A stretch of DNA of 64,000 bases from an uncultured Propionivibrio sp. GTDB taxonomy: Bacteria > Pseudomonadota > Gammaproteobacteria > Burkholderiales > Rhodocyclaceae. The DNA is taken from positions 1,302,001 to 1,366,000 of the forward strand of contig NZ_OY762656.1 of assembly GCF_963666255.1 (NCBI RefSeq). The letters are read 5' to 3'. The notes under the pieces were generated by a model that saw only the letters and a program-made list of their open reading frames with translations, did no database searches and had not been told where the DNA came from. Of this stretch, positions 1 through 64,000 are shown piece by piece. The position numbers and the translations under genes are program-made. How positions within the stretch are numbered: position 1 is the first letter of the stretch; every line of letters begins with the position of its first letter.

Positions 1-50
1 CCGGCTTCGATGACCGCGCAGAAGACCCGCATCGCTTCGAATCGATCCAT
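1..50 (-). CDS. LysR-type transcriptional regulator, 5' end only
   Basis: Only the first 16 codons lie in the window, read leftward from an ATG at 48-50. They translate as MDRFEAMRVFCAVIEAG (last codon incomplete), the usual opening of a LysR-family winged helix-turn-helix domain, which begins with a Met-Asp-x-Phe helix. The gene is divergent from the doxX-gst-dioxygenase group, the normal arrangement for a LysR protein controlling its neighbours, so it may regulate them. The rest of the protein, including the ligand-binding domain, is outside the window, so family is supported but specificity is not. Confidence 0.7.
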   Translation of the reverse strand, partial: MDRFEAMRVFCAVIEA

Positions 51-187
51 CTGATTATCCCGAATTTCGCAACAGAGATTCAATCTTACGCCTGTTTATC
101 CCGGCTATCGTGTTCTGTACAGTTCAACCCATGCGCCGGGCCACCTTGGTCTGGACCGAATTCACCGAATTTCTTCAGGAGACTGTC

Positions 188-658
188 ATGACTGCGATCA
201 CCGCCACCCTTACCCCCTCGAATGCCGCGAGCGCCTCGGTCGCCCGTCCGGAAGCGACGACGCGTGCCGCCGACTATGGCATCGCGCTGTTGCGCATCGC
301 CTTGTCGGCGATGTTCCTCTCGCACGGCCTGCTCAAGTTGCTCGTCTTCACCCTGCCGGGCACGGCGGGATTCTTCGCGTCGGTCGGTTTTCCGGCCTGG
401 ACCGCCTACATCGTCGTGCCGGCCGAGATCCTCGCCGGCGTCGCCCTGCTCGTCGGTTTCAAGACGCGCTGGGTTGCGCTCGCCACCTTGCCGCTCCTGA
501 TCGGCGCCCTTTCCGTGCATCTCGGGAACGGATGGCTTTTCAGCGCGCCTAAAGGAGGCTGGGAATACCCGCTCTATCTCGTCGTGCTGGCCGCAGCCCA
601 GTCCTTGCTCGGCAGCGGCGCCTTCGCGCTCGACAACGTTCGCCGCACGACCGTCTGA
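188..658 (+). CDS. DoxX family inner-membrane protein
   Basis: A 156-residue protein with a polar N-terminal stretch of about 28 residues and four predicted membrane segments (about 31-53, 71-90, 93-113 and 125-147). The spacing and the SHGLLKL motif at the end of helix 1 fit the DoxX/DUF417-like family of small quinone-associated membrane proteins, whose biochemical role is often unknown. I start it at the ATG at 188, which follows AGGAGACTGTC (Shine-Dalgarno AGGAG), rather than at an in-frame TTG/ATG-like codon upstream. It is followed within 40 bp by a glutathione S-transferase and then by a dioxygenase, and is divergent from a LysR gene, suggesting a small inducible detoxification or redox-stress unit. 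Confidence 0.8.
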   Translation: MTAITATLTPSNAASASVARPEATTRAADYGIALLRIALSAMFLSHGLLKLLVFTLPGTAGFFASVGFPAWTAYIVVPAEILAGVALLVGFKTRWVALATLPLLIGALSVHLGNGWLFSAPKGGWEYPLYLVVLAAAQSLLGSGAFALDNVRRTTV

Positions 659-696
659 GCTTCTCTTGTTGCGCTTTCCACACGAAAGGAAATGTC

Positions 697-1305
697 ATGA
701 AACTGTACTTTTCGCCGATGGCCTGCTCGCTTTCTCCGCATATCGCCTTGCGCGAGGCCGGTCTTGATGTCGAACTCGTTCGCGTCGATCTCAAATCGCA
801 TACGCTGGCGACGGACGGCAGCGACTTCGCCGGCATCAATCCCAAGGGCTATGTGCCCGTGCTCGAACTCGACGACGGCACCCGCCTGACCGAGGGGCCG
901 GCGATCGTGCAGTACATCGCCGACCTCAAGCCGGCGGCCGGCCTTGCGCCGCAAAACGGGACGCTTCCGCGCTATCGCCTGCAGGAATGGCTGACCTTCA
1001 TCAACTCCGAAATCCACAAGGGCTTCGGTCCGCTCTTCCGGCCGACGACGCCGGACGACGTCAAGGCGGCGGCGCGCGAGACCCTGGCGAAACGCCTCGA
1101 TTTCGTCGCGGCGCAACTCAAGGATCACGATTACCTGCTCGGTGATCGCTTCAGCGTTGCCGACGGGTATCTGTTCACGGTGCTCAACTGGGGGCAATGG
1201 ACCGGTGTCGATATTGCCCGCTGGCCGGCCTTGCAGGCCTTCCAGCAGCGTATCGGCAGTCGTCCTGCGGTACAGGCGGCGCTGGCTGCCGAAGCCGCTA
1301 CCTGA
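697..1305 (+). CDS. gstA: Beta-class glutathione S-transferase
   Basis: A 202-residue protein. Residues 1-80 form the thioredoxin-like glutathione domain, beginning MKLYFSPMACSLS, where Cys10 is the active-site cysteine position of bacterial beta-class GSTs, and carrying the cis-proline motif NPKGYVPVL. Residues 90-200 are the all-helical C-terminal domain, with the conserved SVADGYLF motif. The length is normal for the family. A Shine-Dalgarno sequence (AAAGGAA) precedes the ATG by about 6 bp. Expected role: conjugation of glutathione to electrophiles, or peroxide and disulfide chemistry, in the cytoplasm. It sits between doxX and the dioxygenase gene. Confidence 0.88.
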   Translation: MKLYFSPMACSLSPHIALREAGLDVELVRVDLKSHTLATDGSDFAGINPKGYVPVLELDDGTRLTEGPAIVQYIADLKPAAGLAPQNGTLPRYRLQEWLTFINSEIHKGFGPLFRPTTPDDVKAAARETLAKRLDFVAAQLKDHDYLLGDRFSVADGYLFTVLNWGQWTGVDIARWPALQAFQQRIGSRPAVQAALAAEAAT

Positions 1306-1364
1306 GTCTTGTCATCGGCGGAGGCGTCGTCGCGCGATGCCCCGCCACTTATGAGTCGTTTGTC

Positions 1365-2156
1365 ATGGAAAAACAGCCCGTCCTCTTCCTGTCGCACGGA
1401 TCCCCGATGTCCGCCCTCGGCGGTGACGACCTCGCCGGTGTCTGGTCGGCGCTCGCGTCACGCCTGGTGAAACCGGCGGCCATTCTGGCGGTGTCCGCCC
1501 ACTGGACGACGCGGCTGCCTATGGTCTCGGGGGCGGCGCGTCCGGAAACCATCCACGATTTCGGCGGCTTCCCGGCCGAACTCTACCGCTTGCGTTATCC
1601 GGCCCCCGGAGATCCGGCGTTGGCGCAGCGCCTGAAGCAGCGCCTGTCCGATGCCGGCATTGCCGCCGGCATCGATGCCGGTCGCGGTCTCGACCACGGC
1701 GCCTGGGTGCCGCTGCGCGCCCTCTTTCCTGCTGCCGATGTGCCGGTGGTGTCGGTGTCGGTCCAGCCGGAACGCTGTGCGCGTCATCATCTCGCGCTGG
1801 GTGCGGCGCTGGCGCCGCTGCGCGACGAGAATGTGCTGATCGTCGCTTCCGGTCACATGACGCATAACCTGGGTGAATACATGCGGAGCAACGGCGAGGG
1901 GCCGTCGCCGGACTCGCTCGCCTTCCGCGACCATGTCCATGCCAGAATCATGGGCGGTGACATCGAGTCGCTGCTCGACTGGCCGCATACCGCACCGGGC
2001 GCGTTGGCGGCGCATCCGACGCCGGAGCATTTTCTGCCGCTGTTCGTGGCGCTCGGCGCGCTGGCGCCAGGCGACCGCAGCGAGTGGTTGGGCGGCGGCT
2101 GGATCGGCGGAAAACTGGCCGCCGACAATTACCGTTTCGCCAGCGAATCCGCCTAG
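1365..2156 (+). CDS. ygiD: Class III extradiol (DODA-type) dioxygenase family protein
   Basis: A 263-residue protein beginning MEKQPVLFLSHGSPM. The metal-ligand type histidines are visible at His11 (LSHGSP), His46 (SAHW), His111 (DHGAWVPL) and the GHMTHNL motif near 163-169, the pattern of the LigB-superfamily 4,5-DOPA dioxygenase/YgiD group. Members open catechol-like rings or act on related phenolics; the physiological substrate in most bacteria is unknown. The ATG at 1365 is preferred because homologs begin just before the SHGSP motif; the upstream extension overlaps the GST gene and looks non-coding. It ends 11 bp from the convergent coaX stop. Confidence 0.8.
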   Translation: MEKQPVLFLSHGSPMSALGGDDLAGVWSALASRLVKPAAILAVSAHWTTRLPMVSGAARPETIHDFGGFPAELYRLRYPAPGDPALAQRLKQRLSDAGIAAGIDAGRGLDHGAWVPLRALFPAADVPVVSVSVQPERCARHHLALGAALAPLRDENVLIVASGHMTHNLGEYMRSNGEGPSPDSLAFRDHVHARIMGGDIESLLDWPHTAPGALAAHPTPEHFLPLFVALGALAPGDRSEWLGGGWIGGKLAADNYRFASESA

Positions 2157-2167
2157 GGAAAGTATCT

Positions 2168-2884
2168 TCAGCCTTCGCGGGCGAAGCGCAGCAGTCCTTC
2201 GAGGATCAGGTTTTCGGTCGGGCGGCAGGGAATGCGCAGTTGCGGCACGATGGCGGCTGCGGCGCCGCCGGTGATCAGGCAGAGCGCGTCGGGATGTCCG
2301 GCCACGTGCGAGAACATGCGCTCGATGGCGCCGGTCTGGGCAAACAGGCATCCGCTGACGATGGCATCGACGGTGCTGCGCGGATGGTCGCTGCAGACAC
2401 CTTCCGCGAACGGCAGTTGCGCCGTGTTGCGTGCCAATGACGACCGCATGAGGTCGATGCCGGGGAGGATGAGGCCGCCGCGGAAAACGCCATCGGCATC
2501 GAGATGATCGACGGTTGTGGCGGTGCCGGCGCAGACGACGATGCAGTCCGATGCATGTTGCGCGCGGGCGCCGATCAGCGCTGCCCAGCGGTCGGCGCCG
2601 AGCTTTTCGGGAACTTCGTAGCTGCTGCGCACGCCGCAGGCTTCGCGGCTGGAACGCAGCCAGCGCAACTGGTGGCGTCCGGCGAGCGCCTGCGTCACGG
2701 CGGCTTCGACGCCTTCTCCGGCGACGTTGCTGGCGACGACCTGAGTGCCGGTCGGCCACTGTGCCGCGAGTTCGGACAACTGCGCGGCGTCCGGGGTTGG
2801 CAGCGCGCAGCGGGCAGTCCAGTCGTTGCCGTCATGGACACCGACCTTGACGCGCGTGTTACCGATATCGATGGCGACGATCAT
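2168..2884 (-). CDS. coaX: Type III pantothenate kinase
   Basis: A 238-residue ASKHA-fold kinase that phosphorylates pantothenate, the first step of coenzyme A synthesis. The sequence shows the N-terminal phosphate loop DIGNTRVKVGV with the catalytic-type Asp6, the GADRWAALIGA motif, the GTATTVDHLDADG segment and the GIDLMRSSL motif, all typical of CoaX. The start is the ATG at 2882-2884, which overlaps the birA stop as ATGA. Longer readings upstream fall inside birA. The birA-coaX pairing is common in Beta- and Gammaproteobacteria. No second pantothenate kinase is visible in the window; coaD lies at 21.5 kb. Confidence 0.93.
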   Translation of the reverse strand: MIVAIDIGNTRVKVGVHDGNDWTARCALPTPDAAQLSELAAQWPTGTQVVASNVAGEGVEAAVTQALAGRHQLRWLRSSREACGVRSSYEVPEKLGADRWAALIGARAQHASDCIVVCAGTATTVDHLDADGVFRGGLILPGIDLMRSSLARNTAQLPFAEGVCSDHPRSTVDAIVSGCLFAQTGAIERMFSHVAGHPDALCLITGGAAAAIVPQLRIPCRPTENLILEGLLRFAREG

Positions 2885-3696
2885 GATGCGGGCCTCAGGC
2901 TGACGTCGCCCGACAGGCAGCGTTCGATGCGACCGTCGCCGTCGACGAGCAGCGCGCCGTCGCTGTCGGCGCCGCAACAGCGTCCTTCGAGAATGGTGAC
3001 GCCGTCGCGCAACACGCGCACCTTCCGGTCCTGCCAGGCGTGGCAGGCTTGCCAGGCGTCGCGCACGGCGGCAAAGCCTTCGGCGGCAAAGACGTCGAAC
3101 ACGGCGGCGAGTTCGGTGAGCAGCGCGGCGAGAAGCCGATGACGATCGGGTAACGGCGTCACCATGCCGGCGAGCGCGGCGACCGGCATCATCATCGGCG
3201 CGGCGACCGGGTCGAGTTCGGGCAGTTTGAGGTTGAGGCCGATGCCGACGACGGCCCGCGTCGTTTCGTCGTCACCGCTCAATTCGACGAGGATGCCGCC
3301 AAGCTTGGCGTCGCGGAAGAGGATGTCATTGGGCCACTTGAGTGTGGCGCCGGCGGCGCCGCAACTGTCGAGCGCCCGCACGACGGCGAGGCCGACGCCG
3401 AGCGAGAGGCCGGCCATGTCGGCGAGGCCGCGGTCGAAGTCCCAAAGCAACGAGAAGGTCAGGCTGGCGTCGGGCGCGGCCGCCCATTGCCGTCCACGGC
3501 TACCCCGGCCGGCGGTCTGGTGATCACAGACGATGACGCAGCCCGAGGGGGCGCCCTGGGCGCTGCGTTCGAGCAGGAGCGTGCTGGTCGACGCGCAGGC
3601 ATCGATGGCGGTGATCGCAAATCGTGTCTGGGCGGCGCCGAGGGCGGCCTGCAGGCGTTCGGGATCGATCAGTCGGGAGGGGCCAAAAGCACTCAA
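2881..3696 (-). CDS. birA: Biotin-[acetyl-CoA-carboxylase] ligase, short form without HTH domain
   Basis: A 271-residue biotin protein ligase that forms biotinyl-AMP and attaches biotin to carrier domains such as AccB. Visible motifs are the STSTLLLE segment, the adenylate-binding loop QTAGRGSRGRQW, KWPNDI, and the C-terminal SH3-like domain with GRCCGADSDGALLV. It lacks the N-terminal winged-helix DNA-binding domain of E. coli BirA (321 residues), so it should be a ligase only and not a repressor. In the GRG-x-RG loop, serine occupies the position of E. coli Arg118. It is translationally coupled to coaX by a 4-bp overlap. Confidence 0.92.
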   Translation of the reverse strand: MSAFGPSRLIDPERLQAALGAAQTRFAITAIDACASTSTLLLERSAQGAPSGCVIVCDHQTAGRGSRGRQWAAAPDASLTFSLLWDFDRGLADMAGLSLGVGLAVVRALDSCGAAGATLKWPNDILFRDAKLGGILVELSGDDETTRAVVGIGLNLKLPELDPVAAPMMMPVAALAGMVTPLPDRHRLLAALLTELAAVFDVFAAEGFAAVRDAWQACHAWQDRKVRVLRDGVTILEGRCCGADSDGALLVDGDGRIERCLSGDVSLRPAS

Positions 3697-3736
3697 GAGG
3701 ACGGTTCCGGATTCGGGAGTCCGCCATTATCCCCGA

Positions 3737-5164
3737 TTATCCGCCGGCGCGCTCCGTGTCGTCGGCGCGGCCGCCGTCCATGCCGAGTTCCTGGATCTTG
3801 CGCGTGATCGTGTTGCGTCCGATGCCGAGTGCAACAGCCGCTTCGATACGACGTCCGCCCGTGTGCGCCAGCGCCCGCGAAATCAGGATGCGCTCGAAAG
3901 CGTCGGTCAGCTTCTCGTGGACCTGGCCTTCGCTGGCCGCGAGCATGCGATCGACCTCGCCGGCCAGGCCGCTCTGCCAATCGCCGCCACTGCCGGCCGT
4001 TGCCGGGGCATCGCGCATCTCGGGTGGCAGGTCGGCGACATCGACGGTCTGTCCTGGCGCCATCACCGTCAGCCAGTGACAGAGGTTTTCAAGTTGCCGG
4101 ACGTTGCCCGGGAAGTCGAGGTTCGAGAGGAAACGCAGCGCGGCATCGGAAAAGCGCTTGCCTTCGACGCCGAGCTCCTGCGCGCTGCGCTGCAGGAAAT
4201 GGCGGGCCAGGATCGGGATGTCCTCGCGCCGTTCGCGCAGACTGGGCAGGCGCACGCGGATGACGTTGAGCCGGTGGAAGAGGTCTTCGCGGAAGAGGCC
4301 GTCCTTGACGCGCGTTTCGAGGTTCTGGTGCGTGGCAGCGATGATGCGGACGTTGGCCTTGATCGGCGAGTGGCCGCCGACGCGATAGAAATTGCCGTCG
4401 GAGAGGACGCGCAGCAAACGTGTCTGCAAATCGGCCGGCATGTCGCCGATTTCGTCGAGGAAGAGGGTGCCGCCTTCGGCCTGTTCGAAGCGGCCGCGGC
4501 GCTGGGCAGCGGCGCCGGTGAAGGCGCCGCGTTCGTGGCCGAACAGTTCGGATTCGAGCAGGTCCTTTGGAATGGCGGCGGTGTTGATGGCGATGAAGGG
4601 CTTGTCGCTGCGCGGGCTGTGACGGTGCACGGCACGGGCGACGAGCTCCTTGCCGGTGCCGGATTCGCCGGTGACCATCACCGTTGCGCTGGACTGGCTG
4701 AGGCGGCCGATGGCGCGGAAGACTTCCTGCATCGCCGGCGCCTGTCCGAGAATTTCCGGGAGCTGGCTGACTTCATTCTGCGCACCGCCTTGGTGCGCGC
4801 TCTCGTCGATGGCGCGCCGGATGAGTTCAATCGCCTGGTCGACGTCGAAGGGTTTCGGCAGGTATTCAAAGGCGCCGCCCTGGAATGCGGCGACGGCGCT
4901 GTCGAGGTCGGAGTAGGCGGTCATGATGATGACCGGGACCGAACTGAACTTGGCCTTGAAGCGTTTGAGCAGATCAAGCCCGCTCTCGCCCGGCATGCGG
5001 ATGTCGGAGACGAGCACCTGCGGCGGCTCGGCGCCGTGGTCGAGTTGCGAGAGGACCTCGCTGGCCGAGGCGAAACTCTTGAACGGGACTTGTTCGCGCG
5101 TCAGCGTCTTCTCGATGACCCAGCGAATTGACTTGTCGTCGTCGACGATCCAGACCGGCTTCAT
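3737..5164 (-). CDS. ntrC: Nitrogen regulation response regulator NtrC (NRI)
   Basis: A 475-residue sigma-54 activator. Residues 1-120 are a receiver domain with phospho-acceptor Asp54 (VSDIRMPGE). The AAA+ domain carries Walker A GESGTGKE, the sigma-54 contact loop GAFTGA and Walker B TLFLDEIGD. The C-terminal Fis-type helix-turn-helix is ALGIGRNTITRKIQELG. NtrC phosphorylated by NtrB activates glnA and other nitrogen-assimilation promoters. I start at MKPVW (5164) because family members begin there; an ATG six codons upstream is also in frame. It lies 54 bp downstream of ntrB in the same direction. NtrC-like sites are visible upstream of glnA (8506-8550). Confidence 0.95.
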   Translation of the reverse strand: MKPVWIVDDDKSIRWVIEKTLTREQVPFKSFASASEVLSQLDHGAEPPQVLVSDIRMPGESGLDLLKRFKAKFSSVPVIIMTAYSDLDSAVAAFQGGAFEYLPKPFDVDQAIELIRRAIDESAHQGGAQNEVSQLPEILGQAPAMQEVFRAIGRLSQSSATVMVTGESGTGKELVARAVHRHSPRSDKPFIAINTAAIPKDLLESELFGHERGAFTGAAAQRRGRFEQAEGGTLFLDEIGDMPADLQTRLLRVLSDGNFYRVGGHSPIKANVRIIAATHQNLETRVKDGLFREDLFHRLNVIRVRLPSLRERREDIPILARHFLQRSAQELGVEGKRFSDAALRFLSNLDFPGNVRQLENLCHWLTVMAPGQTVDVADLPPEMRDAPATAGSGGDWQSGLAGEVDRMLAASEGQVHEKLTDAFERILISRALAHTGGRRIEAAVALGIGRNTITRKIQELGMDGGRADDTERAGG

Positions 5165-5218
5165 GTGTTTTCCAGACTTCATGATTCGTATGCCAAGCCT
5201 ATAGCAAATTGCTTGCCA

Positions 5219-6310
5219 TCACGGCGATCCGAGCGGCAGGCGGATGGTGAAGCAGGTGTAGCCGGGACGGCTTTCGCACTCGATCGTGCCCTGGTGCTGC
5301 TGAACGAAACTTTGCGCGAGCGTGAGGCCCAGCCCGCTGCCGCCTTCACGGCCGGAAACCAGCGGGTAGAACATGCGTTCGCGAATGTCATCGGGAATGC
5401 CGGGGCCGTTGTCGACGACCTGGAGTTCGAGCGCGAGGCGATGGCGCTTCTTGGCCAGCGTCACCTGGCGGGCGACGCGGGTGCGCAGGATCAGTTGGCC
5501 TCCCGGCCGCATTGCGCCGTCTTCCTGCGGGTGCGGTTGCCCCTGGATGGCCTGCGCGGCGTTGCGGGCGATGTTGAGCACCGCCTGGATCAGTTGCTCG
5601 CGGTCGCCGATCAGGTCGGGCAGACTGGTGTCGTAGTCGCGTACGAGCCGCAGCGTCGTCGGGAATTCGGCCTTGAGCAGGCTGCGCACGCGTTCGAGGA
5701 TTTCGTGGATGTTGACCGGCGCCGGCTGCATCGGGCGATGCGGCGACAGCAGGCGTTTCATCAGGTCCTGCAGGCGGTCGGCTTCCTTGATGATGACTTG
5801 CGTATATTCGCGCAGGCCGGGGTTGTTGAGTTCGTGCTCGAGGAGTTGCGCGGCGCCGCGAATGCCGCCGAGCGGATTCTTGATTTCATGGGCGAGATTG
5901 CGGATCAACTCGCGGTTGGCAATCTGCTGCTCGATCAGCCGTTCCTCGCGCGTCGCCTTGAGTTGCTGGTCGATCGGCCACAGCTCGACGAGCAGCCCGG
6001 CTTCCGGCAACTCGGTTGGGTTGACCGTGCAGTTGAGGTGCAAAGTGACATCGTCATTGCGTCGCAATTCGACGTTCTGGCCGGTGTAACCCCAGCCATG
6101 GGCACTGGCATTTTCGAGGGCTTCATGCAGCACCGGCGAACAGGTGGCGATGGTGTCGAGCGCTTCGCCGAGCACCGCCTTGCGGCTGACCGCGAGCAGG
6201 TTTTCGGCGGCAGCATTGATGTAGCGAACCCGAAAGGCGGCGTCGAGCAGCACGACCGACGACGAGAGCAAGTCGAGTCCGGCAAAGGGATTGGGGGCAG
6301 GCTCGGACAT
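5219..6310 (-). CDS. ntrB: Nitrogen regulation sensor histidine kinase NtrB (NRII)
   Basis: A 363-residue soluble histidine kinase. Residues about 10-120 form a PAS domain (FAGLDLLSSSVVLLDAAFRV onward). The phospho-acceptor helix is NLAHEIKNPLGGIRGAAQ, and the ATP-binding domain has an N box, DNGPGIP (G1) and GGSGLGL (G2). There are no membrane segments, as expected for NtrB, which is controlled by PII protein rather than by direct sensing. The ATG at 6310 gives a normal-length protein; the frame stays open further upstream into the DUF4124 gene but that part is not NtrB-like. It is followed by ntrC and preceded by DUF4124 and glnA. Confidence 0.94.
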   Translation of the reverse strand: MSEPAPNPFAGLDLLSSSVVLLDAAFRVRYINAAAENLLAVSRKAVLGEALDTIATCSPVLHEALENASAHGWGYTGQNVELRRNDDVTLHLNCTVNPTELPEAGLLVELWPIDQQLKATREERLIEQQIANRELIRNLAHEIKNPLGGIRGAAQLLEHELNNPGLREYTQVIIKEADRLQDLMKRLLSPHRPMQPAPVNIHEILERVRSLLKAEFPTTLRLVRDYDTSLPDLIGDREQLIQAVLNIARNAAQAIQGQPHPQEDGAMRPGGQLILRTRVARQVTLAKKRHRLALELQVVDNGPGIPDDIRERMFYPLVSGREGGSGLGLTLAQSFVQQHQGTIECESRPGYTCFTIRLPLGSP

Positions 6311-6329
6311 CGTGCTTTTCTCTCCGGAA

Positions 6330-6806
6330 TCAGCGTAGTCGCGACAGTTCGGCGCGGATCGCTTCGATGTTGCGTTCGTGCAGGGCGATCCGATCCTTGA
6401 ACGGCTGCAGGCGGTCGATGACTTTCTGGTAGTTGCGTTCGTTGCCGTAGCGCACGGCTTCCTGATCGGCAAGATCCTTTTTTGCCTGGTCGAGGTTTTT
6501 CTGCTCGGCATCCAATTCGCCTTCGAGGATGCGCTTACGGTCGCTGTCGCGTGCGCGCTGCGCGCTTTCGTCGACTTTCGGGAAGTTCTGCGGTGTCGGT
6601 GCGCGCGCGGCAGGCTTGGCCGGCGAGCTGGAGGCGGCAGGTGGGGCTGCCGGTGTGTCGAAACTGAGCCGCTTGCAGCGCTTGTCGCCCATGTTCGAAT
6701 AGGTGACATGGCCCTCGCTGCTGACACACTTGTAGATGTCAGCGTGCGCCGGCGTGACAGCGAAGAAAAGTGTCGAGGCCGCGAGCAGCAATCTTGTCAT
6801 TGTCAT
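6330..6806 (-). CDS. DUF4124 domain-containing periplasmic protein
   Basis: A 158-residue protein with a signal peptide (MTMTRLLLAASTLFFAVTPAHA, cleavage expected after AHA) followed by DIYKCVSSEGHVTYSN, the start of a DUF4124 domain. Then comes a Pro/Ala-rich linker and a charged C-terminal helix that looks coiled-coil (about 85-155). The function of DUF4124 proteins is unknown; they are exported and common in Beta- and Gammaproteobacteria. The start could be the ATG at 6806 or the next one at 6800; neither has a clear ribosome-binding site. It is placed between glnA and ntrB, 19 bp before the latter, so it is probably expressed with ntrBC. Confidence 0.75.
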   Translation of the reverse strand: MTMTRLLLAASTLFFAVTPAHADIYKCVSSEGHVTYSNMGDKRCKRLSFDTPAAPPAASSSPAKPAARAPTPQNFPKVDESAQRARDSDRKRILEGELDAEQKNLDQAKKDLADQEAVRYGNERNYQKVIDRLQPFKDRIALHERNIEAIRAELSRLR

Positions 6807-6898
6807 TGGTCCATCCAGATGGATTCGCGCGTGCGAATCAGGCAGTTTATTGGATGGTTCCTTGAAATACAACGTCACTTCAGTGGGGTCCGGGCGAT

Positions 6899-6928
6899 AA
6901 AAAAGGACGGGAAAGCCCCGTCCTTTTT
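6899..6928 (-). terminator. Rho-independent terminator downstream of glnA
   Basis: The inverted repeat AAAAAGGACGGG / CCCGTCCTTTTT surrounds a short loop, giving a GC stem flanked by A and T tracts on both strands. It lies 19 bp after the glnA stop. Read on the minus strand it ends in a run of T, so most glnA transcripts should stop here, separating glnA from the DUF4124-ntrB-ntrC unit. Confidence 0.8.
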
Positions 6929-6946
6929 CCTGGGATCATCCAGCGA

Positions 6947-8362
6947 TCAGCAGCTGTAGTACAGCTCGAACTCGACCGGGTGGGTCGTCATGCGGATCTT
7001 GTTGACTTCTTCCATCTTGAGGTCGATGTAAGCGTCGATCCATTCGTTCGAGAAGACACCGCCCTTGGTCAGGAATTCGCGATCCTTGTTGAGCGCGCCC
7101 AGGGCCTCTTCGAGGCTGGCACACACGGTCGGGATTTGCGAATCTTCTTCCGGCGGCAGGTCGTACAGGTTCTTGCTGGCCGGCTCGCCCGGGTGGATCT
7201 TGTTCTGGATGCCGTCCAGGCCCGCCATCATCAGGGCCGAGAAGCACAGGTACGGGTTGGCGATCGGATCCGGGAAACGGGTTTCGATGCGGCGAGCCTT
7301 GTCCGAAGCGACGTGCGGGATGCGGATCGAGGCCGAACGGTTCTTCGCTGAGTAGGCCAGCTTGACCGGGGCTTCGTAGTGCGGGACCAAGCGCTTGTAG
7401 GAGTTCGTGCCCGGGTTGGTGATCGCGTTCAGCGCCTTGGCGTGCTTGATGATGCCGCCGATGTAGAACAGGGCGAGTTCCGACAGGCCGGCGTAGCCGT
7501 TGCCCGCGAACAGGTTCTTGCCGTCCTTCCAGATCGACTGGTGCACGTGCATGCCCGAGCCGTTGTCGCCGACGATGGGCTTCGGCATGAAGGTGGCGGT
7601 CTTGCCGTACTGGTGTGCGGTGTTATGCACGACGTACTTGAGCGTCTGCGTCCAGTCGGCGCGACGGACCAGCGTGTTGAAGAGCGTACCGATTTCGCAC
7701 TGGCCGGCGTTGGCCACTTCGTGGTGATGCACTTCGACCGGGATGCCGAGCGACTCAAGCGTCAGCACCATGGCCGAACGGATGTCGTGCAGGCTGTCGA
7801 CCGGAGCAACCGGGAAGTAGCCGCCCTTGATGCCCGGACGGTGACCCGAGAAACCGTTGCCTTCGTTGCGCTCGCCGGCGCCCCAGGCGGCTTCGGCCGA
7901 ATGGATCTTGAGGTTGCAGCCCGACATGTCGACCGACCACTCGACGCCGTCGAACACGAAGAATTCGGGTTCCGGGCCGAAGTAGGCGGTGTCGCCGATG
8001 CCGGAGGACTTGAGGTAGGCTTCGGCGCGCTTGGCGATCGAGCGCGGGTCGCGGTCGTAGCCGCGGCCGTCGGTCGGATCGACGACGTCGCAGGTGATGA
8101 CCACCGTCGTTTCGTCATAGAACGGATCGATGTAGGCCGTGGCGGGATCCGGCATCAGCAGCATGTCGGAGGCTTGAATGCCCTTCCAGCCGGCGATCGA
8201 AGAGCCGTCAAAAGCGTGGCCGCTCTCGAACTTGTCTTCGTCGAACGCACTGACCGGAACGGTAACGTGCTGTTCCTTGCCGCGGGTGTCGGTAAAACGG
8301 AAATCGACGAACTTGACGTCGTTTTCCTCAACCATCTTGATTACATCTTGTGGGCTTGCCAT
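6947..8362 (-). CDS. glnA: Glutamine synthetase, type I-beta
   Basis: A 471-residue GSI subunit that makes glutamine from glutamate, ammonia and ATP as a dodecamer. Visible signatures include the N-terminal beta-grasp ([13 protein letters not shown]), [10 protein letters not shown], the metal-site segment [21 protein letters not shown], the ATP-region [10 protein letters not shown] and [16 protein letters not shown]. The adenylylation motif NLYDLPPEE is present with Tyr near residue 400, so the enzyme should be inhibited by GlnE-dependent adenylylation. The upstream region has a sigma-54 promoter and two NtrC-like sites, and ntrBC lies downstream. A ribosome-binding site (GAGGAGAC) precedes the ATG. 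Confidence 0.97.
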
Positions 8363-8424
8363 TGCAAAGTCTCCTCAGCAGGTACCGGCGAATCCGGCGA
8401 CGATAGAAATTGGTGATTCGGGTG

Positions 8425-8443
8425 TTAGCAGAAACCATGCCAA
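8425..8443 (-). promoter_or_regulatory. Sigma-54 (-24/-12) promoter of glnA
   Basis: On the minus strand the sequence TTGGCATGGTTTCTGCTAA fits the sigma-54 consensus TGGCAC-N5-TTGC: the GG and GC dinucleotides are separated by exactly 10 bases. The single departures are T for C in the -24 box and C for T in the -12 box. Transcription would begin near 8416, giving a leader of about 50 bases before glnA. Sigma-54 promoters drive glnA under nitrogen limitation in many proteobacteria, and ntrBC is adjacent. Confidence 0.75.
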
Positions 8444-8505
8444 GTTGTTGGCGTGGAGATGTCCATTGTGCCATAAGAGAAAATCCCGATTGCTGCTGTT
8501 TTGTC

Positions 8506-8520
8506 GCCCTGTTGTGGTGC
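8506..8520. promoter_or_regulatory. Second, weaker NtrC-like site upstream of glnA
   Basis: GCCCT-GTTGT-GGTGC matches the NtrC dyad GCACC-N5-GGTGC in the right arm and in three of five left-arm bases. Its centre lies about 97 bp upstream of the predicted start and exactly 30 bp, close to three helical turns, from the stronger site. Two helically phased NtrC dimers are the usual enhancer layout at glnA. Confidence 0.45.
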
Positions 8521-8535
8521 CCCAAACAGGGGCGC

Positions 8536-8550
8536 GCACCGGAATGGTGC
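8536..8550. promoter_or_regulatory. NtrC-like enhancer site upstream of glnA
   Basis: A perfect dyad GCACC-GGAAT-GGTGC, matching the known NtrC-binding consensus TGCACY-N5-RGTGCA in its core. It is centred about 127 bp upstream of the predicted sigma-54 start site, the usual enhancer distance. Confidence 0.65.
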
Positions 8551-8677
8551 GAATTGAGTCATTTCCGGCGCGTTGCGGTCTAACGGGCAATGTTCTGCTG
8601 TCGACCGTTAGCGCCGGCGCAAGCAGGACAACTGATTTATACTTCAGAAACTCACCGCCGATCGTCAACTGTCCGTC

Positions 8678-9127
8678 ATGGGAAAACTGTCCGACTTGCT
8701 GAACCTCGCTCAGGCTCGCGCCAGCGATCGGGGACTCCCTTATGCCGGCGCGCTGACGCCGTCGGAGGCTTACGAAGTCCTGCAACTGGCGCCCGGGGCG
8801 CGGCTCGTCGATGTGCGCACACGGGCTGAATGGGACTGGGTCGGCCGTATTCCCGGCGCCATCGAAATTGAATGGAATACCTATCCCGGCGGGCAGCACA
8901 ATCCCGATTTCCTGTCACAACTCAAGCGCCAGGTCGATGCCGAGTCGCTCGTGATGTTCATCTGCCGTAGCGGGGTGCGCTCGAACAATGCCGCCAGCCT
9001 GGCCAGCGAGGCCGGATTCACGGCCTGCTACAACGTCCTTGAAGGCTTCGAGGGCGATATCGACGCCTTCGGGCAGCGCGGCAAGGTCGGCGGCTGGCGC
9101 CGTGCCGGACTCCCCTGGAGAAGCTGA
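8678..9127 (+). CDS. Rhodanese-like domain protein
   Basis: A 149-residue single-domain protein. The rhodanese fold is shown by the motif ARLVDVRTRAEWDWVGRIPGA and the active-site loop CRSGVRS, with the persulfide-forming Cys in the standard position. It probably carries sulfane sulfur or acts as a small sulfurtransferase. The N-terminal 25 residues are an additional helix. It has its own 300-bp upstream region shared divergently with glnA and is followed, 74 bp later, by nadA. It resembles single-domain rhodaneses of Betaproteobacteria; no substrate can be assigned. Confidence 0.85.
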   Translation: MGKLSDLLNLAQARASDRGLPYAGALTPSEAYEVLQLAPGARLVDVRTRAEWDWVGRIPGAIEIEWNTYPGGQHNPDFLSQLKRQVDAESLVMFICRSGVRSNNAASLASEAGFTACYNVLEGFEGDIDAFGQRGKVGGWRRAGLPWRS

Positions 9128-9201
9128 GCCGGGCGGCGTGAGGAGAGATTTCCCGTTAGTCATTGCAACACCCCTTCAACCACCAAAGTCAGAACCTACC
9201 G

Positions 9202-10296
9202 ATGTCAGAACTCATTCCTTTTGACGTGTTCAACGCGCTGTCCGATGACGACTGTCATGCGCGCATCCGCAGCGCACGGGAAAAGCTTGGCAAGCGCGCC
9301 GCCTTGCTCTGCCACCATTACCAGCGCGCCGATATCTACCAGTACGCCGATCTCACCGGCGATTCGCTGCGCCTGTCGCGCATGGCCGCCAATACCGACG
9401 CCGACTATCTCGTTTTCTGCGGCGTGCATTTCATGGCCGAAGTCGCCGACATCATGTCGAAGCCGCACCAGATCGCGATCCTGCCCGACCTCGCCGCCGG
9501 TTGTTCGATGGCCGACATGGCCAACCTCGCCAAGGTCACCCGCTGCTGGCGCGAGCTCAACGAAGTGATCGACGCCGAAGCGCTGGTTACGCCGATCACC
9601 TACATCAATTCGGCCGCCGACCTCAAAGCGTTCTGCGGCGAGCACGAAGGCATCGTGTGCACCTCGTCCAATGCTCCGGTCATTGCCAAATGGGCATTCG
9701 AGCGGCGCGAGAAGATCCTGTTCTTCCCCGATCAGCATCTCGGACGCTGGACCGGCTATTCAATGGGCATACCGCTCGACGAAATGTTCGTATGGGATCC
9801 GGATCTCGAGTTCGGCGGTCTGACGCCGGAACAGATCCGCAAGGCCAAGCTGCTGTTGTGGAAGGGACATTGCTCGGTGCACCAGATGTTCCGGCCGGCA
9901 CACATCGACAATTTCCGCCGCCAGTATCCCGACGGAAAAGTCGCTTCGCATGCCGAATGCGCCTTCGAGGTCTGCATGGCATCCGACTATGTCGGCTCGA
10001 CCGAGCTGATCATCGATGTCGTCAAGAAGGCGCCGCCCAACACGCGCTGGCTGGTTGGGACCGAGCTCAATCTCGTCAACCGCCTGGCCGAGGAGGTCAA
10101 GCCGGAGGGCAAGATTGTCCAGTTCATGTCGCCGACGGTGTGCATGTGTTCGACCATGCAACGCATCGATCCGCAGCATCTGGCCTGGACGCTTGAGAAC
10201 CTGGCGGCGGGCCATGTCGTCAATCACATTCGCGTTCCGGAGCACGAGGCCGCGCTGGCCAGAGCCTCTGTCGAAAGGATGCTCGCGGTATCGTGA
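9202..10296 (+). CDS. nadA: Quinolinate synthase A
   Basis: A 364-residue [4Fe-4S] enzyme that condenses iminoaspartate with dihydroxyacetone phosphate in NAD synthesis. Three repeated folds are visible, with AALLCHHYQ, YINSAADLKAFC, CTSSNA, FFPDQHLGR, the HPEC-like segment SHAECAFEV and GTELNLVNRL. Cysteines in AADLKAFC, HAEC and the C-terminal SPTVCMCSTM supply the cluster ligands. The ATG at 9202 gives the normal N-terminus; a TTG at 9163 is in frame but less likely. It overlaps the following gene by 4 bp (GTGA). No nadB or nadC is in the window. Confidence 0.95.
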   Translation: MSELIPFDVFNALSDDDCHARIRSAREKLGKRAALLCHHYQRADIYQYADLTGDSLRLSRMAANTDADYLVFCGVHFMAEVADIMSKPHQIAILPDLAAGCSMADMANLAKVTRCWRELNEVIDAEALVTPITYINSAADLKAFCGEHEGIVCTSSNAPVIAKWAFERREKILFFPDQHLGRWTGYSMGIPLDEMFVWDPDLEFGGLTPEQIRKAKLLLWKGHCSVHQMFRPAHIDNFRRQYPDGKVASHAECAFEVCMASDYVGSTELIIDVVKKAPPNTRWLVGTELNLVNRLAEEVKPEGKIVQFMSPTVCMCSTMQRIDPQHLAWTLENLAAGHVVNHIRVPEHEAALARASVERMLAVS

Positions 10297-11075
10297 GCGC
10301 CATGACCACCCCGCAGATCAGTGTCGTCACCTACAACATCCACAAGGGATTCTCGCAGTTCAACCAGCACATGATGGTGCATGAACTGCGAGAACAGCTG
10401 CGGGCGCTGGCGCCGGACATCGTTTTTCTCCAGGAAGTGCAGGGGCGGCACCGTCGCCATGCCGCGCGCATCGACAACTGGCCGGAGGAGCCGCAGCACA
10501 ATTTTCTCGCTGCCGACGTCTGGCAATCGACGGCGTACGGGCGCAACGTCGTCTACGATCACGGCCACCACGGCAATGCCATCCTGTCCCGATTTCCGAT
10601 CTCGCAGGCCTACAACCAGGATGTGACGCATCTGCGCTTCGAGCGGCGTGGCCTCCTCCACAGCATTCTCCAGGTGCCGGGTCTGGCGCGGCCGCTGCAC
10701 TGCGTCTGCGTGCATCTCTCGCTCTTCGCGCGTTCGCGCCGCCGCCAGCTCGACGCGCTCTCGGGCTATCTCGAGAGCATTCTCGACGACGATACGCCGC
10801 TGATCATCGCCGGCGACTTCAACGACTGGCGCAACGAGGCCGACAGCCTGCTGGCCCAGCGTCTCGGGCTGGTCGAGGCGATCGGTGGCCTGGGCGGCGA
10901 CGGCGGTTCGCCGGGTCGGAGTTTTCCGGCGACGCTGCCGGTGCTGCGGCTCGATCGCGTGTATCTGCGCGGTCTTTCGGTGATGAGCGCCGAGGTGTTG
11001 TCGGGCGATCCCTGGGCGAAAATCTCCGACCACGCGGCGCTGTCGGCGACCTTGTCCTGGCCCGACGCGGCGTGA
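10293..11075 (+). CDS. Endonuclease/exonuclease/phosphatase family protein
   Basis: A 260-residue EEP-superfamily hydrolase. Landmarks are VVTYNIHKG near the N-terminus, the metal-binding Glu in FLQEVQG, the central CVHLSLF, the catalytic IIAGDFNDWR motif, and the C-terminal ISDHAAL with the active-site His. No signal peptide is seen. Members include phosphodiesterases, nucleases and cardiolipin-synthase neighbours; bacterial proteins of this size often occur beside cardiolipin synthase genes, but none is present here. It is translationally coupled to nadA by a GTG start overlapping the stop; an ATG at 10302 is an alternative. Confidence 0.82.
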   Translation: MSAMTTPQISVVTYNIHKGFSQFNQHMMVHELREQLRALAPDIVFLQEVQGRHRRHAARIDNWPEEPQHNFLAADVWQSTAYGRNVVYDHGHHGNAILSRFPISQAYNQDVTHLRFERRGLLHSILQVPGLARPLHCVCVHLSLFARSRRRQLDALSGYLESILDDDTPLIIAGDFNDWRNEADSLLAQRLGLVEAIGGLGGDGGSPGRSFPATLPVLRLDRVYLRGLSVMSAEVLSGDPWAKISDHAALSATLSWPDAA

Positions 11076-11090
11076 TGCCAGGCGACTGAA

Positions 11091-12032
11091 TCAGCCGGCC
11101 GCGATGACGCCCGGATAAATGGCGCGGGCTTTTGGAACGCGCGACATCGACCAGTGGGCGATCGCCCAGCGCCAGAATTCGGGTAGTGGCGCGCCGGTGA
11201 GTTCGCCGGGGGGCGGATGGCCGAGAAAAGCGCAGGCGGCGGCCAGTGCGGCACTGCCTCGCGCCGGATCGACCGCTTCGGCCAGCGTCTGCTTCGACAG
11301 CTTCTCGCCGACGGCGTTGACCACTACCGGCAGGTGCGCATGAACGGGGGTCGGCAGCCCCAGGCAACGTTGCAGCCAGAGCTGGCGGGCGGTTGAGTCG
11401 AGCAGGTCGACGCCGCGCACGACGGTGTTGATGCCTTGCGCCGCATCGTCAACGACGACCGCTAACTGATAGGCATATTGCCCGTCGGCACGCAGCAGCA
11501 CGACGTCGCCGACATCGCGCTCGGGGTTCTGGCGCGTTTCGCCCTGGACGCGGTCGACGAAGCGGATTTCTTCGTCGGGGACGCGCAGCCGCCAGGCGCG
11601 GGCGGCTTTGCCCGGGGCGAGTCCGGCGCGGCAGGTGCCGGGATAGCGCAGGCCGCCGTCGATCGAGCGCGTCGTCGTTGCTGCGGCGATTTCACTGCGC
11701 GAGCAGGCGCAGGGGTAGATCCAGCCATCGACCTGCAGGCGCGAGAGCGCGGCATGGTAGCGGTCGAGGCGTTGGCTTTGAACGACCACCTCGTCGTCCC
11801 ATTCGAAGCCGAATCCCGCCAGTGTGCGAAGGATGTGGTCGGCGGCGCCGGCGACCGTGCGCGGACCGTCGACATCCTCGATGCGCACCAGCCAGTCGCC
11901 GTGGTGCGCACGGGCGTCGAGATAACTGCCCACCGCCGCCACCAGCGAGCCGAAATGCAGCGGTCCGGTGGGGGAGGGCGCGAAGCGTCCGCGATAGCGG
12001 AAGGGCTTCGCCGGCGTGGCAGTCGGGGGCAC
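11091..12032 (-). CDS. gluQ: Glutamyl-Q tRNA(Asp) synthetase
   Basis: A 313-residue class I aminoacyl-tRNA synthetase paralogue that attaches glutamate to queuosine in tRNA-Asp. The HIGH-like motif is [13 protein letters not shown] and the KMSKS-like motif is EKLSKQT. Zinc-binding cysteines are seen in CACS followed by YPGTC. It lacks the anticodon-binding domain of GltX, and its length matches GluQ. The start is a GTG at 12032, 1 bp after the ychF stop, so the two are coupled. Its modification target is not in this window. Confidence 0.92.
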
Positions 12033-12033
12033 G

Positions 12034-13125
<1,092 letters not shown>

Positions 13126-13150
13126 GGTGAGATTCCCGGGAAGTGTTCGG

Positions 13151-13738
13151 TTAGGGGGTGGCGGTGGATGTGCCCGCCTTGACGTGGAGCGCCCGCTGGG
13201 CGGCGGCGTAATCGCCGTCGGCGAGCTTCGGCCAGGCGTTCAGGCAGCGCGTCAGCGTTGCGTCGATCAGCGCCTGTTCTTCCTTGCGCGGCGCCTTGAG
13301 GACGTAATTGACGACTTCGTTGCGGTCGCCGGGGTGGCCGATGCCGACGCGCAGGCGCCAGAAATCGGGGACCGACAGGTGTGCCTGGATGTCCTTCAGG
13401 CCGTTGTGCCCGCCGTTGCCGCCGCCCTGCTTGAGCTTGACGCCGCCGGGCGGGAGGTCGAGTTCGTCGTGAATGACGAGGATTTCGTCGGGCAGGATCT
13501 TGTAGAAGTGCGCGAGCGCGACGACCGCCTGTCCCGAACGGTTCATGTAGGTGGTCGGCTTGAGCAGCCAGAGGTCGCCGCAGCGGCCGACGTGGCCGTG
13601 GAACTTGCCTTGCGGCGCGAGCGATACCTTGAGATCGCGCGCCAGGGCGTCGACGAACCAGAAACCGAGGTTATGGCGGTTGTCTTCGTATTCTGCCCCG
13701 GGGTTGCCGAGGCCGACGATGAGGCGGGGAGCGGGCAT
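13151..13738 (-). CDS. pth: Peptidyl-tRNA hydrolase
   Basis: A 195-residue enzyme that releases peptides from stalled peptidyl-tRNA. The signature [20 protein letters not shown] contains the catalytic His, and [13 protein letters not shown] plus [13 protein letters not shown] contain the other active-site residues. The length is normal. It lies between rplY and ychF, the conserved bacterial order, and is likely co-transcribed with them. Confidence 0.96.
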
Positions 13739-13813
13739 GGCGATCGACTCGTTAACAAGCGAAAGGCCGCCGCGGGCGGTGCCCGGCGACGGCCTGAGAG
13801 CTCAGGGCGACGA

Positions 13814-14422
13814 TCAGGCCGCCGGAGCCGCTTCTTCTTCGCCTTCGGCCGCAGCCGCCTTCTTCACCGTGATGGCGACGACGACCGGGTCATCGCTACC
13901 ATGCACGACGGGCTTGACGCCCTTCGGGAAGGTGAGTTGCGACACGTGCAGCGATTGGCCGCCGGCCAGATCCTTGAGGTCGACTTCGATGAACGACGGC
14001 AGATCCTGCGGCAGGCAGGTGACGTCGATTTCGTTGATCGCGTGCGAGACGGTGCCACCCGACAGCTTGACGCCCGGGGCCATGTCGGCGTTGATGAAGT
14101 GCAGCGGCACCTTTTGGTGGATCGCATGCGTCGCGTCGATACGCTGGAAGTCGACGTGCAGCACCAGCGCCTTGTACGGGTGCATTTGCGCGTCGCGCAG
14201 CAGCACCGTCTCGTTCGCGCCTTCAAGCTTGAGCGTGATGACGGACGAGTGGAAGGCTTCCTTGCGCAGCGACAGCAGCAGGTCGTTGTGGTCGAGTTCG
14301 ATCATCGTTGCGTCGGCGGTGCCGCCGTAGACGATGCCCGGGACCTTGGCGGCGCGACGCAGGCGGCGGCTCGCTCCGGACCCCTGCAGTGTGCGCTTGC
14401 TTGCGTTGAGTTCAAATTGCAT
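13814..14422 (-). CDS. rplY: 50S ribosomal protein L25/general stress protein Ctc
   Basis: A 202-residue long-form L25. The N-terminal 5S rRNA-binding domain (about 1-95) starts MQFELNASKRTLQGSGASRR and the C-terminal TL5/Ctc beta domain follows (100-190). The tail is Ala/Glu-rich (EGEEEAAPAA). E. coli L25 is only 94 residues, whereas the two-domain form is usual in Betaproteobacteria. It lies 54 bp after prs and 75 bp before pth. A ribosome-binding site (AGGAGC) precedes the ATG. Confidence 0.95.
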   Translation of the reverse strand: MQFELNASKRTLQGSGASRRLRRAAKVPGIVYGGTADATMIELDHNDLLLSLRKEAFHSSVITLKLEGANETVLLRDAQMHPYKALVLHVDFQRIDATHAIHQKVPLHFINADMAPGVKLSGGTVSHAINEIDVTCLPQDLPSFIEVDLKDLAGGQSLHVSQLTFPKGVKPVVHGSDDPVVVAITVKKAAAAEGEEEAAPAA

Positions 14423-14476
14423 GACAGCTCCTGAGTGACAAACCCTGCCCGCGACCAGGCAGGGGGTTGAGAAAAA

Positions 14477-15427
14477 CTATTCGATGAACAGCGAGGACAC
14501 CGATTCCTCGTTGTTGATGCGGCGGATCGTTTCGGCCAGCACATCGGCGACCGAGAGCTGGCGGATGCGCGGCGATGCTTGCGCTTCCTCGGTGAGCGGG
14601 ATGGTATCGGTGACGACGAGTTCGTCGAGGTCGGAATCGTTGATGCGCGGCACCGCCGGACCGGACAGGACGGGGTGGACGCAGTACGCGATGACCTGCT
14701 TGGCGCCGTGCGCCTTGAGCGCCGAGGCGGCCTTGCAGAGCGTGCCGGCGGTATCGACGATGTCGTCCATCAGCACGCAGGTGCGGCCCTTGACGTCGCC
14801 GATGATGTTCATCACTTCGGAAACGTTGGCTTTCGGGCGGCGCTTGTCGATGATCGCCAGGTCGCATTCGAGACGCTTCGCCAGCGCACGGGCGCGGACA
14901 ACGCCACCGACGTCGGGCGAGACGACCATCAGGCCCTGGATGTCTTTCTTCCAGACGTCGGCCAGCATGATCGGCAGCGAGTAGATGTTATCGACGGGGA
15001 TGCTGAAGAAGCCTTGAATCTGCTCCGCGTGCAGGTCCATCGTCAGGACGCGGTGCACACCGGCGGCGGTGAGCAGGTCGGCGACCAGCTTGGCGGCGAT
15101 TGGCACGCGCGCCGAGCGCACGCGGCGGTCCTGGCGCGAATAGCCGAAATAGGGGATGACGGCGGTGATCCGGCCGGCCGAGGCGCGGTTGAGCGCGTCG
15201 ACCATGATCAGCAATTCCATCAGGTTTTCGTTTGACGGCGCGCAGGTCGGCTGCAGGATGAAAACGTCCTTGCCGCGCACGTGCTCCTGAATTTCAACGC
15301 TGACTTCGCCGTCGGAGAAGCGTCCGACATTGGCGCGTCCCAGCGAAATGCTCAGGCGGCGCGCCACTTCGGTGGCCAATTTCGGGTTGGCACTGCCGGT
15401 GAATACCATCAGGCTATCGTAGGCCAT
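14477..15427 (-). CDS. prs: Ribose-phosphate pyrophosphokinase (PRPP synthetase)
   Basis: A 316-residue enzyme that makes PRPP from ribose 5-phosphate and ATP for nucleotide, His, Trp and NAD synthesis. It has the ATP-site segments [16 protein letters not shown], the metal/ribose motif [13 protein letters not shown] and the PRPP loop [12 protein letters not shown]. The start is the ATG at 15427 ([11 protein letters not shown]); the frame stays open upstream through the tRNA gene, but that is not protein. It is the first gene after tRNA-Gln and is followed by rplY-pth-ychF. Confidence 0.96.
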
Positions 15428-15513
15428 CGTACACATCCAGTGACGCCGACGCGGGGCGCCTTCAAATGAAACGCGGGCAGGTCGATAACCTGCCCGGCTT
15501 GGAGAATTCGATT

Positions 15514-15590
15514 TGGCTGGGGAAGAAGGATTCGAACCTTCGAATGCCGGAATCAAAATCCGGTGCCTTGACCAACTTGGCGACTCCCCA
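15514..15590 (-). tRNA. tRNA-Gln (anticodon TTG)
   Basis: A 77-nt cloverleaf on the minus strand with an encoded CCA end. The acceptor stem TGGGGAG pairs with TTCCCCA, leaving G as discriminator. The anticodon stem CCGGA/TCCGG encloses the loop TTTTGAT, giving anticodon TTG for Gln CAA codons. The T arm contains GGTTCGAATCC. It precedes prs by about 87 bp, the usual betaproteobacterial position. Confidence 0.97.
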
Positions 15591-15629
15591 GCGGCGCTCG
15601 CAGACGATTGCCAAACGAGCGAGGCGCGG

Positions 15630-15635
15630 ATTATA
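15630..15635 (-). promoter_or_regulatory. -10 element for tRNA-Gln (and probably prs)
   Basis: A perfect TATAAT on the minus strand, 39 bases upstream of the tRNA 5' end. It is preceded by an A/T tract (about 15641-15655) that could act as an UP-like element. The -35 is weak: TGGCAT at an 18-bp spacing. Its position suits a stable-RNA promoter. Confidence 0.55.
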
Positions 15636-15702
15636 GCGAGCTTTTTTTAAAAATGCCAGCCCCCCGTGCTTTCTTGTTGTCGGTTTGACCTCGGAGTCAT
15701 CG

Positions 15703-16884
15703 TCATCGCCGCGCCAGCAGGATCGCCTCCATCTCGCTCCGGTTCAGGTTTGCCGGGCTGTTCTTGCCATTCGAGCGTGTCAGGATCGCGTCGAAATCGG
15801 TGCTTGTCAGGCCGTAATCGCCGAGGCGCGGGATGTTGAAGCGTTCGATCCAGCCGTCGAGCGTCTCGGTCAGCGCCTGGCAGTCATCACCGGTCGAGCG
15901 TCCCGGGCGGCCCGCCAGCAGTGCGCCGACGCGTGCGTACTTGTCGAGGGCGAGACGCTGGCGTTCGCCTTCGGCCGACAGCGCGGCGATGGTCCGGCGC
16001 GTTGTTTCGCCGAGCAGGGTGCCGCAGACTTCGCCGTGCGGCATTGCGCAACGTCCGCCGATCGGTCCGGCGAAACCGTGTACGAGGCCGAGTCCGGCCT
16101 GCGACAGGACGATACCCGAGACCAGCGCGGCGTAGGCCATGCGGCTGCGCGCCTCAAGATCGTCGGCACCGTTTTCGCAGGCACGCACGAAACCGGCGGC
16201 AAAGGCCTCGAGGCCGCTCCAGGCGAGGGCGTCGGTGAGCGGCGAGGCCTTGGTCGATACGTAGGCTTCCAATAATTGCGTCAGCGCATCGAGGCCGCAG
16301 GCGGCGGTCACCGCCTGCGGGCAGCCGAGCGTCAGCACCGGATCGACGAGGGCGACATCCGGCATGAAGTTGTCGTGGCGCAGCGAGTTCTTGAAGCCGT
16401 TCGGACCGACGGCGCTCAGGACAGCATTCTTGGTCGCCTCGGCGCCGGTGCCGGACGAGGTTGGCACGGCGATGAAGGGGCGTTTACGGCCGTCATGGCG
16501 GCGCGTTTCCTGGCCTTCGAGAAAGTCTCGCACCGATCCTTCCTGCGTCAGCATGGCCGAGATCGCTTTGCCGGCGTCGACGGCGCTGCCACCGCCGATG
16601 CTGACGACGGACGCCGGCGCTTTGGCGCGAAAGCGTGCGCTGACGGTGTCGACGAAATCAGGCGACGGCTCGCCCGCGACCGACACCTGTTCGACCGCTA
16701 CGCCAGCCTCCCGCAAACCCTGCATCAACGTATCAAAGGCGGGCGACTGGCGGAAGGAGGCGCCGCCGGTGACGAGCAGGGCCGTGTCGCCGCGTGCGCG
16801 CAGCAGCCCCGGTAGCCGGGCGAGGGTGCCGGCGCCGAAGTGGATGTCGGGAAGTCGCGAGAAGACGAAGGGAACTTCAAACAT
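15703..16884 (-). CDS. Iron-containing alcohol dehydrogenase
   Basis: A 393-residue family III (Fe-ADH) dehydrogenase. The NAD-binding segment is SVVSIGGGSAVDAGKAIS, followed by AVPTSSGTGAE. Metal-ligand motifs are DALTQLLEAY and GLVHGFAGPIGGRCAMPHGEVCG with conserved histidines. Substrates of this family range from ethanol and butanol to propanediol and 4-hydroxybutyrate, so none is assigned. The start lies 12 bp after the ispE stop with AAAGG upstream, so it is coupled to ispE expression. It is not part of the usual ispE/tRNA-Gln/prs order and looks inserted. Confidence 0.88.
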   Translation of the reverse strand: MFEVPFVFSRLPDIHFGAGTLARLPGLLRARGDTALLVTGGASFRQSPAFDTLMQGLREAGVAVEQVSVAGEPSPDFVDTVSARFRAKAPASVVSIGGGSAVDAGKAISAMLTQEGSVRDFLEGQETRRHDGRKRPFIAVPTSSGTGAEATKNAVLSAVGPNGFKNSLRHDNFMPDVALVDPVLTLGCPQAVTAACGLDALTQLLEAYVSTKASPLTDALAWSGLEAFAAGFVRACENGADDLEARSRMAYAALVSGIVLSQAGLGLVHGFAGPIGGRCAMPHGEVCGTLLGETTRRTIAALSAEGERQRLALDKYARVGALLAGRPGRSTGDDCQALTETLDGWIERFNIPRLGDYGLTSTDFDAILTRSNGKNSPANLNRSEMEAILLARR

Positions 16885-16896
16885 GAGCGATGCCTT

Positions 16897-17766
16897 TCAA
16901 TCGGCCAATGCACACAAGGGATGTTCGGCGAGCCCCGGCGCTGCCCAGCCGCGCATCGAGGCCGGCAATTCGGCGAGGACGGCACGGGCCTGTGCCTCGC
17001 TGGGGAATTCGGCAAAGACGCAGGCGCCCGAGCCGGTCATGCGTGCCGGTGCGCCGGGGAGCGAGAAAGGCGTCAGCCAGCGCAGGGTCTCGCCGACTTC
17101 GGGGAAGTGCGCGACGGCCACCGGTTCGAGATCGTTGTGCCCGAATCCCGGGCGCCAGTCGGCCGCGCGGATGGCCGGAGTGTCGCGACGCAGGTCCGGG
17201 GCGGTGAAGATGGCGGCGGTGGGCACCTGTACCGGCGGTTCGAGCACGACGAACCAGGATGACGGTACCTCGACGGGCTGAAGCGCCTCGCCGACGCCTT
17301 CGCCGAAGGCGTTTTTCCCGAAGATGAAGAGCGGCACGTCGGCGCCGAGCGTGAGGCCCAGTGCTTGCAGCCGTTCGCGCGACAGTCCTAGTTCCCAGAG
17401 GTGGTTGAGCGCGAACAAAACGGTCGCCGCGTCGGAACTGCCGCCGCCGAGGCCGCCGCCCATCGGCAGGCGTTTGATGACGTCGATATCGGCGCCGAGG
17501 CGGCAGCCGGTCGCTTGCTGCAGCAGGCGTGCGGCGCGGATGCAGAGGTCGCTCTCCGGCGGAACGCCCGGCAGCGGCCGGGTCAGGTGCAGTTGGCCGT
17601 CATCGCGCCGGGCAAAGCGCAGGGTGTCGCCGTGATCGACAAAGCGGAACAGTGTTTGCAGCAGGTGGTAGCCATCGGGACGGCGGCCGGTGACGTGCAG
17701 GAACAGGTTGAGCTTGGCCGGCGCCGGATAGGCGCTTTGCCAGTCCCAGGAGGATCGGGGAGTCAA
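16897..17766 (-). CDS. ispE: 4-(cytidine 5'-diphospho)-2-C-methyl-D-erythritol kinase
   Basis: A 289-residue GHMP kinase of the MEP isoprenoid pathway. It has the N-terminal substrate motif [20 protein letters not shown] and the ATP loop [14 protein letters not shown], plus the C-terminal [12 protein letters not shown] glycine motif. There is no ATG near the family N-terminus. The only fitting start is TTG at 17764-17766, with GAGGT about 6 bp upstream; it overlaps the lolB stop as TTGA. This is the usual lolB-ispE pair. Confidence 0.93.
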
Positions 17767-18359
17767 GGGTGGACCTCTTCGGGGGAAAGACTCTGCCAGG
17801 CGTCGATGAAGATGCGCAGTTCGACGTTTTCGCCCTGGCGGGCGGAAATCCGCATCGGCGGCGAACCGGGCGCGTCGTCACCATAGCCGTAATCGATCAG
17901 CCAGCCGTCCTGTTGCAGCGACAGCACCCGCCCAAGGGGATCCAGCCGGCCGCTTCCCGGCGGTGTGCGGCCGCGTACCCAGTCCGCCAGTTGTTTCAGC
18001 GGCAGGGGGTAGCCGAGGACTTCGCGCGTCAGTGTTTCCGCGTCCGGCGCGGTGCGGATGCGCCCGTCACTGCCGGTCAGGCGTGCGCCGTTGGCGTCAG
18101 TGACGATTTCGGCCAACCCTTGTCCGAAGGGCGAGGACAGCAACAACTCGCTGGCGTCCGGGCGGTAGGTCCAGCTGATGCGGCCGGAATAGCTCCTCGT
18201 TTCATGATTCAGCGCAAACCGCCCTTCGAGCGAGAACGCGGCGAGCGAATCCCGCGGCGGAGGCGGGACGGGGGGCGGCTTCAGGGATGCGCAGCCGGAA
18301 ACAAGCAGGAGCAGGGCGGCGATACCGGCGAGCGCCGAGAGGAAGGATCGTGCAGACAT
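17763..18359 (-). CDS. lolB: Outer-membrane lipoprotein LolB
   Basis: A 198-residue lipoprotein that receives lipoproteins from LolA and inserts them in the outer membrane. The start ATG at 18359 gives a signal peptide [19 protein letters not shown] ending in the lipobox LVSGC. The mature part has the LolB segments [32 protein letters not shown] and the characteristic [14 protein letters not shown]. Upstream residues in the open frame are not plausible. It lies between the TPR gene and ispE and overlaps ispE. Confidence 0.92.
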
Positions 18360-18367
18360 CGGCGCAC

Positions 18368-20143
18368 TCAGGGCTGGAACTTCTTGATCACCTCGCTCAG
18401 CGATTCGTTCGCGGGGTATTTTTTCTGTGCTTCCAGCCACATTTTCCGGGCTTCCTCCGGGCGTCCCTGTGCCCACAGGACCTCGCCGATATGGGCGGCA
18501 ATCTCGGGGTCGTCGCGGCGGGCGTAGGCCTGTTGCAGGTAGGTGAGTGCGCCGGCGAGGTCGCCCTGGCGGAAAAGGACCCAGCCCATGCTGTCGAGGA
18601 TGAAATAGTCCTCCGGCGAGAGCTTGAGCGCCTTTTCAATCAGTTCGCGCGCTTCCGTCAGGCGCTCGTTGCGGTCGGCCAGCGAATAGCCGAGGGCGTT
18701 GTAGGCCTGGGCGCCGCCCGGCTGCAGTTCGATCAGGCGGCGCAGGCGGGTTTCCATCAGGGCAATGTTGCCGAGCTTCTCTGCCAGCAGGGCCGATTCG
18801 TAGAGCAGTTCGGGCTGGTCCGGTTGTTTCGCCAGCAGGGCGTCGAGCAGGTCGAAGGCTTGCTGGGCCTGTTTGGCGTCGCGCAGCAGGCCGGCTTCGG
18901 CAATGGCGAGTTGCGTGCGTTCTTCGGCCGAAGTCGCTTTGGCCGATGCCAGCAGGCGTCGCGCTTCGTCGAAGCGTCCCTGGTCGATCAACAGGCGGGC
19001 GCCGCGCAGGCGGGACTGGACGTAGTGCTCGCCGCCGGTCAGCTGGCCGTAGTAGCCAAGCGCTTCGGCGCTCTTGCCCCGCTCTTCGGCAATCTGGCCG
19101 AGGAAGAAATAGGCGTAGTTCTTGTCGTTGGCCGGCGAAGACAGGAAGCGCTTGAATTGCTTTTCGGCCTCGTCGAGATCGTTCTGTTGCAGCGACAGGA
19201 TCCCCAGCGAGAACAACGTGTCGGCGCTGTCGGGCGCGAGTTCCAGAACGGCGTTGAATTGTGTGCGTGCATCGTCGTAGCGCTTCTGGCTGACGAGGAG
19301 CCGGGCCAGTTGCATGCGCGCATCGCGGGCTTTCGGATAACGATCGACGAATCCCCGCAGGAAATCGATCGATTCGATCGGCGACAGCCGCGTCAATAGC
19401 TGGGCGTGGAGCAGGGCCGCCGGTTCCCAGTCGGGCCGGGCTTCGAGCGCTCGCCGCGCTTCGGCGCGCGCCCGCTCCTGCTGGCCCGCGCCCGCGGCGG
19501 CGACGGAGACCGCGTAGTGGGCTTCGGCCTGTTCGGGGAAGGCGCGGCCGACGCGTTCAATGATCTGGAAGGCGGCGACCCGGTCGGGCAGGCGCGCCAG
19601 CATGCGGTTGAGTCCGAGCAGGTTGTCCCCGAGCGATGCCCGATCCTGTTCGAGCATGCGAATCAGCAGTGCCGGCAGGGCTTCGGTCTGATTTGACATG
19701 ATCATGACGCTGGCAAGCATGAGCTGCGCCTGCTTCGAGTCGGGTTCGACCTCGACCCAGCGTTGCGCGGCTTGCAGAGCGAGGTCGAAGCGGCGCGTGA
19801 ATCCGGCGATTTCGACGGTGCGTTCGAGCAGCTTCGGGTCCTGCGTCTTGAGCGCCAGATCGGCATAGGCAGTGGCTGCCAGCGGTGCCTCGCCGCGGCG
19901 CAGGGCGATCTCGCCGAGCAGCACCTGAAAGACGACCTGGCCAATCGACGGGCTGGCGTCGGTGGTGCCGGGTTCGACAACGGTCGCCGCGACCGCTCGT
20001 TCGCTACGGACCGGGCGCTTGCGTTGGGTCGTCGTGTCGTCCGCGGCGGCGGCGAGGTTGACGCCTGCGGCGAGGGCCATCGCGAGGACGGTCAGTCGGG
20101 TTTGGCGGTAGTTGAAACGAAATGCGGCACGAAATGCGTTCAT
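18368..20143 (-). CDS. Exported tetratricopeptide-repeat protein
   Basis: A 591-residue protein with an N-terminal signal-like hydrophobic segment ending at NLAAAADD. A long array of helical TPR-type repeats follows (about 60-585), including AYNALGYSLADRN and FILDSMGWVLFRQGDLAGAL, the motif often seen at the C-terminal end of the betaproteobacterial TPR protein next to lolB. The start ATG at 20143 has AAGGA 6 bp upstream. The stop is 9 bp before the lolB start. It likely acts in the periplasm as a protein-interaction scaffold, perhaps in lipoprotein or outer-membrane biogenesis; that role is inferred from context. Confidence 0.82.
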   Translation of the reverse strand: MNAFRAAFRFNYRQTRLTVLAMALAAGVNLAAAADDTTTQRKRPVRSERAVAATVVEPGTTDASPSIGQVVFQVLLGEIALRRGEAPLAATAYADLALKTQDPKLLERTVEIAGFTRRFDLALQAAQRWVEVEPDSKQAQLMLASVMIMSNQTEALPALLIRMLEQDRASLGDNLLGLNRMLARLPDRVAAFQIIERVGRAFPEQAEAHYAVSVAAAGAGQQERARAEARRALEARPDWEPAALLHAQLLTRLSPIESIDFLRGFVDRYPKARDARMQLARLLVSQKRYDDARTQFNAVLELAPDSADTLFSLGILSLQQNDLDEAEKQFKRFLSSPANDKNYAYFFLGQIAEERGKSAEALGYYGQLTGGEHYVQSRLRGARLLIDQGRFDEARRLLASAKATSAEERTQLAIAEAGLLRDAKQAQQAFDLLDALLAKQPDQPELLYESALLAEKLGNIALMETRLRRLIELQPGGAQAYNALGYSLADRNERLTEARELIEKALKLSPEDYFILDSMGWVLFRQGDLAGALTYLQQAYARRDDPEIAAHIGEVLWAQGRPEEARKMWLEAQKKYPANESLSEVIKKFQP

Positions 20144-20286
20144 GGAGTCCTTCAATCGCCCGGATGCCGGAACCGGTTAGAGCGATGTGCGTCCAAATGG
20201 TTTAGTCTGGTCAAGCCCGGCGCGGCGGCGTTGTCGCCGTATCGCCCTCGGAGCTTGCATGTTATTGGGTTTCTCAAGGAGCATCA

Positions 20287-21114
20287 ATGCCGGAACTGCC
20301 CGAAGTCGAAGTCAGCCGCCTCGGTTTGCTGCCCCATCTCGTCGGTCAGCGTCTCCGGCGGGTGGTGTTCCGTTGTCCGAAACTTCGCCATGAGCTGCCG
20401 CCGGCGCTGGCCGATCGTCTCGCCGGTCTGCGCGTCGATGCCATCGCCCGACGTGGCAAGTACCTGCTTTTCGACTGCGAGAGCGGCGCCGGCGGGGGCT
20501 GGCTGATCCTGCATCTTGGCATGTCCGGCAGTCTGCGCGTGGTACCGCTCGACGATCCGCCGCAGAAGCACGATCACGTCGATTTCATCCTGTCTGGCGA
20601 GGTGCTGCGTTTCCGCGATCCGCGCCGCTTCGGCACGCTGGTCTGGCATCCGGCGCCCGATGTCGAGCGACATCCGCTGTTGGCCTCGCAGGGCATCGAA
20701 CCGCTGTCGACGGCGTTCGACGGCGCCTGGCTGCACGCCGCGACGCGCGGCAAGACGGCCCCGATCAAGACGACCCTGATGGACAGTCATCTCGTTGTCG
20801 GTGTCGGCAACATCTATGCCGCCGAGAGTCTTTTTCTCTCCGGCATTTCGCCGCGCCGCCCAGCTGGCCGGCTGACCCGGCCGCAATGCGAGCGGCTGGT
20901 CGGGGCGGTGAGGGATACGCTGACGCGCGCGATTGCCGCCGGTGGCAGCAGCGTGCGCGATTACGTTCATAGCGACGGTGGTGCCGGCAGCTTTCAACTG
21001 AGTTGCGCCGTCTATGGCCGCGCCGGTCAGCCGTGCACGGTCTGCGGTCAACCGGTGCGCGTGATCCGCCAAGGCGGACGGAGCACCTTCTACTGTCCGC
21101 ATTGCCAGAAATAG
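20287..21114 (+). CDS. mutM: Formamidopyrimidine-DNA glycosylase
   Basis: A 275-residue base-excision repair enzyme that removes 8-oxoguanine. It has the catalytic N-terminus MPELPEVE (Pro2 and Glu3), a conserved Lys in ARRGKYL, HLGMSG, the helix-two-turn-helix with VVGVGNIYAAE, and the C-terminal zinc finger CTVCGQP-CPHC. Length and order are normal. The start ATG is fixed by the need for Pro2 as nucleophile, and AAGGAGC lies just upstream. It is divergent from the TPR gene. Confidence 0.97.
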   Translation: MPELPEVEVSRLGLLPHLVGQRLRRVVFRCPKLRHELPPALADRLAGLRVDAIARRGKYLLFDCESGAGGGWLILHLGMSGSLRVVPLDDPPQKHDHVDFILSGEVLRFRDPRRFGTLVWHPAPDVERHPLLASQGIEPLSTAFDGAWLHAATRGKTAPIKTTLMDSHLVVGVGNIYAAESLFLSGISPRRPAGRLTRPQCERLVGAVRDTLTRAIAAGGSSVRDYVHSDGGAGSFQLSCAVYGRAGQPCTVCGQPVRVIRQGGRSTFYCPHCQK

Positions 21115-21134
21115 ACGCGGCCGCGGGAAAACAA

Positions 21135-21166
21135 AACGCCGCTCGTCGGGGAGCGGCGTTTCTTTT
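21135..21166. terminator. Terminator between convergent mutM and ferredoxin genes
   Basis: A 10-bp perfect stem AACGCCGCTC/GAGCGGCGTT with a 6-base loop, followed on the plus strand by a T-rich tail and preceded by AAAA. It sits between the convergent mutM and fdx genes, so it can end both transcripts. Confidence 0.82.
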
Positions 21167-21208
21167 CGGCCGTCCGGCGACGACCGGTGAAACCGGTATC
21201 GGCGAGGA

Positions 21209-22539
<1,331 letters not shown>

Positions 22540-22541
22540 GC

Positions 22542-23837
22542 CTACTCCGCGCCGACGATCAGCGTGACGAGGTTCTGCGGACGCACGCGGCGGGCGAAGG
22601 CGGCCTTGATGTCGGCAGCGCTGACCTGCTCGACCTTCTCGGTATAGCGGTCGAGGTAGTCGAGCGGCAGGCCGTAGAAGCCGATCGCCGCGACGTTGTC
22701 GAGGATCTTGCGGTTGCTGTCGAGGCGCAGCGGGAAGCTGCCGACCAGATTCTGCTTGGCCGCCTGTAATTCGGCCTCGCTCGGTCCTTCGGCGAGGAAG
22801 GTCGCGAGCACCTGGCGCGTTACCTTGAGCGCGTCGCCCACTTGGGCTTTTTTCGTCTGCAGGCCGATCTGGAACGGTCCCGGCTGCGCCAGCGGCATGA
22901 AATAGCTATAGACACTGTAGGCGTAGCCGCGTTTTTCGCGCACTTCCTTCATCAGCCGCGACACGAAACCGCCGCCGCCGAGCGTGTAGTTGCCGACCAG
23001 CAGCGGGAAGAAATCCGGATCGCCGCGCGGGATCGACGGCATGCCGAGCAGCAGGTGCGCCTGGGCCGAGGGATGTGCGATGCGCTTCTCGCTGGCTTTC
23101 GGTAGCGTCGGCGCTGGCAGGGGCGGCAGCGCCTCGGCTTTCGGCAGGTCGGCGCTGAGTTTCTGGACGAGCGCTTCCGCCTGTTCGCGGCCGATGTCGC
23201 CGACGATCGAGACGATGGCGCGGGCGGCAGTGAAATGGCTGCGGTAGAAGGCCAGCAGGTCGGCGCGCGTGAGGGCGGCGAGCTTTTCCGGTTCGGCATA
23301 GATGCCATAGGGATGGCCCGGATACATCAACGCCCAGAAATTCTTGCTGGCGATCGATTCGGGACGCGTCAGCGCTTCCTTGAGCGAGGCGACGGCGCGG
23401 GCCTGCTCGCGCACGAAGATGTCGTCGGCGAAACGCGGACTGACGAGGACCGCGCGCAGGATGTCGAGCGCCGGATCGCGCTTGTCGGCGACCGAGAGCG
23501 TGCGCAGGCTGACCGAGGCGCGATCCATGTCGACGCCCGTCGACAGCAGCGCGCCGAGATCGGCTAGGCGGTTCGAGACCGCCGTTTCGTCCATGTCGCC
23601 GGCGCCGAGGTCGAGCAATGCCTGCGTCAGTGAGGCCGTGCCCGGCTTGCCCGGCGGGTCGTAGGACGTGCCGGCGGCGAAGTCGATCTGGACGTCGAGC
23701 ATTGGCAGGTCATGGTTTTCGACGAAATAGACCCGCACGCCGGAAGGTGCTACCCAGTGCTGAATATTGACGCCGGCCTGCGCCAGCGTGGCCAGCAGGC
23801 AGAGGCCGAGTGCGGACAGGAATTGTCTGAGCTTCAT
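22542..23837 (-). CDS. M16 peptidase-like protein, apparently non-catalytic subunit
   Basis: A 431-residue exported protein (signal peptide ending LAQA). It has the two-domain M16 fold, but the zinc motif HxxEH is absent: the equivalent position reads GTASLTQALLDLGAGD. The C-terminal domain has the GGGGFVSRLMKEVREKRGYAYSVYS segment, split here as GGGGFVSRLM and VREKRGYAYSV, which is normal for substrate-binding subunits. It is 10 bp downstream of the catalytic partner and most likely forms a heterodimer with it, as in the mitochondrial-processing-peptidase-like pairs of bacteria. The ATG at 23837 is used because the signal peptide starts there. Confidence 0.85.
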   Translation of the reverse strand: MKLRQFLSALGLCLLATLAQAGVNIQHWVAPSGVRVYFVENHDLPMLDVQIDFAAGTSYDPPGKPGTASLTQALLDLGAGDMDETAVSNRLADLGALLSTGVDMDRASVSLRTLSVADKRDPALDILRAVLVSPRFADDIFVREQARAVASLKEALTRPESIASKNFWALMYPGHPYGIYAEPEKLAALTRADLLAFYRSHFTAARAIVSIVGDIGREQAEALVQKLSADLPKAEALPPLPAPTLPKASEKRIAHPSAQAHLLLGMPSIPRGDPDFFPLLVGNYTLGGGGFVSRLMKEVREKRGYAYSVYSYFMPLAQPGPFQIGLQTKKAQVGDALKVTRQVLATFLAEGPSEAELQAAKQNLVGSFPLRLDSNRKILDNVAAIGFYGLPLDYLDRYTEKVEQVSAADIKAAFARRVRPQNLVTLIVGAE

Positions 23838-23847
23838 CGCAATGCTT

Positions 23848-25230
23848 TCAATGGCGGGTGGCAACCGGGCGACGACGCGGTGCGTCGGGGAGCGGCTGGG
23901 GATCAAGTTCGGCGACCGTCAGCTGGTCGTCGACGAAGTATTTTCTGGCGACGGCCTGCACCTGTCCGGCCGTGACTTCCTGCAGCTTTTCGATCAATCG
24001 CTTGTTCGCCGTGTAGGGCACGCCAGAGGTTTCGAGCTGACCGATTTCCATGGCCTGAGCGAACATCGAGTCGAGCTTGTAGGTCTGGTTGGCGACGAGT
24101 TGCGCCCGGGCGCGGGCGAGTTCCTCGGGCGAGACGCCATCGGCGACGATGCGGGCGATTTCGGCGCGGAATCCGCTTTCGAGTTCGGCCGGCGTTTTGC
24201 CCTCGCTTGGCGAGCCGAGCAGATAGAACAGGCCGGGGCCGCGTGAGGTGGCGTCGTAGCCGGCGCTGGCGCTGACGGCGAGGCGCTGCTCACGCACCAG
24301 CCGGCGCGAGAAGCGTGCCGCGTCGTGGCCGTCGAGAACGGCCGAAAGCATTTCCAGCGCGTAGGGATCGACGTCCTTCTCGACGTCGCGTATCACCGGC
24401 ACCTTGTAGGCCATGACGACGACCGGCAATTCGGCCGGCGCCTTCACCGTCAGACGGCGGACGCCGGTCTGCGTCGGCTCGACCTGCGGCTTGCGCGCCG
24501 GCAACGGGCGCGCCGTGAGCGGACCGTAGTATTTTTCGGCGAGCCGGAAGACGTCGTCATGATCGACGTCGCCGACGACAACGACAAAGGCATTGTTCGG
24601 CTCGTACCAGCGCTCGTACCAGTCGCGCGCGTCCTGCACCGTCATCGCCTCCAGGTCGTTCATCCAGCCGATGACCGGAACCCGGTAGGGGTGCGCCTGG
24701 AAGGCGACGGCGCCCATCTGTTCGAAGAGCCGCGCCTGCGGCTGGTCGTCGGTGCGCAGGCGGCGCTCTTCCATGACGACCTTGATTTCCTGCTCGAATT
24801 CCTTCGGATCGAGGTTGAGGTGGCGCATGCGGTCGGCTTCGAGCTGGATCATCTGCTCAAGCTTCTGCTTCGGCACCTGCTGGAAGTAGGCGGTGAAATC
24901 CTTGCTGGTGAAGGCATTGTCACGTCCGCCGGCGGCGGCGACGAGGCGGCTGAACTCGCCCGCGCCGATGCTCGGCGTGCCTTTGAACATCATGTGCTCG
25001 AGCAGGTGCGCGACGCCGGTCGTGCCGTTCGTCTCGTCCATGCTGCCGGCCCGGTACCAGACCATATGCACCGCGGTCGGTGCGCGGTGGTCTTCCTTGA
25101 CGATCACGCGCAGGCCGTTGGCCAGCTGTTTTTCGTAGGGGTTGGCGAACGCCGCCGGCGCTGCCGCCAAGGTTGCCATCAGGGCCGCCAGCAAGGTGCC
25201 CCACCAGCTGATTCGTCGGAGTTCTCGCAT
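23848..25230 (-). CDS. M16 family zinc metallopeptidase, catalytic subunit
   Basis: A 460-residue periplasmic protein with a signal peptide (cleavage near AAFA). The inverted zinc motif HLLEH is present in GVAHLLEHMMFKG, with the distal Glu about 76 residues later in FEQEIKVVMEERR. The C-terminal half has the RLVREQRLAVSASAG segment. M16 enzymes degrade or process peptides in a clamshell cavity. The start at 25230 has AAGGTG about 10 bp upstream. It is translated immediately before the inactive paralogue and is divergent from ftsY. Confidence 0.9.
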   Translation of the reverse strand: MRELRRISWWGTLLAALMATLAAAPAAFANPYEKQLANGLRVIVKEDHRAPTAVHMVWYRAGSMDETNGTTGVAHLLEHMMFKGTPSIGAGEFSRLVAAAGGRDNAFTSKDFTAYFQQVPKQKLEQMIQLEADRMRHLNLDPKEFEQEIKVVMEERRLRTDDQPQARLFEQMGAVAFQAHPYRVPVIGWMNDLEAMTVQDARDWYERWYEPNNAFVVVVGDVDHDDVFRLAEKYYGPLTARPLPARKPQVEPTQTGVRRLTVKAPAELPVVVMAYKVPVIRDVEKDVDPYALEMLSAVLDGHDAARFSRRLVREQRLAVSASAGYDATSRGPGLFYLLGSPSEGKTPAELESGFRAEIARIVADGVSPEELARARAQLVANQTYKLDSMFAQAMEIGQLETSGVPYTANKRLIEKLQEVTAGQVQAVARKYFVDDQLTVAELDPQPLPDAPRRRPVATRH

Positions 25231-25327
25231 TGAAGTCAACACCTTCTGTTAGAATTTCCCGGAACTTCCGGGGCCTGGCATCTTACCATTGCCCCATTCT
25301 TCCGGTATTCACAGACAATTTTCCCCC

Positions 25328-26302
25328 ATGTTTAGTTTCTTCAAAAAGTCCGACGATGCCCCGGCGTCGACCGCGCCGGTTGAGAATTCCTGGCGCGAGC
25401 GGCTCAAGGCCGGGCTGGCGCGTACGCGGGCGCAGCTGGGCGGCCGGCTCAAGTCGATTTTCGCGCGCGGCAAGGTCGACGACGAATTGCTCGAGGAGCT
25501 CGAGGCGCTGCTGCTGACCAGCGACGTCGGTCTCGATGCCACCGAACATCTGCTCGAAAGCCTCAAGGAGCGGGCCCGGCGCGAGTCGATCGACACACCC
25601 GAAGGCATCCAGCAGGCGCTCGCCGATGCCTTGCACGAACTCCTGCTGCCGCTGGAGCAGCCCCTCGACGTCGGCAGCCACCGCCCCTTCATCATCATGA
25701 TCGCCGGCGTCAATGGCGCCGGCAAGACGACCTCGATCGGCAAGCTGGCCAAGCATTTCCAGTCGCAGGGATTGTCGGTTCTGCTCGCTGCCGGCGATAC
25801 CTTCCGTGCCGCTGCGCGTGAGCAACTGCAGACCTGGGGCGAGCGCAACAATGTCACGGTCATCGCCCAGGAGGCCGGCGATCCGGCCGCCGTCATCTTC
25901 GACGCCATCTCGGCCGCACGGGCGCGCGGCATCGACATCGTGCTCGCCGATACTGCCGGCCGCCTGCCGACGCAACTGCATCTCATGGAGGAAATCGCCA
26001 AGGTGCGGCGCGTCATCCAGAAGGCCGACCCGACCGGGCCGCATGAGACGCTGCTGGTGCTCGATGCCAATTTCGGTCAGAACGCGCTGACGCAGGTCAA
26101 GGCCTTCGACAAGTCGATTGCCGTCACCGGGCTTGTTGTCACCAAGCTCGACGGTACCGCCAAGGGCGGCGTCGTCGCCGCCATCGCCCGGCAGTGTCCG
26201 AAGCCGATCCGCTTCATCGGCGTCGGCGAGGGGATCGACGATCTGCGGCCGTTCGTCGCGCGCGACTTCGTCGATGCCCTGTTCGACCAGCCGCAGGCCT
26301 GA
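25328..26302 (+). CDS. ftsY: Signal recognition particle receptor FtsY
   Basis: A 324-residue SRP GTPase that docks ribosome-SRP complexes at the inner membrane. The NG domain is complete: N domain helices (about 25-100), P loop GVNGAGKTTSIGKLA, DTAGRLPTQ, TKLDGTAKGG and GVGEGIDDL. The acidic A domain is nearly absent, as in other short FtsY proteins. The ATG at 25328 follows a poor ribosome-binding region but gives the canonical MFSFFKK start. It is followed 2 bp later by ftsE. Confidence 0.96.
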   Translation: MFSFFKKSDDAPASTAPVENSWRERLKAGLARTRAQLGGRLKSIFARGKVDDELLEELEALLLTSDVGLDATEHLLESLKERARRESIDTPEGIQQALADALHELLLPLEQPLDVGSHRPFIIMIAGVNGAGKTTSIGKLAKHFQSQGLSVLLAAGDTFRAAAREQLQTWGERNNVTVIAQEAGDPAAVIFDAISAARARGIDIVLADTAGRLPTQLHLMEEIAKVRRVIQKADPTGPHETLLVLDANFGQNALTQVKAFDKSIAVTGLVVTKLDGTAKGGVVAAIARQCPKPIRFIGVGEGIDDLRPFVARDFVDALFDQPQA

Positions 26303-26304
26303 TC

Positions 26305-26976
26305 ATGATCATCGCCAACGCCGTCTGCAAACGCTATCCCGAAGGCATGACCGCCCTGCGCGACGTCAGTTTCGCGATCGAGGACGGCGAGATGGTGTTC
26401 ATCACCGGGCATTCCGGCGCCGGCAAGACGACGCTGGTTCGCCTGCTCGCCGCGATCGAGCGCCCGACCTCGGGCAGCATCGTCGTGAATGGCCAGAACC
26501 TCGCGTCGTTGCGGCGTAGCGCGATTCCGTACCTGCGGCGCAATTTTGGCCTGATTTTCCAGGACCAGAAGCTGCTGTTCGACCGCAGTGTCCTCGACAA
26601 TGTGCTGCTGCCGCTGGCGATCATCGGCCTGGCGCCGAAGGAAGCCGCGCGCCGGGCGCGTGCCGCGCTCGACAAGGTGGGGCTGCTGGCGCGTGAAAAG
26701 GCCTTTCCGATCGCCTTGTCGGGTGGCGAACAGCAACGCCTGGCGATCGCCCGCGCCGTCGTCAACCGGCCGGCGATCCTGCTTGCCGACGAGCCGACCG
26801 CCAATCTCGACAGCGATACGGCTGCCGACATCCTCGATATTTTCCGGGCCTTCCATCAGGTTGGCGTCACGGTCATCATGGCCACGCACGATCCGCAGTG
26901 GATGGCGCATCTGGGGCCGCGCGTGCTGCGGCTTGAACACGGCCGCCTGCCGGGCGCCGACGGAGACGGGCAATGA
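26305..26976 (+). CDS. ftsE: Cell division ATP-binding protein FtsE
   Basis: A 223-residue ABC ATPase. It has Walker A GHSGAGKTT, Q-loop FQDQKLL, signature LSGGEQQR, Walker B ILLADEPTANLD and the H-loop MATHD. FtsEX controls peptidoglycan hydrolysis at the septum rather than transport. It starts at an ATG 2 bp after ftsY and overlaps ftsX by 4 bp (ATGA). Confidence 0.96.
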   Translation: MIIANAVCKRYPEGMTALRDVSFAIEDGEMVFITGHSGAGKTTLVRLLAAIERPTSGSIVVNGQNLASLRRSAIPYLRRNFGLIFQDQKLLFDRSVLDNVLLPLAIIGLAPKEAARRARAALDKVGLLAREKAFPIALSGGEQQRLAIARAVVNRPAILLADEPTANLDSDTAADILDIFRAFHQVGVTVIMATHDPQWMAHLGPRVLRLEHGRLPGADGDGQ

Positions 26977-27872
26977 GGCAATTCCTCCATCAGCACGCCA
27001 CGGCCTGGCGCGATGCCTTGCGCCGACTGCTGGCGTCGCCGCTCAACACGATCCTGTCGCTGATCGTCATCGGTACCGCGCTGGCCCTGCCTTGCGCTGG
27101 CTGGGTGGTGCTCGACAATTTGCGCGGACTGACCGACGGCGCTTCCGGTGTCCAGCAGATCAGCATTTTCATGGTCGCCGAGGCCAGCAAGAAAGACGTT
27201 GCCGACATCGAGTCGCGGCTGCGCGAAACCAAGGCCATTAACTGGCGTTTCGTCTCGCGCGAAGAGGCGCTGAAACGCTTGCAGGCGAGCGAGGGCATGG
27301 CCGAAATCATCGCCAGCCTGCCGCGCAATCCGTTGCCCGATGCCTTTATCGTCGAGCCGGCCGATACGCGTGCGGAAACGCTGGAGGGGATGGCCAGGTC
27401 GTTCGCCGGCTGGCCGAAGGTGGCGCACGTCCAGCTCGACTCGGCCTGGGTGCGGCGCTTCAATGCCTTCCTCCGTATCGGCAAATTGTCGCTGACGCTG
27501 CTTGCCTCGCTGTTCGCCGGTGCGCTTGTGGCGGTGACCTTCAACACGATCCGCCTGCAGATCCTGGCGCAGTCGGCGGAAATCGAGGTGGCGAAGCTGA
27601 TCGGCGCGACCAATGCCTTCATCCGCCGGCCGTTTCTGTATTTCGGCGCGCTGCAGGGCGCGCTCGGCGGCCTTTTCGCCGCGGTACTGGTCGGTAGCGG
27701 CGCTTACCTGCTGGCCGAACCCGTCGCCGAACTGGTCGCATTGTATGGGCAGGATTTCGCCCCGCACGGCTTGTCGGCCGCCGGCGTTGCCGCGCTGATG
27801 GCGGTTGGCGTCATCCTGGGGTGGCTTGGCGCGATCCTGTCGGTCGCCATTCATCTGCGCCGGTTCGAATAG
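26973..27872 (+). CDS. ftsX: Cell division membrane protein FtsX
   Basis: A 299-residue permease-like protein with four predicted membrane segments (about 20-45, 170-195, 220-245, 265-290). A periplasmic domain lies between the first two (60-165) and would contact EnvC-type hydrolase activators. The SRRL/DALRRLLASPLNT start and IEVAKLIGATNAFIRRPF motif match FtsX. It is translationally coupled to ftsE. In this order, ftsY-ftsE-ftsX is a common proteobacterial operon. Confidence 0.94.
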   Translation: MRQFLHQHATAWRDALRRLLASPLNTILSLIVIGTALALPCAGWVVLDNLRGLTDGASGVQQISIFMVAEASKKDVADIESRLRETKAINWRFVSREEALKRLQASEGMAEIIASLPRNPLPDAFIVEPADTRAETLEGMARSFAGWPKVAHVQLDSAWVRRFNAFLRIGKLSLTLLASLFAGALVAVTFNTIRLQILAQSAEIEVAKLIGATNAFIRRPFLYFGALQGALGGLFAAVLVGSGAYLLAEPVAELVALYGQDFAPHGLSAAGVAALMAVGVILGWLGAILSVAIHLRRFE

Positions 27873-27944
27873 TCCGTCCGGAACCGGGGATGACCCGCGG
27901 AGTCAGAGGGGGATCCAATCGTTCATGACCGCTCCGGAACATCC

Positions 27945-28880
27945 ATGATGCAATCTCCCCGGCAATCTCCGACGTCAAGCCGTATCGACAGCTTGCGCGC
28001 TTATGTCTGTGCCAATCGCCTCGCCGCCGGAATGCTCGCGCTGACGATCCTGGCCATGGCGGCGCTGGTAACGCAGAGTCTCGTCCGATTTGTCTCCGGC
28101 GACGCGCCGCCGGGTTTCGAACGGGCGCTGCTGGGCGGACTGGCGGCGGCTGGCGCGACCGCGCTCGGCGCCTTGCCTGCTTTCGGCATGCGCGGGATAT
28201 CGCAAAAGGTCGAGGACAGCATGCTCGGGATGGCGGCCGGCATGATGCTGGCCGCCAGCGCCTTTTCGCTGATCCTGCCGGGCATCGAGGCCGGCACCGA
28301 AATTCTCGGCAGCAAGTTGCAGGGTACCAGCCTCGTCGCCTTCGGCATGGCGCTCGGCGTCATGCTGATGCTCGGCCTCGAACGCTTCACGCCGCACATG
28401 CATGCGTCGACGGGGCCGTGCGGTCCCGGTAATGAGCGCTATGGCCGGGTCTGGCTGTTCGTTTTCGCGATTGCGCTGCATAACCTGCCCGAGGGCATGG
28501 CGATCGGTGTCAGTTTCGCCCACAACGACCTGGCGGTCGGCCTGCCGACGACGCTGGCGATCGCCTTGCAGGATATTCCGGAGGGGCTGGCCGTGGCGCT
28601 GGCGCTGCGCACGGTCGATCCGCGCACCGGCCGCGCCGTCATGCTCGGTGCGGCGACGGGACTCGTCGAGCCGCTCGGCGCCCTGCTTGGCATCGGTCTG
28701 TCGAGCGGGCTGGCGACGGCGTATCCGACCGGACTCGGACTGGCGGCCGGCGCCATGATCTTCGTCGTCTCGCACGAAGTCATCCCGGAAACCCATCGCA
28801 ACGGCCATCAGACGCCGGCGACGATCGGGCTGATGGGCGGCTTCGTCCTGATGATGATGATGGATACGGTGCTCGGCTAA
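27945..28880 (+). CDS. ZIP family divalent metal transporter
   Basis: A 311-residue membrane protein with about eight helices. The metal path motifs HNLPEGMAIGV and QDIPEGLAVAL on helices 4 and 5 are typical of ZupT/GufA-type ZIP proteins. A cytoplasmic loop (about 140-165) has HMHAST with possible metal-binding histidines. The C-terminus has SHEVIPETH. It probably imports Zn, Fe or Mn. There is no metal-uptake operon nearby. It is preceded by a 72-bp gap after ftsX and converges with the DMT transporter. Confidence 0.86.
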   Translation: MMQSPRQSPTSSRIDSLRAYVCANRLAAGMLALTILAMAALVTQSLVRFVSGDAPPGFERALLGGLAAAGATALGALPAFGMRGISQKVEDSMLGMAAGMMLAASAFSLILPGIEAGTEILGSKLQGTSLVAFGMALGVMLMLGLERFTPHMHASTGPCGPGNERYGRVWLFVFAIALHNLPEGMAIGVSFAHNDLAVGLPTTLAIALQDIPEGLAVALALRTVDPRTGRAVMLGAATGLVEPLGALLGIGLSSGLATAYPTGLGLAAGAMIFVVSHEVIPETHRNGHQTPATIGLMGGFVLMMMMDTVLG

Positions 28881-28932
28881 GCGCCTGCCTCGGCTGGGTT
28901 CCGTGCCCCGCCGAGATGGCCTCCGAGCCCCT

Positions 28933-29802
28933 TCAGGCGGCGAAGCGTGCCGATGCGCGCCGGCCCAGGCGATTGAGCCAGAACGAGGCCATGATGACGA
29001 CGCCGCCCAGGGCGATGCGCTGCAGGTCGGCGTCGCGGTTCCAGATCAGCACGTTGACGAGCAGCCCGGCCGGGACGTGCAGTTCGTTCATGATCGCCAG
29101 CACGCCGGCATCGACCTGAGTGCTGCCCTTGACCCACCAGTACATGCCGAGCGCCGTGGCGAATACGCCCATGTAGATCAGCACGCCCCACTGCATGGCG
29201 GTCTGCGGCATCTTGGTGGCGTCGCCGAAGAGCAGCCAGGAGGGCAGCGCAAGGACCAGCGCGCCGAGGAAGAAATGCCCGAACAGCCGCGACATCGGTA
29301 CATCGGTCGGGTAACGCAGCAGCAGGCGGCGACAGATGACCTGTCCGGCGGCGAAGGTGGCGTTGGCAACCTGCAGCAGGACGAAGCCGAGCAGGTAGTC
29401 GCCGTGCAGCGGCCGGAAGCGGATGATGATGCCGCCGACGACGGCGACGGCGGCCGCCAGCATCGCCCAGCGGTTGAAGCGGCGCTGCAGCGCGTCGTCG
29501 ATCAGGGTCACGTAGATCGGCGTCAGCACGGTGAACAAGAGGACTTCCGGCACGGTCAGCACCGCGAAGCTGCGATACAGGCAGAGGTAGGTGACGCCGA
29601 ACTGGAGGGCGCCGGCGAGCCAGAAGCCGCGAATCAGCGCCGCCGGCAGACCGCGCCAGGCGGTGAAGGGCACGAAAAGCGCAGTGGCGATCAGCACACG
29701 GACAAGGACGGCGAGGTCGCTATCGACCTGCCCTGCCAGGTACTGGCCGATCAGGCTGAAGGAAAAGGCCCAGAGAATGGTGACAACGATCAGGTAATTC
29801 AT
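28933..29802 (-). CDS. EamA/DMT family transporter
   Basis: A 289-residue protein with ten predicted membrane segments and two EamA repeats (about 5-135 and 145-280), the first opening with VVTILWAFSFSLIGQYLAG. The family exports or imports amino acids, amines or nucleotide sugars; the substrate is not predictable. I chose the ATG at 29802; an upstream TTG at 29820 is in frame. There is no regulator beside it. Confidence 0.85.
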   Translation of the reverse strand: MNYLIVVTILWAFSFSLIGQYLAGQVDSDLAVLVRVLIATALFVPFTAWRGLPAALIRGFWLAGALQFGVTYLCLYRSFAVLTVPEVLLFTVLTPIYVTLIDDALQRRFNRWAMLAAAVAVVGGIIIRFRPLHGDYLLGFVLLQVANATFAAGQVICRRLLLRYPTDVPMSRLFGHFFLGALVLALPSWLLFGDATKMPQTAMQWGVLIYMGVFATALGMYWWVKGSTQVDAGVLAIMNELHVPAGLLVNVLIWNRDADLQRIALGGVVIMASFWLNRLGRRASARFAA

Positions 29803-29972
29803 GGCTTTTTGCACGGACAATGAACGTTCATGATAAGGCAGCGCTCACGCCGGTTGAAGTTCGGTTTTGCGCAGGGACTTGAACTTTGTCCATGGCGCCA
29901 CCATATAGTTCGGAGTGTCGGGCGCAGTGTCGTGCCGGCATTGATCGTTTGGAATCATGAAGGCAGGCGGGA

Positions 29973-30182
29973 ATGAATGCAGATCTCGAGCACTACGTCG
30001 GCAGAATCGTCAGACTCAGGCAGCAGGTTTTTCAGGCAGTGCGCGAGCGTGCGCGGCGCCAGGGCGTCTCGCTGGAAAATTCGTTCATTGTCACGGAAGT
30101 GAAGCGCGGCGTTAAAAAGCTGGTCTGTTACGGCGCCAGTTTTCGCATTGAGGTGGCAGTTGCGGATGTGGTGCTGGTTTAG
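29973..30182 (+). CDS. Small uncharacterised protein (69 aa)
   Basis: Unrecognised. The 69-residue product is basic at its centre (VRERARRQ, VKRGVKKL) and predicted to be a helix (5-32) followed by three beta strands. The upstream GGCGGGA gives a usable ribosome-binding site 2-3 bp before the ATG, and the codon use is normal for the window. The stop lies 3 bp before the large hairpin element at 30185. There is no cysteine pair or membrane segment. It could be a small nucleic-acid-binding protein, but that is only a guess from charge. Confidence 0.55.
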   Translation: MNADLEHYVGRIVRLRQQVFQAVRERARRQGVSLENSFIVTEVKRGVKKLVCYGASFRIEVAVADVVLV

Positions 30183-30184
30183 GG

Positions 30185-30340
30185 CCTATTTCGGTAGGGG
30201 TCGTGGGTCGCGCCGTGCCGATAGGGGCGGTGTCTGTGGCGTTGCTCCGCTTGCGCATGGAACAACCATGCACTGCGCCTCGCGCCTTGCATCCATCCGC
30301 CCGTATCGACAACGCGGCCCGCGAACCCTCCCGAGATAGG
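30185..30340. repeat. 156-bp near-perfect inverted repeat (MITE-like hairpin)
   Basis: The outer 28 bases of each end (30185-30212 and 30313-30340) are inverted copies with 23 of 28 matches, starting CCTATTTCGG on the left and ending CCGAGATAGG on the right. Three of the five differences would be G-U pairs in RNA. A second block pairs CGATAGGGGCGG (30219-30230) with CCGCCCGTATCG (30297-30308), and the apex pairs GCATGG with CCATGC around AACAA (30255-30271), exactly at the centre. No ORF of known type is inside. This fits a miniature inverted-repeat element or a large structured RNA; a target duplication was not clear. Confidence 0.7.
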
Positions 30341-30582
30341 TTCTTGGTCGCCTGCTCGGCGCCTGATCACCGGTTGTTGTGTCGGAAGCAGTGATAGCGG
30401 CGTAACAACGCGCTTTTCCCCAAAAAATTTGTGGAATTGTGAGATCATTGCGGTTTACCGAAACGTCCCGGTTTTCCTCCGCGCCTTCGGTGGGTCGGGG
30501 AGAACCTTCGTGTCGGATTCGCGTGTAATCCGGGCGACGCTGTGCAGGCATAAACCATTCCCAACCACCTTACGAGGATGTC
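30341..30582. other. Intergenic region upstream of the carboxyltransferase gene
   Basis: No gene or RNA is recognised here. It includes an A/T-rich stretch at about 30417-30431 (CCCCAAAAAATTT), possibly promoter-related, but no convincing -35/-10 pair or sigma-54 motif was found. The ribosome-binding site GAGGATGTC lies at its right end. Confidence 0.4.
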
Positions 30583-32118
30583 ATGACCAAGCGAATTCTT
30601 TTCCAGGACACCACTTTCCGTGACGGGTTCCAGTCCGTCTTCGGCGCGCGGGTTTTCACGCGTGACTTCATGCCGGCCGTCGAGGCCGCGGTTGCCGCCG
30701 GCATCACGCACTTCGAAGCCGGCGGTGGTGCCCGTTTCCAGGCGCCTTTCCTGTACTGCGGCGAGTCGGCTTTCGACATGATGGACGAATTCCGCAAGAC
30801 GGTCGGCCCGGATATCCGCCTGCAGACGCTCGCCCGCGGCATCAATGTGGTGGCGCTGGAACAGCAGCCGGCCGACATGATCGACCTGCATGCCAAGATG
30901 TTCAAGAAGCACGGCATGACCCGCATCCGCAACTTCGACGCGCTGAACGACGTCAATAACCTGATTTACTCGGGCAAGTGCATCGTCGACGCCGGTCTCG
31001 AGCACGAAGTCGTCGTCACCATGATGGAATTGCCGCGCGGCTGCTCCGGCGCGCACGATCCCGAATTCTATGCTGGCGTGCTGCGCCAGATCCTCGACGC
31101 CGGCGTGCCTTTCAGCAGCGTCTGCTTCAAGGATGCGTCGGGCACCTCGAATCCGCGCAAAGTGCATGAAACCTTCAAGCTGGCGCGCAAGCTGGTCGGC
31201 GACAAGGTCGAACTGCGCATGCACAGCCACGAGACCTGCGGCACCGGCCTCGCCCAGTACCTCGCCGCGATCGAAGCCGGTTGCGACGGCGTCTGCGTTG
31301 CCCGCGCCCCGCTTTCCGGCGGCACCTCGCAGCCTGACCTGTTCTCGCTCTGGCACGCGCTCAAGGGCACCGACTATGATCTCGGCATCGACATCGACAA
31401 GGTCATGGAAGCCAACCGCGTCACCAAGGAATGCCTCAAGGACTACGACTTCCCGCCCGAGGCGCTGGGTGTCGATTCCGAAGTCATCTTCAGCCCGATG
31501 CCGGGCGGCGCGCTGACGGCGAACACGCTGATGATGCGCGAGTCGAAGACCTTCCACCTCTATCCGAAAGTCATCGAAGCGATGGCCGAGTGCGTCGCGC
31601 GCGGCGGTTTCGGCACCTCGGTCACGCCGGTCTCGCAGTTCTACTTCCAGCAGGCCTATACCAACGTGCTGATGGGCAAGTGGGAAAAGATGACCGACGG
31701 CTACGGCAACATGGTGCTGGGCTACTTCGGCAAGACGCCGGTCGCGCCGGATCCCGAAATCGTCAAGATCGCTTCCGAGCAACTCAAGAAGCCGGTGTTC
31801 ACGGGCGATCCGATCAAGGATCTCGAGCCGGGTATCCCGAAGGCCAAGAAGCTGCTCGAAGACAACGGCTTGCCGACCACCGACGAGAACATCTTCATCG
31901 TCGGCGCGTTTACGACCAAGTCGGGCAACAAGGGTATCGACTTCCTCAAGGGCAACTTCAAGACCTCGGTGCCGAAGAAGGATCCGGCCAAGGCTGCTGC
32001 CCCGGCCCCCGCGCCGGCTGCGCCGGCAAAGGCCGAGCCGACCCCGGATGTCGGCGGCAACCTGTACCACGTATCGATCGCCGGTCAGGCTTTCGACGTG
32101 CGCGTGCGCAGCAACTGA
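30583..32118 (+). CDS. OadA/PycB/transcarboxylase-5S-type carboxyltransferase without biotin domain
   Basis: A 511-residue protein. Residues 1-300 form the metal-dependent TIM-barrel carboxyltransferase domain: Asp14 (TFRDGFQ), Lys183 (CFKDASG, the position of the carboxylated Lys) and His214/His216 (MHSHETCGTG) give the full metal site. Residues 300-450 are the conserved PYC_OADA region (MPGGALTANTL). A Pro/Ala linker (about 467-483) leads to GGNLYHVSIAGQAFDVRV, where the protein stops before any biotinyl-lysine motif. OadA and PycB normally continue into a biotin domain, so a separate biotin carrier is required or the reaction differs. It has its own terminator and no decarboxylase pump genes beside it. 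Confidence 0.82.
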   Translation: MTKRILFQDTTFRDGFQSVFGARVFTRDFMPAVEAAVAAGITHFEAGGGARFQAPFLYCGESAFDMMDEFRKTVGPDIRLQTLARGINVVALEQQPADMIDLHAKMFKKHGMTRIRNFDALNDVNNLIYSGKCIVDAGLEHEVVVTMMELPRGCSGAHDPEFYAGVLRQILDAGVPFSSVCFKDASGTSNPRKVHETFKLARKLVGDKVELRMHSHETCGTGLAQYLAAIEAGCDGVCVARAPLSGGTSQPDLFSLWHALKGTDYDLGIDIDKVMEANRVTKECLKDYDFPPEALGVDSEVIFSPMPGGALTANTLMMRESKTFHLYPKVIEAMAECVARGGFGTSVTPVSQFYFQQAYTNVLMGKWEKMTDGYGNMVLGYFGKTPVAPDPEIVKIASEQLKKPVFTGDPIKDLEPGIPKAKKLLEDNGLPTTDENIFIVGAFTTKSGNKGIDFLKGNFKTSVPKKDPAKAAAPAPAPAAPAKAEPTPDVGGNLYHVSIAGQAFDVRVRSN

Positions 32119-32165
32119 AACTGAGTGACGGGCGCCTTGCCGGCGCCTGTTCCGCGTTTCGAACA

Positions 32166-32196
32166 GCGGGATTCCTGAAAGGGGATCCCGTTTTTT
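32166..32196 (+). terminator. Rho-independent terminator after the carboxyltransferase gene
   Basis: The stem CGGGATTCC/GGGGATCCCG (one wobble) is followed by TTTTTT, about 48 bp after the stop codon. Confidence 0.85.
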
Positions 32197-32298
32197 ATTG
32201 GGCGTTCGCTGCCCGCCGCAGGCGGATGCGGGCGACGCCGGCCTGATCCCGGCAATGCCCCAGCCCCGGGGTCGAGGCTGAGGGGGGCGGTTGCGAAT

Positions 32299-32349
32299 AA
32301 AAAAAGCGGAGCGACGCCCCTGGCAGCGATTGGCTGCCGTCGTCCCGCT
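32299..32349 (-). terminator. Terminator of the glycerate-kinase operon
   Basis: On the minus strand, AGCGG-CGAC-GGCAGC-CAATC-GCTGCC-GTCG-CCGCT folds as a long stem with small internal loops and ends in TTTTTTT. It lies about 22 bp after the glycerate kinase stop and faces the convergent carboxyltransferase terminator. Confidence 0.8.
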
Positions 32350-32370
32350 GGAGGAAAGCGTGTTCCCGCC

Positions 32371-33507
32371 TCAGCGCCGCGCCGCCCGGAGAATGCGACA
32401 CAGGCGCATTGTCGCGGCTTCGATGAGTTCTTCGCCGCGCGCCATGCATTCGTCGAGCACCATCGGGCGGTCGCAGATGCTCATGACGGCGTCAATGCCC
32501 TGCGCGAGTGTTTCGTCGGCGCCTTCGCCGAGACTGCCCGACAGGCAGAAGACCGGGACGCGGTGAAGCTTGGCTGCCTTGGCGACGCCGACCGGTGCCT
32601 TGCCAAAAGCGGTCTGGAAGTCGGTGCGGCCCTCGCCGGTGATGACGAAGTCGGCGCCTTTGACAATTTCGCCGAAGCGAACGGCGTCAAGCACGATCTC
32701 GACGCCGGGGCGGAGCCGTGCCGGGGAAAAGAGCAGCAATCCGGCGCCCATCCCGCCGGCGGCGCCGGCCCCCGCAGTGTCGGCGACGCTGCGGCCGGTG
32801 GCGGCCTGGGCGATGGTGGCGAAGTGCCAGAGCGCCGCGTCGAGTTCGGCGACGAGTGCCGGCGTGGCCCCTTTTTGCGGGCCGAAGACCGCCGAGGCGC
32901 CGCGCGGGCCGCAGAGTGGATTGTCGACGTCGCAGGCGACCAGGATGTCGGATTCGGCGAGACGTGGGTCGAGCCGGGATAAGTCGACGGTCGTGAGCCG
33001 GGCGAGGGCGCCGCCGCCGTCGGGGAGTTCGCTGCCGGCGGCATCGATGAAGCGCACGCCGAGCGCGCGCGCCATGCCGGCGCCGCCATCGTTGGTGGCG
33101 CTGCCGCCGATGCCGATGATGATCTTGCGCAAGCCGGCATCGAGCGCGGCGCGGATGAGTTCGCCGGTGCCGTAGGTCGTTGCCCGCAGCGGATCGCGCT
33201 CTTCACTGGCGAGCAGCGGCAGGCCGGAGGCCGAGGCCATTTCGATGACGGCCGTGCGTCCGTCGCCGAGGATGCCCCAGTGCGCGCGGATGCACCGGCC
33301 GAGCGGGTCGCTGACGTCCTGGTGACGCAACTGACCGCCGGTTGCGGCGACCAGCGCTTCGACCGTGCCTTCGCCGCCGTCGGCGATCGGCATTTTGAGT
33401 ACGTCGGCATCAGGATGGATTTTCAGGATGCCGCGTTCCATGGCCTGCGCCACGCCCAGCGCCGAAACGCTGCCTTTGTATGAATCGGGAGCGACGATGA
33501 TGCGCAC
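32371..33507 (-). CDS. garK: Glycerate kinase
   Basis: A 378-residue GckA/GarK-type (class II fold) kinase that phosphorylates D-glycerate, usually to 2-phosphoglycerate. It shows IIVAPDSYKGSVSA, PIADGGEGTVEAL, GIGGSATNDGGAGMARALG, ACDVDNPLCGPRGAS and VITGEGRTDFQT. The start is a GTG at 33507 with AGGAGG 8 bp upstream. It is the last gene of the hydroxypyruvate/TRAP operon. It would take glycerate from the reductase GarR into lower glycolysis. Confidence 0.93.
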   Translation of the reverse strand: MRIIVAPDSYKGSVSALGVAQAMERGILKIHPDADVLKMPIADGGEGTVEALVAATGGQLRHQDVSDPLGRCIRAHWGILGDGRTAVIEMASASGLPLLASEERDPLRATTYGTGELIRAALDAGLRKIIIGIGGSATNDGGAGMARALGVRFIDAAGSELPDGGGALARLTTVDLSRLDPRLAESDILVACDVDNPLCGPRGASAVFGPQKGATPALVAELDAALWHFATIAQAATGRSVADTAGAGAAGGMGAGLLLFSPARLRPGVEIVLDAVRFGEIVKGADFVITGEGRTDFQTAFGKAPVGVAKAAKLHRVPVFCLSGSLGEGADETLAQGIDAVMSICDRPMVLDECMARGEELIEAATMRLCRILRAARR

Positions 33508-33570
33508 CTTGGTTTCCTCCTCAATGGTCCAACCCGCCGGCCGCAGAGCGGAGACTCTGCAGCCGCCGGC

Positions 33571-34536
33571 TCAGGCTTTGCGACGCAGGGCCAGTTCGGC
33601 CTTGCTGACGATGTGGGCGGCGCTGAGGCCGTACTTCGCCAGCAGCTTCTCGTAATCGCCCGATTCGGTAAAGGTGTCCTCGATGCCGACGAATTCCATC
33701 GGTACCGGACATTGCCGGCTCAGCACCTCGGCGACGGCGCTGCCGAGGCCGCCGTAGACGTTGTGCTCCTCTGCCGTGACAATGGCGCCGGTCTCACGTG
33801 CGCACTGGAGCAACAAGCCGACGTCGATCGGCTTGATCGTGTGGATATTGACGACACGCGCCTTGATGCCGCGCTTGGCCAGAATCTCGGCGGCTTCGAG
33901 CGCCTTGACCAGCATGTAGCCGGTGGCGACGATGGTCAGGTCGCCGCCTTCGACGAGCGTGACGCCCTTGCCGATTTCGAAGTTGTAGCGTGCCTTGTCG
34001 AGGATCACCGGCACTTCGGCGCGGCTCAGGCGCAGATAGACCGGGCCCTGGTGGGCAGCGACCGCGCGCGTGGCGAGTTCGGCCTCGACCGGGTCGGAAA
34101 CCGAGACCACTGTCATGTTTGGCAGCGCGCGCATGAAAGCGATGTCGGCGATGGCGTGATGGCTGGCGCCGTCGTACGAGTCGGAGAGTCCGGCATAGGT
34201 GCCGGCGAGCTTGACGTTAAGGCCGGTGTAGGCGATCAGGCTGCGCACCGGATCGGCGGCGCGCAACACCATGAAGGCGGCGAAGGTGTTGGCGAAGGGA
34301 ATCTTGCCGGCGGTGGCGAGGCCGGCGGCCATGGCGACCATGTTGGCTTCGGCGACGCCGACGTTGTAGTAGCGTTGCGGGAATTCCTTGCCGAAGATGA
34401 TGCTCTTGCTCGAACTGCCGACGTCGGCATCGAGCGCGACGATGTCGGGATTCTCGCGCCCGAGTTGCGCGAGCGTCTCGCCATAGACGTCGCGTATGGC
34501 TCTCTTGGTTGTTGCCATTGTCATGCTTGCGCTCAT
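33571..34536 (-). CDS. Split transketolase, C-terminal subunit
   Basis: A 321-residue protein holding the pyrimidine-binding and C-terminal domains of transketolase. It includes RDVYGETLAQLG, the catalytic-Glu segment YNVGVAEANMVAMAAGLA, and TFAAFMVLRAADPVR. The C-terminal transketolase domain begins about 195 (GDLTIVATGYMLVKALEAA). Together with the partner gene it would form a TPP enzyme. In the split form, such pairs serve specialised carbon routes (for example apulose phosphate or sulfo-sugar transketolases) rather than the pentose phosphate pathway. It overlaps the N-terminal subunit gene by 4 bp. Confidence 0.9.
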   Translation of the reverse strand: MSASMTMATTKRAIRDVYGETLAQLGRENPDIVALDADVGSSSKSIIFGKEFPQRYYNVGVAEANMVAMAAGLATAGKIPFANTFAAFMVLRAADPVRSLIAYTGLNVKLAGTYAGLSDSYDGASHHAIADIAFMRALPNMTVVSVSDPVEAELATRAVAAHQGPVYLRLSRAEVPVILDKARYNFEIGKGVTLVEGGDLTIVATGYMLVKALEAAEILAKRGIKARVVNIHTIKPIDVGLLLQCARETGAIVTAEEHNVYGGLGSAVAEVLSRQCPVPMEFVGIEDTFTESGDYEKLLAKYGLSAAHIVSKAELALRRKA

Positions 34537-35366
34537 GCCGTCACCCCCAGTTCCTTCATCGCATTTACATATTCATCCTTGCCGATCGGCTTGCCATGCC
34601 AGGCGCTCTTGCCTTCCATGAAGGAGACGCCCTTGCCCTTGACGGTCCTGGCGACGATCACCGTCGGTACGCCCTTGACGGTAGCCGCCAGGTCGACGGC
34701 GTCGGCGATCGCTTCGACGCAGTGGCCATCGATCTCGATGACGTTCCAGCCGAACGCGCGCCACTTGGCGCCGATGTCGCCCATCGGCATGATCTCGCTG
34801 ACGGTGCCGTCGAGCTGCACGCCGTTGTTATCGACGATGACCAGCAGGTTGTCGGCGGCGAACTTGGATGCCGACATCGCGGCTTCCCAGACGATGCCTT
34901 CCTGCAGTTCGCCATCGCCCATCAATACGACGGTGCGGTAATCGCGTCCGTCGAGCCTGGCCGCCATGGCCATGCCAAGGCCAGCGGGCAGACCGAGGCC
35001 GAGCGGTCCGGTCGAGAGCTCGACGCCGCAGGTCTTCTTCGCGCAGGGATGACCTTGCAGGTGGCTGTCGAGTTGGCGCAGCGTGACGAGGTCGTCCTGC
35101 GGGAAAAAGCCGCGGGCGGCGAGAATCATGTACAGCATCGGCGCAGCGTGGCCCTTGCCGAGGATGAAGCGGTCGCGATCCGGATCCTTCGGATTCTTCG
35201 GGTCGACGCGCAGCTTGTCGAAGTACAACGTTGTCATGATCTCTGTCGAGGACAGCGATCCGCCCGGGTGCCCGGTCTGGATGCCGTACAGGAGCTTGAT
35301 CAGGTCGCGACGCAGCCCGAGGCAGGTCTCTTCGAGGAAGCGCTTTCTTTCGTTGCTCAAACTCAT
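34533..35366 (-). CDS. Split transketolase, N-terminal (TPP-binding) subunit
   Basis: A 277-residue subunit with the pyrophosphate-binding domain: TGHPGGSLSSTEIMTTLYF, LGKGHAAPMLYMILAARG, SHLQGHP, GPLGLGLPAGLGMA and the Mg/TPP motif GDGELQEGIVWEAAM...VDNNGVQ. The start ATG at 35366 has AGGAG 7 bp upstream. The active-site histidines of transketolase are retained (GKGHAA, SHLQGHP). Coupled to the C-terminal half by ATGA. Confidence 0.9.
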   Translation of the reverse strand: MSLSNERKRFLEETCLGLRRDLIKLLYGIQTGHPGGSLSSTEIMTTLYFDKLRVDPKNPKDPDRDRFILGKGHAAPMLYMILAARGFFPQDDLVTLRQLDSHLQGHPCAKKTCGVELSTGPLGLGLPAGLGMAMAARLDGRDYRTVVLMGDGELQEGIVWEAAMSASKFAADNLLVIVDNNGVQLDGTVSEIMPMGDIGAKWRAFGWNVIEIDGHCVEAIADAVDLAATVKGVPTVIVARTVKGKGVSFMEGKSAWHGKPIGKDEYVNAMKELGVTA

Positions 35367-35409
35367 TGCGTTCTCCTGGTAATTCGTGAATTGCATGCCG
35401 CGCGGCGCG

Positions 35410-36456
35410 TCAGTCGCCGATGTCGATGACAACCTTCATGACGCTTTCCGGATGGGTGTCGATGTGCGGGTAGACGGCTTCCATCTGGCGGATGTCGAAG
35501 TGGTCGCTGATCAGTCGCGAGGTGTCGATCTTCTTCTGCGTGATCAGGTCGATCGCCCGCTGGAAGTCTTCGCGCAGGTACATCATGATGCCGAGCATGT
35601 CGACCTCGCGACGCTGGAAGAGCGGCAGTTCGACCTCGACCGGTTCCTTGTAATTGGCGACGATGACGAGTTTCGACGAGCAGCGCGCGGCGGCGACGGC
35701 TTCGTTGAAGATTGCTTTGACGCCGGCGCAGTCGATGATGATGTCGGCCTCGTTCTCGCCGAACTCTTCCATGATGACGTCCTTGAGCTGGCGGCCGCGC
35801 GTGTCGATGCAGGCGTGGATGCCGCAGTCGCGGGCGATGGCGAGACGGGTCGGGTTGATGTCGGTGATGACCACCTTGCGCGCGCCCGAGGCGATGGCTA
35901 CCTGCGCGACGAGGTTGCCGATCGTGCCGGCGCCAAGGACGATGACATTGGTGCCGGTGATGTCGCCGCAGCGCCGGATGGCGCCGGTCGCCACCGCTGT
36001 CGGCTCGACCAGCGAGCCCTCGTCGAAACTCATCGTCTCGGGCAGGCGCAGTACTTTCGATGCCGGCACCGCAAAGTATTCCGAGAACATGCCACCGGTA
36101 TGAACGCCGTAGACCTTGAGGTTCTTGCAGACGTTGGGGTGGCCGCTGCGGCAGGGCGCGCATTCGCCGCAGAAAACCTGGGGCTGGACGGTGACCTTGT
36201 CGCCTTCCCTGAGCCCGGTCACCTTGCTGCCGACCTTGGCGACGACGCCGGCGCCTTCGTGTCCCTGAACCACCGGGAAGCGCATGTACTTGTGCTTGCC
36301 GTGGTAGATCTGGATGTCCGAACCGCAGACGCCGACGCGCTTCATCCGGATCAGTACGTCGTCATCACCGATGTCGGGAATCGGCGTCTCGAGGAAGCTC
36401 ATCTTGAAGGCTTCAGTCATTTTTACTTGCAACATCTTGGTCTCCAGAGTCTTCAT
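35410..36456 (-). CDS. Zinc-dependent medium-chain dehydrogenase (sorbitol/threonine dehydrogenase-like)
   Basis: A 348-residue MDR enzyme. Catalytic zinc ligands are in GVCGSDIQIYHG and GHEGAG; the structural zinc site is CGECAPCRSGHPNVC. The Rossmann motif GAGTIGNLVAQVA is followed by an acidic residue (ITDINPTR), suggesting NAD rather than NADP. It should oxidise a secondary hydroxyl of a polyol or sugar acid to a ketone. Its position between the TRAP transporter and transketolase suggests it prepares a keto substrate for carbon-carbon cleavage. Substrate unknown. Confidence 0.88.
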   Translation of the reverse strand: MKTLETKMLQVKMTEAFKMSFLETPIPDIGDDDVLIRMKRVGVCGSDIQIYHGKHKYMRFPVVQGHEGAGVVAKVGSKVTGLREGDKVTVQPQVFCGECAPCRSGHPNVCKNLKVYGVHTGGMFSEYFAVPASKVLRLPETMSFDEGSLVEPTAVATGAIRRCGDITGTNVIVLGAGTIGNLVAQVAIASGARKVVITDINPTRLAIARDCGIHACIDTRGRQLKDVIMEEFGENEADIIIDCAGVKAIFNEAVAAARCSSKLVIVANYKEPVEVELPLFQRREVDMLGIMMYLREDFQRAIDLITQKKIDTSRLISDHFDIRQMEAVYPHIDTHPESVMKVVIDIGD

Positions 36457-36466
36457 TCGTTTTGCA

Positions 36467-37735
36467 TTACTTGAGCGCTTGCGGCAGCCACAGCGAGACC
36501 CAGGGCACGTAGGTCAGGATGATCAGCGTCAGCAGTAGAACGCCGACATAAGAACCGACTTCGCGCACGACGACGCCGAAGCGCACCTTGGTCACCGAGC
36601 TGGCGACGAAGAGCAGAACGCCGACCGGTGGCGTCAGCTGGCCGATCGTCAGATTGACGAGCAGGATGATGCCGAAGTGGGTCAGATCGATGTGGAAGAG
36701 GTTGAGCACCGGGATCAGGATCGGCACCAGGATGATCATGATCGCGATCGTCTCCATGAAGCAGCCGAGAACCAGCAGGACGATGTTGAGCATGATCAGC
36801 ACGACCCAGGGCTTGTCGGTGGCTTGGGTCAGCGCGGCTGAGAGCATCTGCGGCGCCTGCTCGATCCCGAGGAACCAGCTGAAGGGCGCGGCGGCGGCGA
36901 CGATGAGCAGGATCACCGCGGTTTCCTTGGCCGTCTGCAGCAGGATCGCAGGGATGTGAGACCACTTCAGCGTCCGGTAGACGAAGAGGCCGACGAGCAA
37001 CGAATAGAAGGCGGCGACGCCGGCGATCTCGGTGGCGGTGAAGACGCCCATGCGGAAGCCGCCGAGGATCAGCACCGGCATCATCAGCGCCCAGGCGGCT
37101 TCGTGAAAGGCCGTTTTGAGGCGGCTCCAGGCGAAGTCGGCGTCTTTCGGGAACTGGCGCTTGTGAGCGATGTAGGCGGTCAGCACGACCATCGCGCCGG
37201 CCATCAGCAATCCTGGCAGCAGGCCGGCCCAGAACAGGTCGCCGAGCGAGATGTTGGCCTGCCAGGCGTAGATGACCATCAGCGTTGAGGGAGGGATGAT
37301 CGGTCCGAGCGTCGCGGCGGCGGCACAGAGGGCGGCGCCGAAGCCGTTGCCGTAGCCAGCCTTCGAAAACTCCGGCACGAAGACGCGCGAGAGGGCGGCG
37401 CAGTCGGCGACCGAGGAGCCCGAGATGCCCGAGAGGAAGACTTCGCCGACGACCGCCGTCTGCGCGATGCCGCCGCGGATATGACCGATGAAGGCGCGGG
37501 TGAAACCGAACAGGCGCTCGCTGATGCCCGAGTCGTTCATCAATGAACCGGCCAGCGTGAAGAGCGGGATGGCCAGCAGCGGGAAGGACTGGACGCCGGT
37601 GACGACGCGCTGGGCGACGACCGAGAGCGGGAAACCTTCGATACCGATGACGAGCATCGAGGCGCCGAGCATCGCCAGGGCGATCGGCAGGCCGATCAGC
37701 AGCAGGGCGATGAAAGAGAGACCGAGGATGATCAT
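36467..37735 (-). CDS. dctM: TRAP transporter large permease (DctM type)
   Basis: A 422-residue membrane protein with about 11-12 helices, the ion-coupling subunit of a tripartite ATP-independent periplasmic transporter. Motifs include FLSGISGSSVADCAALSRVF and LGPIIPPSTLMVIYA. It overlaps dctQ by 4 bp and precedes the dehydrogenase by 10 bp. It uses a sodium gradient in known members. Acts with the P and Q proteins encoded upstream. Confidence 0.94.
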   Translation of the reverse strand: MIILGLSFIALLLIGLPIALAMLGASMLVIGIEGFPLSVVAQRVVTGVQSFPLLAIPLFTLAGSLMNDSGISERLFGFTRAFIGHIRGGIAQTAVVGEVFLSGISGSSVADCAALSRVFVPEFSKAGYGNGFGAALCAAAATLGPIIPPSTLMVIYAWQANISLGDLFWAGLLPGLLMAGAMVVLTAYIAHKRQFPKDADFAWSRLKTAFHEAAWALMMPVLILGGFRMGVFTATEIAGVAAFYSLLVGLFVYRTLKWSHIPAILLQTAKETAVILLIVAAAAPFSWFLGIEQAPQMLSAALTQATDKPWVVLIMLNIVLLVLGCFMETIAIMIILVPILIPVLNLFHIDLTHFGIILLVNLTIGQLTPPVGVLLFVASSVTKVRFGVVVREVGSYVGVLLLTLIILTYVPWVSLWLPQALK

Positions 37736-38268
37736 TCGACACCGCCTTCCTTCATGACCAGCACTTCGGTTTCGCCGCGGAAGACCGGGGCGGCGCCCTG
37801 TTCCATCCAGGCGCGAAGCACGTGGGTAAGCATCAGGATCAGGCCGGCTGGCATGGCGGCGGCAAACCAGGCCTTGGAGACGCCCATCATCGGCGAATCG
37901 ACGACGAGTTCCTGCAGCACCTGGTCATAACAGGCCCAGATGGCGACGATGATGATGATGGCGCCGATGACGACGGTCAGTGCGTTCAGCCAGTTGAAGG
38001 CGGTTTTGCGGAAAATCGGCGCCATGACGTCGATGCGGATGTGCATCTGCGAGCGGACGGCTGCGGCGGCGCCGAGGAAGACCATCCAGGTGAGCAGGGC
38101 GACGATCAGTTCCTCGCCCCAGGTCAGCGGGTTGTTGAAGACGTAGCGCAGGGCGACGGCGAGGACCACGAGTCCGGCAATGAGCCCGTGCAGGACAATG
38201 ACGAGCAGGTCCTCGATCGAGGCGATGACATCGTCAATGCGGAAGAACAGTGAGCGGAAGGAATCCAT
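37732..38268 (-). CDS. dctQ: TRAP transporter small permease (DctQ type)
   Basis: A 178-residue protein with four predicted membrane segments (about 14-40, 48-70, 88-112, 128-150) and the NPLTWGEELIVALLTWMVFLG motif of DctQ proteins. I start at the ATG at 38268, which has AGGA 5 bp upstream; the ATG at 38274 is too close to that site. It is preceded by a strong intercistronic stem-loop. Confidence 0.9.
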   Translation of the reverse strand: MDSFRSLFFRIDDVIASIEDLLVIVLHGLIAGLVVLAVALRYVFNNPLTWGEELIVALLTWMVFLGAAAAVRSQMHIRIDVMAPIFRKTAFNWLNALTVVIGAIIIIVAIWACYDQVLQELVVDSPMMGVSKAWFAAAMPAGLILMLTHVLRAWMEQGAAPVFRGETEVLVMKEGGVE

Positions 38269-38300
38269 TGGCATCCTAGCGGGGTATGTTTTTGTCGTAG

Positions 38301-38361
38301 CCGCTCCCGCCCGCCGCGTCGAGGCGCGGCGGTCCTGCCTCGTACCGGGCAGCAGGAGCGG
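38301..38361 (-). other. Intercistronic stem-loop between dctP and dctQ
   Basis: An inner perfect stem CCGCCGCG/CGCGGCGG is enclosed by CCGCTCC/GGAGCGG. It lies just after the dctP stop and has no T run. Such structures after a binding-protein gene commonly protect its mRNA and give more P than Q-M protein. Confidence 0.55.
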
Positions 38362-38370
38362 GTTGGGCGC

Positions 38371-39390
38371 TTACTTCGTCGAGTCGACAGCGGCCTTGAC
38401 GCGTTGCAGGTTTGCCGTGCCCCAGCGCGCTTCGAGGTTCTTGTAGGCCGGCGCCATCTTGGCGGCGAAGGCGGCGCGATCGGGTTTGTCGTTGATCGTC
38501 GTCTTGCCGGACTTGCGGATCTCCTCAAGCATCTTGGTTTCCTGTTCCTGCTGCAGGCGTGTGTTCTTTTCCGAGATTGCCGCCGCTTCGTCGAGCAGGA
38601 TCTTCTGCAGTTCGGGCGAGAGCTTCTCGAGCGAGCGCTTGTTGATGATGAAGGTATTGTTCTGCAGCATGTGCTTCGTCATCGACAGATGCCCCTGCAC
38701 TTCGTAGAACTTGCGGGCATAGATCGTCGGGATCGGGTTTTCCTGGCCGTCGACGAGCTTCTGCTGCAGTGCCGTGTAGACCTCGCCGAAGGGAATCGGC
38801 GTCGGTGCGGCGCCCATGGCGCGGATCATTTCCACCCAGACGGGCGACTCGGGTACGCGGATCTTGAGGCCGGCCATATCTTCGGGTTTGTTGACGGCCT
38901 TGGTGCCGGTGGTCAGGTTGCGCCAGCCCCAGTACCAGATCTTGGTCAGCATCAGGACGTTGTGCTTGTCGCGCAGTTCGTCGAAGATCGGCTGGAAGGC
39001 CGGGCCGCGGATGACTTTTTCGGCTTGCGCCCAGTCGTTCCAGAGGAAGGGGGCGCTGGCGATTTCAAGCGCCGGCACCAGATTCGACAGTGCCGCCATC
39101 GACGGCGAGGTGATGTCGAGCGCGCCCGACTTGACCTGCTGGATCAGGTCGACTTCCTTGCCGAGCTGTTCGCCTGGGAATACCTTGATCGTGATTTCGC
39201 CCTTGGTCTTCTTGGCGACGTTATCGGCGAATTCCTGCTCGAGTTCGGCGGCGAGCTCGCCATTGACGTGAACGTGGCCGAAGCGCAGCGTGGTCGCCGC
39301 CTGGGCGGCGAAAGGCAGGGCGCTCAGTGCGGCCAGCACGGCGGTGGCGAGGGTCGAGGCGAACAGTTTCCGGGGGGTGGAACGATGCAT
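38371..39390 (-). CDS. dctP: TRAP transporter substrate-binding protein (DctP type)
   Basis: A 339-residue periplasmic protein with a signal peptide ending near AAQAATTLRFG. The DctP fold is shown by FADNVAKKTKGEI, FPGEQLGKEVDLIQQVKSG and the ligand region GLKIRVPESPVWVEM, which contains the conserved carboxylate-binding Arg of the family. This implies an acidic substrate such as a sugar acid, although some members bind other compounds. AGGAGG precedes the ATG by 7 bp. Acts with the Q and M subunits just downstream. Confidence 0.93.
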   Translation of the reverse strand: MHRSTPRKLFASTLATAVLAALSALPFAAQAATTLRFGHVHVNGELAAELEQEFADNVAKKTKGEITIKVFPGEQLGKEVDLIQQVKSGALDITSPSMAALSNLVPALEIASAPFLWNDWAQAEKVIRGPAFQPIFDELRDKHNVLMLTKIWYWGWRNLTTGTKAVNKPEDMAGLKIRVPESPVWVEMIRAMGAAPTPIPFGEVYTALQQKLVDGQENPIPTIYARKFYEVQGHLSMTKHMLQNNTFIINKRSLEKLSPELQKILLDEAAAISEKNTRLQQEQETKMLEEIRKSGKTTINDKPDRAAFAAKMAPAYKNLEARWGTANLQRVKAAVDSTK

Positions 39391-39476
39391 GGTGAACCTC
39401 CTTGTGATCAAGTTATGGTTTTTTACGTCATCGAACAGCATCGGAGCGACCGGCGCTGCCGGTCACCCACGGGGAA

Positions 39477-40373
39477 TCAGGCTTTGCGGCGGACTTCGGT
39501 CTTGGCCAGCTTCTCGTAGAAACGGACGATGGCGCTGTGGTCGCAGGCGCCCATGTCGTCGCACTTGAGGGCTTGCAGCGTTTCCATGACGTTGGCCGTC
39601 AGCGGCGTCGCGACGTTGAGCGCGTGGGCCGTGTCGAGGGCGTTCTGCAGATCCTTGATGTGCAATTCGATGCGGAAGCCGGGCTTGAAGTTGCCGTCGA
39701 GCATCATCGGCACCTTGGCGTTCATCACCGTTGAGCCGGCGAGGCCGCCCTTGATGGCGTTGAAGACGGCTTCCGGATCGACGCCGGCCTTGGTCGCCAG
39801 CACGAAGGCTTCGGAGACCGCGGCAATGTTGAGGGCGACGACGATCTGGTTGGCAAGCTTGGTGACATTGCCGGCGCCGATGTCGCCGACCAGAACGACG
39901 GAAGCGCCCATGCACTTCAGGATCGGCTCGCACTCGGCGAAGACAGCCGCATCGCCGCCGACCATGATCGACAGGCTCGCGTCGATGGCCTTCGGTTCGC
40001 CACCGGAAACCGGTGCGTCGATCATCTTGACGCCCTTGGCCGCCAGTTCCTTGGCGACTTCCTGCGCTGCTTGCGGCGCGATCGAGCTCATGTCGACGAC
40101 GATGGTGCCCGGCTTGGCGCCCTCAGCCACGCCATTGGCGCCGAGGACGACGGTTTTCACCTGCGGCGAGTTGGGTAGCATCGTGATGATGATGTCCGTC
40201 TGCGCGGCGACGTCCTTCGGCGTGGCGGCCGACTTGGCGCCCTGGGCGACTACTTCCGCGACGGCGGTCGCATTGATGTCGCAGACGGTCAGGTCGTAGC
40301 CCGCCTTCAGCAGGTTTTTACTCATGGGCTTGCCCATGATGCCGAGTCCGATGAAACCGATTTTCTTGCTCAT
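39477..40373 (-). CDS. garR: 2-hydroxy-3-oxopropionate (tartronate semialdehyde) reductase
   Basis: A 298-residue beta-hydroxyacid dehydrogenase. The NAD(P) motif is IGFIGLGIMGKPMSKNLLKAG, shown in part as GLGIMGKPM. The substrate motif DAPVSGGEPKA and the catalytic Lys in NVTKLANQ are present. It likely reduces tartronate semialdehyde to D-glycerate. A 3-hydroxyisobutyrate- or tetronate-dehydrogenase role is possible in this family, but the presence of glycerate kinase and a hydroxypyruvate isomerase homologue favours GarR. A 7-bp stem-loop (39448-39464) follows the stop. Confidence 0.88.
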   Translation of the reverse strand: MSKKIGFIGLGIMGKPMSKNLLKAGYDLTVCDINATAVAEVVAQGAKSAATPKDVAAQTDIIITMLPNSPQVKTVVLGANGVAEGAKPGTIVVDMSSIAPQAAQEVAKELAAKGVKMIDAPVSGGEPKAIDASLSIMVGGDAAVFAECEPILKCMGASVVLVGDIGAGNVTKLANQIVVALNIAAVSEAFVLATKAGVDPEAVFNAIKGGLAGSTVMNAKVPMMLDGNFKPGFRIELHIKDLQNALDTAHALNVATPLTANVMETLQALKCDDMGACDHSAIVRFYEKLAKTEVRRKA

Positions 40374-40397
40374 GACCTCTCCAGGTATGTTGTGGGT

Positions 40398-41201
40398 TCA
40401 GAGGGAATAGCCGTAGTCGCGGATCCAGCCCAGCGATCCGGCGGTGTTCGGGGTGGGGGCGTATTCGAGACCGATGTAACCGTCATAACCGGTCGCCATG
40501 AATTCGGCGAGCAGCCAGCGGTAGGCGATTTCGCCGGTACCCGGCTGGTGGCGGCCGGGGTTGTCGGCGATCTGGACGTGTGCGATGCGTGCGAGGTTCG
40601 TCTTCAGGATGCCGGCGAGCTCGCCTTCCATGCGTTGCGCATGATAGACGTCGTACTGCAGGTAGGCGTTGGGGTGGGCGACGGCATCGAGGATGTCGAG
40701 CACCTTGCCGGTCGTGTCGAGGAAGAAGCCCGGCACGTCGCGCGAGTTGAGATGTTCGACGAGCAGGCGGATGCCGGCCTGGCCGAGCGCCTCGGCGGCG
40801 TAGCGCAGGTTGGCGACGAGTGCTGCGCGCTGCTCGGCGACGGGCACGTCGGGCAGCGTCTTGCCGACCAGACAGTTGATCTGCGGTACGCCAAGCGCCT
40901 GCGCGTACTCGATCGCGCGGGCGACGCCGGCGCGGAATTCTTCCTGGCGTGCCGGATTGACGGCGATGCCGCGTTCGCCGGCGCCGAAGTTGCCGGCCGG
41001 CAGGTTGATCAGCACCAGCTTGAGCCCGTTGTCCGTGAGTGCCGCCTTCAGGTCGGCGATCGTGTAGTCGTACGGGAACATGAATTCGACCGCCTTGAAG
41101 CCGAGCTTCGCAGCTGCCGCGAAGCGTTCCATGAATGGCACTTCCTGAAACAACATCGACAAATTGGCCGAAAACTTCGGCGTCGCACCCGCTGCGCTCA
41201 T
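40398..41201 (-). CDS. hyi: Hydroxypyruvate isomerase family protein (Hyi/OtnI)
   Basis: A 267-residue TIM-barrel protein of the xylose-isomerase-like superfamily. Motifs: FSANLSMLFQEVPFMERFAAA, LLVEHLNSRDVPGFFL (catalytic Glu), LQYDVYHAQ (metal Asp and His) and IGLEYAPT (second Glu). It interconverts hydroxypyruvate and tartronate semialdehyde, or 2- and 3-oxo-tetronates in the closely related OtnI. It is the first gene of the operon, 64 bp downstream of the predicted sigma-54 start. The ATG at 41201 has AGGGG upstream. Confidence 0.88.
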   Translation of the reverse strand: MSAAGATPKFSANLSMLFQEVPFMERFAAAAKLGFKAVEFMFPYDYTIADLKAALTDNGLKLVLINLPAGNFGAGERGIAVNPARQEEFRAGVARAIEYAQALGVPQINCLVGKTLPDVPVAEQRAALVANLRYAAEALGQAGIRLLVEHLNSRDVPGFFLDTTGKVLDILDAVAHPNAYLQYDVYHAQRMEGELAGILKTNLARIAHVQIADNPGRHQPGTGEIAYRWLLAEFMATGYDGYIGLEYAPTPNTAGSLGWIRDYGYSL

Positions 41202-41275
41202 GTCTGCATCCCCTGTTGTTGGTTGATGGTGCGGCGGCATTCTGGCGCCGTCGCAAAAAACAATGGGATGACTAT

Positions 41276-41292
41276 GGCAATAACCGGGCCAG
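41276..41292 (-). promoter_or_regulatory. Sigma-54 promoter of the hyi operon
   Basis: On the minus strand CTGGCCCGGTTATTGCC matches TGGCAC-N5-TTGC, with one mismatch in the -24 box (C for A). The -12 TTGC is exact and the GG-GC spacing is correct. A sigma-54 activator gene lies directly upstream. The start site would be near 41265. Confidence 0.75.
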
Positions 41293-41368
41293 TGCCGTGG
41301 TTAAGGCGTATGACGTTGTTTATAAGGTTTTTTTGTTTTGGCGCGAGGAAGCAGAGCGAGTGCTTTTA

Positions 41369-41401
41369 TGTTTCATATTGAAACACGTGTGTTTCAATAT
41401 G
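41369..41401. promoter_or_regulatory. Activator-binding palindrome (enhancer) for the hyi operon
   Basis: A perfect 13-bp inverted repeat, CATATTGAAACAC-GT-GTGTTTCAATATG, spans 41374-41401. A third TGTTTCA copy at 41369-41375 forms a second overlapping dyad, TGTTTCA-TAT-TGAAACA. It is centred about 120 bp upstream of the predicted start, the classical enhancer distance. It is probably the site for the PrpR-like protein encoded 12 bp away. Confidence 0.8.
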
Positions 41402-41412
41402 CGCCCATGGGG

Positions 41413-43335
41413 TCAGCTGTCGTCGCGGGCCGGCCGGGTGATGCGCCGGTTATCGCGAATCCGGCGCCACAGCGTTGTGCGTCCGAGACCGAGGATGGCG
41501 CTACTCGCCTTGACCGAGCCGCCGGTCTTGTCGAAGACGTGGGCGATGTATTCGTCTTCGAGTTCCCTGAGCGTCATGTCGTCCGGGAATTGCGCCTGCC
41601 CGGGGTCCGTCGCGACCGGCGATTGCGGCATGCCTTCGAGATCGTCGATACCGACGACACGGCGGTCGGTGACAACGACGGCGCGCTCGATCATGCCGCG
41701 CAGTTCGCGCACATTGCCCTTGAACTGGTAGCGGCGCAGGTAGGCGAGTGCTTCGGGGCTGAGGCTCAGGCGGCCTTTCTGGTAGCGCCCGACGAACTCC
41801 TTGAGGAAATGCAGGCTGAGGAGTTCGATGTCCTCGACGCGTTCGCTCAGCGGCGGAATGTAGAGGCTCAGGATAGCGATGCGGAAGAACAGGTCGCCGC
41901 GGAACTGGTGCGCGTCGACGAGTTGGCGCAGGTCGCGGTTGGTCGCGCAGATGATGCGCACGTCGACCGGGATCAGCTTGTCGCCGCCGAGGCGCATCAC
42001 CTGCTTCTCCTGCAGGACGCGCAGGAGCCGGCCCTGCAGCAGCACCGGCAGTTCGCTGATCTCGTCGAGAAAGATCGTACCGCCATGGGCCATCTCGAAG
42101 AGGCCGGCCTTGCCCTTGCGCACGGCGCCGGTAAACGAGCCCTCGACGTAGCCGAAGAGTTCGCTCTCGATCAGCGTTTCCGGCAGCGCCGCACAGTTGA
42201 TGGCGACGAAGGGTGCGTTCCGGCGTGGGCTCGCGCGGTGGATGCTTTGCGCGAACAGTTCCTTGCCGACGCCGGACGGTCCAAAGATCAGTACCGAGGC
42301 GTCGTAGGCAGCGAATTTTTGTGCGCTGCGGATGCAGTCGGCAATCGCCGCGCTGCCGTGGATGATGTCGGAGAACTGGTATTGGGCGACGAAGCCGCGT
42401 TCGGCGAGCTTGATGCGGATTTTCTGTTCGAGGCGCTGGACGTCGGTGATGTCCTGATAGGTGGCGACGGCGCCGCGTACCTCGCCGTCGACGACGACGG
42501 GGATGCGGCTGGCGGCGACGACCGTCTGGTTGTTCAGCGTCTGGATGTCGCCGATGACCGATTGTTCGTTTTCGAGTACGGCCAGCAGCCGCGTTTCCGG
42601 GATAACCTCGGTGATCTGCCGGCCCATCGCCTCGTGACGGCTGTAGCCGGTGATCTTTTCCGAAACGCTGTTGAAGACGGTGATGATGCCGCGATTGTCG
42701 ATGGCGATGATTCCGTCATGGACGAAGTCGATGATCGCGGAGAATTGCTGGGCCTTTTCCTTTTGCAGTCGCGAGGCGTAGAGAATGTCCTTGGCTTGCT
42801 GGATGGCGATCTGCATCGCCTGCGGACCGGATTGGACCAGCGAGGCTTTGCCGTTCGAACGCTGTGCCGCCATCTTGACGTTGTTGTCGCCGACGAAGCT
42901 GCGGATGCCTTGGCCGAGCAGGCGCCCGACTTCCACTTCGATGTCGCTGTGCTTGGTGATTTCGCAGCAGACGGCCGGCAGGCCCATGACCCTGGCGATC
43001 GTCTCGGCGCCGTAGATGACGTTGCGGAAGCCGATCACGCCGATCGGACCGTCGATGCCACTGGCCTTGACTTCGGAGAAGGCGTCGATGAGGTCGAAGG
43101 CGTTGACCTTGACTTCGACGGTCGGAATGTCGAATTCGCTGCGGATCAGTTCGAAGAAGCCGCCGCGCGAGACAATCACGCGGGCGCCGGCGTCGATGGC
43201 CGAGCGGGCGCGGGTGAGCACGTTGCCCGGTTCGGCTTCGAGCAGGTCGACATTGCTGTAGCCGTTCTCGGCGATGATGCGGTGGGTGACATCCGCCATC
43301 GCTGAGAACGGGGTGACGACGACGATTTCCTTCAT
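41413..43335 (-). CDS. PrpR-type sigma-54-dependent transcriptional activator
   Basis: A 640-residue regulator. Residues 1-190 form a PrpR N-terminal sensor domain (ligand-binding in propionate regulators). A PAS domain follows (about 200-310). The AAA+ domain (about 330-565) has Walker A GPSGVGKE, Walker B TIFLDEIS and the sigma-54 contact loop as GSFTGA rather than GAFTGA. The C-terminal Fis-type HTH is [13 protein letters not shown]. It reads in the same direction as the hyi operon and directly precedes it, so a small-molecule effector related to the operon substrate probably controls it. Confidence 0.92.
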
Positions 43336-43365
43336 GGGCCGGTCCGTTGAAGACGTAAGGATGGT

Positions 43366-43392
43366 GACCGCAGCCCTCTCGTGGCTGCGGTC
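43366..43392. other. Stem-loop upstream of the PrpR-type activator gene
   Basis: GACCGCAGCC/GGCTGCGGTC is a perfect 10-bp stem with a 7-base loop. It lies 31 bp before the activator start and about 93 bp after the dodecin stop. There is no T run, so it may be a weak terminator, a leader structure or an operator. Confidence 0.45.
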
Positions 43393-43429
43393 TGGCCCAG
43401 ATTCTAGCGCTTTGGGCGGGAATTACGAG

Positions 43430-43452
43430 CGGATATCACGCGGGAATATCCG
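43430..43452. promoter_or_regulatory. Inverted repeat between dodecin and activator genes
   Basis: CGGATAT and ATATCCG flank a 9-bp spacer (16-bp centre-to-centre). The repeat lies about 100 bp before the activator start and could be an operator for it, but nothing confirms this. Confidence 0.35.
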
Positions 43453-43484
43453 TGTGGCGTAGTGTTCCAGCCTATGCGCGGCGC

Positions 43485-43697
43485 TTATTCGCCTTCGATA
43501 CGGAATCCGACTTTCAGTGTCACCTGGAAATGCGCAACCTTGCCTTCGACGACGTGGCCGGTCGTCTTGATGACCTCGAACCACGAGATGTGGCGGATCG
43601 TCTTGGCGCTGGTCTCGATGGCGTTGCGGATGGCGTCGTCCGCGCTGACGTGCGAGGAACCGACGATTTCAACCATTTTGTAGACGTGATCAGACAT
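43485..43697 (-). CDS. Dodecin
   Basis: A 70-residue flavin-storage protein. The sequence begins MSDHVYKMVEIVGSS and includes WFEVIKTTGHVVEGKVAHFQVTLKVGF; the conserved Trp stacks on flavin in known dodecins. The length is typical. It would form a dodecameric shell binding FMN, riboflavin or CoA. A ribosome-binding site (GAGGG) precedes the ATG. Confidence 0.9.
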   Translation of the reverse strand: MSDHVYKMVEIVGSSHVSADDAIRNAIETSAKTIRHISWFEVIKTTGHVVEGKVAHFQVTLKVGFRIEGE

Positions 43698-43750
43698 GAT
43701 AGCCCTCGGTAAGTGGTGTTTGCGCGAGCGGTTTGACCGTGGTCCGGCGC

Positions 43751-44671
43751 TCAGGGTTCATTCTGCCCCACAGTGGCCGTTTGGCGGTACTGGAAGAGTA
43801 CATCATCGATGAGGTCGTCGAGATCGACGGCGGCCAGACCGAAGAATTGGGCAACCGGAGCCGCCGCGCGTTCCCACTCGTGCTCCTCCGGTTTGCGCAG
43901 CAGCATGCCGGCGATGCGCTCGGAAACGAGCGTGATACCGATGAGGACGCAGACTTCGTCGCCCGGTGCGTGTTCAAGCGTGCCATCGAGCACTTCATGG
44001 TCGTGGTGGTAGCGGATGGCGTCACAGAGCACGTCCGACAGCCCCCAGCTTTTCGTCATCAGGTAGCCGATCGTGGCATGGTCGGTGCCGTGTTGTTCTT
44101 CTTCGATCTCGGTGAATTTGCGCAGGCTCTTGTTGGCCAGTTGCAGTGTGTCCTTGTAGTCGGGAAAGCGCTGCATCATCAGCGGGATGCCGCAGTCGTG
44201 GAACAGGCCCATGCAGTAGGCCGTTTCGCGACGCGTGCCCTTGAGGTGTCCGCTGAGCAGGGCGGAGATTTCGGCGTTATGCGCGGTACGGTCCCAGAAA
44301 CGTTCCAGGTTGAGCTTCTTGCCGCCGCTGACGGCCTGGCGGACAAAATGACCGACGACGAAATTCATCAGGTTGCGGTTGCCGATCATGAGGACGGCTT
44401 CGTCCACCGAATTGACCGAGCGGTTGATGTTGGCGCCGACCGAGTTGACGATCTTGAGGACAGCTGCGGAGAGGGCGACATCGCCCCGGACCAGCGCGGC
44501 AATGCGGCGCGGATCGCCGTCATCCTTGCGAAGTTCGGCGTTCAGGTCGTTGAGGATCTGTGGGCAAGGCGGAATCTTGAGGCCGCGCAGCAGTGCGGCG
44601 GGATCTGTTTTTTTTGCGGGAGGCGTCATGGTCTGAATCTGATTCGTGGTGTTTTTTTCCGAGTATTGCAT
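43751..44671 (-). CDS. HDOD domain signalling protein
   Basis: A 306-residue protein. After about 30 variable residues there is an HDOD domain: IPPCPQILNDLNAEL, IVNSVGANINRSVNSVDEAVLMIGNRNL, FWDRTAHNAEISALL and the HD-like MGLFHDCGIPLMM. HDOD proteins act in two-component or c-di-GMP-linked regulation without proven catalysis. I use the first ATG at 44671; the one at 44629 is an alternative. It lies beside other sensory genes. Confidence 0.82.
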   Translation of the reverse strand: MQYSEKNTTNQIQTMTPPAKKTDPAALLRGLKIPPCPQILNDLNAELRKDDGDPRRIAALVRGDVALSAAVLKIVNSVGANINRSVNSVDEAVLMIGNRNLMNFVVGHFVRQAVSGGKKLNLERFWDRTAHNAEISALLSGHLKGTRRETAYCMGLFHDCGIPLMMQRFPDYKDTLQLANKSLRKFTEIEEEQHGTDHATIGYLMTKSWGLSDVLCDAIRYHHDHEVLDGTLEHAPGDEVCVLIGITLVSERIAGMLLRKPEEHEWERAAAPVAQFFGLAAVDLDDLIDDVLFQYRQTATVGQNEP

Positions 44672-44763
44672 ATCTCGCCCATCGCTGTCGCGTCGGTGGC
44701 GGGCAATGCTTGTGGCATCCGGCTGCGAATCCAGTAGCGGCGGGCGCGGGATGGCGTCCGCGA

Positions 44764-45606
44764 TCAGACGTACAGCAAATCGCGGTCGAGCAGGTCGGTA
44801 ACCAGCATCTTGCCGGGCGCGTGCGTGATGCAGAAGGCTGGCTTCGCTTCCATGACGACCGACTGGGGGGTGACGCCGCAGGCCCAGAAGACCGGGATTT
44901 CGTCGGGCCTGATTGCGACCGGGTCACCGAAGTCGGGATGCTGGAGGTCGGTAATACCGATCAGCGAGGGATCGCCGAGATGGACGGGCGCACCGTGCAC
45001 CGTCGGCATGCGCGCCGTGACCTGCACCGCCTTGATCGCGTCGGCGGCCTTCATCGGGCGCATCGAGACGACCATCGGTCCGTGGAACGGTCCGGCCGGA
45101 CGGGTGGCGATATTGGTCCGGTACATGGCGACATTGCGCCCTTCGAGGATATGGCGGAGGGGTATGCCAGCGTCAATGAGCGCCTGCTCGAACGAGAAGG
45201 AGCAGCCGATGACGAAGGTGACGAGGTCGTCGCGCCAGAGCGACAGAAGGTCGGCGGGTTCGTCGACAAGGGCGCCGTTGCGCCACAGGCGATAGCCGGC
45301 GACGTCGGTGCGGATGTCGAGATTGGCACCGAGCCCCGGCAGGCGTGGATCTCCGGGTTCGGAGACCGCCAGCAGGGGGCAGGATTTCGGGTTGCGTTGG
45401 CAGAAGCGCAGGAAATCGTTGGCTTCGCTTTCCGGCAGGATGGCGACGTTGCCCTGAACGTGGTTCGGTGCCATGCCACTGGTCTGGCCGCGCCAGCGGC
45501 CACTGCGCACCGCCAGGCGCGCTTCGACACCGGTACGGACGTCCGGACGTGTTGTTGAGTCGGTAGAGACGTTGGCAGAAATGCAGGTCGCGTCTTGCGA
45601 AGGCAT
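44764..45606 (-). CDS. DUF1445 family putative hydro-lyase (D-glutamate cyclase-like)
   Basis: A 280-residue protein of the YcsI/DUF1445 family. Typical segments are [24 protein letters not shown], split here as [10 protein letters not shown] and [14 protein letters not shown], then [33 protein letters not shown] and the C-terminal [12 protein letters not shown]. The family includes mammalian D-glutamate cyclase, which dehydrates D-glutamate to 5-oxo-D-proline; many bacterial members are uncharacterised and sit near lactam-utilisation genes, absent here. AAGGAA precedes the ATG at 45606. Confidence 0.85.
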
Positions 45607-45800
45607 GGGGGTTCCTTGTCGCCCGGTCGGGGCCAAAAATCATCTGTCGTAGCGATGGTGATAGTACCGAATATTTCTCCCGTCGTAATCGTCGCCTCAC
45701 GGTTTTTGATGCTCCTGGCTTGCGCGGAGGGCGGCGGCTCAACGGGGTGTTCATGACAAAATGCTGAGATGGGCGTAGAGTCCTTGCTCGGAAGGCAGGG

Positions 45801-46265
45801 ATGGAAAGCATGGGTTGTGACAGTCATGGCGGTCATGGGATCGCGCTGGAGCATCTTCTCGCTTCGCTGAAAATCGGCGACGCTGTGATTGATGGCGATC
45901 ACGAACGTTTGTTTGGCGAGTTGTATCGTTTGCGCCAGCAGATGCTGGAGGGCGAGGCGGGGTCGGGCGGGCGTTCGGGTTTTCAGGCGACGCTGGGGGC
46001 GATCGGCGGCGCGATGATGGCGCACTTCGAACATGAAGAACGTTTCCTGGCCACGCTGGGGATGCCGGCGTCCGAGGTGCAGAGCCACCTCGGCGCACAC
46101 CGCGAAATCGTGCGTCAGTATGCCGAACTCAATCTTCGTCTGCTGCAGGATCCGTCGCTCGACAGCGAAGCGGTCCTGACGATGGTTCAGGAGTGGATTT
46201 TCTACCACCTTATCCGCCACGACCTGAAAATGCGTCCCTATGTCGCGCTCATGAATACGGGCTGA
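45801..46265 (+). CDS. Bacteriohemerythrin
   Basis: A 154-residue four-helix-bundle oxygen-binding protein. Diiron ligands are visible in VIDGDHERLF, MAHFEHEERFL, HLGAHREIV and the C-terminal HLIRHDLKM. A His/Gly-rich head (CDSHGGHG) is unusual. Known roles are oxygen storage, delivery or sensing in microaerobic bacteria. It is convergent with the hybrid kinase gene. AAGGCAGGG precedes the ATG. Confidence 0.88.
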   Translation: MESMGCDSHGGHGIALEHLLASLKIGDAVIDGDHERLFGELYRLRQQMLEGEAGSGGRSGFQATLGAIGGAMMAHFEHEERFLATLGMPASEVQSHLGAHREIVRQYAELNLRLLQDPSLDSEAVLTMVQEWIFYHLIRHDLKMRPYVALMNTG

Positions 46266-46280
46266 TGCCCGGTCGGACGC

Positions 46281-49200
46281 CTAGCGTTCGTCGAAGTCCA
46301 GCCATTTCAATACGTTGACGTAAAGCTCGTCGGGCGAAAAAGGCTTGACGATGCAGTCGTTCATGCCGGCGTCAAGGCACTCCTGCTGCTCTTCGCTCAG
46401 CGCGCTGGCGGTCAGCGCCACGATCGGCCGTCGCGCGTATCCTGGTTCTGCGCGCAGCAGGGGCGCCGCATCGAGTCCGCCCATGACGGGCATCTGCACG
46501 TCCATCAGTACCAATGCATACGTCTGTCGTCGTGCCGCCTCGATCGCCTGTTGGCCGTTCTCGGCCGTGTCGACGACGAGGCCGCAGACTTCGAGCAGGA
46601 ATTTGGTGATTTCGAGGTTGACGGGGATGTCGTCGACAACGAGTACGCGGCGACCGGTGTGGCGCTGCTGGATCAGTTGTTCGGCGTTGATCGTGTCGGC
46701 CGCGTTGCGTGGCGCCGGTGTCGCGGCGGCACCTTTCTTCAGTCGGACGCTGAACCAGAACGTACTGCCGACGCCGATCGTGCTCTCGACGCCGGCTTCG
46801 CCACCCATCATTTCGGCGAGTCGGCGCGTGATGGCGAGGCCGAGGCCGGTGCCGCCGTAGCAGCGTGTGGTGCTCTTGTCCGCCTGCTCGAAAGCGCCGA
46901 AAAGCCGCGGCAGGACGTTGGCATCAATGCCGATGCCGGTGTCGATAACCTCGAAACGTATCATGACATTGTCGCTGTCCTCGCTCTGAAGGCGGGTGCG
47001 GAGGGTTACCGAGCCGTGCTCGGTGAACTTGATGGCGTTGGTTGCGTAGTTGAGCAGGGCCTGGCGCAGGCGCGTCGGATCCCCGGCGAGTCGCGCCGGA
47101 AACTCGCCGGTGTCGAAGATCAGCGTCAGGTTCTTGCGCCGGGCGCGATCGGCGAGCAGCGCGCGGACATCGCTGACGATGCTGTCGATGTTGATCGGGA
47201 TTTCCTCGAGCGCGAGCTTGCCGGCCTCGATTTTCGACAGGTCGAGGATGTCGTTGATGAGTCCGAGCAGGTGATTGGCTGCCGTGTCGATCTTGTTGAT
47301 CCGGTCGGCCTGGGTGGCGTTGATGCCTTCGCGCCGCAGTACCGAGACCATGCCGAGAATGGCGTTCATCGGCGTGCGGATCTCGTGGCTCATGTTGGCG
47401 AGGAACAGGCTCTTTTCGAGGTTGGCGGCTTCGGCCTGGACCTTGGCCTCGGTCAGCTGGTGGGTGCGCTCCTCGACGAGGTGTTCAAGGTGGTGGCGGT
47501 ATTGCGTGAGTTCCTGCTCGGTGCGTCGCCGCTCGGTGACGTCGCGCGCCGAACCGACGGTGCCGATGCAGTTGCCCTCGTTGTCGATGAACGGCGCCTT
47601 GTAGACTTCGAGGTGCGCCGGGCGGCCGTGCAGGACGCCGCTTTCCTCGTAGATTGAGAGCCGGCCCCGGGCGAGCGTTTCCGTATCGCTCTTGGTACAG
47701 GTGTCGCCGAAATTGAACCAGTCCTGTCGGTCGGGATGCGCGGCGCGTGCGCGCTCGGCGAAATAGGCCGTGGTCTTGCCGACGGGGTCTTCGCCCGCGT
47801 GGGCGCCGAGCCGCAGCCGGGTGTTGGCCTCGTTGGAGAAGATGTAGCGTCCGTCGAGATCCTTGGCCCAGATCATGTCCGGCACGATGTCGCACATGCG
47901 GCGGAGCAGCATGGCGAGATCGGTGGCCGCCTGTTCGCTGCGCTGCAGTTCGTCTTCCATCGTCTTGCGCGCGCTGATGTCGCGGATGCGTGCAATCGTC
48001 TGCGCTTCGCCGTTGGCGTTGGCAAATATCGTTGATTCGTATTCGGCGATGAAGACGCTGCCATCCTTGCGCGTGAAGCGTGCTTCGCCGCTGAATCTGC
48101 CGTCGCGCTGGCGTCTGGCCAGTATTTCGGCGGCGTGCGGATCGGCGTCGTCGAATATCGACTGGCGGCCGAGTGTGCGAAATTCCATCAGGCTGTAGCC
48201 GAACAGTTCGCAGGCGGCCGGGTTGGCAAACAGGATCCTGCCGTCGAGGGTGCCAAAGAAAATGGCGTCGCCGGCGAGTTCAAAGGTCAGCCGGAAATGC
48301 TCTTCGCTTTCGCGCAGTTCGCGTTTGCGCCGGGCCAGGGTTTCGAGCAACTGGTTGAAGCCGATGACCATCTGCCCGATCTCGTCCCGTCGACCGACCG
48401 GCAAGAACTGTGTCGGCTGTTCTCCTTGCGCCATGGCGGCCAGCCTTCGTGCCGTCCTGGCCATCGGCGAGAGCTGTCGCCGAAGGCCCCACCAGATCAC
48501 GAATCCGGCCAGCAGAGTCAACAGCGCGGAGGTGATCAGCATGCGCTGTTCGGTCTGGCGGATCGGGGCGAAGGCCTCCGCCACCGGCAGGCTGACCGCG
48601 ACGCCCCAGTCGATGCCGGGAATCCGTTTGTACGAGGTCATTTCCTTCTGGCCGCCGACCTGTTCCAGCAGGACGGTCCCTTCGCTCCCGCCGTGCTGAC
48701 TGGCGAGGACGCGCTTGACGGTGGGCGGGTCGAGCCTTTCGAGAATGCGATTGTGGTCGGAAGCGGTGACGATGAGCCCTTCCTTCTCGGCGATGAGCAT
48801 ATAGCCGCCACTGTCGCCATAGCGGCCGGTCGCCAGACGGTCGAGAAAATTCGGACGGTCGAGGTTGCTGATGCCCGACACCGCGCCGATCACCGTGCCG
48901 AGGTGGTCACGGATCGGCGCGGCGATGACGACCAGCGGGGCATGCGTCGTCTTGCCGCGGTCCGGTTTGCCGATGGTCGTGGCGCCGTCGTTGAGCGCGC
49001 CGGCGAGGTAGTCGCGGTCACGGAAATTGACGCCGATCCGTTCCGGCCGGTGGGGCAGGGTGGCGACCGCTGTGCCGTCGCGGCGATAGACGATGAGTCC
49101 GTCGTTGAACATCCGGCCGGTGGTGAGGTGGCGTTGCAGGATTGCCTGCACGGCTCCGGGTTGGGTCAGCGCGGCTGGCGCGATATCGGCGGCGAGTTGT

Positions 49201-49415
49201 TCAAGGTTGCCGCGCCGCATCTCCATCTGTTCCTGGATGTCGGCGGCCATGTAGCTGGCGGTGGAATATTGCTGCTGTCCGAGCAGCCGTTCCATGTCGC
49301 CCTGCAGGACGCTGGTCGCACGCCACGAGAGCAGGCACATGCCGGTCAGGAAGAGGGCCAGCGCGGTGGCGGTGGCGCGGGTTTTCAGGGAGAACTCTTT
49401 CCGGATAAAAGGCAT
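46281..49415 (-). CDS. Hybrid sensor histidine kinase with Cache, HAMP, two PAS and receiver domains
   Basis: A 1044-residue inner-membrane kinase. A membrane segment at about 12-33 is followed by a periplasmic double-Cache domain (40-280), a second helix (LLTLLAGFVIWWGL) and a HAMP-like linker. Two PAS domains follow (AGDAIFFGTLDGRILFANPA; IVPDMIWAKDLDGRYIFSN). The phospho-acceptor is in FLANMSHEIRTPMNAILGMV, with ATPase boxes VIDTGIGI and GTGLGL. The C-terminal receiver has LVLMDVQMPVMGG. No HPt domain is present, so phosphate must pass to a separate HPt protein. An ATG at 49415 is preferred over an upstream TTG. Confidence 0.92.
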   Translation of the reverse strand: MPFIRKEFSLKTRATATALALFLTGMCLLSWRATSVLQGDMERLLGQQQYSTASYMAADIQEQMEMRRGNLEQLAADIAPAALTQPGAVQAILQRHLTTGRMFNDGLIVYRRDGTAVATLPHRPERIGVNFRDRDYLAGALNDGATTIGKPDRGKTTHAPLVVIAAPIRDHLGTVIGAVSGISNLDRPNFLDRLATGRYGDSGGYMLIAEKEGLIVTASDHNRILERLDPPTVKRVLASQHGGSEGTVLLEQVGGQKEMTSYKRIPGIDWGVAVSLPVAEAFAPIRQTEQRMLITSALLTLLAGFVIWWGLRRQLSPMARTARRLAAMAQGEQPTQFLPVGRRDEIGQMVIGFNQLLETLARRKRELRESEEHFRLTFELAGDAIFFGTLDGRILFANPAACELFGYSLMEFRTLGRQSIFDDADPHAAEILARRQRDGRFSGEARFTRKDGSVFIAEYESTIFANANGEAQTIARIRDISARKTMEDELQRSEQAATDLAMLLRRMCDIVPDMIWAKDLDGRYIFSNEANTRLRLGAHAGEDPVGKTTAYFAERARAAHPDRQDWFNFGDTCTKSDTETLARGRLSIYEESGVLHGRPAHLEVYKAPFIDNEGNCIGTVGSARDVTERRRTEQELTQYRHHLEHLVEERTHQLTEAKVQAEAANLEKSLFLANMSHEIRTPMNAILGMVSVLRREGINATQADRINKIDTAANHLLGLINDILDLSKIEAGKLALEEIPINIDSIVSDVRALLADRARRKNLTLIFDTGEFPARLAGDPTRLRQALLNYATNAIKFTEHGSVTLRTRLQSEDSDNVMIRFEVIDTGIGIDANVLPRLFGAFEQADKSTTRCYGGTGLGLAITRRLAEMMGGEAGVESTIGVGSTFWFSVRLKKGAAATPAPRNAADTINAEQLIQQRHTGRRVLVVDDIPVNLEITKFLLEVCGLVVDTAENGQQAIEAARRQTYALVLMDVQMPVMGGLDAAPLLRAEPGYARRPIVALTASALSEEQQECLDAGMNDCIVKPFSPDELYVNVLKWLDFDER

Positions 49416-49448
49416 GGGCACGCGGCTGAAATATTTTTTTTGTTGAAA

Positions 49449-49460
49449 TTTACAAGTAAA
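49449..49460. promoter_or_regulatory. AT-rich dyad between hybrid kinase and GGDEF genes
   Basis: TTTAC-AA-GTAAA lies in an AT-rich stretch (about 49431-49487) that separates the two divergent signalling genes and likely holds their promoters. No clear -35/-10 pair could be fixed. Confidence 0.35.
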
Positions 49461-49585
49461 CAAGAATTTGTCTCATTTTAGCATGATGCCTCCCGGGGTT
49501 GCGGCGGGCGGGCGCCGGCAGCAGGGCGCTACAATACCGTGCGCGGCCCGACGTTCGTGGCGCCTTTTTTCGGGATTGCTTTTCC

Positions 49586-51154
49586 ATGCCTGCCGCCTCG
49601 GTATTTCTTTTTTTCTCTGCCGCGCTCTGTGCCGGATTGCTGGCCCATGCGCGGCGTCAGCGTCGCGACGCCTTCAGCCGCTATTTCGTCGGTCTGATGA
49701 CGGCATCGATTCTCTACGCGCTCGGGTATGGCGCGGAATTGATGGCGCCGGATGTGCAGCACATCGTCTGGGCGCTGCGGGTTCAGTATCTTGGCATTCC
49801 GTTCATCGCCCTGGCCTGGGTCGGCATGGCCTGGGCGTATCTCGATTCGCGCGGACTGCCGCGTCCGTTACAGATCGTGCTCGGCGGTGTCGGTGTCGCC
49901 GTATTGCTGGCTTTCCAGAGTAATGACATGCACCGGCTGTTTTACGTGTCGCTCGATGCTGTCCGGGTTGGTGGCATGTCGATCGCGCTTGCCGTCAAAG
50001 GCCCTCTGTACTGGGCTCATATCGCTTTCCTGAATCTGGCGATTGCCTTTGGCGTTCTGCTCTTTTTCCGTGCCTGGCGTCAGTCGATGCGGATCTATCG
50101 CGCGCAGTCCTTGTGCTTGCTTCTCGGGTCTGCTTTTCCATGGCTCTTCCATCTTGTCTATCTGATGGGCGGTTCGCCGTACGGCATTGACCTGAGCCCC
50201 TTCGGTCTGGCGGCCTCGGGCCTGTTTTTCGGGGTTGCGGCGTTTCGCCACGGGATTCTGGAAATCTTGCCGATCGCTCGTGATCTCGTCTTTGACGGGA
50301 TTTCCGAAGGGGTCATCATTCTTGACGATGCCCGGCGCGTCAGTGATTTCAATCGGGCCGCGGTGGGGTTCGTCCGTGGTCTTGGTCCGGCCGCGGTCGG
50401 GCGTCCGCTCGATGCGATCGACGGTGGCGGCGAAGTCGTCGCGGCCTTGCAAGGCGCGCAGTCGCCGTCGCCAGATTCGGGCACGGGGCCGCTGGTGGCA
50501 GAAATGAGCGGATGTGACGATGGCATCGAGCGTCATTACGAATTGCGGTTGTCACCGCTTGTTGACCGTGATGGCGTCATACAGTGCCAGTCCCTGATGC
50601 TGATGGACGTCACCGAAAAGCATCAATTATTGGCCCAGTTGCATGCGTTGGCGACCACCGATTCGCTGACCGGTCTCTACAACCGCCGGCAGATCGAGCA
50701 GGAGGCCGTCCGGCTCTTCTTGCTGGCGGAACGCGGTGCGATGCCGCTGTCGATTGCGGTCATCGACGTCGATTGTTTCAAGGCGATCAACGACCAGCAG
50801 GGGCATGCCGCTGGCGATGCAACGTTGCGCCGGATTGCCGAGGTGCTGAAAGCGCGCCTGCGCGCCTCGGATGTCGTCGGGCGGATTGGCGGCGATGAAT
50901 TTGTTGCCGTGCTGCCCGGTACCGGCGCGGCGGCGGCCGGTGCCCTGATGCGGGAGGTGAGTGCGCGCTGTCGGGCCGAATGCGGAGCGTCGCTCAGCGT
51001 CGGGGTGGCCGAGCGACACGCGGGGATGGCGTGCTTCGAGGCGCTGGCGGCGGAGGGCGATGACCTGTTGTATCGGGCCAAGCAAGCCGGCCGGGATTGC
51101 GTGATGGTGGAGGGCGAGGGAATTCATCATTCGCCGCAACCGGAGCTTTGTTGA
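49586..51154 (+). CDS. Membrane diguanylate cyclase with 7TM sensor
   Basis: A 522-residue protein. The N-terminal 235 residues have about seven membrane helices resembling the histidine-kinase N-terminal 7TM sensor domain. A PAS-like domain follows (about 240-345), beginning DLVFDGISEGVIILDD. The GGDEF domain has TDSLTGLYNRRQ, VIDVDCFKAINDQQGHAAGD and the intact active site RIGGDEFVAVLP. There is no RxxD inhibitory site obvious just before it. Makes c-di-GMP. The ATG at 49586 follows no strong ribosome site; the frame is open 29 codons further upstream. Confidence 0.88.
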   Translation: MPAASVFLFFSAALCAGLLAHARRQRRDAFSRYFVGLMTASILYALGYGAELMAPDVQHIVWALRVQYLGIPFIALAWVGMAWAYLDSRGLPRPLQIVLGGVGVAVLLAFQSNDMHRLFYVSLDAVRVGGMSIALAVKGPLYWAHIAFLNLAIAFGVLLFFRAWRQSMRIYRAQSLCLLLGSAFPWLFHLVYLMGGSPYGIDLSPFGLAASGLFFGVAAFRHGILEILPIARDLVFDGISEGVIILDDARRVSDFNRAAVGFVRGLGPAAVGRPLDAIDGGGEVVAALQGAQSPSPDSGTGPLVAEMSGCDDGIERHYELRLSPLVDRDGVIQCQSLMLMDVTEKHQLLAQLHALATTDSLTGLYNRRQIEQEAVRLFLLAERGAMPLSIAVIDVDCFKAINDQQGHAAGDATLRRIAEVLKARLRASDVVGRIGGDEFVAVLPGTGAAAAGALMREVSARCRAECGASLSVGVAERHAGMACFEALAAEGDDLLYRAKQAGRDCVMVEGEGIHHSPQPELC

Positions 51155-51199
51155 GAATACCTGCCGGAGCGTTTGGGCAGTTCCGTCGATGGCACGCCG

Positions 51200-51220
51200 T
51201 TTTTACACCTTTTTTATACC
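51200..51220 (+). promoter_or_regulatory. KdpE-box-like direct repeat
   Basis: Two copies, TTTTTACACC (51200-51209) and TTTTTATACC (51211-51220), are spaced 11 bp start to start, one helical turn. They resemble the T-rich TTTATAC/TTTACAC repeats bound by KdpE at the E. coli kdp promoter. They lie 42 bp before the kdpD-like start, suggesting autoregulation. Confidence 0.55.
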
Positions 51221-51261
51221 TCAGGTCGGACAATGCATCCGGAAGTCACGAGGAAACAGCC

Positions 51262-52818
51262 ATGCCCCAAGTCCCTGAACGATCTCGCCCCCTGCAGGAA
51301 TGGCAGCGCGTTGCCCTGGCCGTGGCGGCCTGCGCGCTGGTGACGGTGCTGAGCATGCCGCTCGCAGATCTGCTGGCGCTGGCCAACATCGTCATGCTCT
51401 TCCTGCTGACGGTGCTGCTGGTTGCCGTCTGGCTGGGGCTGTCGGCGGCGCTCGTCGCGGCCTTTCTCAGCGTCGCGCTGTTCGACTTTTTCTTTGTGCC
51501 GCCGCGCTTCTCGTTCGAGGTCAGCGACGGCCAGTATCTCGTGACCTTTGCCGTGATGCTGGTGGTGGCGGTCGTGACCAGTACGCTGGCGGCAAATCTG
51601 CGCCGCAACGCGCTGGCCTCGGCGCTCGAGGCGCGTCGGGCCCGGGCGCTCTACGAAATGGCGCGCGAGCTGTCCGGCGCCCTGACGATGGCGCAGGTGG
51701 CCGAGATCACACGCGTTTTCCTGCGCAACGTCATGAACGCCGAGGGCGACGTGTTGCTCTACGACGCCAAAACCGGCTTTCGTTCGAGTGGCGACACCGC
51801 GCCGCCGAACTTGCGCATCGAACCGGCGCTGGCGCTTGTCGCTTTCGAAGGCGGCGAACCCGTGCGTTGCGATCCGCTCGCCGGGTCAGGCAGCGCCGCG
51901 CTGTATCTGCCGCTGAAGGCGCCGATGCGCATGCGCGGCGTCATCGCCGTCGCGCCGCTCGAAAATTCCGCCGCCGAGCTGACCGACATGCAGGCGCAGC
52001 AGGAGCGGCTCGGGACAATGGCCTCGCTGGTCGCGATCGCCATCGAGCGCGTACATTACGTCGAGGTCGCCCAGCGCTCGCAGGTCGATATCGTCTCCGA
52101 GCGCCTGCGCAGTTCGATCCTGTCCGCCCTGTCGCACGACCTGCGCACGCCGCTGACGGCGCTTGTCGGTCTTGCCGATTCGCTGGTCGAGTACCGTCCC
52201 CCATTGGCGACGCCGGCGCGCGAGACGGCGATGGCGATCCGCGACCAGTCCGAATATCTCGCCGGCCTGGTCACGAATCTGCTCGATATGGCGCGCCTGC
52301 ACGCCGGCAAGGTGACCTTGCGCAAGGAGTGGCAGCCGATCGACGAGGTCATCGGGTCGAGCATCAAGCTGCTCGGTCGCGCGCTCGCCGGCCATGCTGT
52401 TCGCGTACGTCGGGGATGCGATCTTCCGCTTGTCGAATTCGATGCGGTGCTGATCGAGCGGGTGCTCTGCAATCTCCTCGAAAACGCCGCGAAGTATTCG
52501 CCGCCGGGCCAGGACATTGGTATCGAAGTGGCGTTGCAGGGCGATTTTCTTGCGGTGTCGGTCGTCGATCACGGACCCGGTTTTCCCGGCGATGCCGGCG
52601 ATTCGATCTTCGAGATGTTCGTGCGCGGCGAGCATCAATCGACGCGTGCCGGCGTCGGTCTTGGCCTCGCGATCTGCCGCGCCATTGTCGAGGCTCATGC
52701 TGGCAGCATCGAGGCGGCGAACCGGCCGGAAGGCGGCGGCTGCGTCCGTTTCCTGTTGCCGCTGGGAACGCCGCCGGCGCTTGACGAGGAGCTCGCCGGC
52801 CTGGAGGAAGCGCCATGA
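51262..52818 (+). CDS. kdpD: KdpD-like sensor kinase lacking the N-terminal KdpD/USP domains
   Basis: A 518-residue kinase matching only the C-terminal part of KdpD (894 residues in E. coli). It has the four-helix DUF4118 membrane domain (about 13-105; FDFFFVPPRFSF loop), a GAF domain (130-255), the dimerisation helix SALSHDLRTPLTALVGL and the ATPase boxes ENAAKYSPP, DHGPGFPG and GVGLGLAI. The N-terminal Walker-type regulatory domain and the universal-stress domain are absent and no remnant precedes it. AGGA precedes the ATG at 51262. It overlaps kdpE by 4 bp. Confidence 0.88.
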   Translation: MPQVPERSRPLQEWQRVALAVAACALVTVLSMPLADLLALANIVMLFLLTVLLVAVWLGLSAALVAAFLSVALFDFFFVPPRFSFEVSDGQYLVTFAVMLVVAVVTSTLAANLRRNALASALEARRARALYEMARELSGALTMAQVAEITRVFLRNVMNAEGDVLLYDAKTGFRSSGDTAPPNLRIEPALALVAFEGGEPVRCDPLAGSGSAALYLPLKAPMRMRGVIAVAPLENSAAELTDMQAQQERLGTMASLVAIAIERVHYVEVAQRSQVDIVSERLRSSILSALSHDLRTPLTALVGLADSLVEYRPPLATPARETAMAIRDQSEYLAGLVTNLLDMARLHAGKVTLRKEWQPIDEVIGSSIKLLGRALAGHAVRVRRGCDLPLVEFDAVLIERVLCNLLENAAKYSPPGQDIGIEVALQGDFLAVSVVDHGPGFPGDAGDSIFEMFVRGEHQSTRAGVGLGLAICRAIVEAHAGSIEAANRPEGGGCVRFLLPLGTPPALDEELAGLEEAP

Positions 52819-53531
52819 CAACGGGAAGGTCGACGGTGCTGGTGGTCGAGGACGAGAAGCTGATCCGCCGCTTCCTGCGTTCGGCGCTCGAAGAAGAAGG
52901 CTGTGCCGTGTGCGAGGCCGAGGGTGTCGGGCGCGGTCTGACCGAGGCTGGCGCCTGCAAACCGGCGTTGGTGGTGCTCGATCTGGGGCTGCCCGATGGC
53001 GACGGCGTCGATTTCATCCACGATTTCCGCGCCTGGTCGGAGGCGCCGATCCTGGTGCTGTCGGCGCGCTCGAACGAACAGGACAAGGTGCGGGCGCTCG
53101 ACGCCGGCGCCGATGACTATCTCACCAAGCCCTTCGGTGTCGGTGAACTGCGGGCCCGGGCGCGCGCACTGTTGCGGCGGCACGGACGGCATGGCGATGC
53201 GGTGGACCCGGTGGTCGAATTCGGCGGCGTCCGCGTCGATCTGTCGCAGCGCAGCGTGCTGAGAAACGGCGAGCCCGTCCATCTCACGCCGATCGAATAT
53301 CGCCTGTTGCGCGTGCTGCTCGCCAACAGCGGCAAGGTCATGACGCAGCGCCATCTGTTGCGCGAAGTCTGGGGGGGCGACCGGGTCGAACACAGCCCCT
53401 ACCTGCGTGTCTACGTCGGACACCTGCGCCAGAAACTCGAAGACGACCCGACGCAGCCGACCTATCTGCTCACCGAGACCGGCGTCGGTTATCGCTTCCA
53501 GCCGCCGTTGGCGCCGCCGGATATCTCGTAA
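52815..53531 (+). CDS. kdpE: KdpE-type response regulator
   Basis: A 238-residue OmpR-family regulator. The receiver has acidic residues EDE, phospho-Asp in LVVLDLGLPDGDG and Lys in YLTKPF. The winged-helix DNA-binding domain (about 130-230) has LTPIEYRLLRVLLAN and HLRQKLEDDP followed by YLLTETGVGYRF, the KdpE-like C-terminus. It is coupled to the shortened kdpD and followed 28 bp later by kup. Confidence 0.93.
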   Translation: MTTGRSTVLVVEDEKLIRRFLRSALEEEGCAVCEAEGVGRGLTEAGACKPALVVLDLGLPDGDGVDFIHDFRAWSEAPILVLSARSNEQDKVRALDAGADDYLTKPFGVGELRARARALLRRHGRHGDAVDPVVEFGGVRVDLSQRSVLRNGEPVHLTPIEYRLLRVLLANSGKVMTQRHLLREVWGGDRVEHSPYLRVYVGHLRQKLEDDPTQPTYLLTETGVGYRFQPPLAPPDIS

Positions 53532-53559
53532 CCCAATTGCATCTTTCCAGGAACGTTCA

Positions 53560-55443
53560 ATGAATCAGCCCGCATCGTCCGGCAGGACGAGATTCGCTTC
53601 GCTCGCAGTGGCAGCGCTCGGCGTCGTCTATGGCGACATCGGTACCAGCCCCCTGTACGCGCTCAAGGAAGTCTTCGGCAACGCGCACCATCCGGTACCG
53701 ATCACCCCGGACAATGTCCTTGGCATTCTCTCTCTGGTGACATGGGCGCTGATGCTCGTCATTACCGGCAAGTATGTGTCCTTCGTCATGCGCGCCGACA
53801 ACCGCGGCGAAGGCGGTATCATGGCCTTGATGGCCCTGGCCCTGCGCGACCTGCCGGCCGGCAGGGGGCGCAATATCCTGGTGATGCTCGGCCTGTTCGG
53901 CGCCGCGCTTTTCTACGGCGATGGCGTCATCACGCCGGCGGTGTCGGTGCTGTCGGCGGTCGAAGGGCTGGAGATCGTGACGCCGGCGTTCAAGCCGTAC
54001 GTCATTCCGATCGCGCTCGTCGTGCTGGTTTTCCTCTTCCTGCTGCAACGCCACGGTACGGCGAGCGTCGGCAAGCTCTTCGGGCCGGTGATGATGCTCT
54101 GGTTCGCCGTCCTCTGCGCACTCGGCCTGGGCTCGATCGCGAACGAACCGGGGGTGCTGCGCGCGCTCAATCCGGCATGGGGCGCCGCGTTCCTTGCGGC
54201 GCATCCGGCGCTCGGTTTCTTTTCGCTCGGCGCCGTCGTCCTCGTGCTGACCGGCGGCGAAGCGCTCTACGCCGATATGGGACACTTTGGCCGTCATCCG
54301 ATCCAGGTTGTCTGGTGCGGACTGGTGCTGCCGGCGTTGCTCGTCAATTATTACGGGCAGGGCGCGCTGCTGCTTGCCGATCCTTCCGCCATCGAAAACC
54401 CCTTCTACCTGCTGGCGCCGACGTGGGCGACCCTGCCGCTGGTCCTGCTGTCGACGGCGGCGACGATCATCGCGTCGCAGGCGGTGATTTCCGGCGCCTT
54501 CTCGATGACCTTGCAGGCCATGCAACTCGGGTATTCGCCGCGCTTTGAAGTCCGTCATACCTCGGAGCGCGAGATCGGGCAGATTTACCTGCCGGCGATC
54601 AACTGGCTGCTGCTCGTCGCCGTCATCGCGCTGGTCATCGGTTTCGGCTCGTCGAGTAATCTGGCGGCGGCGTACGGCATCGCGGTCACCGGCACGATGC
54701 TGATCACCAACGTGCTGGCCTTCGTCGTCGCACGCCGTCAGTGGGGCTGGTCGCGCGCCCCGGCGCTCGCCTGTATCGTGCCTTTCGTCCTCATCGACAT
54801 CGCCTTCTTCTCGGCCAATTCGACCAAGATCTTCGACGGCGGCTGGTTCCCGCTGGCCTTCGGCGCGCTGGTGTTCACGGTGTTGACGACCTGGAAGCGC
54901 GGACGCGAAGTGTTGCACGATAAGCTCGGTCAGGATGCCATCGAACTGGTCCCGTTCATCCAGAGCTTGGCGCTTGGTGGCGCCACGCGTGTGCCGGGCA
55001 CCGCCGTCTTTCTGACCGGCCGGCCGCAGGGTGTGCCGCGCTCGCTGCTGCACAGCCTCAAACATTACAAGGTGCTGCACGAACGCATGGTGCTGGTGAC
55101 GATCCGCATCTTCGACGTGCCGCATGTGCCGGAGATCGACCGGGTCGAAGTGAAATCGCTCGAACAGGATTTCTGGCTGGTCACCGTCCAGTACGGCTTC
55201 AAGGACGATCCCGATCTGCCCGAGGCGCTGACCCATTGCGCCGCCGTCGGCCTCGAGTTCGACATGATGGATACCTCGTTCTTCCTCGGTCGCGAGACGT
55301 TGATCCCGCGCTTCGGCGAAGAAATGGCGTACTGGCGCGTGCTCCTTTTCGCCGCCATGTTCCGCAATGCCACGAGCATCACGGCATTTTTCCGCGTGCC
55401 GTCGAACCGTGTCGTCGAGCTCGGATCGCAGGTGGTGCTCTAG
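53560..55443 (+). CDS. kup: Potassium transporter Kup
   Basis: A 627-residue K+ uptake protein with 12 predicted helices (to about 450) and a cytoplasmic C-terminal domain. It opens ALGVVYGDIGTSPLYALKEVF, the KUP/HAK signature, and has GEGGIMALMAL, GGEALYADMGHFG and VNYYGQGALLL. It imports K+ with protons. Start ATG at 53560 has AGGAA 7 bp upstream. Its place after kdpDE, where kdpFABC is missing, suggests K+-dependent control. A 7-bp stem-loop (55475-55495) follows the stop. Confidence 0.94.
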   Translation: MNQPASSGRTRFASLAVAALGVVYGDIGTSPLYALKEVFGNAHHPVPITPDNVLGILSLVTWALMLVITGKYVSFVMRADNRGEGGIMALMALALRDLPAGRGRNILVMLGLFGAALFYGDGVITPAVSVLSAVEGLEIVTPAFKPYVIPIALVVLVFLFLLQRHGTASVGKLFGPVMMLWFAVLCALGLGSIANEPGVLRALNPAWGAAFLAAHPALGFFSLGAVVLVLTGGEALYADMGHFGRHPIQVVWCGLVLPALLVNYYGQGALLLADPSAIENPFYLLAPTWATLPLVLLSTAATIIASQAVISGAFSMTLQAMQLGYSPRFEVRHTSEREIGQIYLPAINWLLLVAVIALVIGFGSSSNLAAAYGIAVTGTMLITNVLAFVVARRQWGWSRAPALACIVPFVLIDIAFFSANSTKIFDGGWFPLAFGALVFTVLTTWKRGREVLHDKLGQDAIELVPFIQSLALGGATRVPGTAVFLTGRPQGVPRSLLHSLKHYKVLHERMVLVTIRIFDVPHVPEIDRVEVKSLEQDFWLVTVQYGFKDDPDLPEALTHCAAVGLEFDMMDTSFFLGRETLIPRFGEEMAYWRVLLFAAMFRNATSITAFFRVPSNRVVELGSQVVL

Positions 55444-55509
55444 CGCCGTGTTTTGCCAGGCGTAGAATAGGCGCCCCGGCGATTTTCACGCCGGGTCTTG
55501 CCGACGCCG

Positions 55510-56565
55510 ATGATCGTTTATTTTCCGCCACTGCATGCGTGCCATGCCCCCGCTTGCGAAATTTTTCGCGGCGAACGCGTGCCCTGCTTCGAGACGCCGG
55601 AGCGTGCCGCCATCGTTCATGACGCACTGCGCCGGCGGGGCGACGAACTGCGTGTCCCCGACCGCGACAGCACGTCGTATCTTGGCCGTGTGCATGCGCC
55701 GGCCTACCTCGCCTTTCTCGAAACCGCCTGGGCGCGCTGGTTGTCGCTCGACACCGCCAATGCCGAGCGGCAACCGTTTCCGTCGGTGTGGCCGGTGCGG
55801 ACGCTGCGTGCCGACGTCGAGCCGGATAATTTCATCGCTCAGCTCGGTTTGTATTCCTTCGACAACGGCACGCCGATCAGCGCCGGCACCTGGCGGGCCG
55901 CCAAGCAGGCGGCCGACGCGGCGGTCAGCGCGGTGGCCCGTCTCGGGGCGGGCGAGGCCGGCGTGTTCAGCGCCGGACGGCCGCCCGGACATCATGCCGG
56001 ACGCGATTTCATGGGCGGCTACTGTTTCCTCAACCACGCGGCCGTCGCCGCCGAAGCCCTGCGCGATACCGGTTGTCGGCGCGTCGCCATTCTCGATGTC
56101 GATTATCACCACGGCAACGGCACGCAGAGCCTGTTCTACGATCGTGCCGACGTGCTTTTCGTTTCGATTCACGGCGATCCGCGCAGCGAGTATCCTTTCT
56201 ATCTCGGTCACGCCGACGAGATCGGTGTCGGTGCCGGGGCCGGTTTCAATCTCAATCTGCCGTTGCCGGCAGGAAGTTCAGTCGCGGACTGGTTTTCCGC
56301 GCTGGATACGGCGCTGGCCCGCATTGCCGCGTTCCGGCCCGAGGCGCTGGTCGTTTCGCTTGGTCTCGATACCTACGCCGGCGATCCGATCTCGCGCTTT
56401 GCGCTGCAATCGGAGGATTTTCGCCGTCTGGGCCGGTGCCTGCGGCATCAGCGCCTGCCGACGGCGTTTATTCTCGAAGGCGGCTACGCCGTCGCCGCGC
56501 TTGGCGCCAATGCCGCCAGCGTCATCGACGGCTTCGAAGAACCCGTTTCCGGAGGACGGCCATGA
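55510..56565 (+). CDS. Class II histone deacetylase/acetylpolyamine amidohydrolase family protein
   Basis: A 351-residue zinc amidohydrolase. Active-site motifs are RPPGHHAGRD (His pair), CFLNHAAVAAEAL, DVDYHHGNGTQ (Zn-ligand Asp and His), SIHGDPRSEYPFYLG and SLGLDTYAGDP (Zn-ligand Asp). The GDPRSEYPFYLG segment resembles the bacterial acetylpolyamine amidohydrolase group. It likely removes acetyl groups from polyamines or other small amides. The ATG at 55510 is chosen; a TTG at 55498 is in frame. It overlaps the HD gene by 4 bp. Confidence 0.88.
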   Translation: MIVYFPPLHACHAPACEIFRGERVPCFETPERAAIVHDALRRRGDELRVPDRDSTSYLGRVHAPAYLAFLETAWARWLSLDTANAERQPFPSVWPVRTLRADVEPDNFIAQLGLYSFDNGTPISAGTWRAAKQAADAAVSAVARLGAGEAGVFSAGRPPGHHAGRDFMGGYCFLNHAAVAAEALRDTGCRRVAILDVDYHHGNGTQSLFYDRADVLFVSIHGDPRSEYPFYLGHADEIGVGAGAGFNLNLPLPAGSSVADWFSALDTALARIAAFRPEALVVSLGLDTYAGDPISRFALQSEDFRRLGRCLRHQRLPTAFILEGGYAVAALGANAASVIDGFEEPVSGGRP

Positions 56566-57227
56566 CCCTGGTCGAACGTGTCGCAGCCCGTATCGAAAGT
56601 CGATTTGCCGGCGAGGGGTCCGGACACGACTGGCATCACATTCGCCGCGTCTGGCGGCTGGCGCAGGCGCTGGCGCGCGAAGAGGGCGCCAATGTCGACA
56701 TCGCTGAACTCGGCGCGCTCGTCCACGACATCGCCGACTGGAAATTTCACGGCGGGGATGAATCGGTCGGTCCGCGCGAGGCCGAACGCCTGCTACGCGA
56801 GGAAGGCGCGTCCGAAGCGGTGATTGCGCCGGTGGTCGATATCGTCGCGACGATCTCTTTCAAAGGCGCCGGCGTGGCAACACCGATGCGCTCGCTCGAA
56901 GGCGCCTGCGTTCAGGACGCCGATCGGCTCGATGCGCTCGGCGCCATCGGCATCGCCCGCTGTTTCGCCTATGGCGGCCACGCCGGACGGCCGCTCCACG
57001 ATCCCGCGGTGCCGCCGGTACAGCACGCCACGGCACAGGCCTACAAGAGCGCGAAAGGCACGAGTCTCAATCACTTCCACGAAAAGCTGTTCCTCCTCAA
57101 GGACCGGATGAATACCGCGAGCGGTCGTCGTCTGGCCGAGGCGCGACATGCCTACATGGCCGATTTCGTCGCGCGCTTTCTGCAGGAGTGGGAGAGCGAC
57201 CTCGGGATCAACGAGTGTGGCGAGTGA
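56562..57227 (+). CDS. HD domain-containing phosphohydrolase
   Basis: A 221-residue HD-superfamily protein. Metal ligands are seen in GHDWHHIRRVW, LVHDIADWKFH (HD) and ACVQDADRLDALGAIGIARCF. The layout matches small HD hydrolases such as YedJ/YpgQ, which act on nucleoside or other phosphates. GGAGG lies 7 bp before the ATG. It is coupled to the deacetylase gene. Confidence 0.88.
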   Translation: MTLVERVAARIESRFAGEGSGHDWHHIRRVWRLAQALAREEGANVDIAELGALVHDIADWKFHGGDESVGPREAERLLREEGASEAVIAPVVDIVATISFKGAGVATPMRSLEGACVQDADRLDALGAIGIARCFAYGGHAGRPLHDPAVPPVQHATAQAYKSAKGTSLNHFHEKLFLLKDRMNTASGRRLAEARHAYMADFVARFLQEWESDLGINECGE

Positions 57228-57242
57228 ACTCGGAAATGAGCC

Positions 57243-57274
57243 AAAAAAAATCCCGCACCGGTGAGGCACGGGAT
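57243..57274 (-). terminator. Strong terminator oriented on the minus strand, no matching gene
   Basis: On the minus strand, ATCCCGTGCC and GGTGCGGGAT form a 10-bp stem (two G-U pairs) around TCACC, followed by a run of T (57250 down to 57243). Read on the plus strand the A tract comes first and no T run follows, so it is oriented leftward. A second hairpin CTCATC-GCAAT-GATGAG (57281-57297) is just upstream on that strand. No minus-strand protein gene feeds it; see the ncRNA candidate. Confidence 0.7.
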
Positions 57275-57470
57275 GTAAATCTCATCATTGCGATGAGTCA
57301 GGGAGGGTCAAACATTGTCAGCAGGGGATGCTGAAGCAATGGAATGCAGTCTACCGATCGCCATCGCCCCTGTCTGTGTGGGAATCATTCTCGTTTCGTA
57401 ACGCTGTGTAATCATTCGGCGTATGCTGACGCGTTAGCAGCGGCGGGCTCTTCCCGCCATTTCCTTGTTG
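57243..57470 (-). ncRNA. Possible small RNA ending at the minus-strand terminator
   Basis: The stretch to the right of the orphan terminator has no convincing gene on either strand, yet shows two adjacent hairpins followed by a T run on the minus strand, the form of an sRNA 3' end. A further hairpin GGCGGG/CCCGCC sits at 57442-57458. The right-hand (5') boundary is arbitrary because no clear promoter was found. Low confidence. Confidence 0.3.
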
Positions 57471-57670
57471 AGGACTCCGACCGTCAATGGACGCCGGAGT
57501 TCCTGGCGATCGGAAGGCCGTCGCCGGGAGCATTTTCGGGAACGATGGCGCCGGCGCAGGTGTCTGTCGACGGTGGCGTGCAGGAAGGTGCTTGCCGGTG
57601 TATCCTGCCGGTCATCCCATGCGTGTCCTGTTGTTGCGGGTGGCTATCGGGGTGTTCCGGGGGGAAGGGA
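57471..57670. other. Leader region of the response-regulator gene
   Basis: No gene is supported in this 200-bp stretch, although the plus-strand frame of the next gene remains open through it. It carries several short dyads but no recognised riboswitch or binding site. Confidence 0.35.
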
Positions 57671-58804
57671 ATGGATAAGGGATATAAGGTGTTTGTCGTC
57701 GATGATGCCAACGTCAATCGACGCATTCTCGAGTCGGCGCTCGAGAAGAACTACGACGTCGAGTCCTTCGAGTCGGGGAGTGCTTGCCTGACGCGGATGG
57801 CGGAGAAGGTACCGGATCTGCTGCTTCTCGATGTCGATATGCCGGAAATGGATGGCTTTACGCTGTGCCGAAAGATCAAGGCCAATGCCGCGACGCAGCA
57901 TGTTCCTGTCATTTTTGTTTCAGCGCTCGACGATCTCGACTCGCGCCTGACCGGCTACGATGCCGGCGGCACCGATTTTATCGCCAAGCCTTTCAGCTTT
58001 CCCGAGGTCAAGAAGAAGATCGAAGTCGTGCAGCGGGTCGGCGAGGAAAAATGCCGCTTGCGCGGCCAGCTCGACGAATCCGAGATGCTCACCTCGCTGG
58101 TGATGTCGAGCCTCGACGAGTATGCCTTGCTCGTCAAGTTCCTGCGGGCGCTCAATGTGTGCGAGCGTCCCGATGACGTTGCCACCGCCGTTCTCGATCT
58201 GTTGCGCAGCTTTGGATTGAAAGGTGCCGTGCAGTTCCGTCTGGCCGGGGACGAAATGACGGTCGATCACCAGGGCCAGGTGACGCCGCTCGAGTCGTCG
58301 ATCATTGCCCATGTGCGCACGCTTGGCGGTATCGCGACCTTCAAGAACCGGGCTGCCTTCAATTTTGAGCATGCGACCGTGCTGGTCAGCAACATGCCGG
58401 TCGAGAATCCGGACTTGTGCGGCCGTCTGCGCGACCACCTGGCGATCGCCGTCGAGACGCTGGAGGCCCGTTTGCAGACGCTGGAGGCCCGTTCAGAGCG
58501 CGACGCGACCAAAGCGGAAGTCGCCGACGTCTTGCAGGGATTGGTTCGGGTCATGCAGGAGTCCGGCGAAAAATACCGGGTCGCGCATGCGCAGGGGGCG
58601 ACGACGATCTACCAGTTGCAGGACGAACTGCGCGGCGTGTTCGCGAGCCTCGGCATGAGCGAGGCGCAGGAGGACACCATCCAGTCGATCATCGAGATGA
58701 AAACCGATCGTCTGGTCGAACTTTATGATTTCAGCGCCGATATCGAGAAGACGCTGAAAGCCTTGTGCGCGCGCCTGAACCAGGCGCTCGGCCAGGAGCA
58801 ATGA
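57671..58804 (+). CDS. Response regulator with helical output region
   Basis: A 377-residue protein. Residues 1-125 are a receiver domain with the phospho-Asp in LLLLDVDMPEMDG and the conserved Lys in FIAKPF. A central domain (about 145-270) resembles a degenerate GAF-like sensory fold. The C-terminal third is helical and coiled-coil-like, including a duplicated heptad (TLEARLQ TLEARSE). There is no DNA-binding, GGDEF or EAL domain. The start ATG has GGGAAGGGA just before it. It may relay signals through protein contacts. It is followed by a GlpM-like gene. Confidence 0.78.
   Translation: MDKGYKVFVVDDANVNRRILESALEKNYDVESFESGSACLTRMAEKVPDLLLLDVDMPEMDGFTLCRKIKANAATQHVPVIFVSALDDLDSRLTGYDAGGTDFIAKPFSFPEVKKKIEVVQRVGEEKCRLRGQLDESEMLTSLVMSSLDEYALLVKFLRALNVCERPDDVATAVLDLLRSFGLKGAVQFRLAGDEMTVDHQGQVTPLESSIIAHVRTLGGIATFKNRAAFNFEHATVLVSNMPVENPDLCGRLRDHLAIAVETLEARLQTLEARSERDATKAEVADVLQGLVRVMQESGEKYRVAHAQGATTIYQLQDELRGVFASLGMSEAQEDTIQSIIEMKTDRLVELYDFSADIEKTLKALCARLNQALGQEQ
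58455..58493 (+). repeat. Two 18-bp direct repeats within the response-regulator gene
   Basis: AGACGCTGGAGGCCCGTT occurs at 58455-58472 and 58476-58493. The 21-bp period equals one heptad, so it lengthens a coiled coil by two helical turns without shifting frame. Confidence 0.8.
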
Positions 58805-58811
58805 GGTTCGC

Positions 58812-59162
58812 GTGCTGGCCCTTTTCCTGAAATGCCTGCTCGGCGCCGCCGCGGTACTGGTGATTGCGCTCCTGTCGAAGTCGAGAAGTTTCTTTGTCGC
58901 CGGGCTGGTCCCGCTGTTCCCGACCTTCGCCCTGATCGCCCATTACATCGTCGGCGTCGAACGTTCGGCGGCCGACCTGCGTACGACCGCGCTCTTCGGC
59001 CTGTGGTCACTGATTCCCTATGCGGTGTATCTGATCGTTGTCTATTGGCTCAGCGTGCGCCTGGCTCTGGTCAGCACGCTGGCTTGGGCGACGGCGGCAT
59101 GGATGGGCTGCGCTGCCGTCGTCCTTATCGCCTGGACGCGGCTGCATCCACCGGGTGCGTGA
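58812..59162 (+). CDS. GlpM-like small membrane protein
   Basis: A 116-residue protein with four predicted helices. The sequence SKSRSFFVAGLVPLFPTFAL followed by IAHYIVGVERS matches the GlpM family, first described beside Pseudomonas glp genes and linked to alginate production, with no known mechanism. The GTG start at 58812 has GAGGT 4 bp upstream and lies 7 bp after the preceding stop. Confidence 0.8.
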   Translation: MLALFLKCLLGAAAVLVIALLSKSRSFFVAGLVPLFPTFALIAHYIVGVERSAADLRTTALFGLWSLIPYAVYLIVVYWLSVRLALVSTLAWATAAWMGCAAVVLIAWTRLHPPGA

Positions 59163-59202
59163 GGCGCTCCGTCGCGCCGACGCGGTCGGCGGAATATGCT
59201 CC

Positions 59203-59208
59203 TATAAT
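59203..59208 (+). promoter_or_regulatory. Candidate -10 element for the FAH-family gene
   Basis: A perfect TATAAT lies 58 bp before the GTG start. The -35 region (around 59180) is GC-rich and unconvincing, so this is only a candidate. Confidence 0.35.
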
Positions 59209-59265
59209 GATGCGGATGCGATGACGCGCTGTTCATCGTCTTGTCCACTCTGAAGGGGAACTGCC

Positions 59266-60111
59266 GTGAAACTCTTGCGTTATGGCCCGCCGGGCCAGGA
59301 AAAGCCGGGGCTGCTCGACGCCGCCGGAACGATTCGCGATCTTTCCGGGCTGCTCGACGACTTGACGCCGCGGATGCTGGCGCCGGAGGCGCTCGAGGTG
59401 TTGCGCGCCATCGATCCCGAACGCCTGCCCAAGGTGAGCGGGGCGCCGCGTCTGGGGGTGCCCTGGAGCGGCGTCGGCAAGTATGTCGCGATCGGCCTCA
59501 ACTATAGCGATCATGCCGCCGAGTCGGGCATGGCCCTGCCGGTCGAGCCGACGATGTTCACCAAATGGCTGAGTTGCCTGTGCGGTCCGAACGATGACAC
59601 GATCATGCCGGCCGAAGCGACCAAGCTCGACTGGGAGGTTGAGCTCGGCATCGTCATCGGGCGACGCGCCCGCCAGGTGTCGCGCGAGGCGGCGCTCGAT
59701 TACGTGGCCGGTTATGTGCTTGCCAACGACATCTCCGAGCGCAGTTTTCAGATCGATCGCAGCGGCGGCCAGTGGAGCAAGGGCAAGGGCTTCGATACCT
59801 TCGGTCCGGTCGGTCCGTGGCTGGTGACGCGCGACGAGATCGCTGATCCGCAATGCCTCGACATGTGGCTCGATGTCAATGGCGTGCGGCGGCAGACCGG
59901 CAGTACCTCGAAGATGATTTTCAAGTGTGATGAGCTGGTTGCGTACTGCAGCCGCGTCATGACGCTGGAACCCGGCGATCTCATCATCACCGGCACGCCG
60001 CCCGGCGTTGGCCTCGGCTGCAAGCCGCCGCAATTTCTCAAGGTCGGCGACGTCGTCGAACTTGGCGTCGCCGGGCTCGGACAGCAGCGGCAGGTGGTCG
60101 TCTCCGGCTGA
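59266..60111 (+). CDS. Fumarylacetoacetate hydrolase family protein
   Basis: A 281-residue FAH-fold enzyme. Its metal site is in IGLNYSDHAAES, WEVELGIVIGR (Glu-x-Glu) and the DISERSFQIDR segment (Asp). The C-terminal motif is GDLIITGTPPGVG. The layout is that of ureidoglycolate-lyase-like and 2,4-diketo-3-deoxy-acid hydrolases. The substrate is not predictable. The GTG start at 59266 has AAGGGGA about 8 bp upstream. It is convergent with the penicillin-binding protein gene. Confidence 0.87.
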   Translation: MKLLRYGPPGQEKPGLLDAAGTIRDLSGLLDDLTPRMLAPEALEVLRAIDPERLPKVSGAPRLGVPWSGVGKYVAIGLNYSDHAAESGMALPVEPTMFTKWLSCLCGPNDDTIMPAEATKLDWEVELGIVIGRRARQVSREAALDYVAGYVLANDISERSFQIDRSGGQWSKGKGFDTFGPVGPWLVTRDEIADPQCLDMWLDVNGVRRQTGSTSKMIFKCDELVAYCSRVMTLEPGDLIITGTPPGVGLGCKPPQFLKVGDVVELGVAGLGQQRQVVVSG

Positions 60112-60128
60112 AGCCGGTTTCTTGCCTT

Positions 60129-60146
60129 GCCGGAAGCGTTTCCGGC
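60129..60146. terminator. Hairpin between convergent FAH and PBP genes
   Basis: GCCGGAA/TTCCGGC forms a 7-bp stem with a 4-base loop between the two convergent stops. There is no T run on either side, so it is a weak or factor-dependent terminator at best. Confidence 0.35.
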
Positions 60147-60147
60147 C

Positions 60148-62535
60148 TCAGTCTTGTGCGCCCGTCGTTTCCGGCGTTGTCGGCGGCGTTGCCGGTGGCG
60201 CTGTCTTGGCGGGCGTTTCCTGCGTGTCTTCGGCGATGATGCGGTCGATGACTTCCTGCAGCGGGTCGGCGTCCTCGGCCGGTTCGCTATTTTCCGGCTT
60301 CGGCGGCGCTGCCTTGCGCGGCGGCGGGGGCGGCGGTGCGAACCAGCTGGGCATGAGCTTCTCCGCCCACTGCGACACCTGGATGACGAGCCGTTGCCAG
60401 AGGCTGCGATCGTCCGGCGCGGTGAAGCGCTGGCGTTCGTCGATCAGACGCGTGCGCAGCGCGCCGCTGAACACTTCGCCGACGATTGGCAGGGCGCTGT
60501 GCGCGCCCTGTCCCCAATAGTCGCTGCGCAGCGTGATGCGCGGATCGTTGAAGCCGACCCAGGCGCCGGCGACCAGTTGCGGATGCATCAGGATGAACCA
60601 GCCGTCGGCGTTGTCCTGTGTCGTGCCGGTCTTGCCGGCGACGTCGGCACGTATGCCGAAACGGTTGCGGATGGCGATGCCGGTGCCGCGGTCGATGACG
60701 CCGCGCAACGCATCGAGCAGTGCGTAGTCAGTCGTTTCATCGAGCGCGCGCTCCGGGGCTGCCGCTGCGAATTCCTCAAGCACGCGCCCGTTGCGATCCT
60801 CGATGCGCGTGATCAGGTACGGGGCGCGATAGCGGCCGCCGCCCGCGATCGCCGCGTAGGCCGCGACCATTTCCTTGAGTGACACCGGACTCGTGCCGAG
60901 CGCCAGCGACGGAACGGCTTCGAGCGGGCTCTGGCGCACACCGAGCGCGCGGGCGAGGCGGACGACCTTTGCCGGTCCGACCTGCTGCATGACCTGGGCG
61001 GTGATCGTGTTTTTCGATTGTGCGAGCCCGTCGCGCAGTGTCATCGGCTGATCGCTCGGCGGTTTGCCGTCGCGCGGCCGCCAGATCTCGTTGCGGCCGA
61101 CCGGGATCTCGACGGCTCGGTCGACGAGCGTGCTGTCGGGGCGGATGCCCTGGCGAAAGGCCTCGCCATAGACGAAGGGTTTGAAGGTCGAACCGGGCTG
61201 GCGTCGTGCCTGCTGGACGTGGTCGAAGGCGTCCTTTTCGAAGTCGCGGCCGCCGACCCAGGCGCGCACGGCGCCGGTGTTGGGGTCGAGCGCGAGGAAA
61301 CCGGATTCGATCATCGTCTTCTGCTGTCGCAGGTTGAGCAGGAAGGCGGGATTGGCCGTCAGCTTGCGGATGGCCTGTTCGTGCGTTGCGCCGGCGGCAC
61401 GGGCCGCCCGGTAATCCGCCGTTTCGCGGATGAAAGCCTGGACGGTCGGATGCTTCGCCTGCCAGGCCGAACGCGGCCAGGCACCGTCGGCGATCGCTTG
61501 CAGCGTCAGGCCCTGGCGCGCGACGGCCTGATTGGCGAGCGCCTGCAGCCGCGAGTCGAGCGTCGTGCGGATGACGAGGCCGTCGTTGTAGAGGTTGTAG
61601 TCGTTGCGGTCGGCCCAGGCGATCAGCCACTTGCGCAGGATCTGCGTCATGTGCGGTGCCGCGCCGGTCTTCTCGAACTGGCGCTCGAAATCGAGGTTGA
61701 GCGGTGCCTTTTTCAGGATTTCGTAGCGGGCCGGCTTGAGCTTCTCGCGCCGGACCATCTGCGCCAGCACGGTGTTGCGGCGTTGCAGCGAGCGCTCGGG
61801 ATTGAGCACCGGGTTGTAATAGCTGTTGCCCTTGAGCATGCCGACCAGCGTCGCGCTCTGCAAGAGGTCGAGACGCTTGGCGGACGTATCGAAGTAGGTG
61901 CGGGCCGCCATCTCTATGCCGTGGGCATTGTAGAGGAAGGGGACGGTGTTGAGGTAGGTTTCGAGAATGTCGTCCTTGTCATGGACGGCCTCGATCTTGA
62001 GTGCGGTGATCGCTTCCTTGAGCTTGCGCGTCAGGGTGGGCGCGCGTCCGATGTCGTCGGGATAGAGGTTGCGCGCCAGCTGCTGGGTCAGCGTCGAGCC
62101 GCCCTGACGGTCGCCGCCGAGTGTGTGGACGAGGGCGGCGCCGGTGCGAAAGAGGTCGAGTCCGTGGTGCTCGTAGAAGCGGTGGTCCTCAGTGGCGATC
62201 AGGGCATCGACGACGTGGGGCGAGATGTCGGCAAGCCGGACCCATTGACGGTTGGCGAGCCGGAGTTCAGCGATTTTCTTGCCATCGGCCGAAAGGATTT
62301 GTGCCGGGTGCTCGGTCGTCGCATTGCGGATGTCGCGGATGCTCGGGGTGAACGGGATCAGGACGATCGCATAGAGCAGCAGGGCCAGCGGACCGGCGGC
62401 GAGAGCCAGGGCAATACCGCGCCGGGTCGGGTGGCGGAGATGTACGAGGGCGCGCTGCGCGATCGGTGTCGCTTCCGCACGCACGCGTTGCCATGCCAGG
62501 CGAAGCGCGTCGGCCCAGGCCGTCGGAAAATTCAT
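60148..62535 (-). CDS. Class A penicillin-binding protein (PBP1-type)
   Basis: A 795-residue bifunctional cell-wall synthase. An N-terminal cytoplasmic tail is followed by one helix (LALAAGPLALLLYAIVL). The glycosyltransferase domain has EDHRFYEHHGLD, GGSTLTQQLARN and RKLKEAITALKIE. The transpeptidase domain has SxxK in RQPGSTFKPF (Ser nucleophile), SxN in AQSKNT and KTG in GKTGTTQDNADG. The C-terminus is Pro-rich (about 740-795). The 4-bp-spaced partner genes of PBP1a operons are absent; it may be an additional PBP rather than the main MrcA. Confidence 0.9.
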   Translation of the reverse strand: MNFPTAWADALRLAWQRVRAEATPIAQRALVHLRHPTRRGIALALAAGPLALLLYAIVLIPFTPSIRDIRNATTEHPAQILSADGKKIAELRLANRQWVRLADISPHVVDALIATEDHRFYEHHGLDLFRTGAALVHTLGGDRQGGSTLTQQLARNLYPDDIGRAPTLTRKLKEAITALKIEAVHDKDDILETYLNTVPFLYNAHGIEMAARTYFDTSAKRLDLLQSATLVGMLKGNSYYNPVLNPERSLQRRNTVLAQMVRREKLKPARYEILKKAPLNLDFERQFEKTGAAPHMTQILRKWLIAWADRNDYNLYNDGLVIRTTLDSRLQALANQAVARQGLTLQAIADGAWPRSAWQAKHPTVQAFIRETADYRAARAAGATHEQAIRKLTANPAFLLNLRQQKTMIESGFLALDPNTGAVRAWVGGRDFEKDAFDHVQQARRQPGSTFKPFVYGEAFRQGIRPDSTLVDRAVEIPVGRNEIWRPRDGKPPSDQPMTLRDGLAQSKNTITAQVMQQVGPAKVVRLARALGVRQSPLEAVPSLALGTSPVSLKEMVAAYAAIAGGGRYRAPYLITRIEDRNGRVLEEFAAAAPERALDETTDYALLDALRGVIDRGTGIAIRNRFGIRADVAGKTGTTQDNADGWFILMHPQLVAGAWVGFNDPRITLRSDYWGQGAHSALPIVGEVFSGALRTRLIDERQRFTAPDDRSLWQRLVIQVSQWAEKLMPSWFAPPPPPPRKAAPPKPENSEPAEDADPLQEVIDRIIAEDTQETPAKTAPPATPPTTPETTGAQD

Positions 62536-62648
62536 GGTTCGCTACGGAGGTTCTCGAAAAGAAGCGCAATGCTAGCAGGATGCGCTGGAAGCCGCTGTTT
62601 TGATTGTGTAATTGAAGCTGCTCGTGTGGGTTTGGCACGTGCCGGTGG

Positions 62649-63443
62649 CTATTTGCCGCCGATGCTGCCGACGGCGTTCGTCGCGGCATTGTCCTGGCCG
62701 ACGGCCGTGGCGCCCATGTCCTTGGCCGCAGCGTTGATCGTCGTGTTGCCCTGGATCGACGTGCCGCCGCCACCTCCTCCGCTGCGTCCTCCCCCGCCGA
62801 ACTGGGCGCTGCCGCCGCCGAGGTTGAGGTATTTTGGCGCCGACTGGCGATTGGCGACGTAGGCGCGTTGGCCCTCGCCGACGGCGAAGGCGCCGGCGCG
62901 GTTGGTCAGCGAGATCTCGCCGCGGTCGACCTGCACGTGCAGGCCGTTGTCGAGCCGCGCGCTGTATTCGGTGCCGCGGATGCCGATGGTGGCGGCTTGT
63001 GTCGTCACCCGGTAGGTGCCGCGGTTGATTTTGCCAAGCAGTCCCGTCACCGTCCGGAAGCCGCCCTTGACGAGGCTGAAGAATCCCTTGTCGTCGTCGC
63101 TGCGTCCGCCGGTGAAGGCGTACTGGTCGATGCGGAATTCCGAATCGGCGTTGAGCTGGACGACCGATTCGTCGCTGAAGCGGACGGTGATGCGGCCTTG
63201 CGTCCCGGTCACCAGCTGGTCGCCGGATTCGACGGTCATGCCGGGCAGCGCGGCGCGGCTCGTGCCGGCGGAAACAACGGTGGCCGGCGCGCTGCTGGTG
63301 ACGATCCGTCCGGCGGTGTCGGCGAATGCCGCTGTCGTCGTCAGCAGCAGGACCAGCACGAAAGCGTTGAGAAGACTCGGAATGCCATCGGGAAGGTGGC
63401 GGTTGCGACGGGTCGGCATGATCGTGGGCACGGAAATCGTCAT
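62649..63443 (-). CDS. Exported FecR-domain protein with Gly-rich tail
   Basis: A 264-residue protein with a signal or membrane segment (NAFVLVLLLTTTAAFA). A FecR domain follows (about 45-185): GDQLVTGTQGRITVRFSDES and IGIRGTEYSARL. The C-terminal part is Gly-rich (GGGGRSGGGGGG) and ends in a polar tail. Unlike ferric-citrate FecR it is not beside a sigma factor or TonB receptor gene. Such FecR-domain proteins are often secreted or adhesin-associated. The first ATG at 63443 is used; ATG at 63419 is possible. Confidence 0.75.
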   Translation of the reverse strand: MTISVPTIMPTRRNRHLPDGIPSLLNAFVLVLLLTTTAAFADTAGRIVTSSAPATVVSAGTSRAALPGMTVESGDQLVTGTQGRITVRFSDESVVQLNADSEFRIDQYAFTGGRSDDDKGFFSLVKGGFRTVTGLLGKINRGTYRVTTQAATIGIRGTEYSARLDNGLHVQVDRGEISLTNRAGAFAVGEGQRAYVANRQSAPKYLNLGGGSAQFGGGGRSGGGGGGTSIQGNTTINAAAKDMGATAVGQDNAATNAVGSIGGK

Positions 63444-63586
63444 GCACTCAGGATAGCCCAGGATGCGGCGATCGCGGGAAATAATGCGGCCTGCGCCGGG
63501 GCATTCCGCGGCGTCTGGCTGCAGGACGCGCCGCCGCCGGCTATACTTGCGCTTTTCAGAATCTTCGACAGTTCCCGGGAGTATTC

Positions 63587-64000
63587 ATGGAGTCCTTGCG
63601 TTTCGTCCTGCCCCAATCCGAAATTCCGACGCATTGGTATAACGTCGTCGCCGACATGCCCAATGCGCCGATGCCGCCGCTCGGGCCTGATGGCAAGCCG
63701 GCGACGCCTGAGCAGATGAGCGCCATCTTCCCGATGGCCATCCTCGAGCAGGAGATGTCGGCGGAGCGCTGGATTCCGATTCCGCAGCCGGTGCGCGAGA
63801 TCTATCGCCTGTGGCGTCCGTCGCCGCTGGTCCGCGCGGCGCGACTCGAGGAAATGCTGGGAACACCGGCGCGCATCTACTACAAGAACGAGAGCGTTTC
63901 GCCGGCCGGCTCGCACAAGCCCAATACCGCCATTGCGCAGGCCTATTACAACAAGCAGGCTGGCATCAAGCGCATCACTACTGAGACCGGCGCCGGCCAG
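63587..64000 (+). CDS. trpB2: TrpB2-type tryptophan synthase beta chain (5' part)
   Basis: The first 138 codons of a PLP enzyme that runs off the window. The opening [19 protein letters not shown] with the long N-terminal extension, the [15 protein letters not shown] segment and the PLP-lysine motif [15 protein letters not shown] (Lys in SHK) match the TrpB2 form rather than classical TrpB. It makes tryptophan from indole and serine. TrpB2 proteins often lack a TrpA partner gene; none is visible here. GGGAG precedes the ATG by 5 bp. Confidence 0.9.

Follow-up and report, generated by a model that had tools for sequence, protein, structure and literature searches.

The window analysed here is a stretch of 64,000 nucleotides from the genome of an uncultured Propionivibrio species (contig NZ_OY762656.1). 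All ten open reading frames between positions 32371 and 43335 lie on its minus strand and were assigned to families using NCBIfam and Pfam profiles (Table 1). Nine of them follow each other co-directionally behind a sigma-54 promoter and the gene for a PrpR-type activator, coding for a protein of the hydroxypyruvate isomerase family (hyi), tartronate semialdehyde reductase (garR), a TRAP transporter (dctPQM), a Zn-type dehydrogenase of the MDR superfamily, a split transketolase (tkN and tkC) and glycerate kinase (garK). The original prediction of a nine-gene operon preceded by an activator gene was borne out by the reading frames, the families and the recurrence of the block in other genomes. 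Judging from the orthologues, dctP probably starts at 39390 and tkN at 35366. GarR scored far below the cut-off of the model for L-threonate dehydrogenase (NF043037; 210 vs. 350 bits), and Hyi reached 320 with the 2-oxo-tetronate isomerase model OtnI (NF043033; cut-off 325), which overlaps with the Hyi model.

Table 1. Features of the operon region, with positions referring to the window.
Feature	Position	Strand	Evidence
prpR-type activator	41413..43335	-	PrpR_N, PAS, sigma-54 AAA, HTH_8 (Pfam/NCBIfam)
Palindrome TTGAAACACACGTGTTTCAA, probable activator site	41378..41397	.	Single occurrence in window, 0 expected in shuffles
Sigma-54 -24/-12 promoter TGGCCCGGTTATTGC	41277..41291	-	Identical in P. 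dicarboxylicus (L004)
hyi, hydroxypyruvate isomerase family, optional member	40398..41240	-	TIGR03234 361 bits, cut-off 353
garR, tartronate semialdehyde reductase	39477..40373	-	NF008592 494 bits, cut-off 397; TIGR01505 422, cut-off 341
dctP, TRAP solute-binding protein	38371..39390	-	TIGR00787 255 bits, cut-off 175
dctQ, TRAP small permease	37732..38274	-	PF04290
dctM, TRAP large permease	36467..37735	-	TIGR00786 412 bits, cut-off 268
MDR Zn-type dehydrogenase, proposed pentonate 4-dehydrogenase	35410..36456	-	ADH_N + ADH_zinc_N
tkN, transketolase N-terminal subunit	34533..35366	-	PF00456; 6yak N-chain E 1e-84
tkC, transketolase C-terminal subunit	33571..34536	-	PF02779 + PF02780; 6yaj C-chain E 3e-94
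garK, glycerate kinase	32371..33507	-	TIGR00045 493 bits, cut-off 168
Terminator-like hairpin with T run, weak	32302..32321	-	Not above chance

The predicted arrangement of one promoter with an enhancer palindrome held up well. Elements resembling the -24/-12 promoter are also found ahead of the operon in the other four orthologous loci read (L020, L021, L022 and L023), and a comparable one is located upstream of tkN in the paralogous cluster L079. A strict sigma-54 pattern missed the operon promoter because it allows only A or T behind TTGC; elsewhere it matched twice, which is at chance level. The palindrome is unique in the window and probably the binding site of the activator; related GAAAC/GTTTC repeats are present upstream of the orthologous loci. 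In L003, L004, L005 and L021, the operon is likewise preceded by a prpR orthologue, and the activator is probably the inducer sensor of the operon. As for the terminator claimed at the end of the operon, we did find a hairpin followed by a T run, but it is no better than expected by chance (9 terminator-like hairpins observed vs. 9.1 expected in the region).

Searching for the same neighbourhood revealed the block in six genomes of the genus, including that of the window, which argues against a chance arrangement, but the full set of nine genes is not constant. The conserved order is prpR-[hyi]-[garR]-dctPQM-mdr-tkN-tkC-[garK], with variable members in brackets; in the orthologous loci, tkN immediately follows the dehydrogenase gene. 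The hyi gene is the first operon gene in the window, L004 and L021, and is absent from L003 and L005. While garR occurs without hyi in the L003/L020 operon and in the clusters L080, L083, L089, L092 and L144, both are missing from the L005/L022 operon, and the operon of genome G637 (L003 with L011/L097) contains neither hyi nor a garK gene behind tkC. At E ≤ 1e-75, the dehydrogenase matched in one of the 399 genomes searched from the order and in 8 of 395 from the family; of these eight, six (74–100% identity) contain the transketolase block, which is missing from the other two (about 40%). In plasmids, a single match of 44% to the dehydrogenase was obtained at E ≤ 1e-60, and tblastn showed no transketolase gene next to it. 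A second type of GarR-linked transketolase was confined to the window genome among 369 genomes of the class (E ≤ 1e-100), with one plasmid match of 50% at E ≤ 1e-70. The window tkC matched in 86 of 296 genomes of the spirochaete phylum (E ≤ 1e-75), and an LSD-type loop (see below) was present in three of the best 30 loci, which were the ones examined.

The adjacent tkN and tkC genes code for a ThDP-binding N chain and a pyrimidine/C-terminal chain with 6yak/6yaj as best PDB matches; by these features, TkN and TkC form a split transketolase, yet not one of the standard phosphate-site type. The site in TkC consists of R15, S42, F85, Y114 and R172 with a loop LSDSYD, corresponding to RSFYR in the window and its orthologues instead of the RSFHR of sugar-phosphate enzymes, with the two Arg, the Ser and the Phe retained. 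An L/M-S-D loop was found in 16 of 66 loci for transketolase C-subunits. The residue equivalent to His461 is kept in none of these 16 (11 Tyr, 5 Ser) vs. 41 of the 50 others, and 9 of the 16 have a gene for GarR (identity of 70% or more) no further than 7 kb away vs. none of the 50, 32 of which are visible over less than 4 kb. These counts are not independent because the Tyr- and Ser-containing transketolases form two clades. As His is also missing from nine of the 50 loop-less enzymes, including three from relatives of Rhizobium/Agrobacterium, where they belong to FGGY-kinase clusters, its loss alone was dropped as a marker of GarR linkage. Three full-length transketolases among the 36 tkC matches of one search were excluded, and three weaker matches without a locus (G784 C35, G784 C40 and G637 C24, of which G637 C24 contains a stop) were not counted. 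Six of 298 plasmid records entered the reading.

The pairing with GarR is also apparent in the window genome (G000, 98% complete), where the three garR genes sharing 80% identity or more are all located in split-transketolase clusters. The genome contains no glyoxylate carboligase (Gcl) above the TIGR01504 cut-off (six matches, the best with 326 of 711 bits), as is the case for four of the six cluster-bearing genomes including this one. Its GarL gene (glucarate aldolase, C2:921094) lies about 410 kb away, next to its own GarR-like gene of 46% identity. In seven genomes, 5 of 14 close garR genes were not seen next to a split transketolase, and no window-like garR or garK was seen in L095, L142 and L143. 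The ten genes of the operon region include none for GarL, GudD or GarD, OtnK/OtnC, a sugar kinase family other than glycerate kinase, an aldehyde dehydrogenase family, or an SQ isomerase/SqwI model. An acidic substrate, previously proposed from an Arg residue of DctP, is supported by the alignment of Arg/Arg/Asn positions with those of sialic-acid-binding proteins (SiaP), which we take to be ligand residues, suggesting a TRAP binding protein of the carboxylate type. An AlphaFold model of DctP from four sequences (the window and three relatives with a long enough dctP) reached a pLDDT of 36 and was not used, and a scan of viral contigs yielded no further DctP relatives.

From the gene content and its conservation, the families of the parts, the altered phosphate site and the recurrent pairing with GarR, we infer a route; its substrate and inducer, the ketol acceptor and cofactor used, and the sequence and direction of its steps are predicted as follows. 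DctPQM would import a pentonate, which the MDR dehydrogenase would oxidise with NAD+ at the C4 hydroxyl group to 4-ketopentonate (HOCH2-CO-CHOH-CHOH-COO-). The split transketolase would then transfer C4–C5 as a ketol unit to an aldose phosphate, for example glyceraldehyde 3-phosphate, forming xylulose 5-phosphate and releasing C1–C3 as tartronate semialdehyde. GarR would reduce the latter to D-glycerate with the NADH from the dehydrogenase step, and GarK would phosphorylate D-glycerate to phosphoglycerate, which enters glycolysis. Hyi may rescue or equilibrate hydroxypyruvate, and PrpR with sigma-54 would turn on the operon when the substrate or one of the intermediates is present. Such a scheme would leave no step unaccounted for and would dispense with a dehydratase, an aldolase and a sugar kinase. 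Transketolases usually act on 3S,4R ketoses, which predicts D-arabinonate or L-xylonate as the substrate; both would give the same 4-keto compound. Plant ascorbate breakdown yields L-xylonate and L-lyxonate, according to the accessible text of PMC11066805, which makes a natural supply plausible. We give pentonate uptake and catabolism by one oxidation, transketolase cleavage and the glycerate branch about an even chance of being the function of the operon. The original prediction of a dehydrogenase producing a keto compound for transketolase cleavage and the glycerate branch is supported by the conserved neighbourhood, the active-site residues and the paralogous operon, except for the entry via hydroxypyruvate: Hyi is optional and was abandoned as a central enzyme because it is missing from several clusters, and the garR clusters without hyi make tartronate semialdehyde the better direct product.

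Alternatively, L-threonate or erythronate may be oxidised at C3, and the transketolase may take C3–C4, leaving glyoxylate for conversion via Gcl to tartronate semialdehyde and further by GarR and GarK. Hyi and GarR are the classical companions of Gcl, P. dicarboxylicus contains a cluster (L084) of gcl, a GarR-like gene of 46% identity, a TIM-barrel protein and a split transketolase, and the Hyi of L079, scanned as a translation lacking the first residues, exceeded the OtnI cut-off (337 vs. 325) and stayed just under that of Hyi (352.6 vs. 353.45). However, the L084 transketolase retains the phosphate-site His (RSYHR), and a glyoxylate product would give GarR no substrate in the four genomes without Gcl above the cut-off, making this route unlikely. 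We consider it similarly unlikely that hydroxypyruvate is the cleavage product, or a transketolase donor losing CO2, with Hyi as the key step before GarR. Transketolases do accept hydroxypyruvate, hyi leads three of the operons, and in Treponema L007 and spirochaete L141 this kind of transketolase is accompanied by a D-2-hydroxyacid dehydrogenase, a combination equally compatible with hydroxypyruvate; but cleavage of a 2-ketose by transketolase gives an aldehyde rather than a keto acid, and hyi is lost from two orthologous operons (garR being kept in one) and from five other transketolase–GarR clusters.

The nearest NCBIfam models of the dehydrogenase are IolM, PRK10083 and Tdh, and their names were discarded as substrate evidence because every score was below cut-off. 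Among its closest solved relatives are several dehydrogenases for sorbitol, xylitol and L-arabinitol, as expected if a sugar alcohol were oxidised to a ketose (xylulose, erythrulose) for cleavage and the glycerate for GarR and GarK came from elsewhere. This is improbable, since GarR could not use glyceraldehyde or glycolaldehyde, the ten genes include no aldehyde dehydrogenase family, DctP aligns with carboxylate-binding proteins, and in Treponema the homologue follows a TctCBA-like transporter (recognised by eye). Just as improbable is a hexonate, branched or sulfonated acid with only loosely linked glycerate genes: L-idonate 5-dehydrogenase and the PRK10083 family are among the dehydrogenase's relatives (below cut-off), and hyi, garR and garK do vary, but C6 keto-acids would yield tartaric semialdehyde, which GarR does not take as a substrate, the RAFDR motif of sulfo-transketolases is absent, and GarR recurs with transketolases of the window type.

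In favour of the pentonate route, the paralogous operon L079 shares 98.3% DNA identity over 1688 bp with the window in the transketolase genes, and 85%, 74% and 73% identity in garR, garK and prpR, compared to about 34% in the dehydrogenase and about 31% in DctP. Going by these values, one transketolase would handle two different substrates. The DctP of L079 is nearest to 4ovt and 4o8m, whose ligands are presumably L-fuconate and L-galactonate, the former being the 6-deoxy form of the latter. L-Galactonate and D-arabinonate have a common C2–C4 configuration, as given in the accessible part of PMC6336799. We tentatively suggest, at somewhat less than even odds, a general modular sugar-acid catabolism in Propionivibrio and some Treponema/spirochaetes, combining exchangeable dehydrogenases with a dedicated split transketolase and GarR/GarK. 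MDR, Tdh-like MDR or SDR enzymes would convert different aldonates to keto-aldonates, the transketolase, its phosphate pocket naturally rebuilt (loop LSD, Tyr or Ser in place of His461), would cleave these, and GarR/GarK would gather the C3 piece as glycerate; one genome may harbour three such modules, two with a common, homogenised transketolase. No description of such catabolism was found in the literature searched. Likewise, the system had been put forward as undescribed, which agrees with our searches within the scope of open-licence literature.

If true, the operon represents a little-known class of sugar-acid pathways, with oxidation and C2 transfer replacing dehydratase/aldolase chemistry, and the route would be suited to fermenters because it is redox-neutral down to glycerate. 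Among known systems, the apulose-4-phosphate transketolase pathway for D-apiose, reportedly described by Carter et al. in 2018, also features a split transketolase encoded in an operon for sugar catabolism, but is said to require an isomerase and a kinase and to give different products; the absence of a sugar kinase besides glycerate kinase sets the window operon apart. In the glycerate branch of glyoxylate or glucarate/galactarate degradation, tartronate semialdehyde is supplied by Gcl or GarL and converted via glycerate to phosphoglycerate by GarR and GarK as proposed here, whereas neither Gcl nor GarL is encoded in the window operon, which does not match either pathway. The dehydrogenase with OtnK/OtnC of the LtnD-OtnI-OtnK-OtnC pathway for L-threonate/erythronate was not found among the ten genes either. 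Herbaspirillum huttiense likewise uses a pentonate without a sugar kinase, but its D-arabinonate dehydratase route starts with dehydration to 2-keto-3-deoxypentonate, according to the available part of PMC6336799. The SqwGH sulfo-transketolase pathway shares the split transketolase, an unphosphorylated anionic ketose, glyceraldehyde 3-phosphate as acceptor and an altered phosphate motif, but in the accessible text of PMC11659671 the ketose is made by an isomerase, the product is sulfoacetaldehyde, the scheme is without GarR/GarK, and the motif is RAFDR rather than RSFYR. Cleavage of 5-keto-D-gluconate, for which engineered E. coli TktA was used in Gluconobacter and which is proposed in plants, involves a C6 substrate and an engineered or putative enzyme, and the available portions of PMC12016104 and PMC11066805 describe no natural bacterial operon for it. 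It resembles the proposed reaction in that a keto-aldonate serves as ketol donor and a semialdehyde acid is formed: the E. coli variant R358I/H461S/R520Q, changed in the same residue as the window enzyme, showed 55% more activity on 5-keto-D-gluconate, yielding tartaric semialdehyde (available text of PMC12016104), and the operon may offer natural keto-aldonate transketolases for biocatalysis.

The ten open reading frames named in the original prediction (minus strand, 32371-43335; prpR-hyi-garR-dctPQM-mdr-tkN-tkC-garK) agree with the window, whose host genome comprises 4.0 Mb at 98% completeness, and their gene families were upheld by NCBIfam and Pfam profiles. The promoter and palindrome predicted for this operon were likewise both found 5' of hyi. 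Similar -24/-12 elements stand before the operon in each of the other five orthologous loci that were read (L004, L020, L021, L022 and L023), and one is located before the transketolase genes of a paralogous cluster of the same genome (L079). The predicted terminator is present as a terminator-like site, but it is weak. A plus-strand gene convergent with the operon end (30583-32118) codes, by eye, for a pyruvate/oxaloacetate carboxylase-type subunit.

Control elements of the operon (positions in the window)
Feature	Position	Location	Remark
-24/-12 element	41291-41277	upstream of hyi	
Palindrome	41378-41397	upstream of hyi	single occurrence within the window

The closest named relative of the operon is that of Propionivibrio dicarboxylicus DSM 5885 (L004), which contains all ten genes with protein identities of 70-97%. 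At E <= 1e-75, the Zn-type (MDR) dehydrogenase was detected in 8 of 395 family genomes, every one in the window's genus. Several of the genomes used for comparison in this analysis are MAGs, and G663 and G784 are apparently one genome, as are G731 and G785. The transketolase block accompanies it in six of these eight genomes (window counted), while the other two contain dehydrogenases of about 40% identity without the block. The neighbourhood search suggested in the original prediction recovered the whole block, all ten genes, in three of the six genomes (window, L004/L019 and L021), but one or more of hyi, garR, the TRAP genes and garK were not seen in the others. The operon of genome G637 (L003/L020) lacks hyi, and the contig continuing it (L011/L097) shows no garK after tkC; L005/L022 contains neither hyi nor garR; and L006/L023 starts with mdr immediately after the sigma-54 element, with no window-like TRAP genes found upstream on this 7-kb contig, which stops within tkC. 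The gene garK follows tkC in four of the five genomes where sequence beyond tkC is available. Because of this variation among the six genomes, we regard mdr-tkN-tkC as the constant core. Genes of the fetched loci were called with simple codon-usage or ORF scripts, and identities were measured against the window proteins. The Accumulibacter garK of L005 (12112-13240) is spread over two reading frames, through a frameshift or an error of assembly, and tkC of G637 is followed by two minus-strand genes, the nearer of which resembles by eye the altronate/galactarate-dehydratase family. The core also occurs in Treponema (L007; 48-55% identity), after a TctCBA-like transporter (by eye) and a D-2-hydroxyacid dehydrogenase, a neighbourhood which again suggests an acid as substrate.

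A transketolase takes a C2 unit from HOCH2-CO-CHOH-R and leaves R-CHO. For R-CHO to be tartronate semialdehyde, R must be CHOH-COO-; the donor would therefore be a 4-ketopentonate, which the MDR dehydrogenase may form from a pentonate. GarR, by its family score the reductase for tartronate semialdehyde, would use the NADH from the MDR step, and GarK would phosphorylate the resulting glycerate. Judged from gene content, other sources of tartronate semialdehyde in the window's genome are either absent or separate: no glyoxylate carboligase (Gcl) scored above the cut-off there (one does so in P. dicarboxylicus and in G785, two of the six genomes with the cluster), and GarL is encoded separately with its own 46% GarR-like neighbour. 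The hyi gene is missing from several related clusters, and the only Hyi homologue in the genome of L003 shows 49% identity and is encoded outside the operon.

The combination of split transketolase and GarR recurs in other settings. L080 (window's genome, C2:628000-647900) and L083 (P. dicarboxylicus) contain TRAP genes, a GntR-like gene (by eye), tkN, tkC, garR (81%) and an SDR dehydrogenase, and their transketolases belong to a second clade with Ser for the phosphate-site His. L092 (G637) consists of dctP, MDR, an Asp/Glu-racemase-like gene, tkN, tkC, garR and dctQM, the Treponema locus L089 of garR, tkC, tkN, MDR and two TRAP sets, and in L144 garR adjoins tkC. Among 14 GarR genes of at least 68% identity from seven genomes, nine are part of split-transketolase clusters, among them all three from the window's genome; the nine include that of the G637 operon, which is divided between two contigs. 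The remaining five are located on G784 C24, G710 C65 (two), G781 C60 (transketolase about 10 kb off) and G785 C128 (at the contig edge). Asp/Glu-racemase-like proteins adjoin split transketolases repeatedly in Propionivibrio and spirochaetes (L081, L088, L092, L141, L142 and L143; PF01177 in the four scanned, one under the cut-off, L088 and L142 by eye). In L084 of P. dicarboxylicus, a split transketolase is accompanied by glyoxylate carboligase, a TIM-barrel protein and a GarR-like reductase of 46%; this locus is a candidate for a transketolase route leading from tetronate to glyoxylate. Dihydroxyacetone-kinase-like genes (by eye) occur in L082, next to a split transketolase and a gene resembling 2-hydroxyacid dehydrogenases, and in L098, next to garK and two GarR genes.

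Alignment with the human and C. hydrogenoformans transketolases showed that TkC of the window retains the equivalents of Arg358, Ser385, Phe434, Asp469, His473 and Arg520 and has Tyr in place of His461 (positions in E. coli transketolase numbering). Its loop reads LSDSYD, where many other transketolases have, e.g., ITVGED; the second GarR-linked clade combines Ser at position 461 with LSDFGD. We compared 66 C-subunit loci, namely 30 of 36 tkC matches (omitting three enzymes of full length and another three matches that were weaker), the best 30 spirochaete loci and six plasmid loci. The L/M-S-D loop is present in 16 of them, with Tyr in 11, Ser in five and His in none, whereas 41 of the 50 loop-less loci retain His461. 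A GarR of at least 70% identity is encoded within 7 kb in 9/16 loop-bearing loci vs. 0/50 others, one of which has a GarR-like gene of 47%. Of the 50, 32 were seen over less than 4 kb; among loci seen over at least 10 kb the linkage is 9/15 vs. 0/17. A quick tree of 36 rows placed the seven rows with Tyr and the five with Ser in two separate clades, each with 100% SH-aLRT, so these represent two lineages rather than 16 independent cases; the forks between them were weaker, and the program issued a long-branch warning. RAFDR, the motif reported for sulfofructose transketolase, occurs in a split transketolase of Treponema MAG G782 (L096; read on L068).

The paralogous operon L079 (C2:1384500-1404400) is located about 41 kb past that of the window, the transketolase genes being about 58 kb apart. 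Its proteins share 96% (TkN), 97% (TkC), 81% (GarR), 73% (GarK), 61% (PrpR), 51% (Hyi, scanned without its first residues) and 24-37% (DctPQM) identity with those of the window, while its MDR dehydrogenase shares 34% and is nearest to the Tdh model. At the DNA level, the tkN-tkC pair is 98.3% identical over 1688 bp (L079 positions 9829-11516), flanked by an otherwise diverged operon (garR 85%, garK 74%, prpR 73%), and the tract looks like the product of gene conversion or recent replacement. The transketolase thus appears to have been homogenised or retained in common by two operons that differ in their substrate-specific parts, as would be expected if one keto-acid arises from two epimeric acids.

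Transketolases canonically use ketoses of 3S,4R configuration as donors. Applied to a pentonate, this rule places the C2-OH left and the C3-OH right (Fischer, pentonate numbering), and thus points to D-arabinonate or L-xylonate, both of which would give one 4-keto-acid; we name this pair as a possible, rather doubtful substrate assignment. The nearest PDB entries of the L079 binding protein are 4ovt (E 2e-78) and 4o8m (E 9e-75), which we take to be L-fuconate and L-galactonate complexes, L-fuconate being 6-deoxy-L-galactonate. DctP of the window has no close solved relative, the best match being a sialic-acid-binding protein (E 4e-52). According to PMC6336799, L-galactonate and D-arabinonate have their C2-C4 configuration in common.

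Among the open-licence papers listed by literature searches, none describes, judging by title and opening abstract, how pentonates could be converted to tartronate semialdehyde by a transketolase; subscription work may exist. An engineered E. coli transketolase (R358I/H461S/R520Q) is described in PMC12016104 as more active on 5-keto-D-gluconate, yielding tartaric semialdehyde. We propose that the operon route belongs with the known transketolase-based catabolism of unphosphorylated anionic ketoses, as a variant of it. In sulfo-transketolase, which acts on an unphosphorylated sulfonated ketose, a change of RSFHR to RAFDR is reported in PMC11659671, and the replacement of His461 by Tyr in TkC of the window would be the same kind of change.
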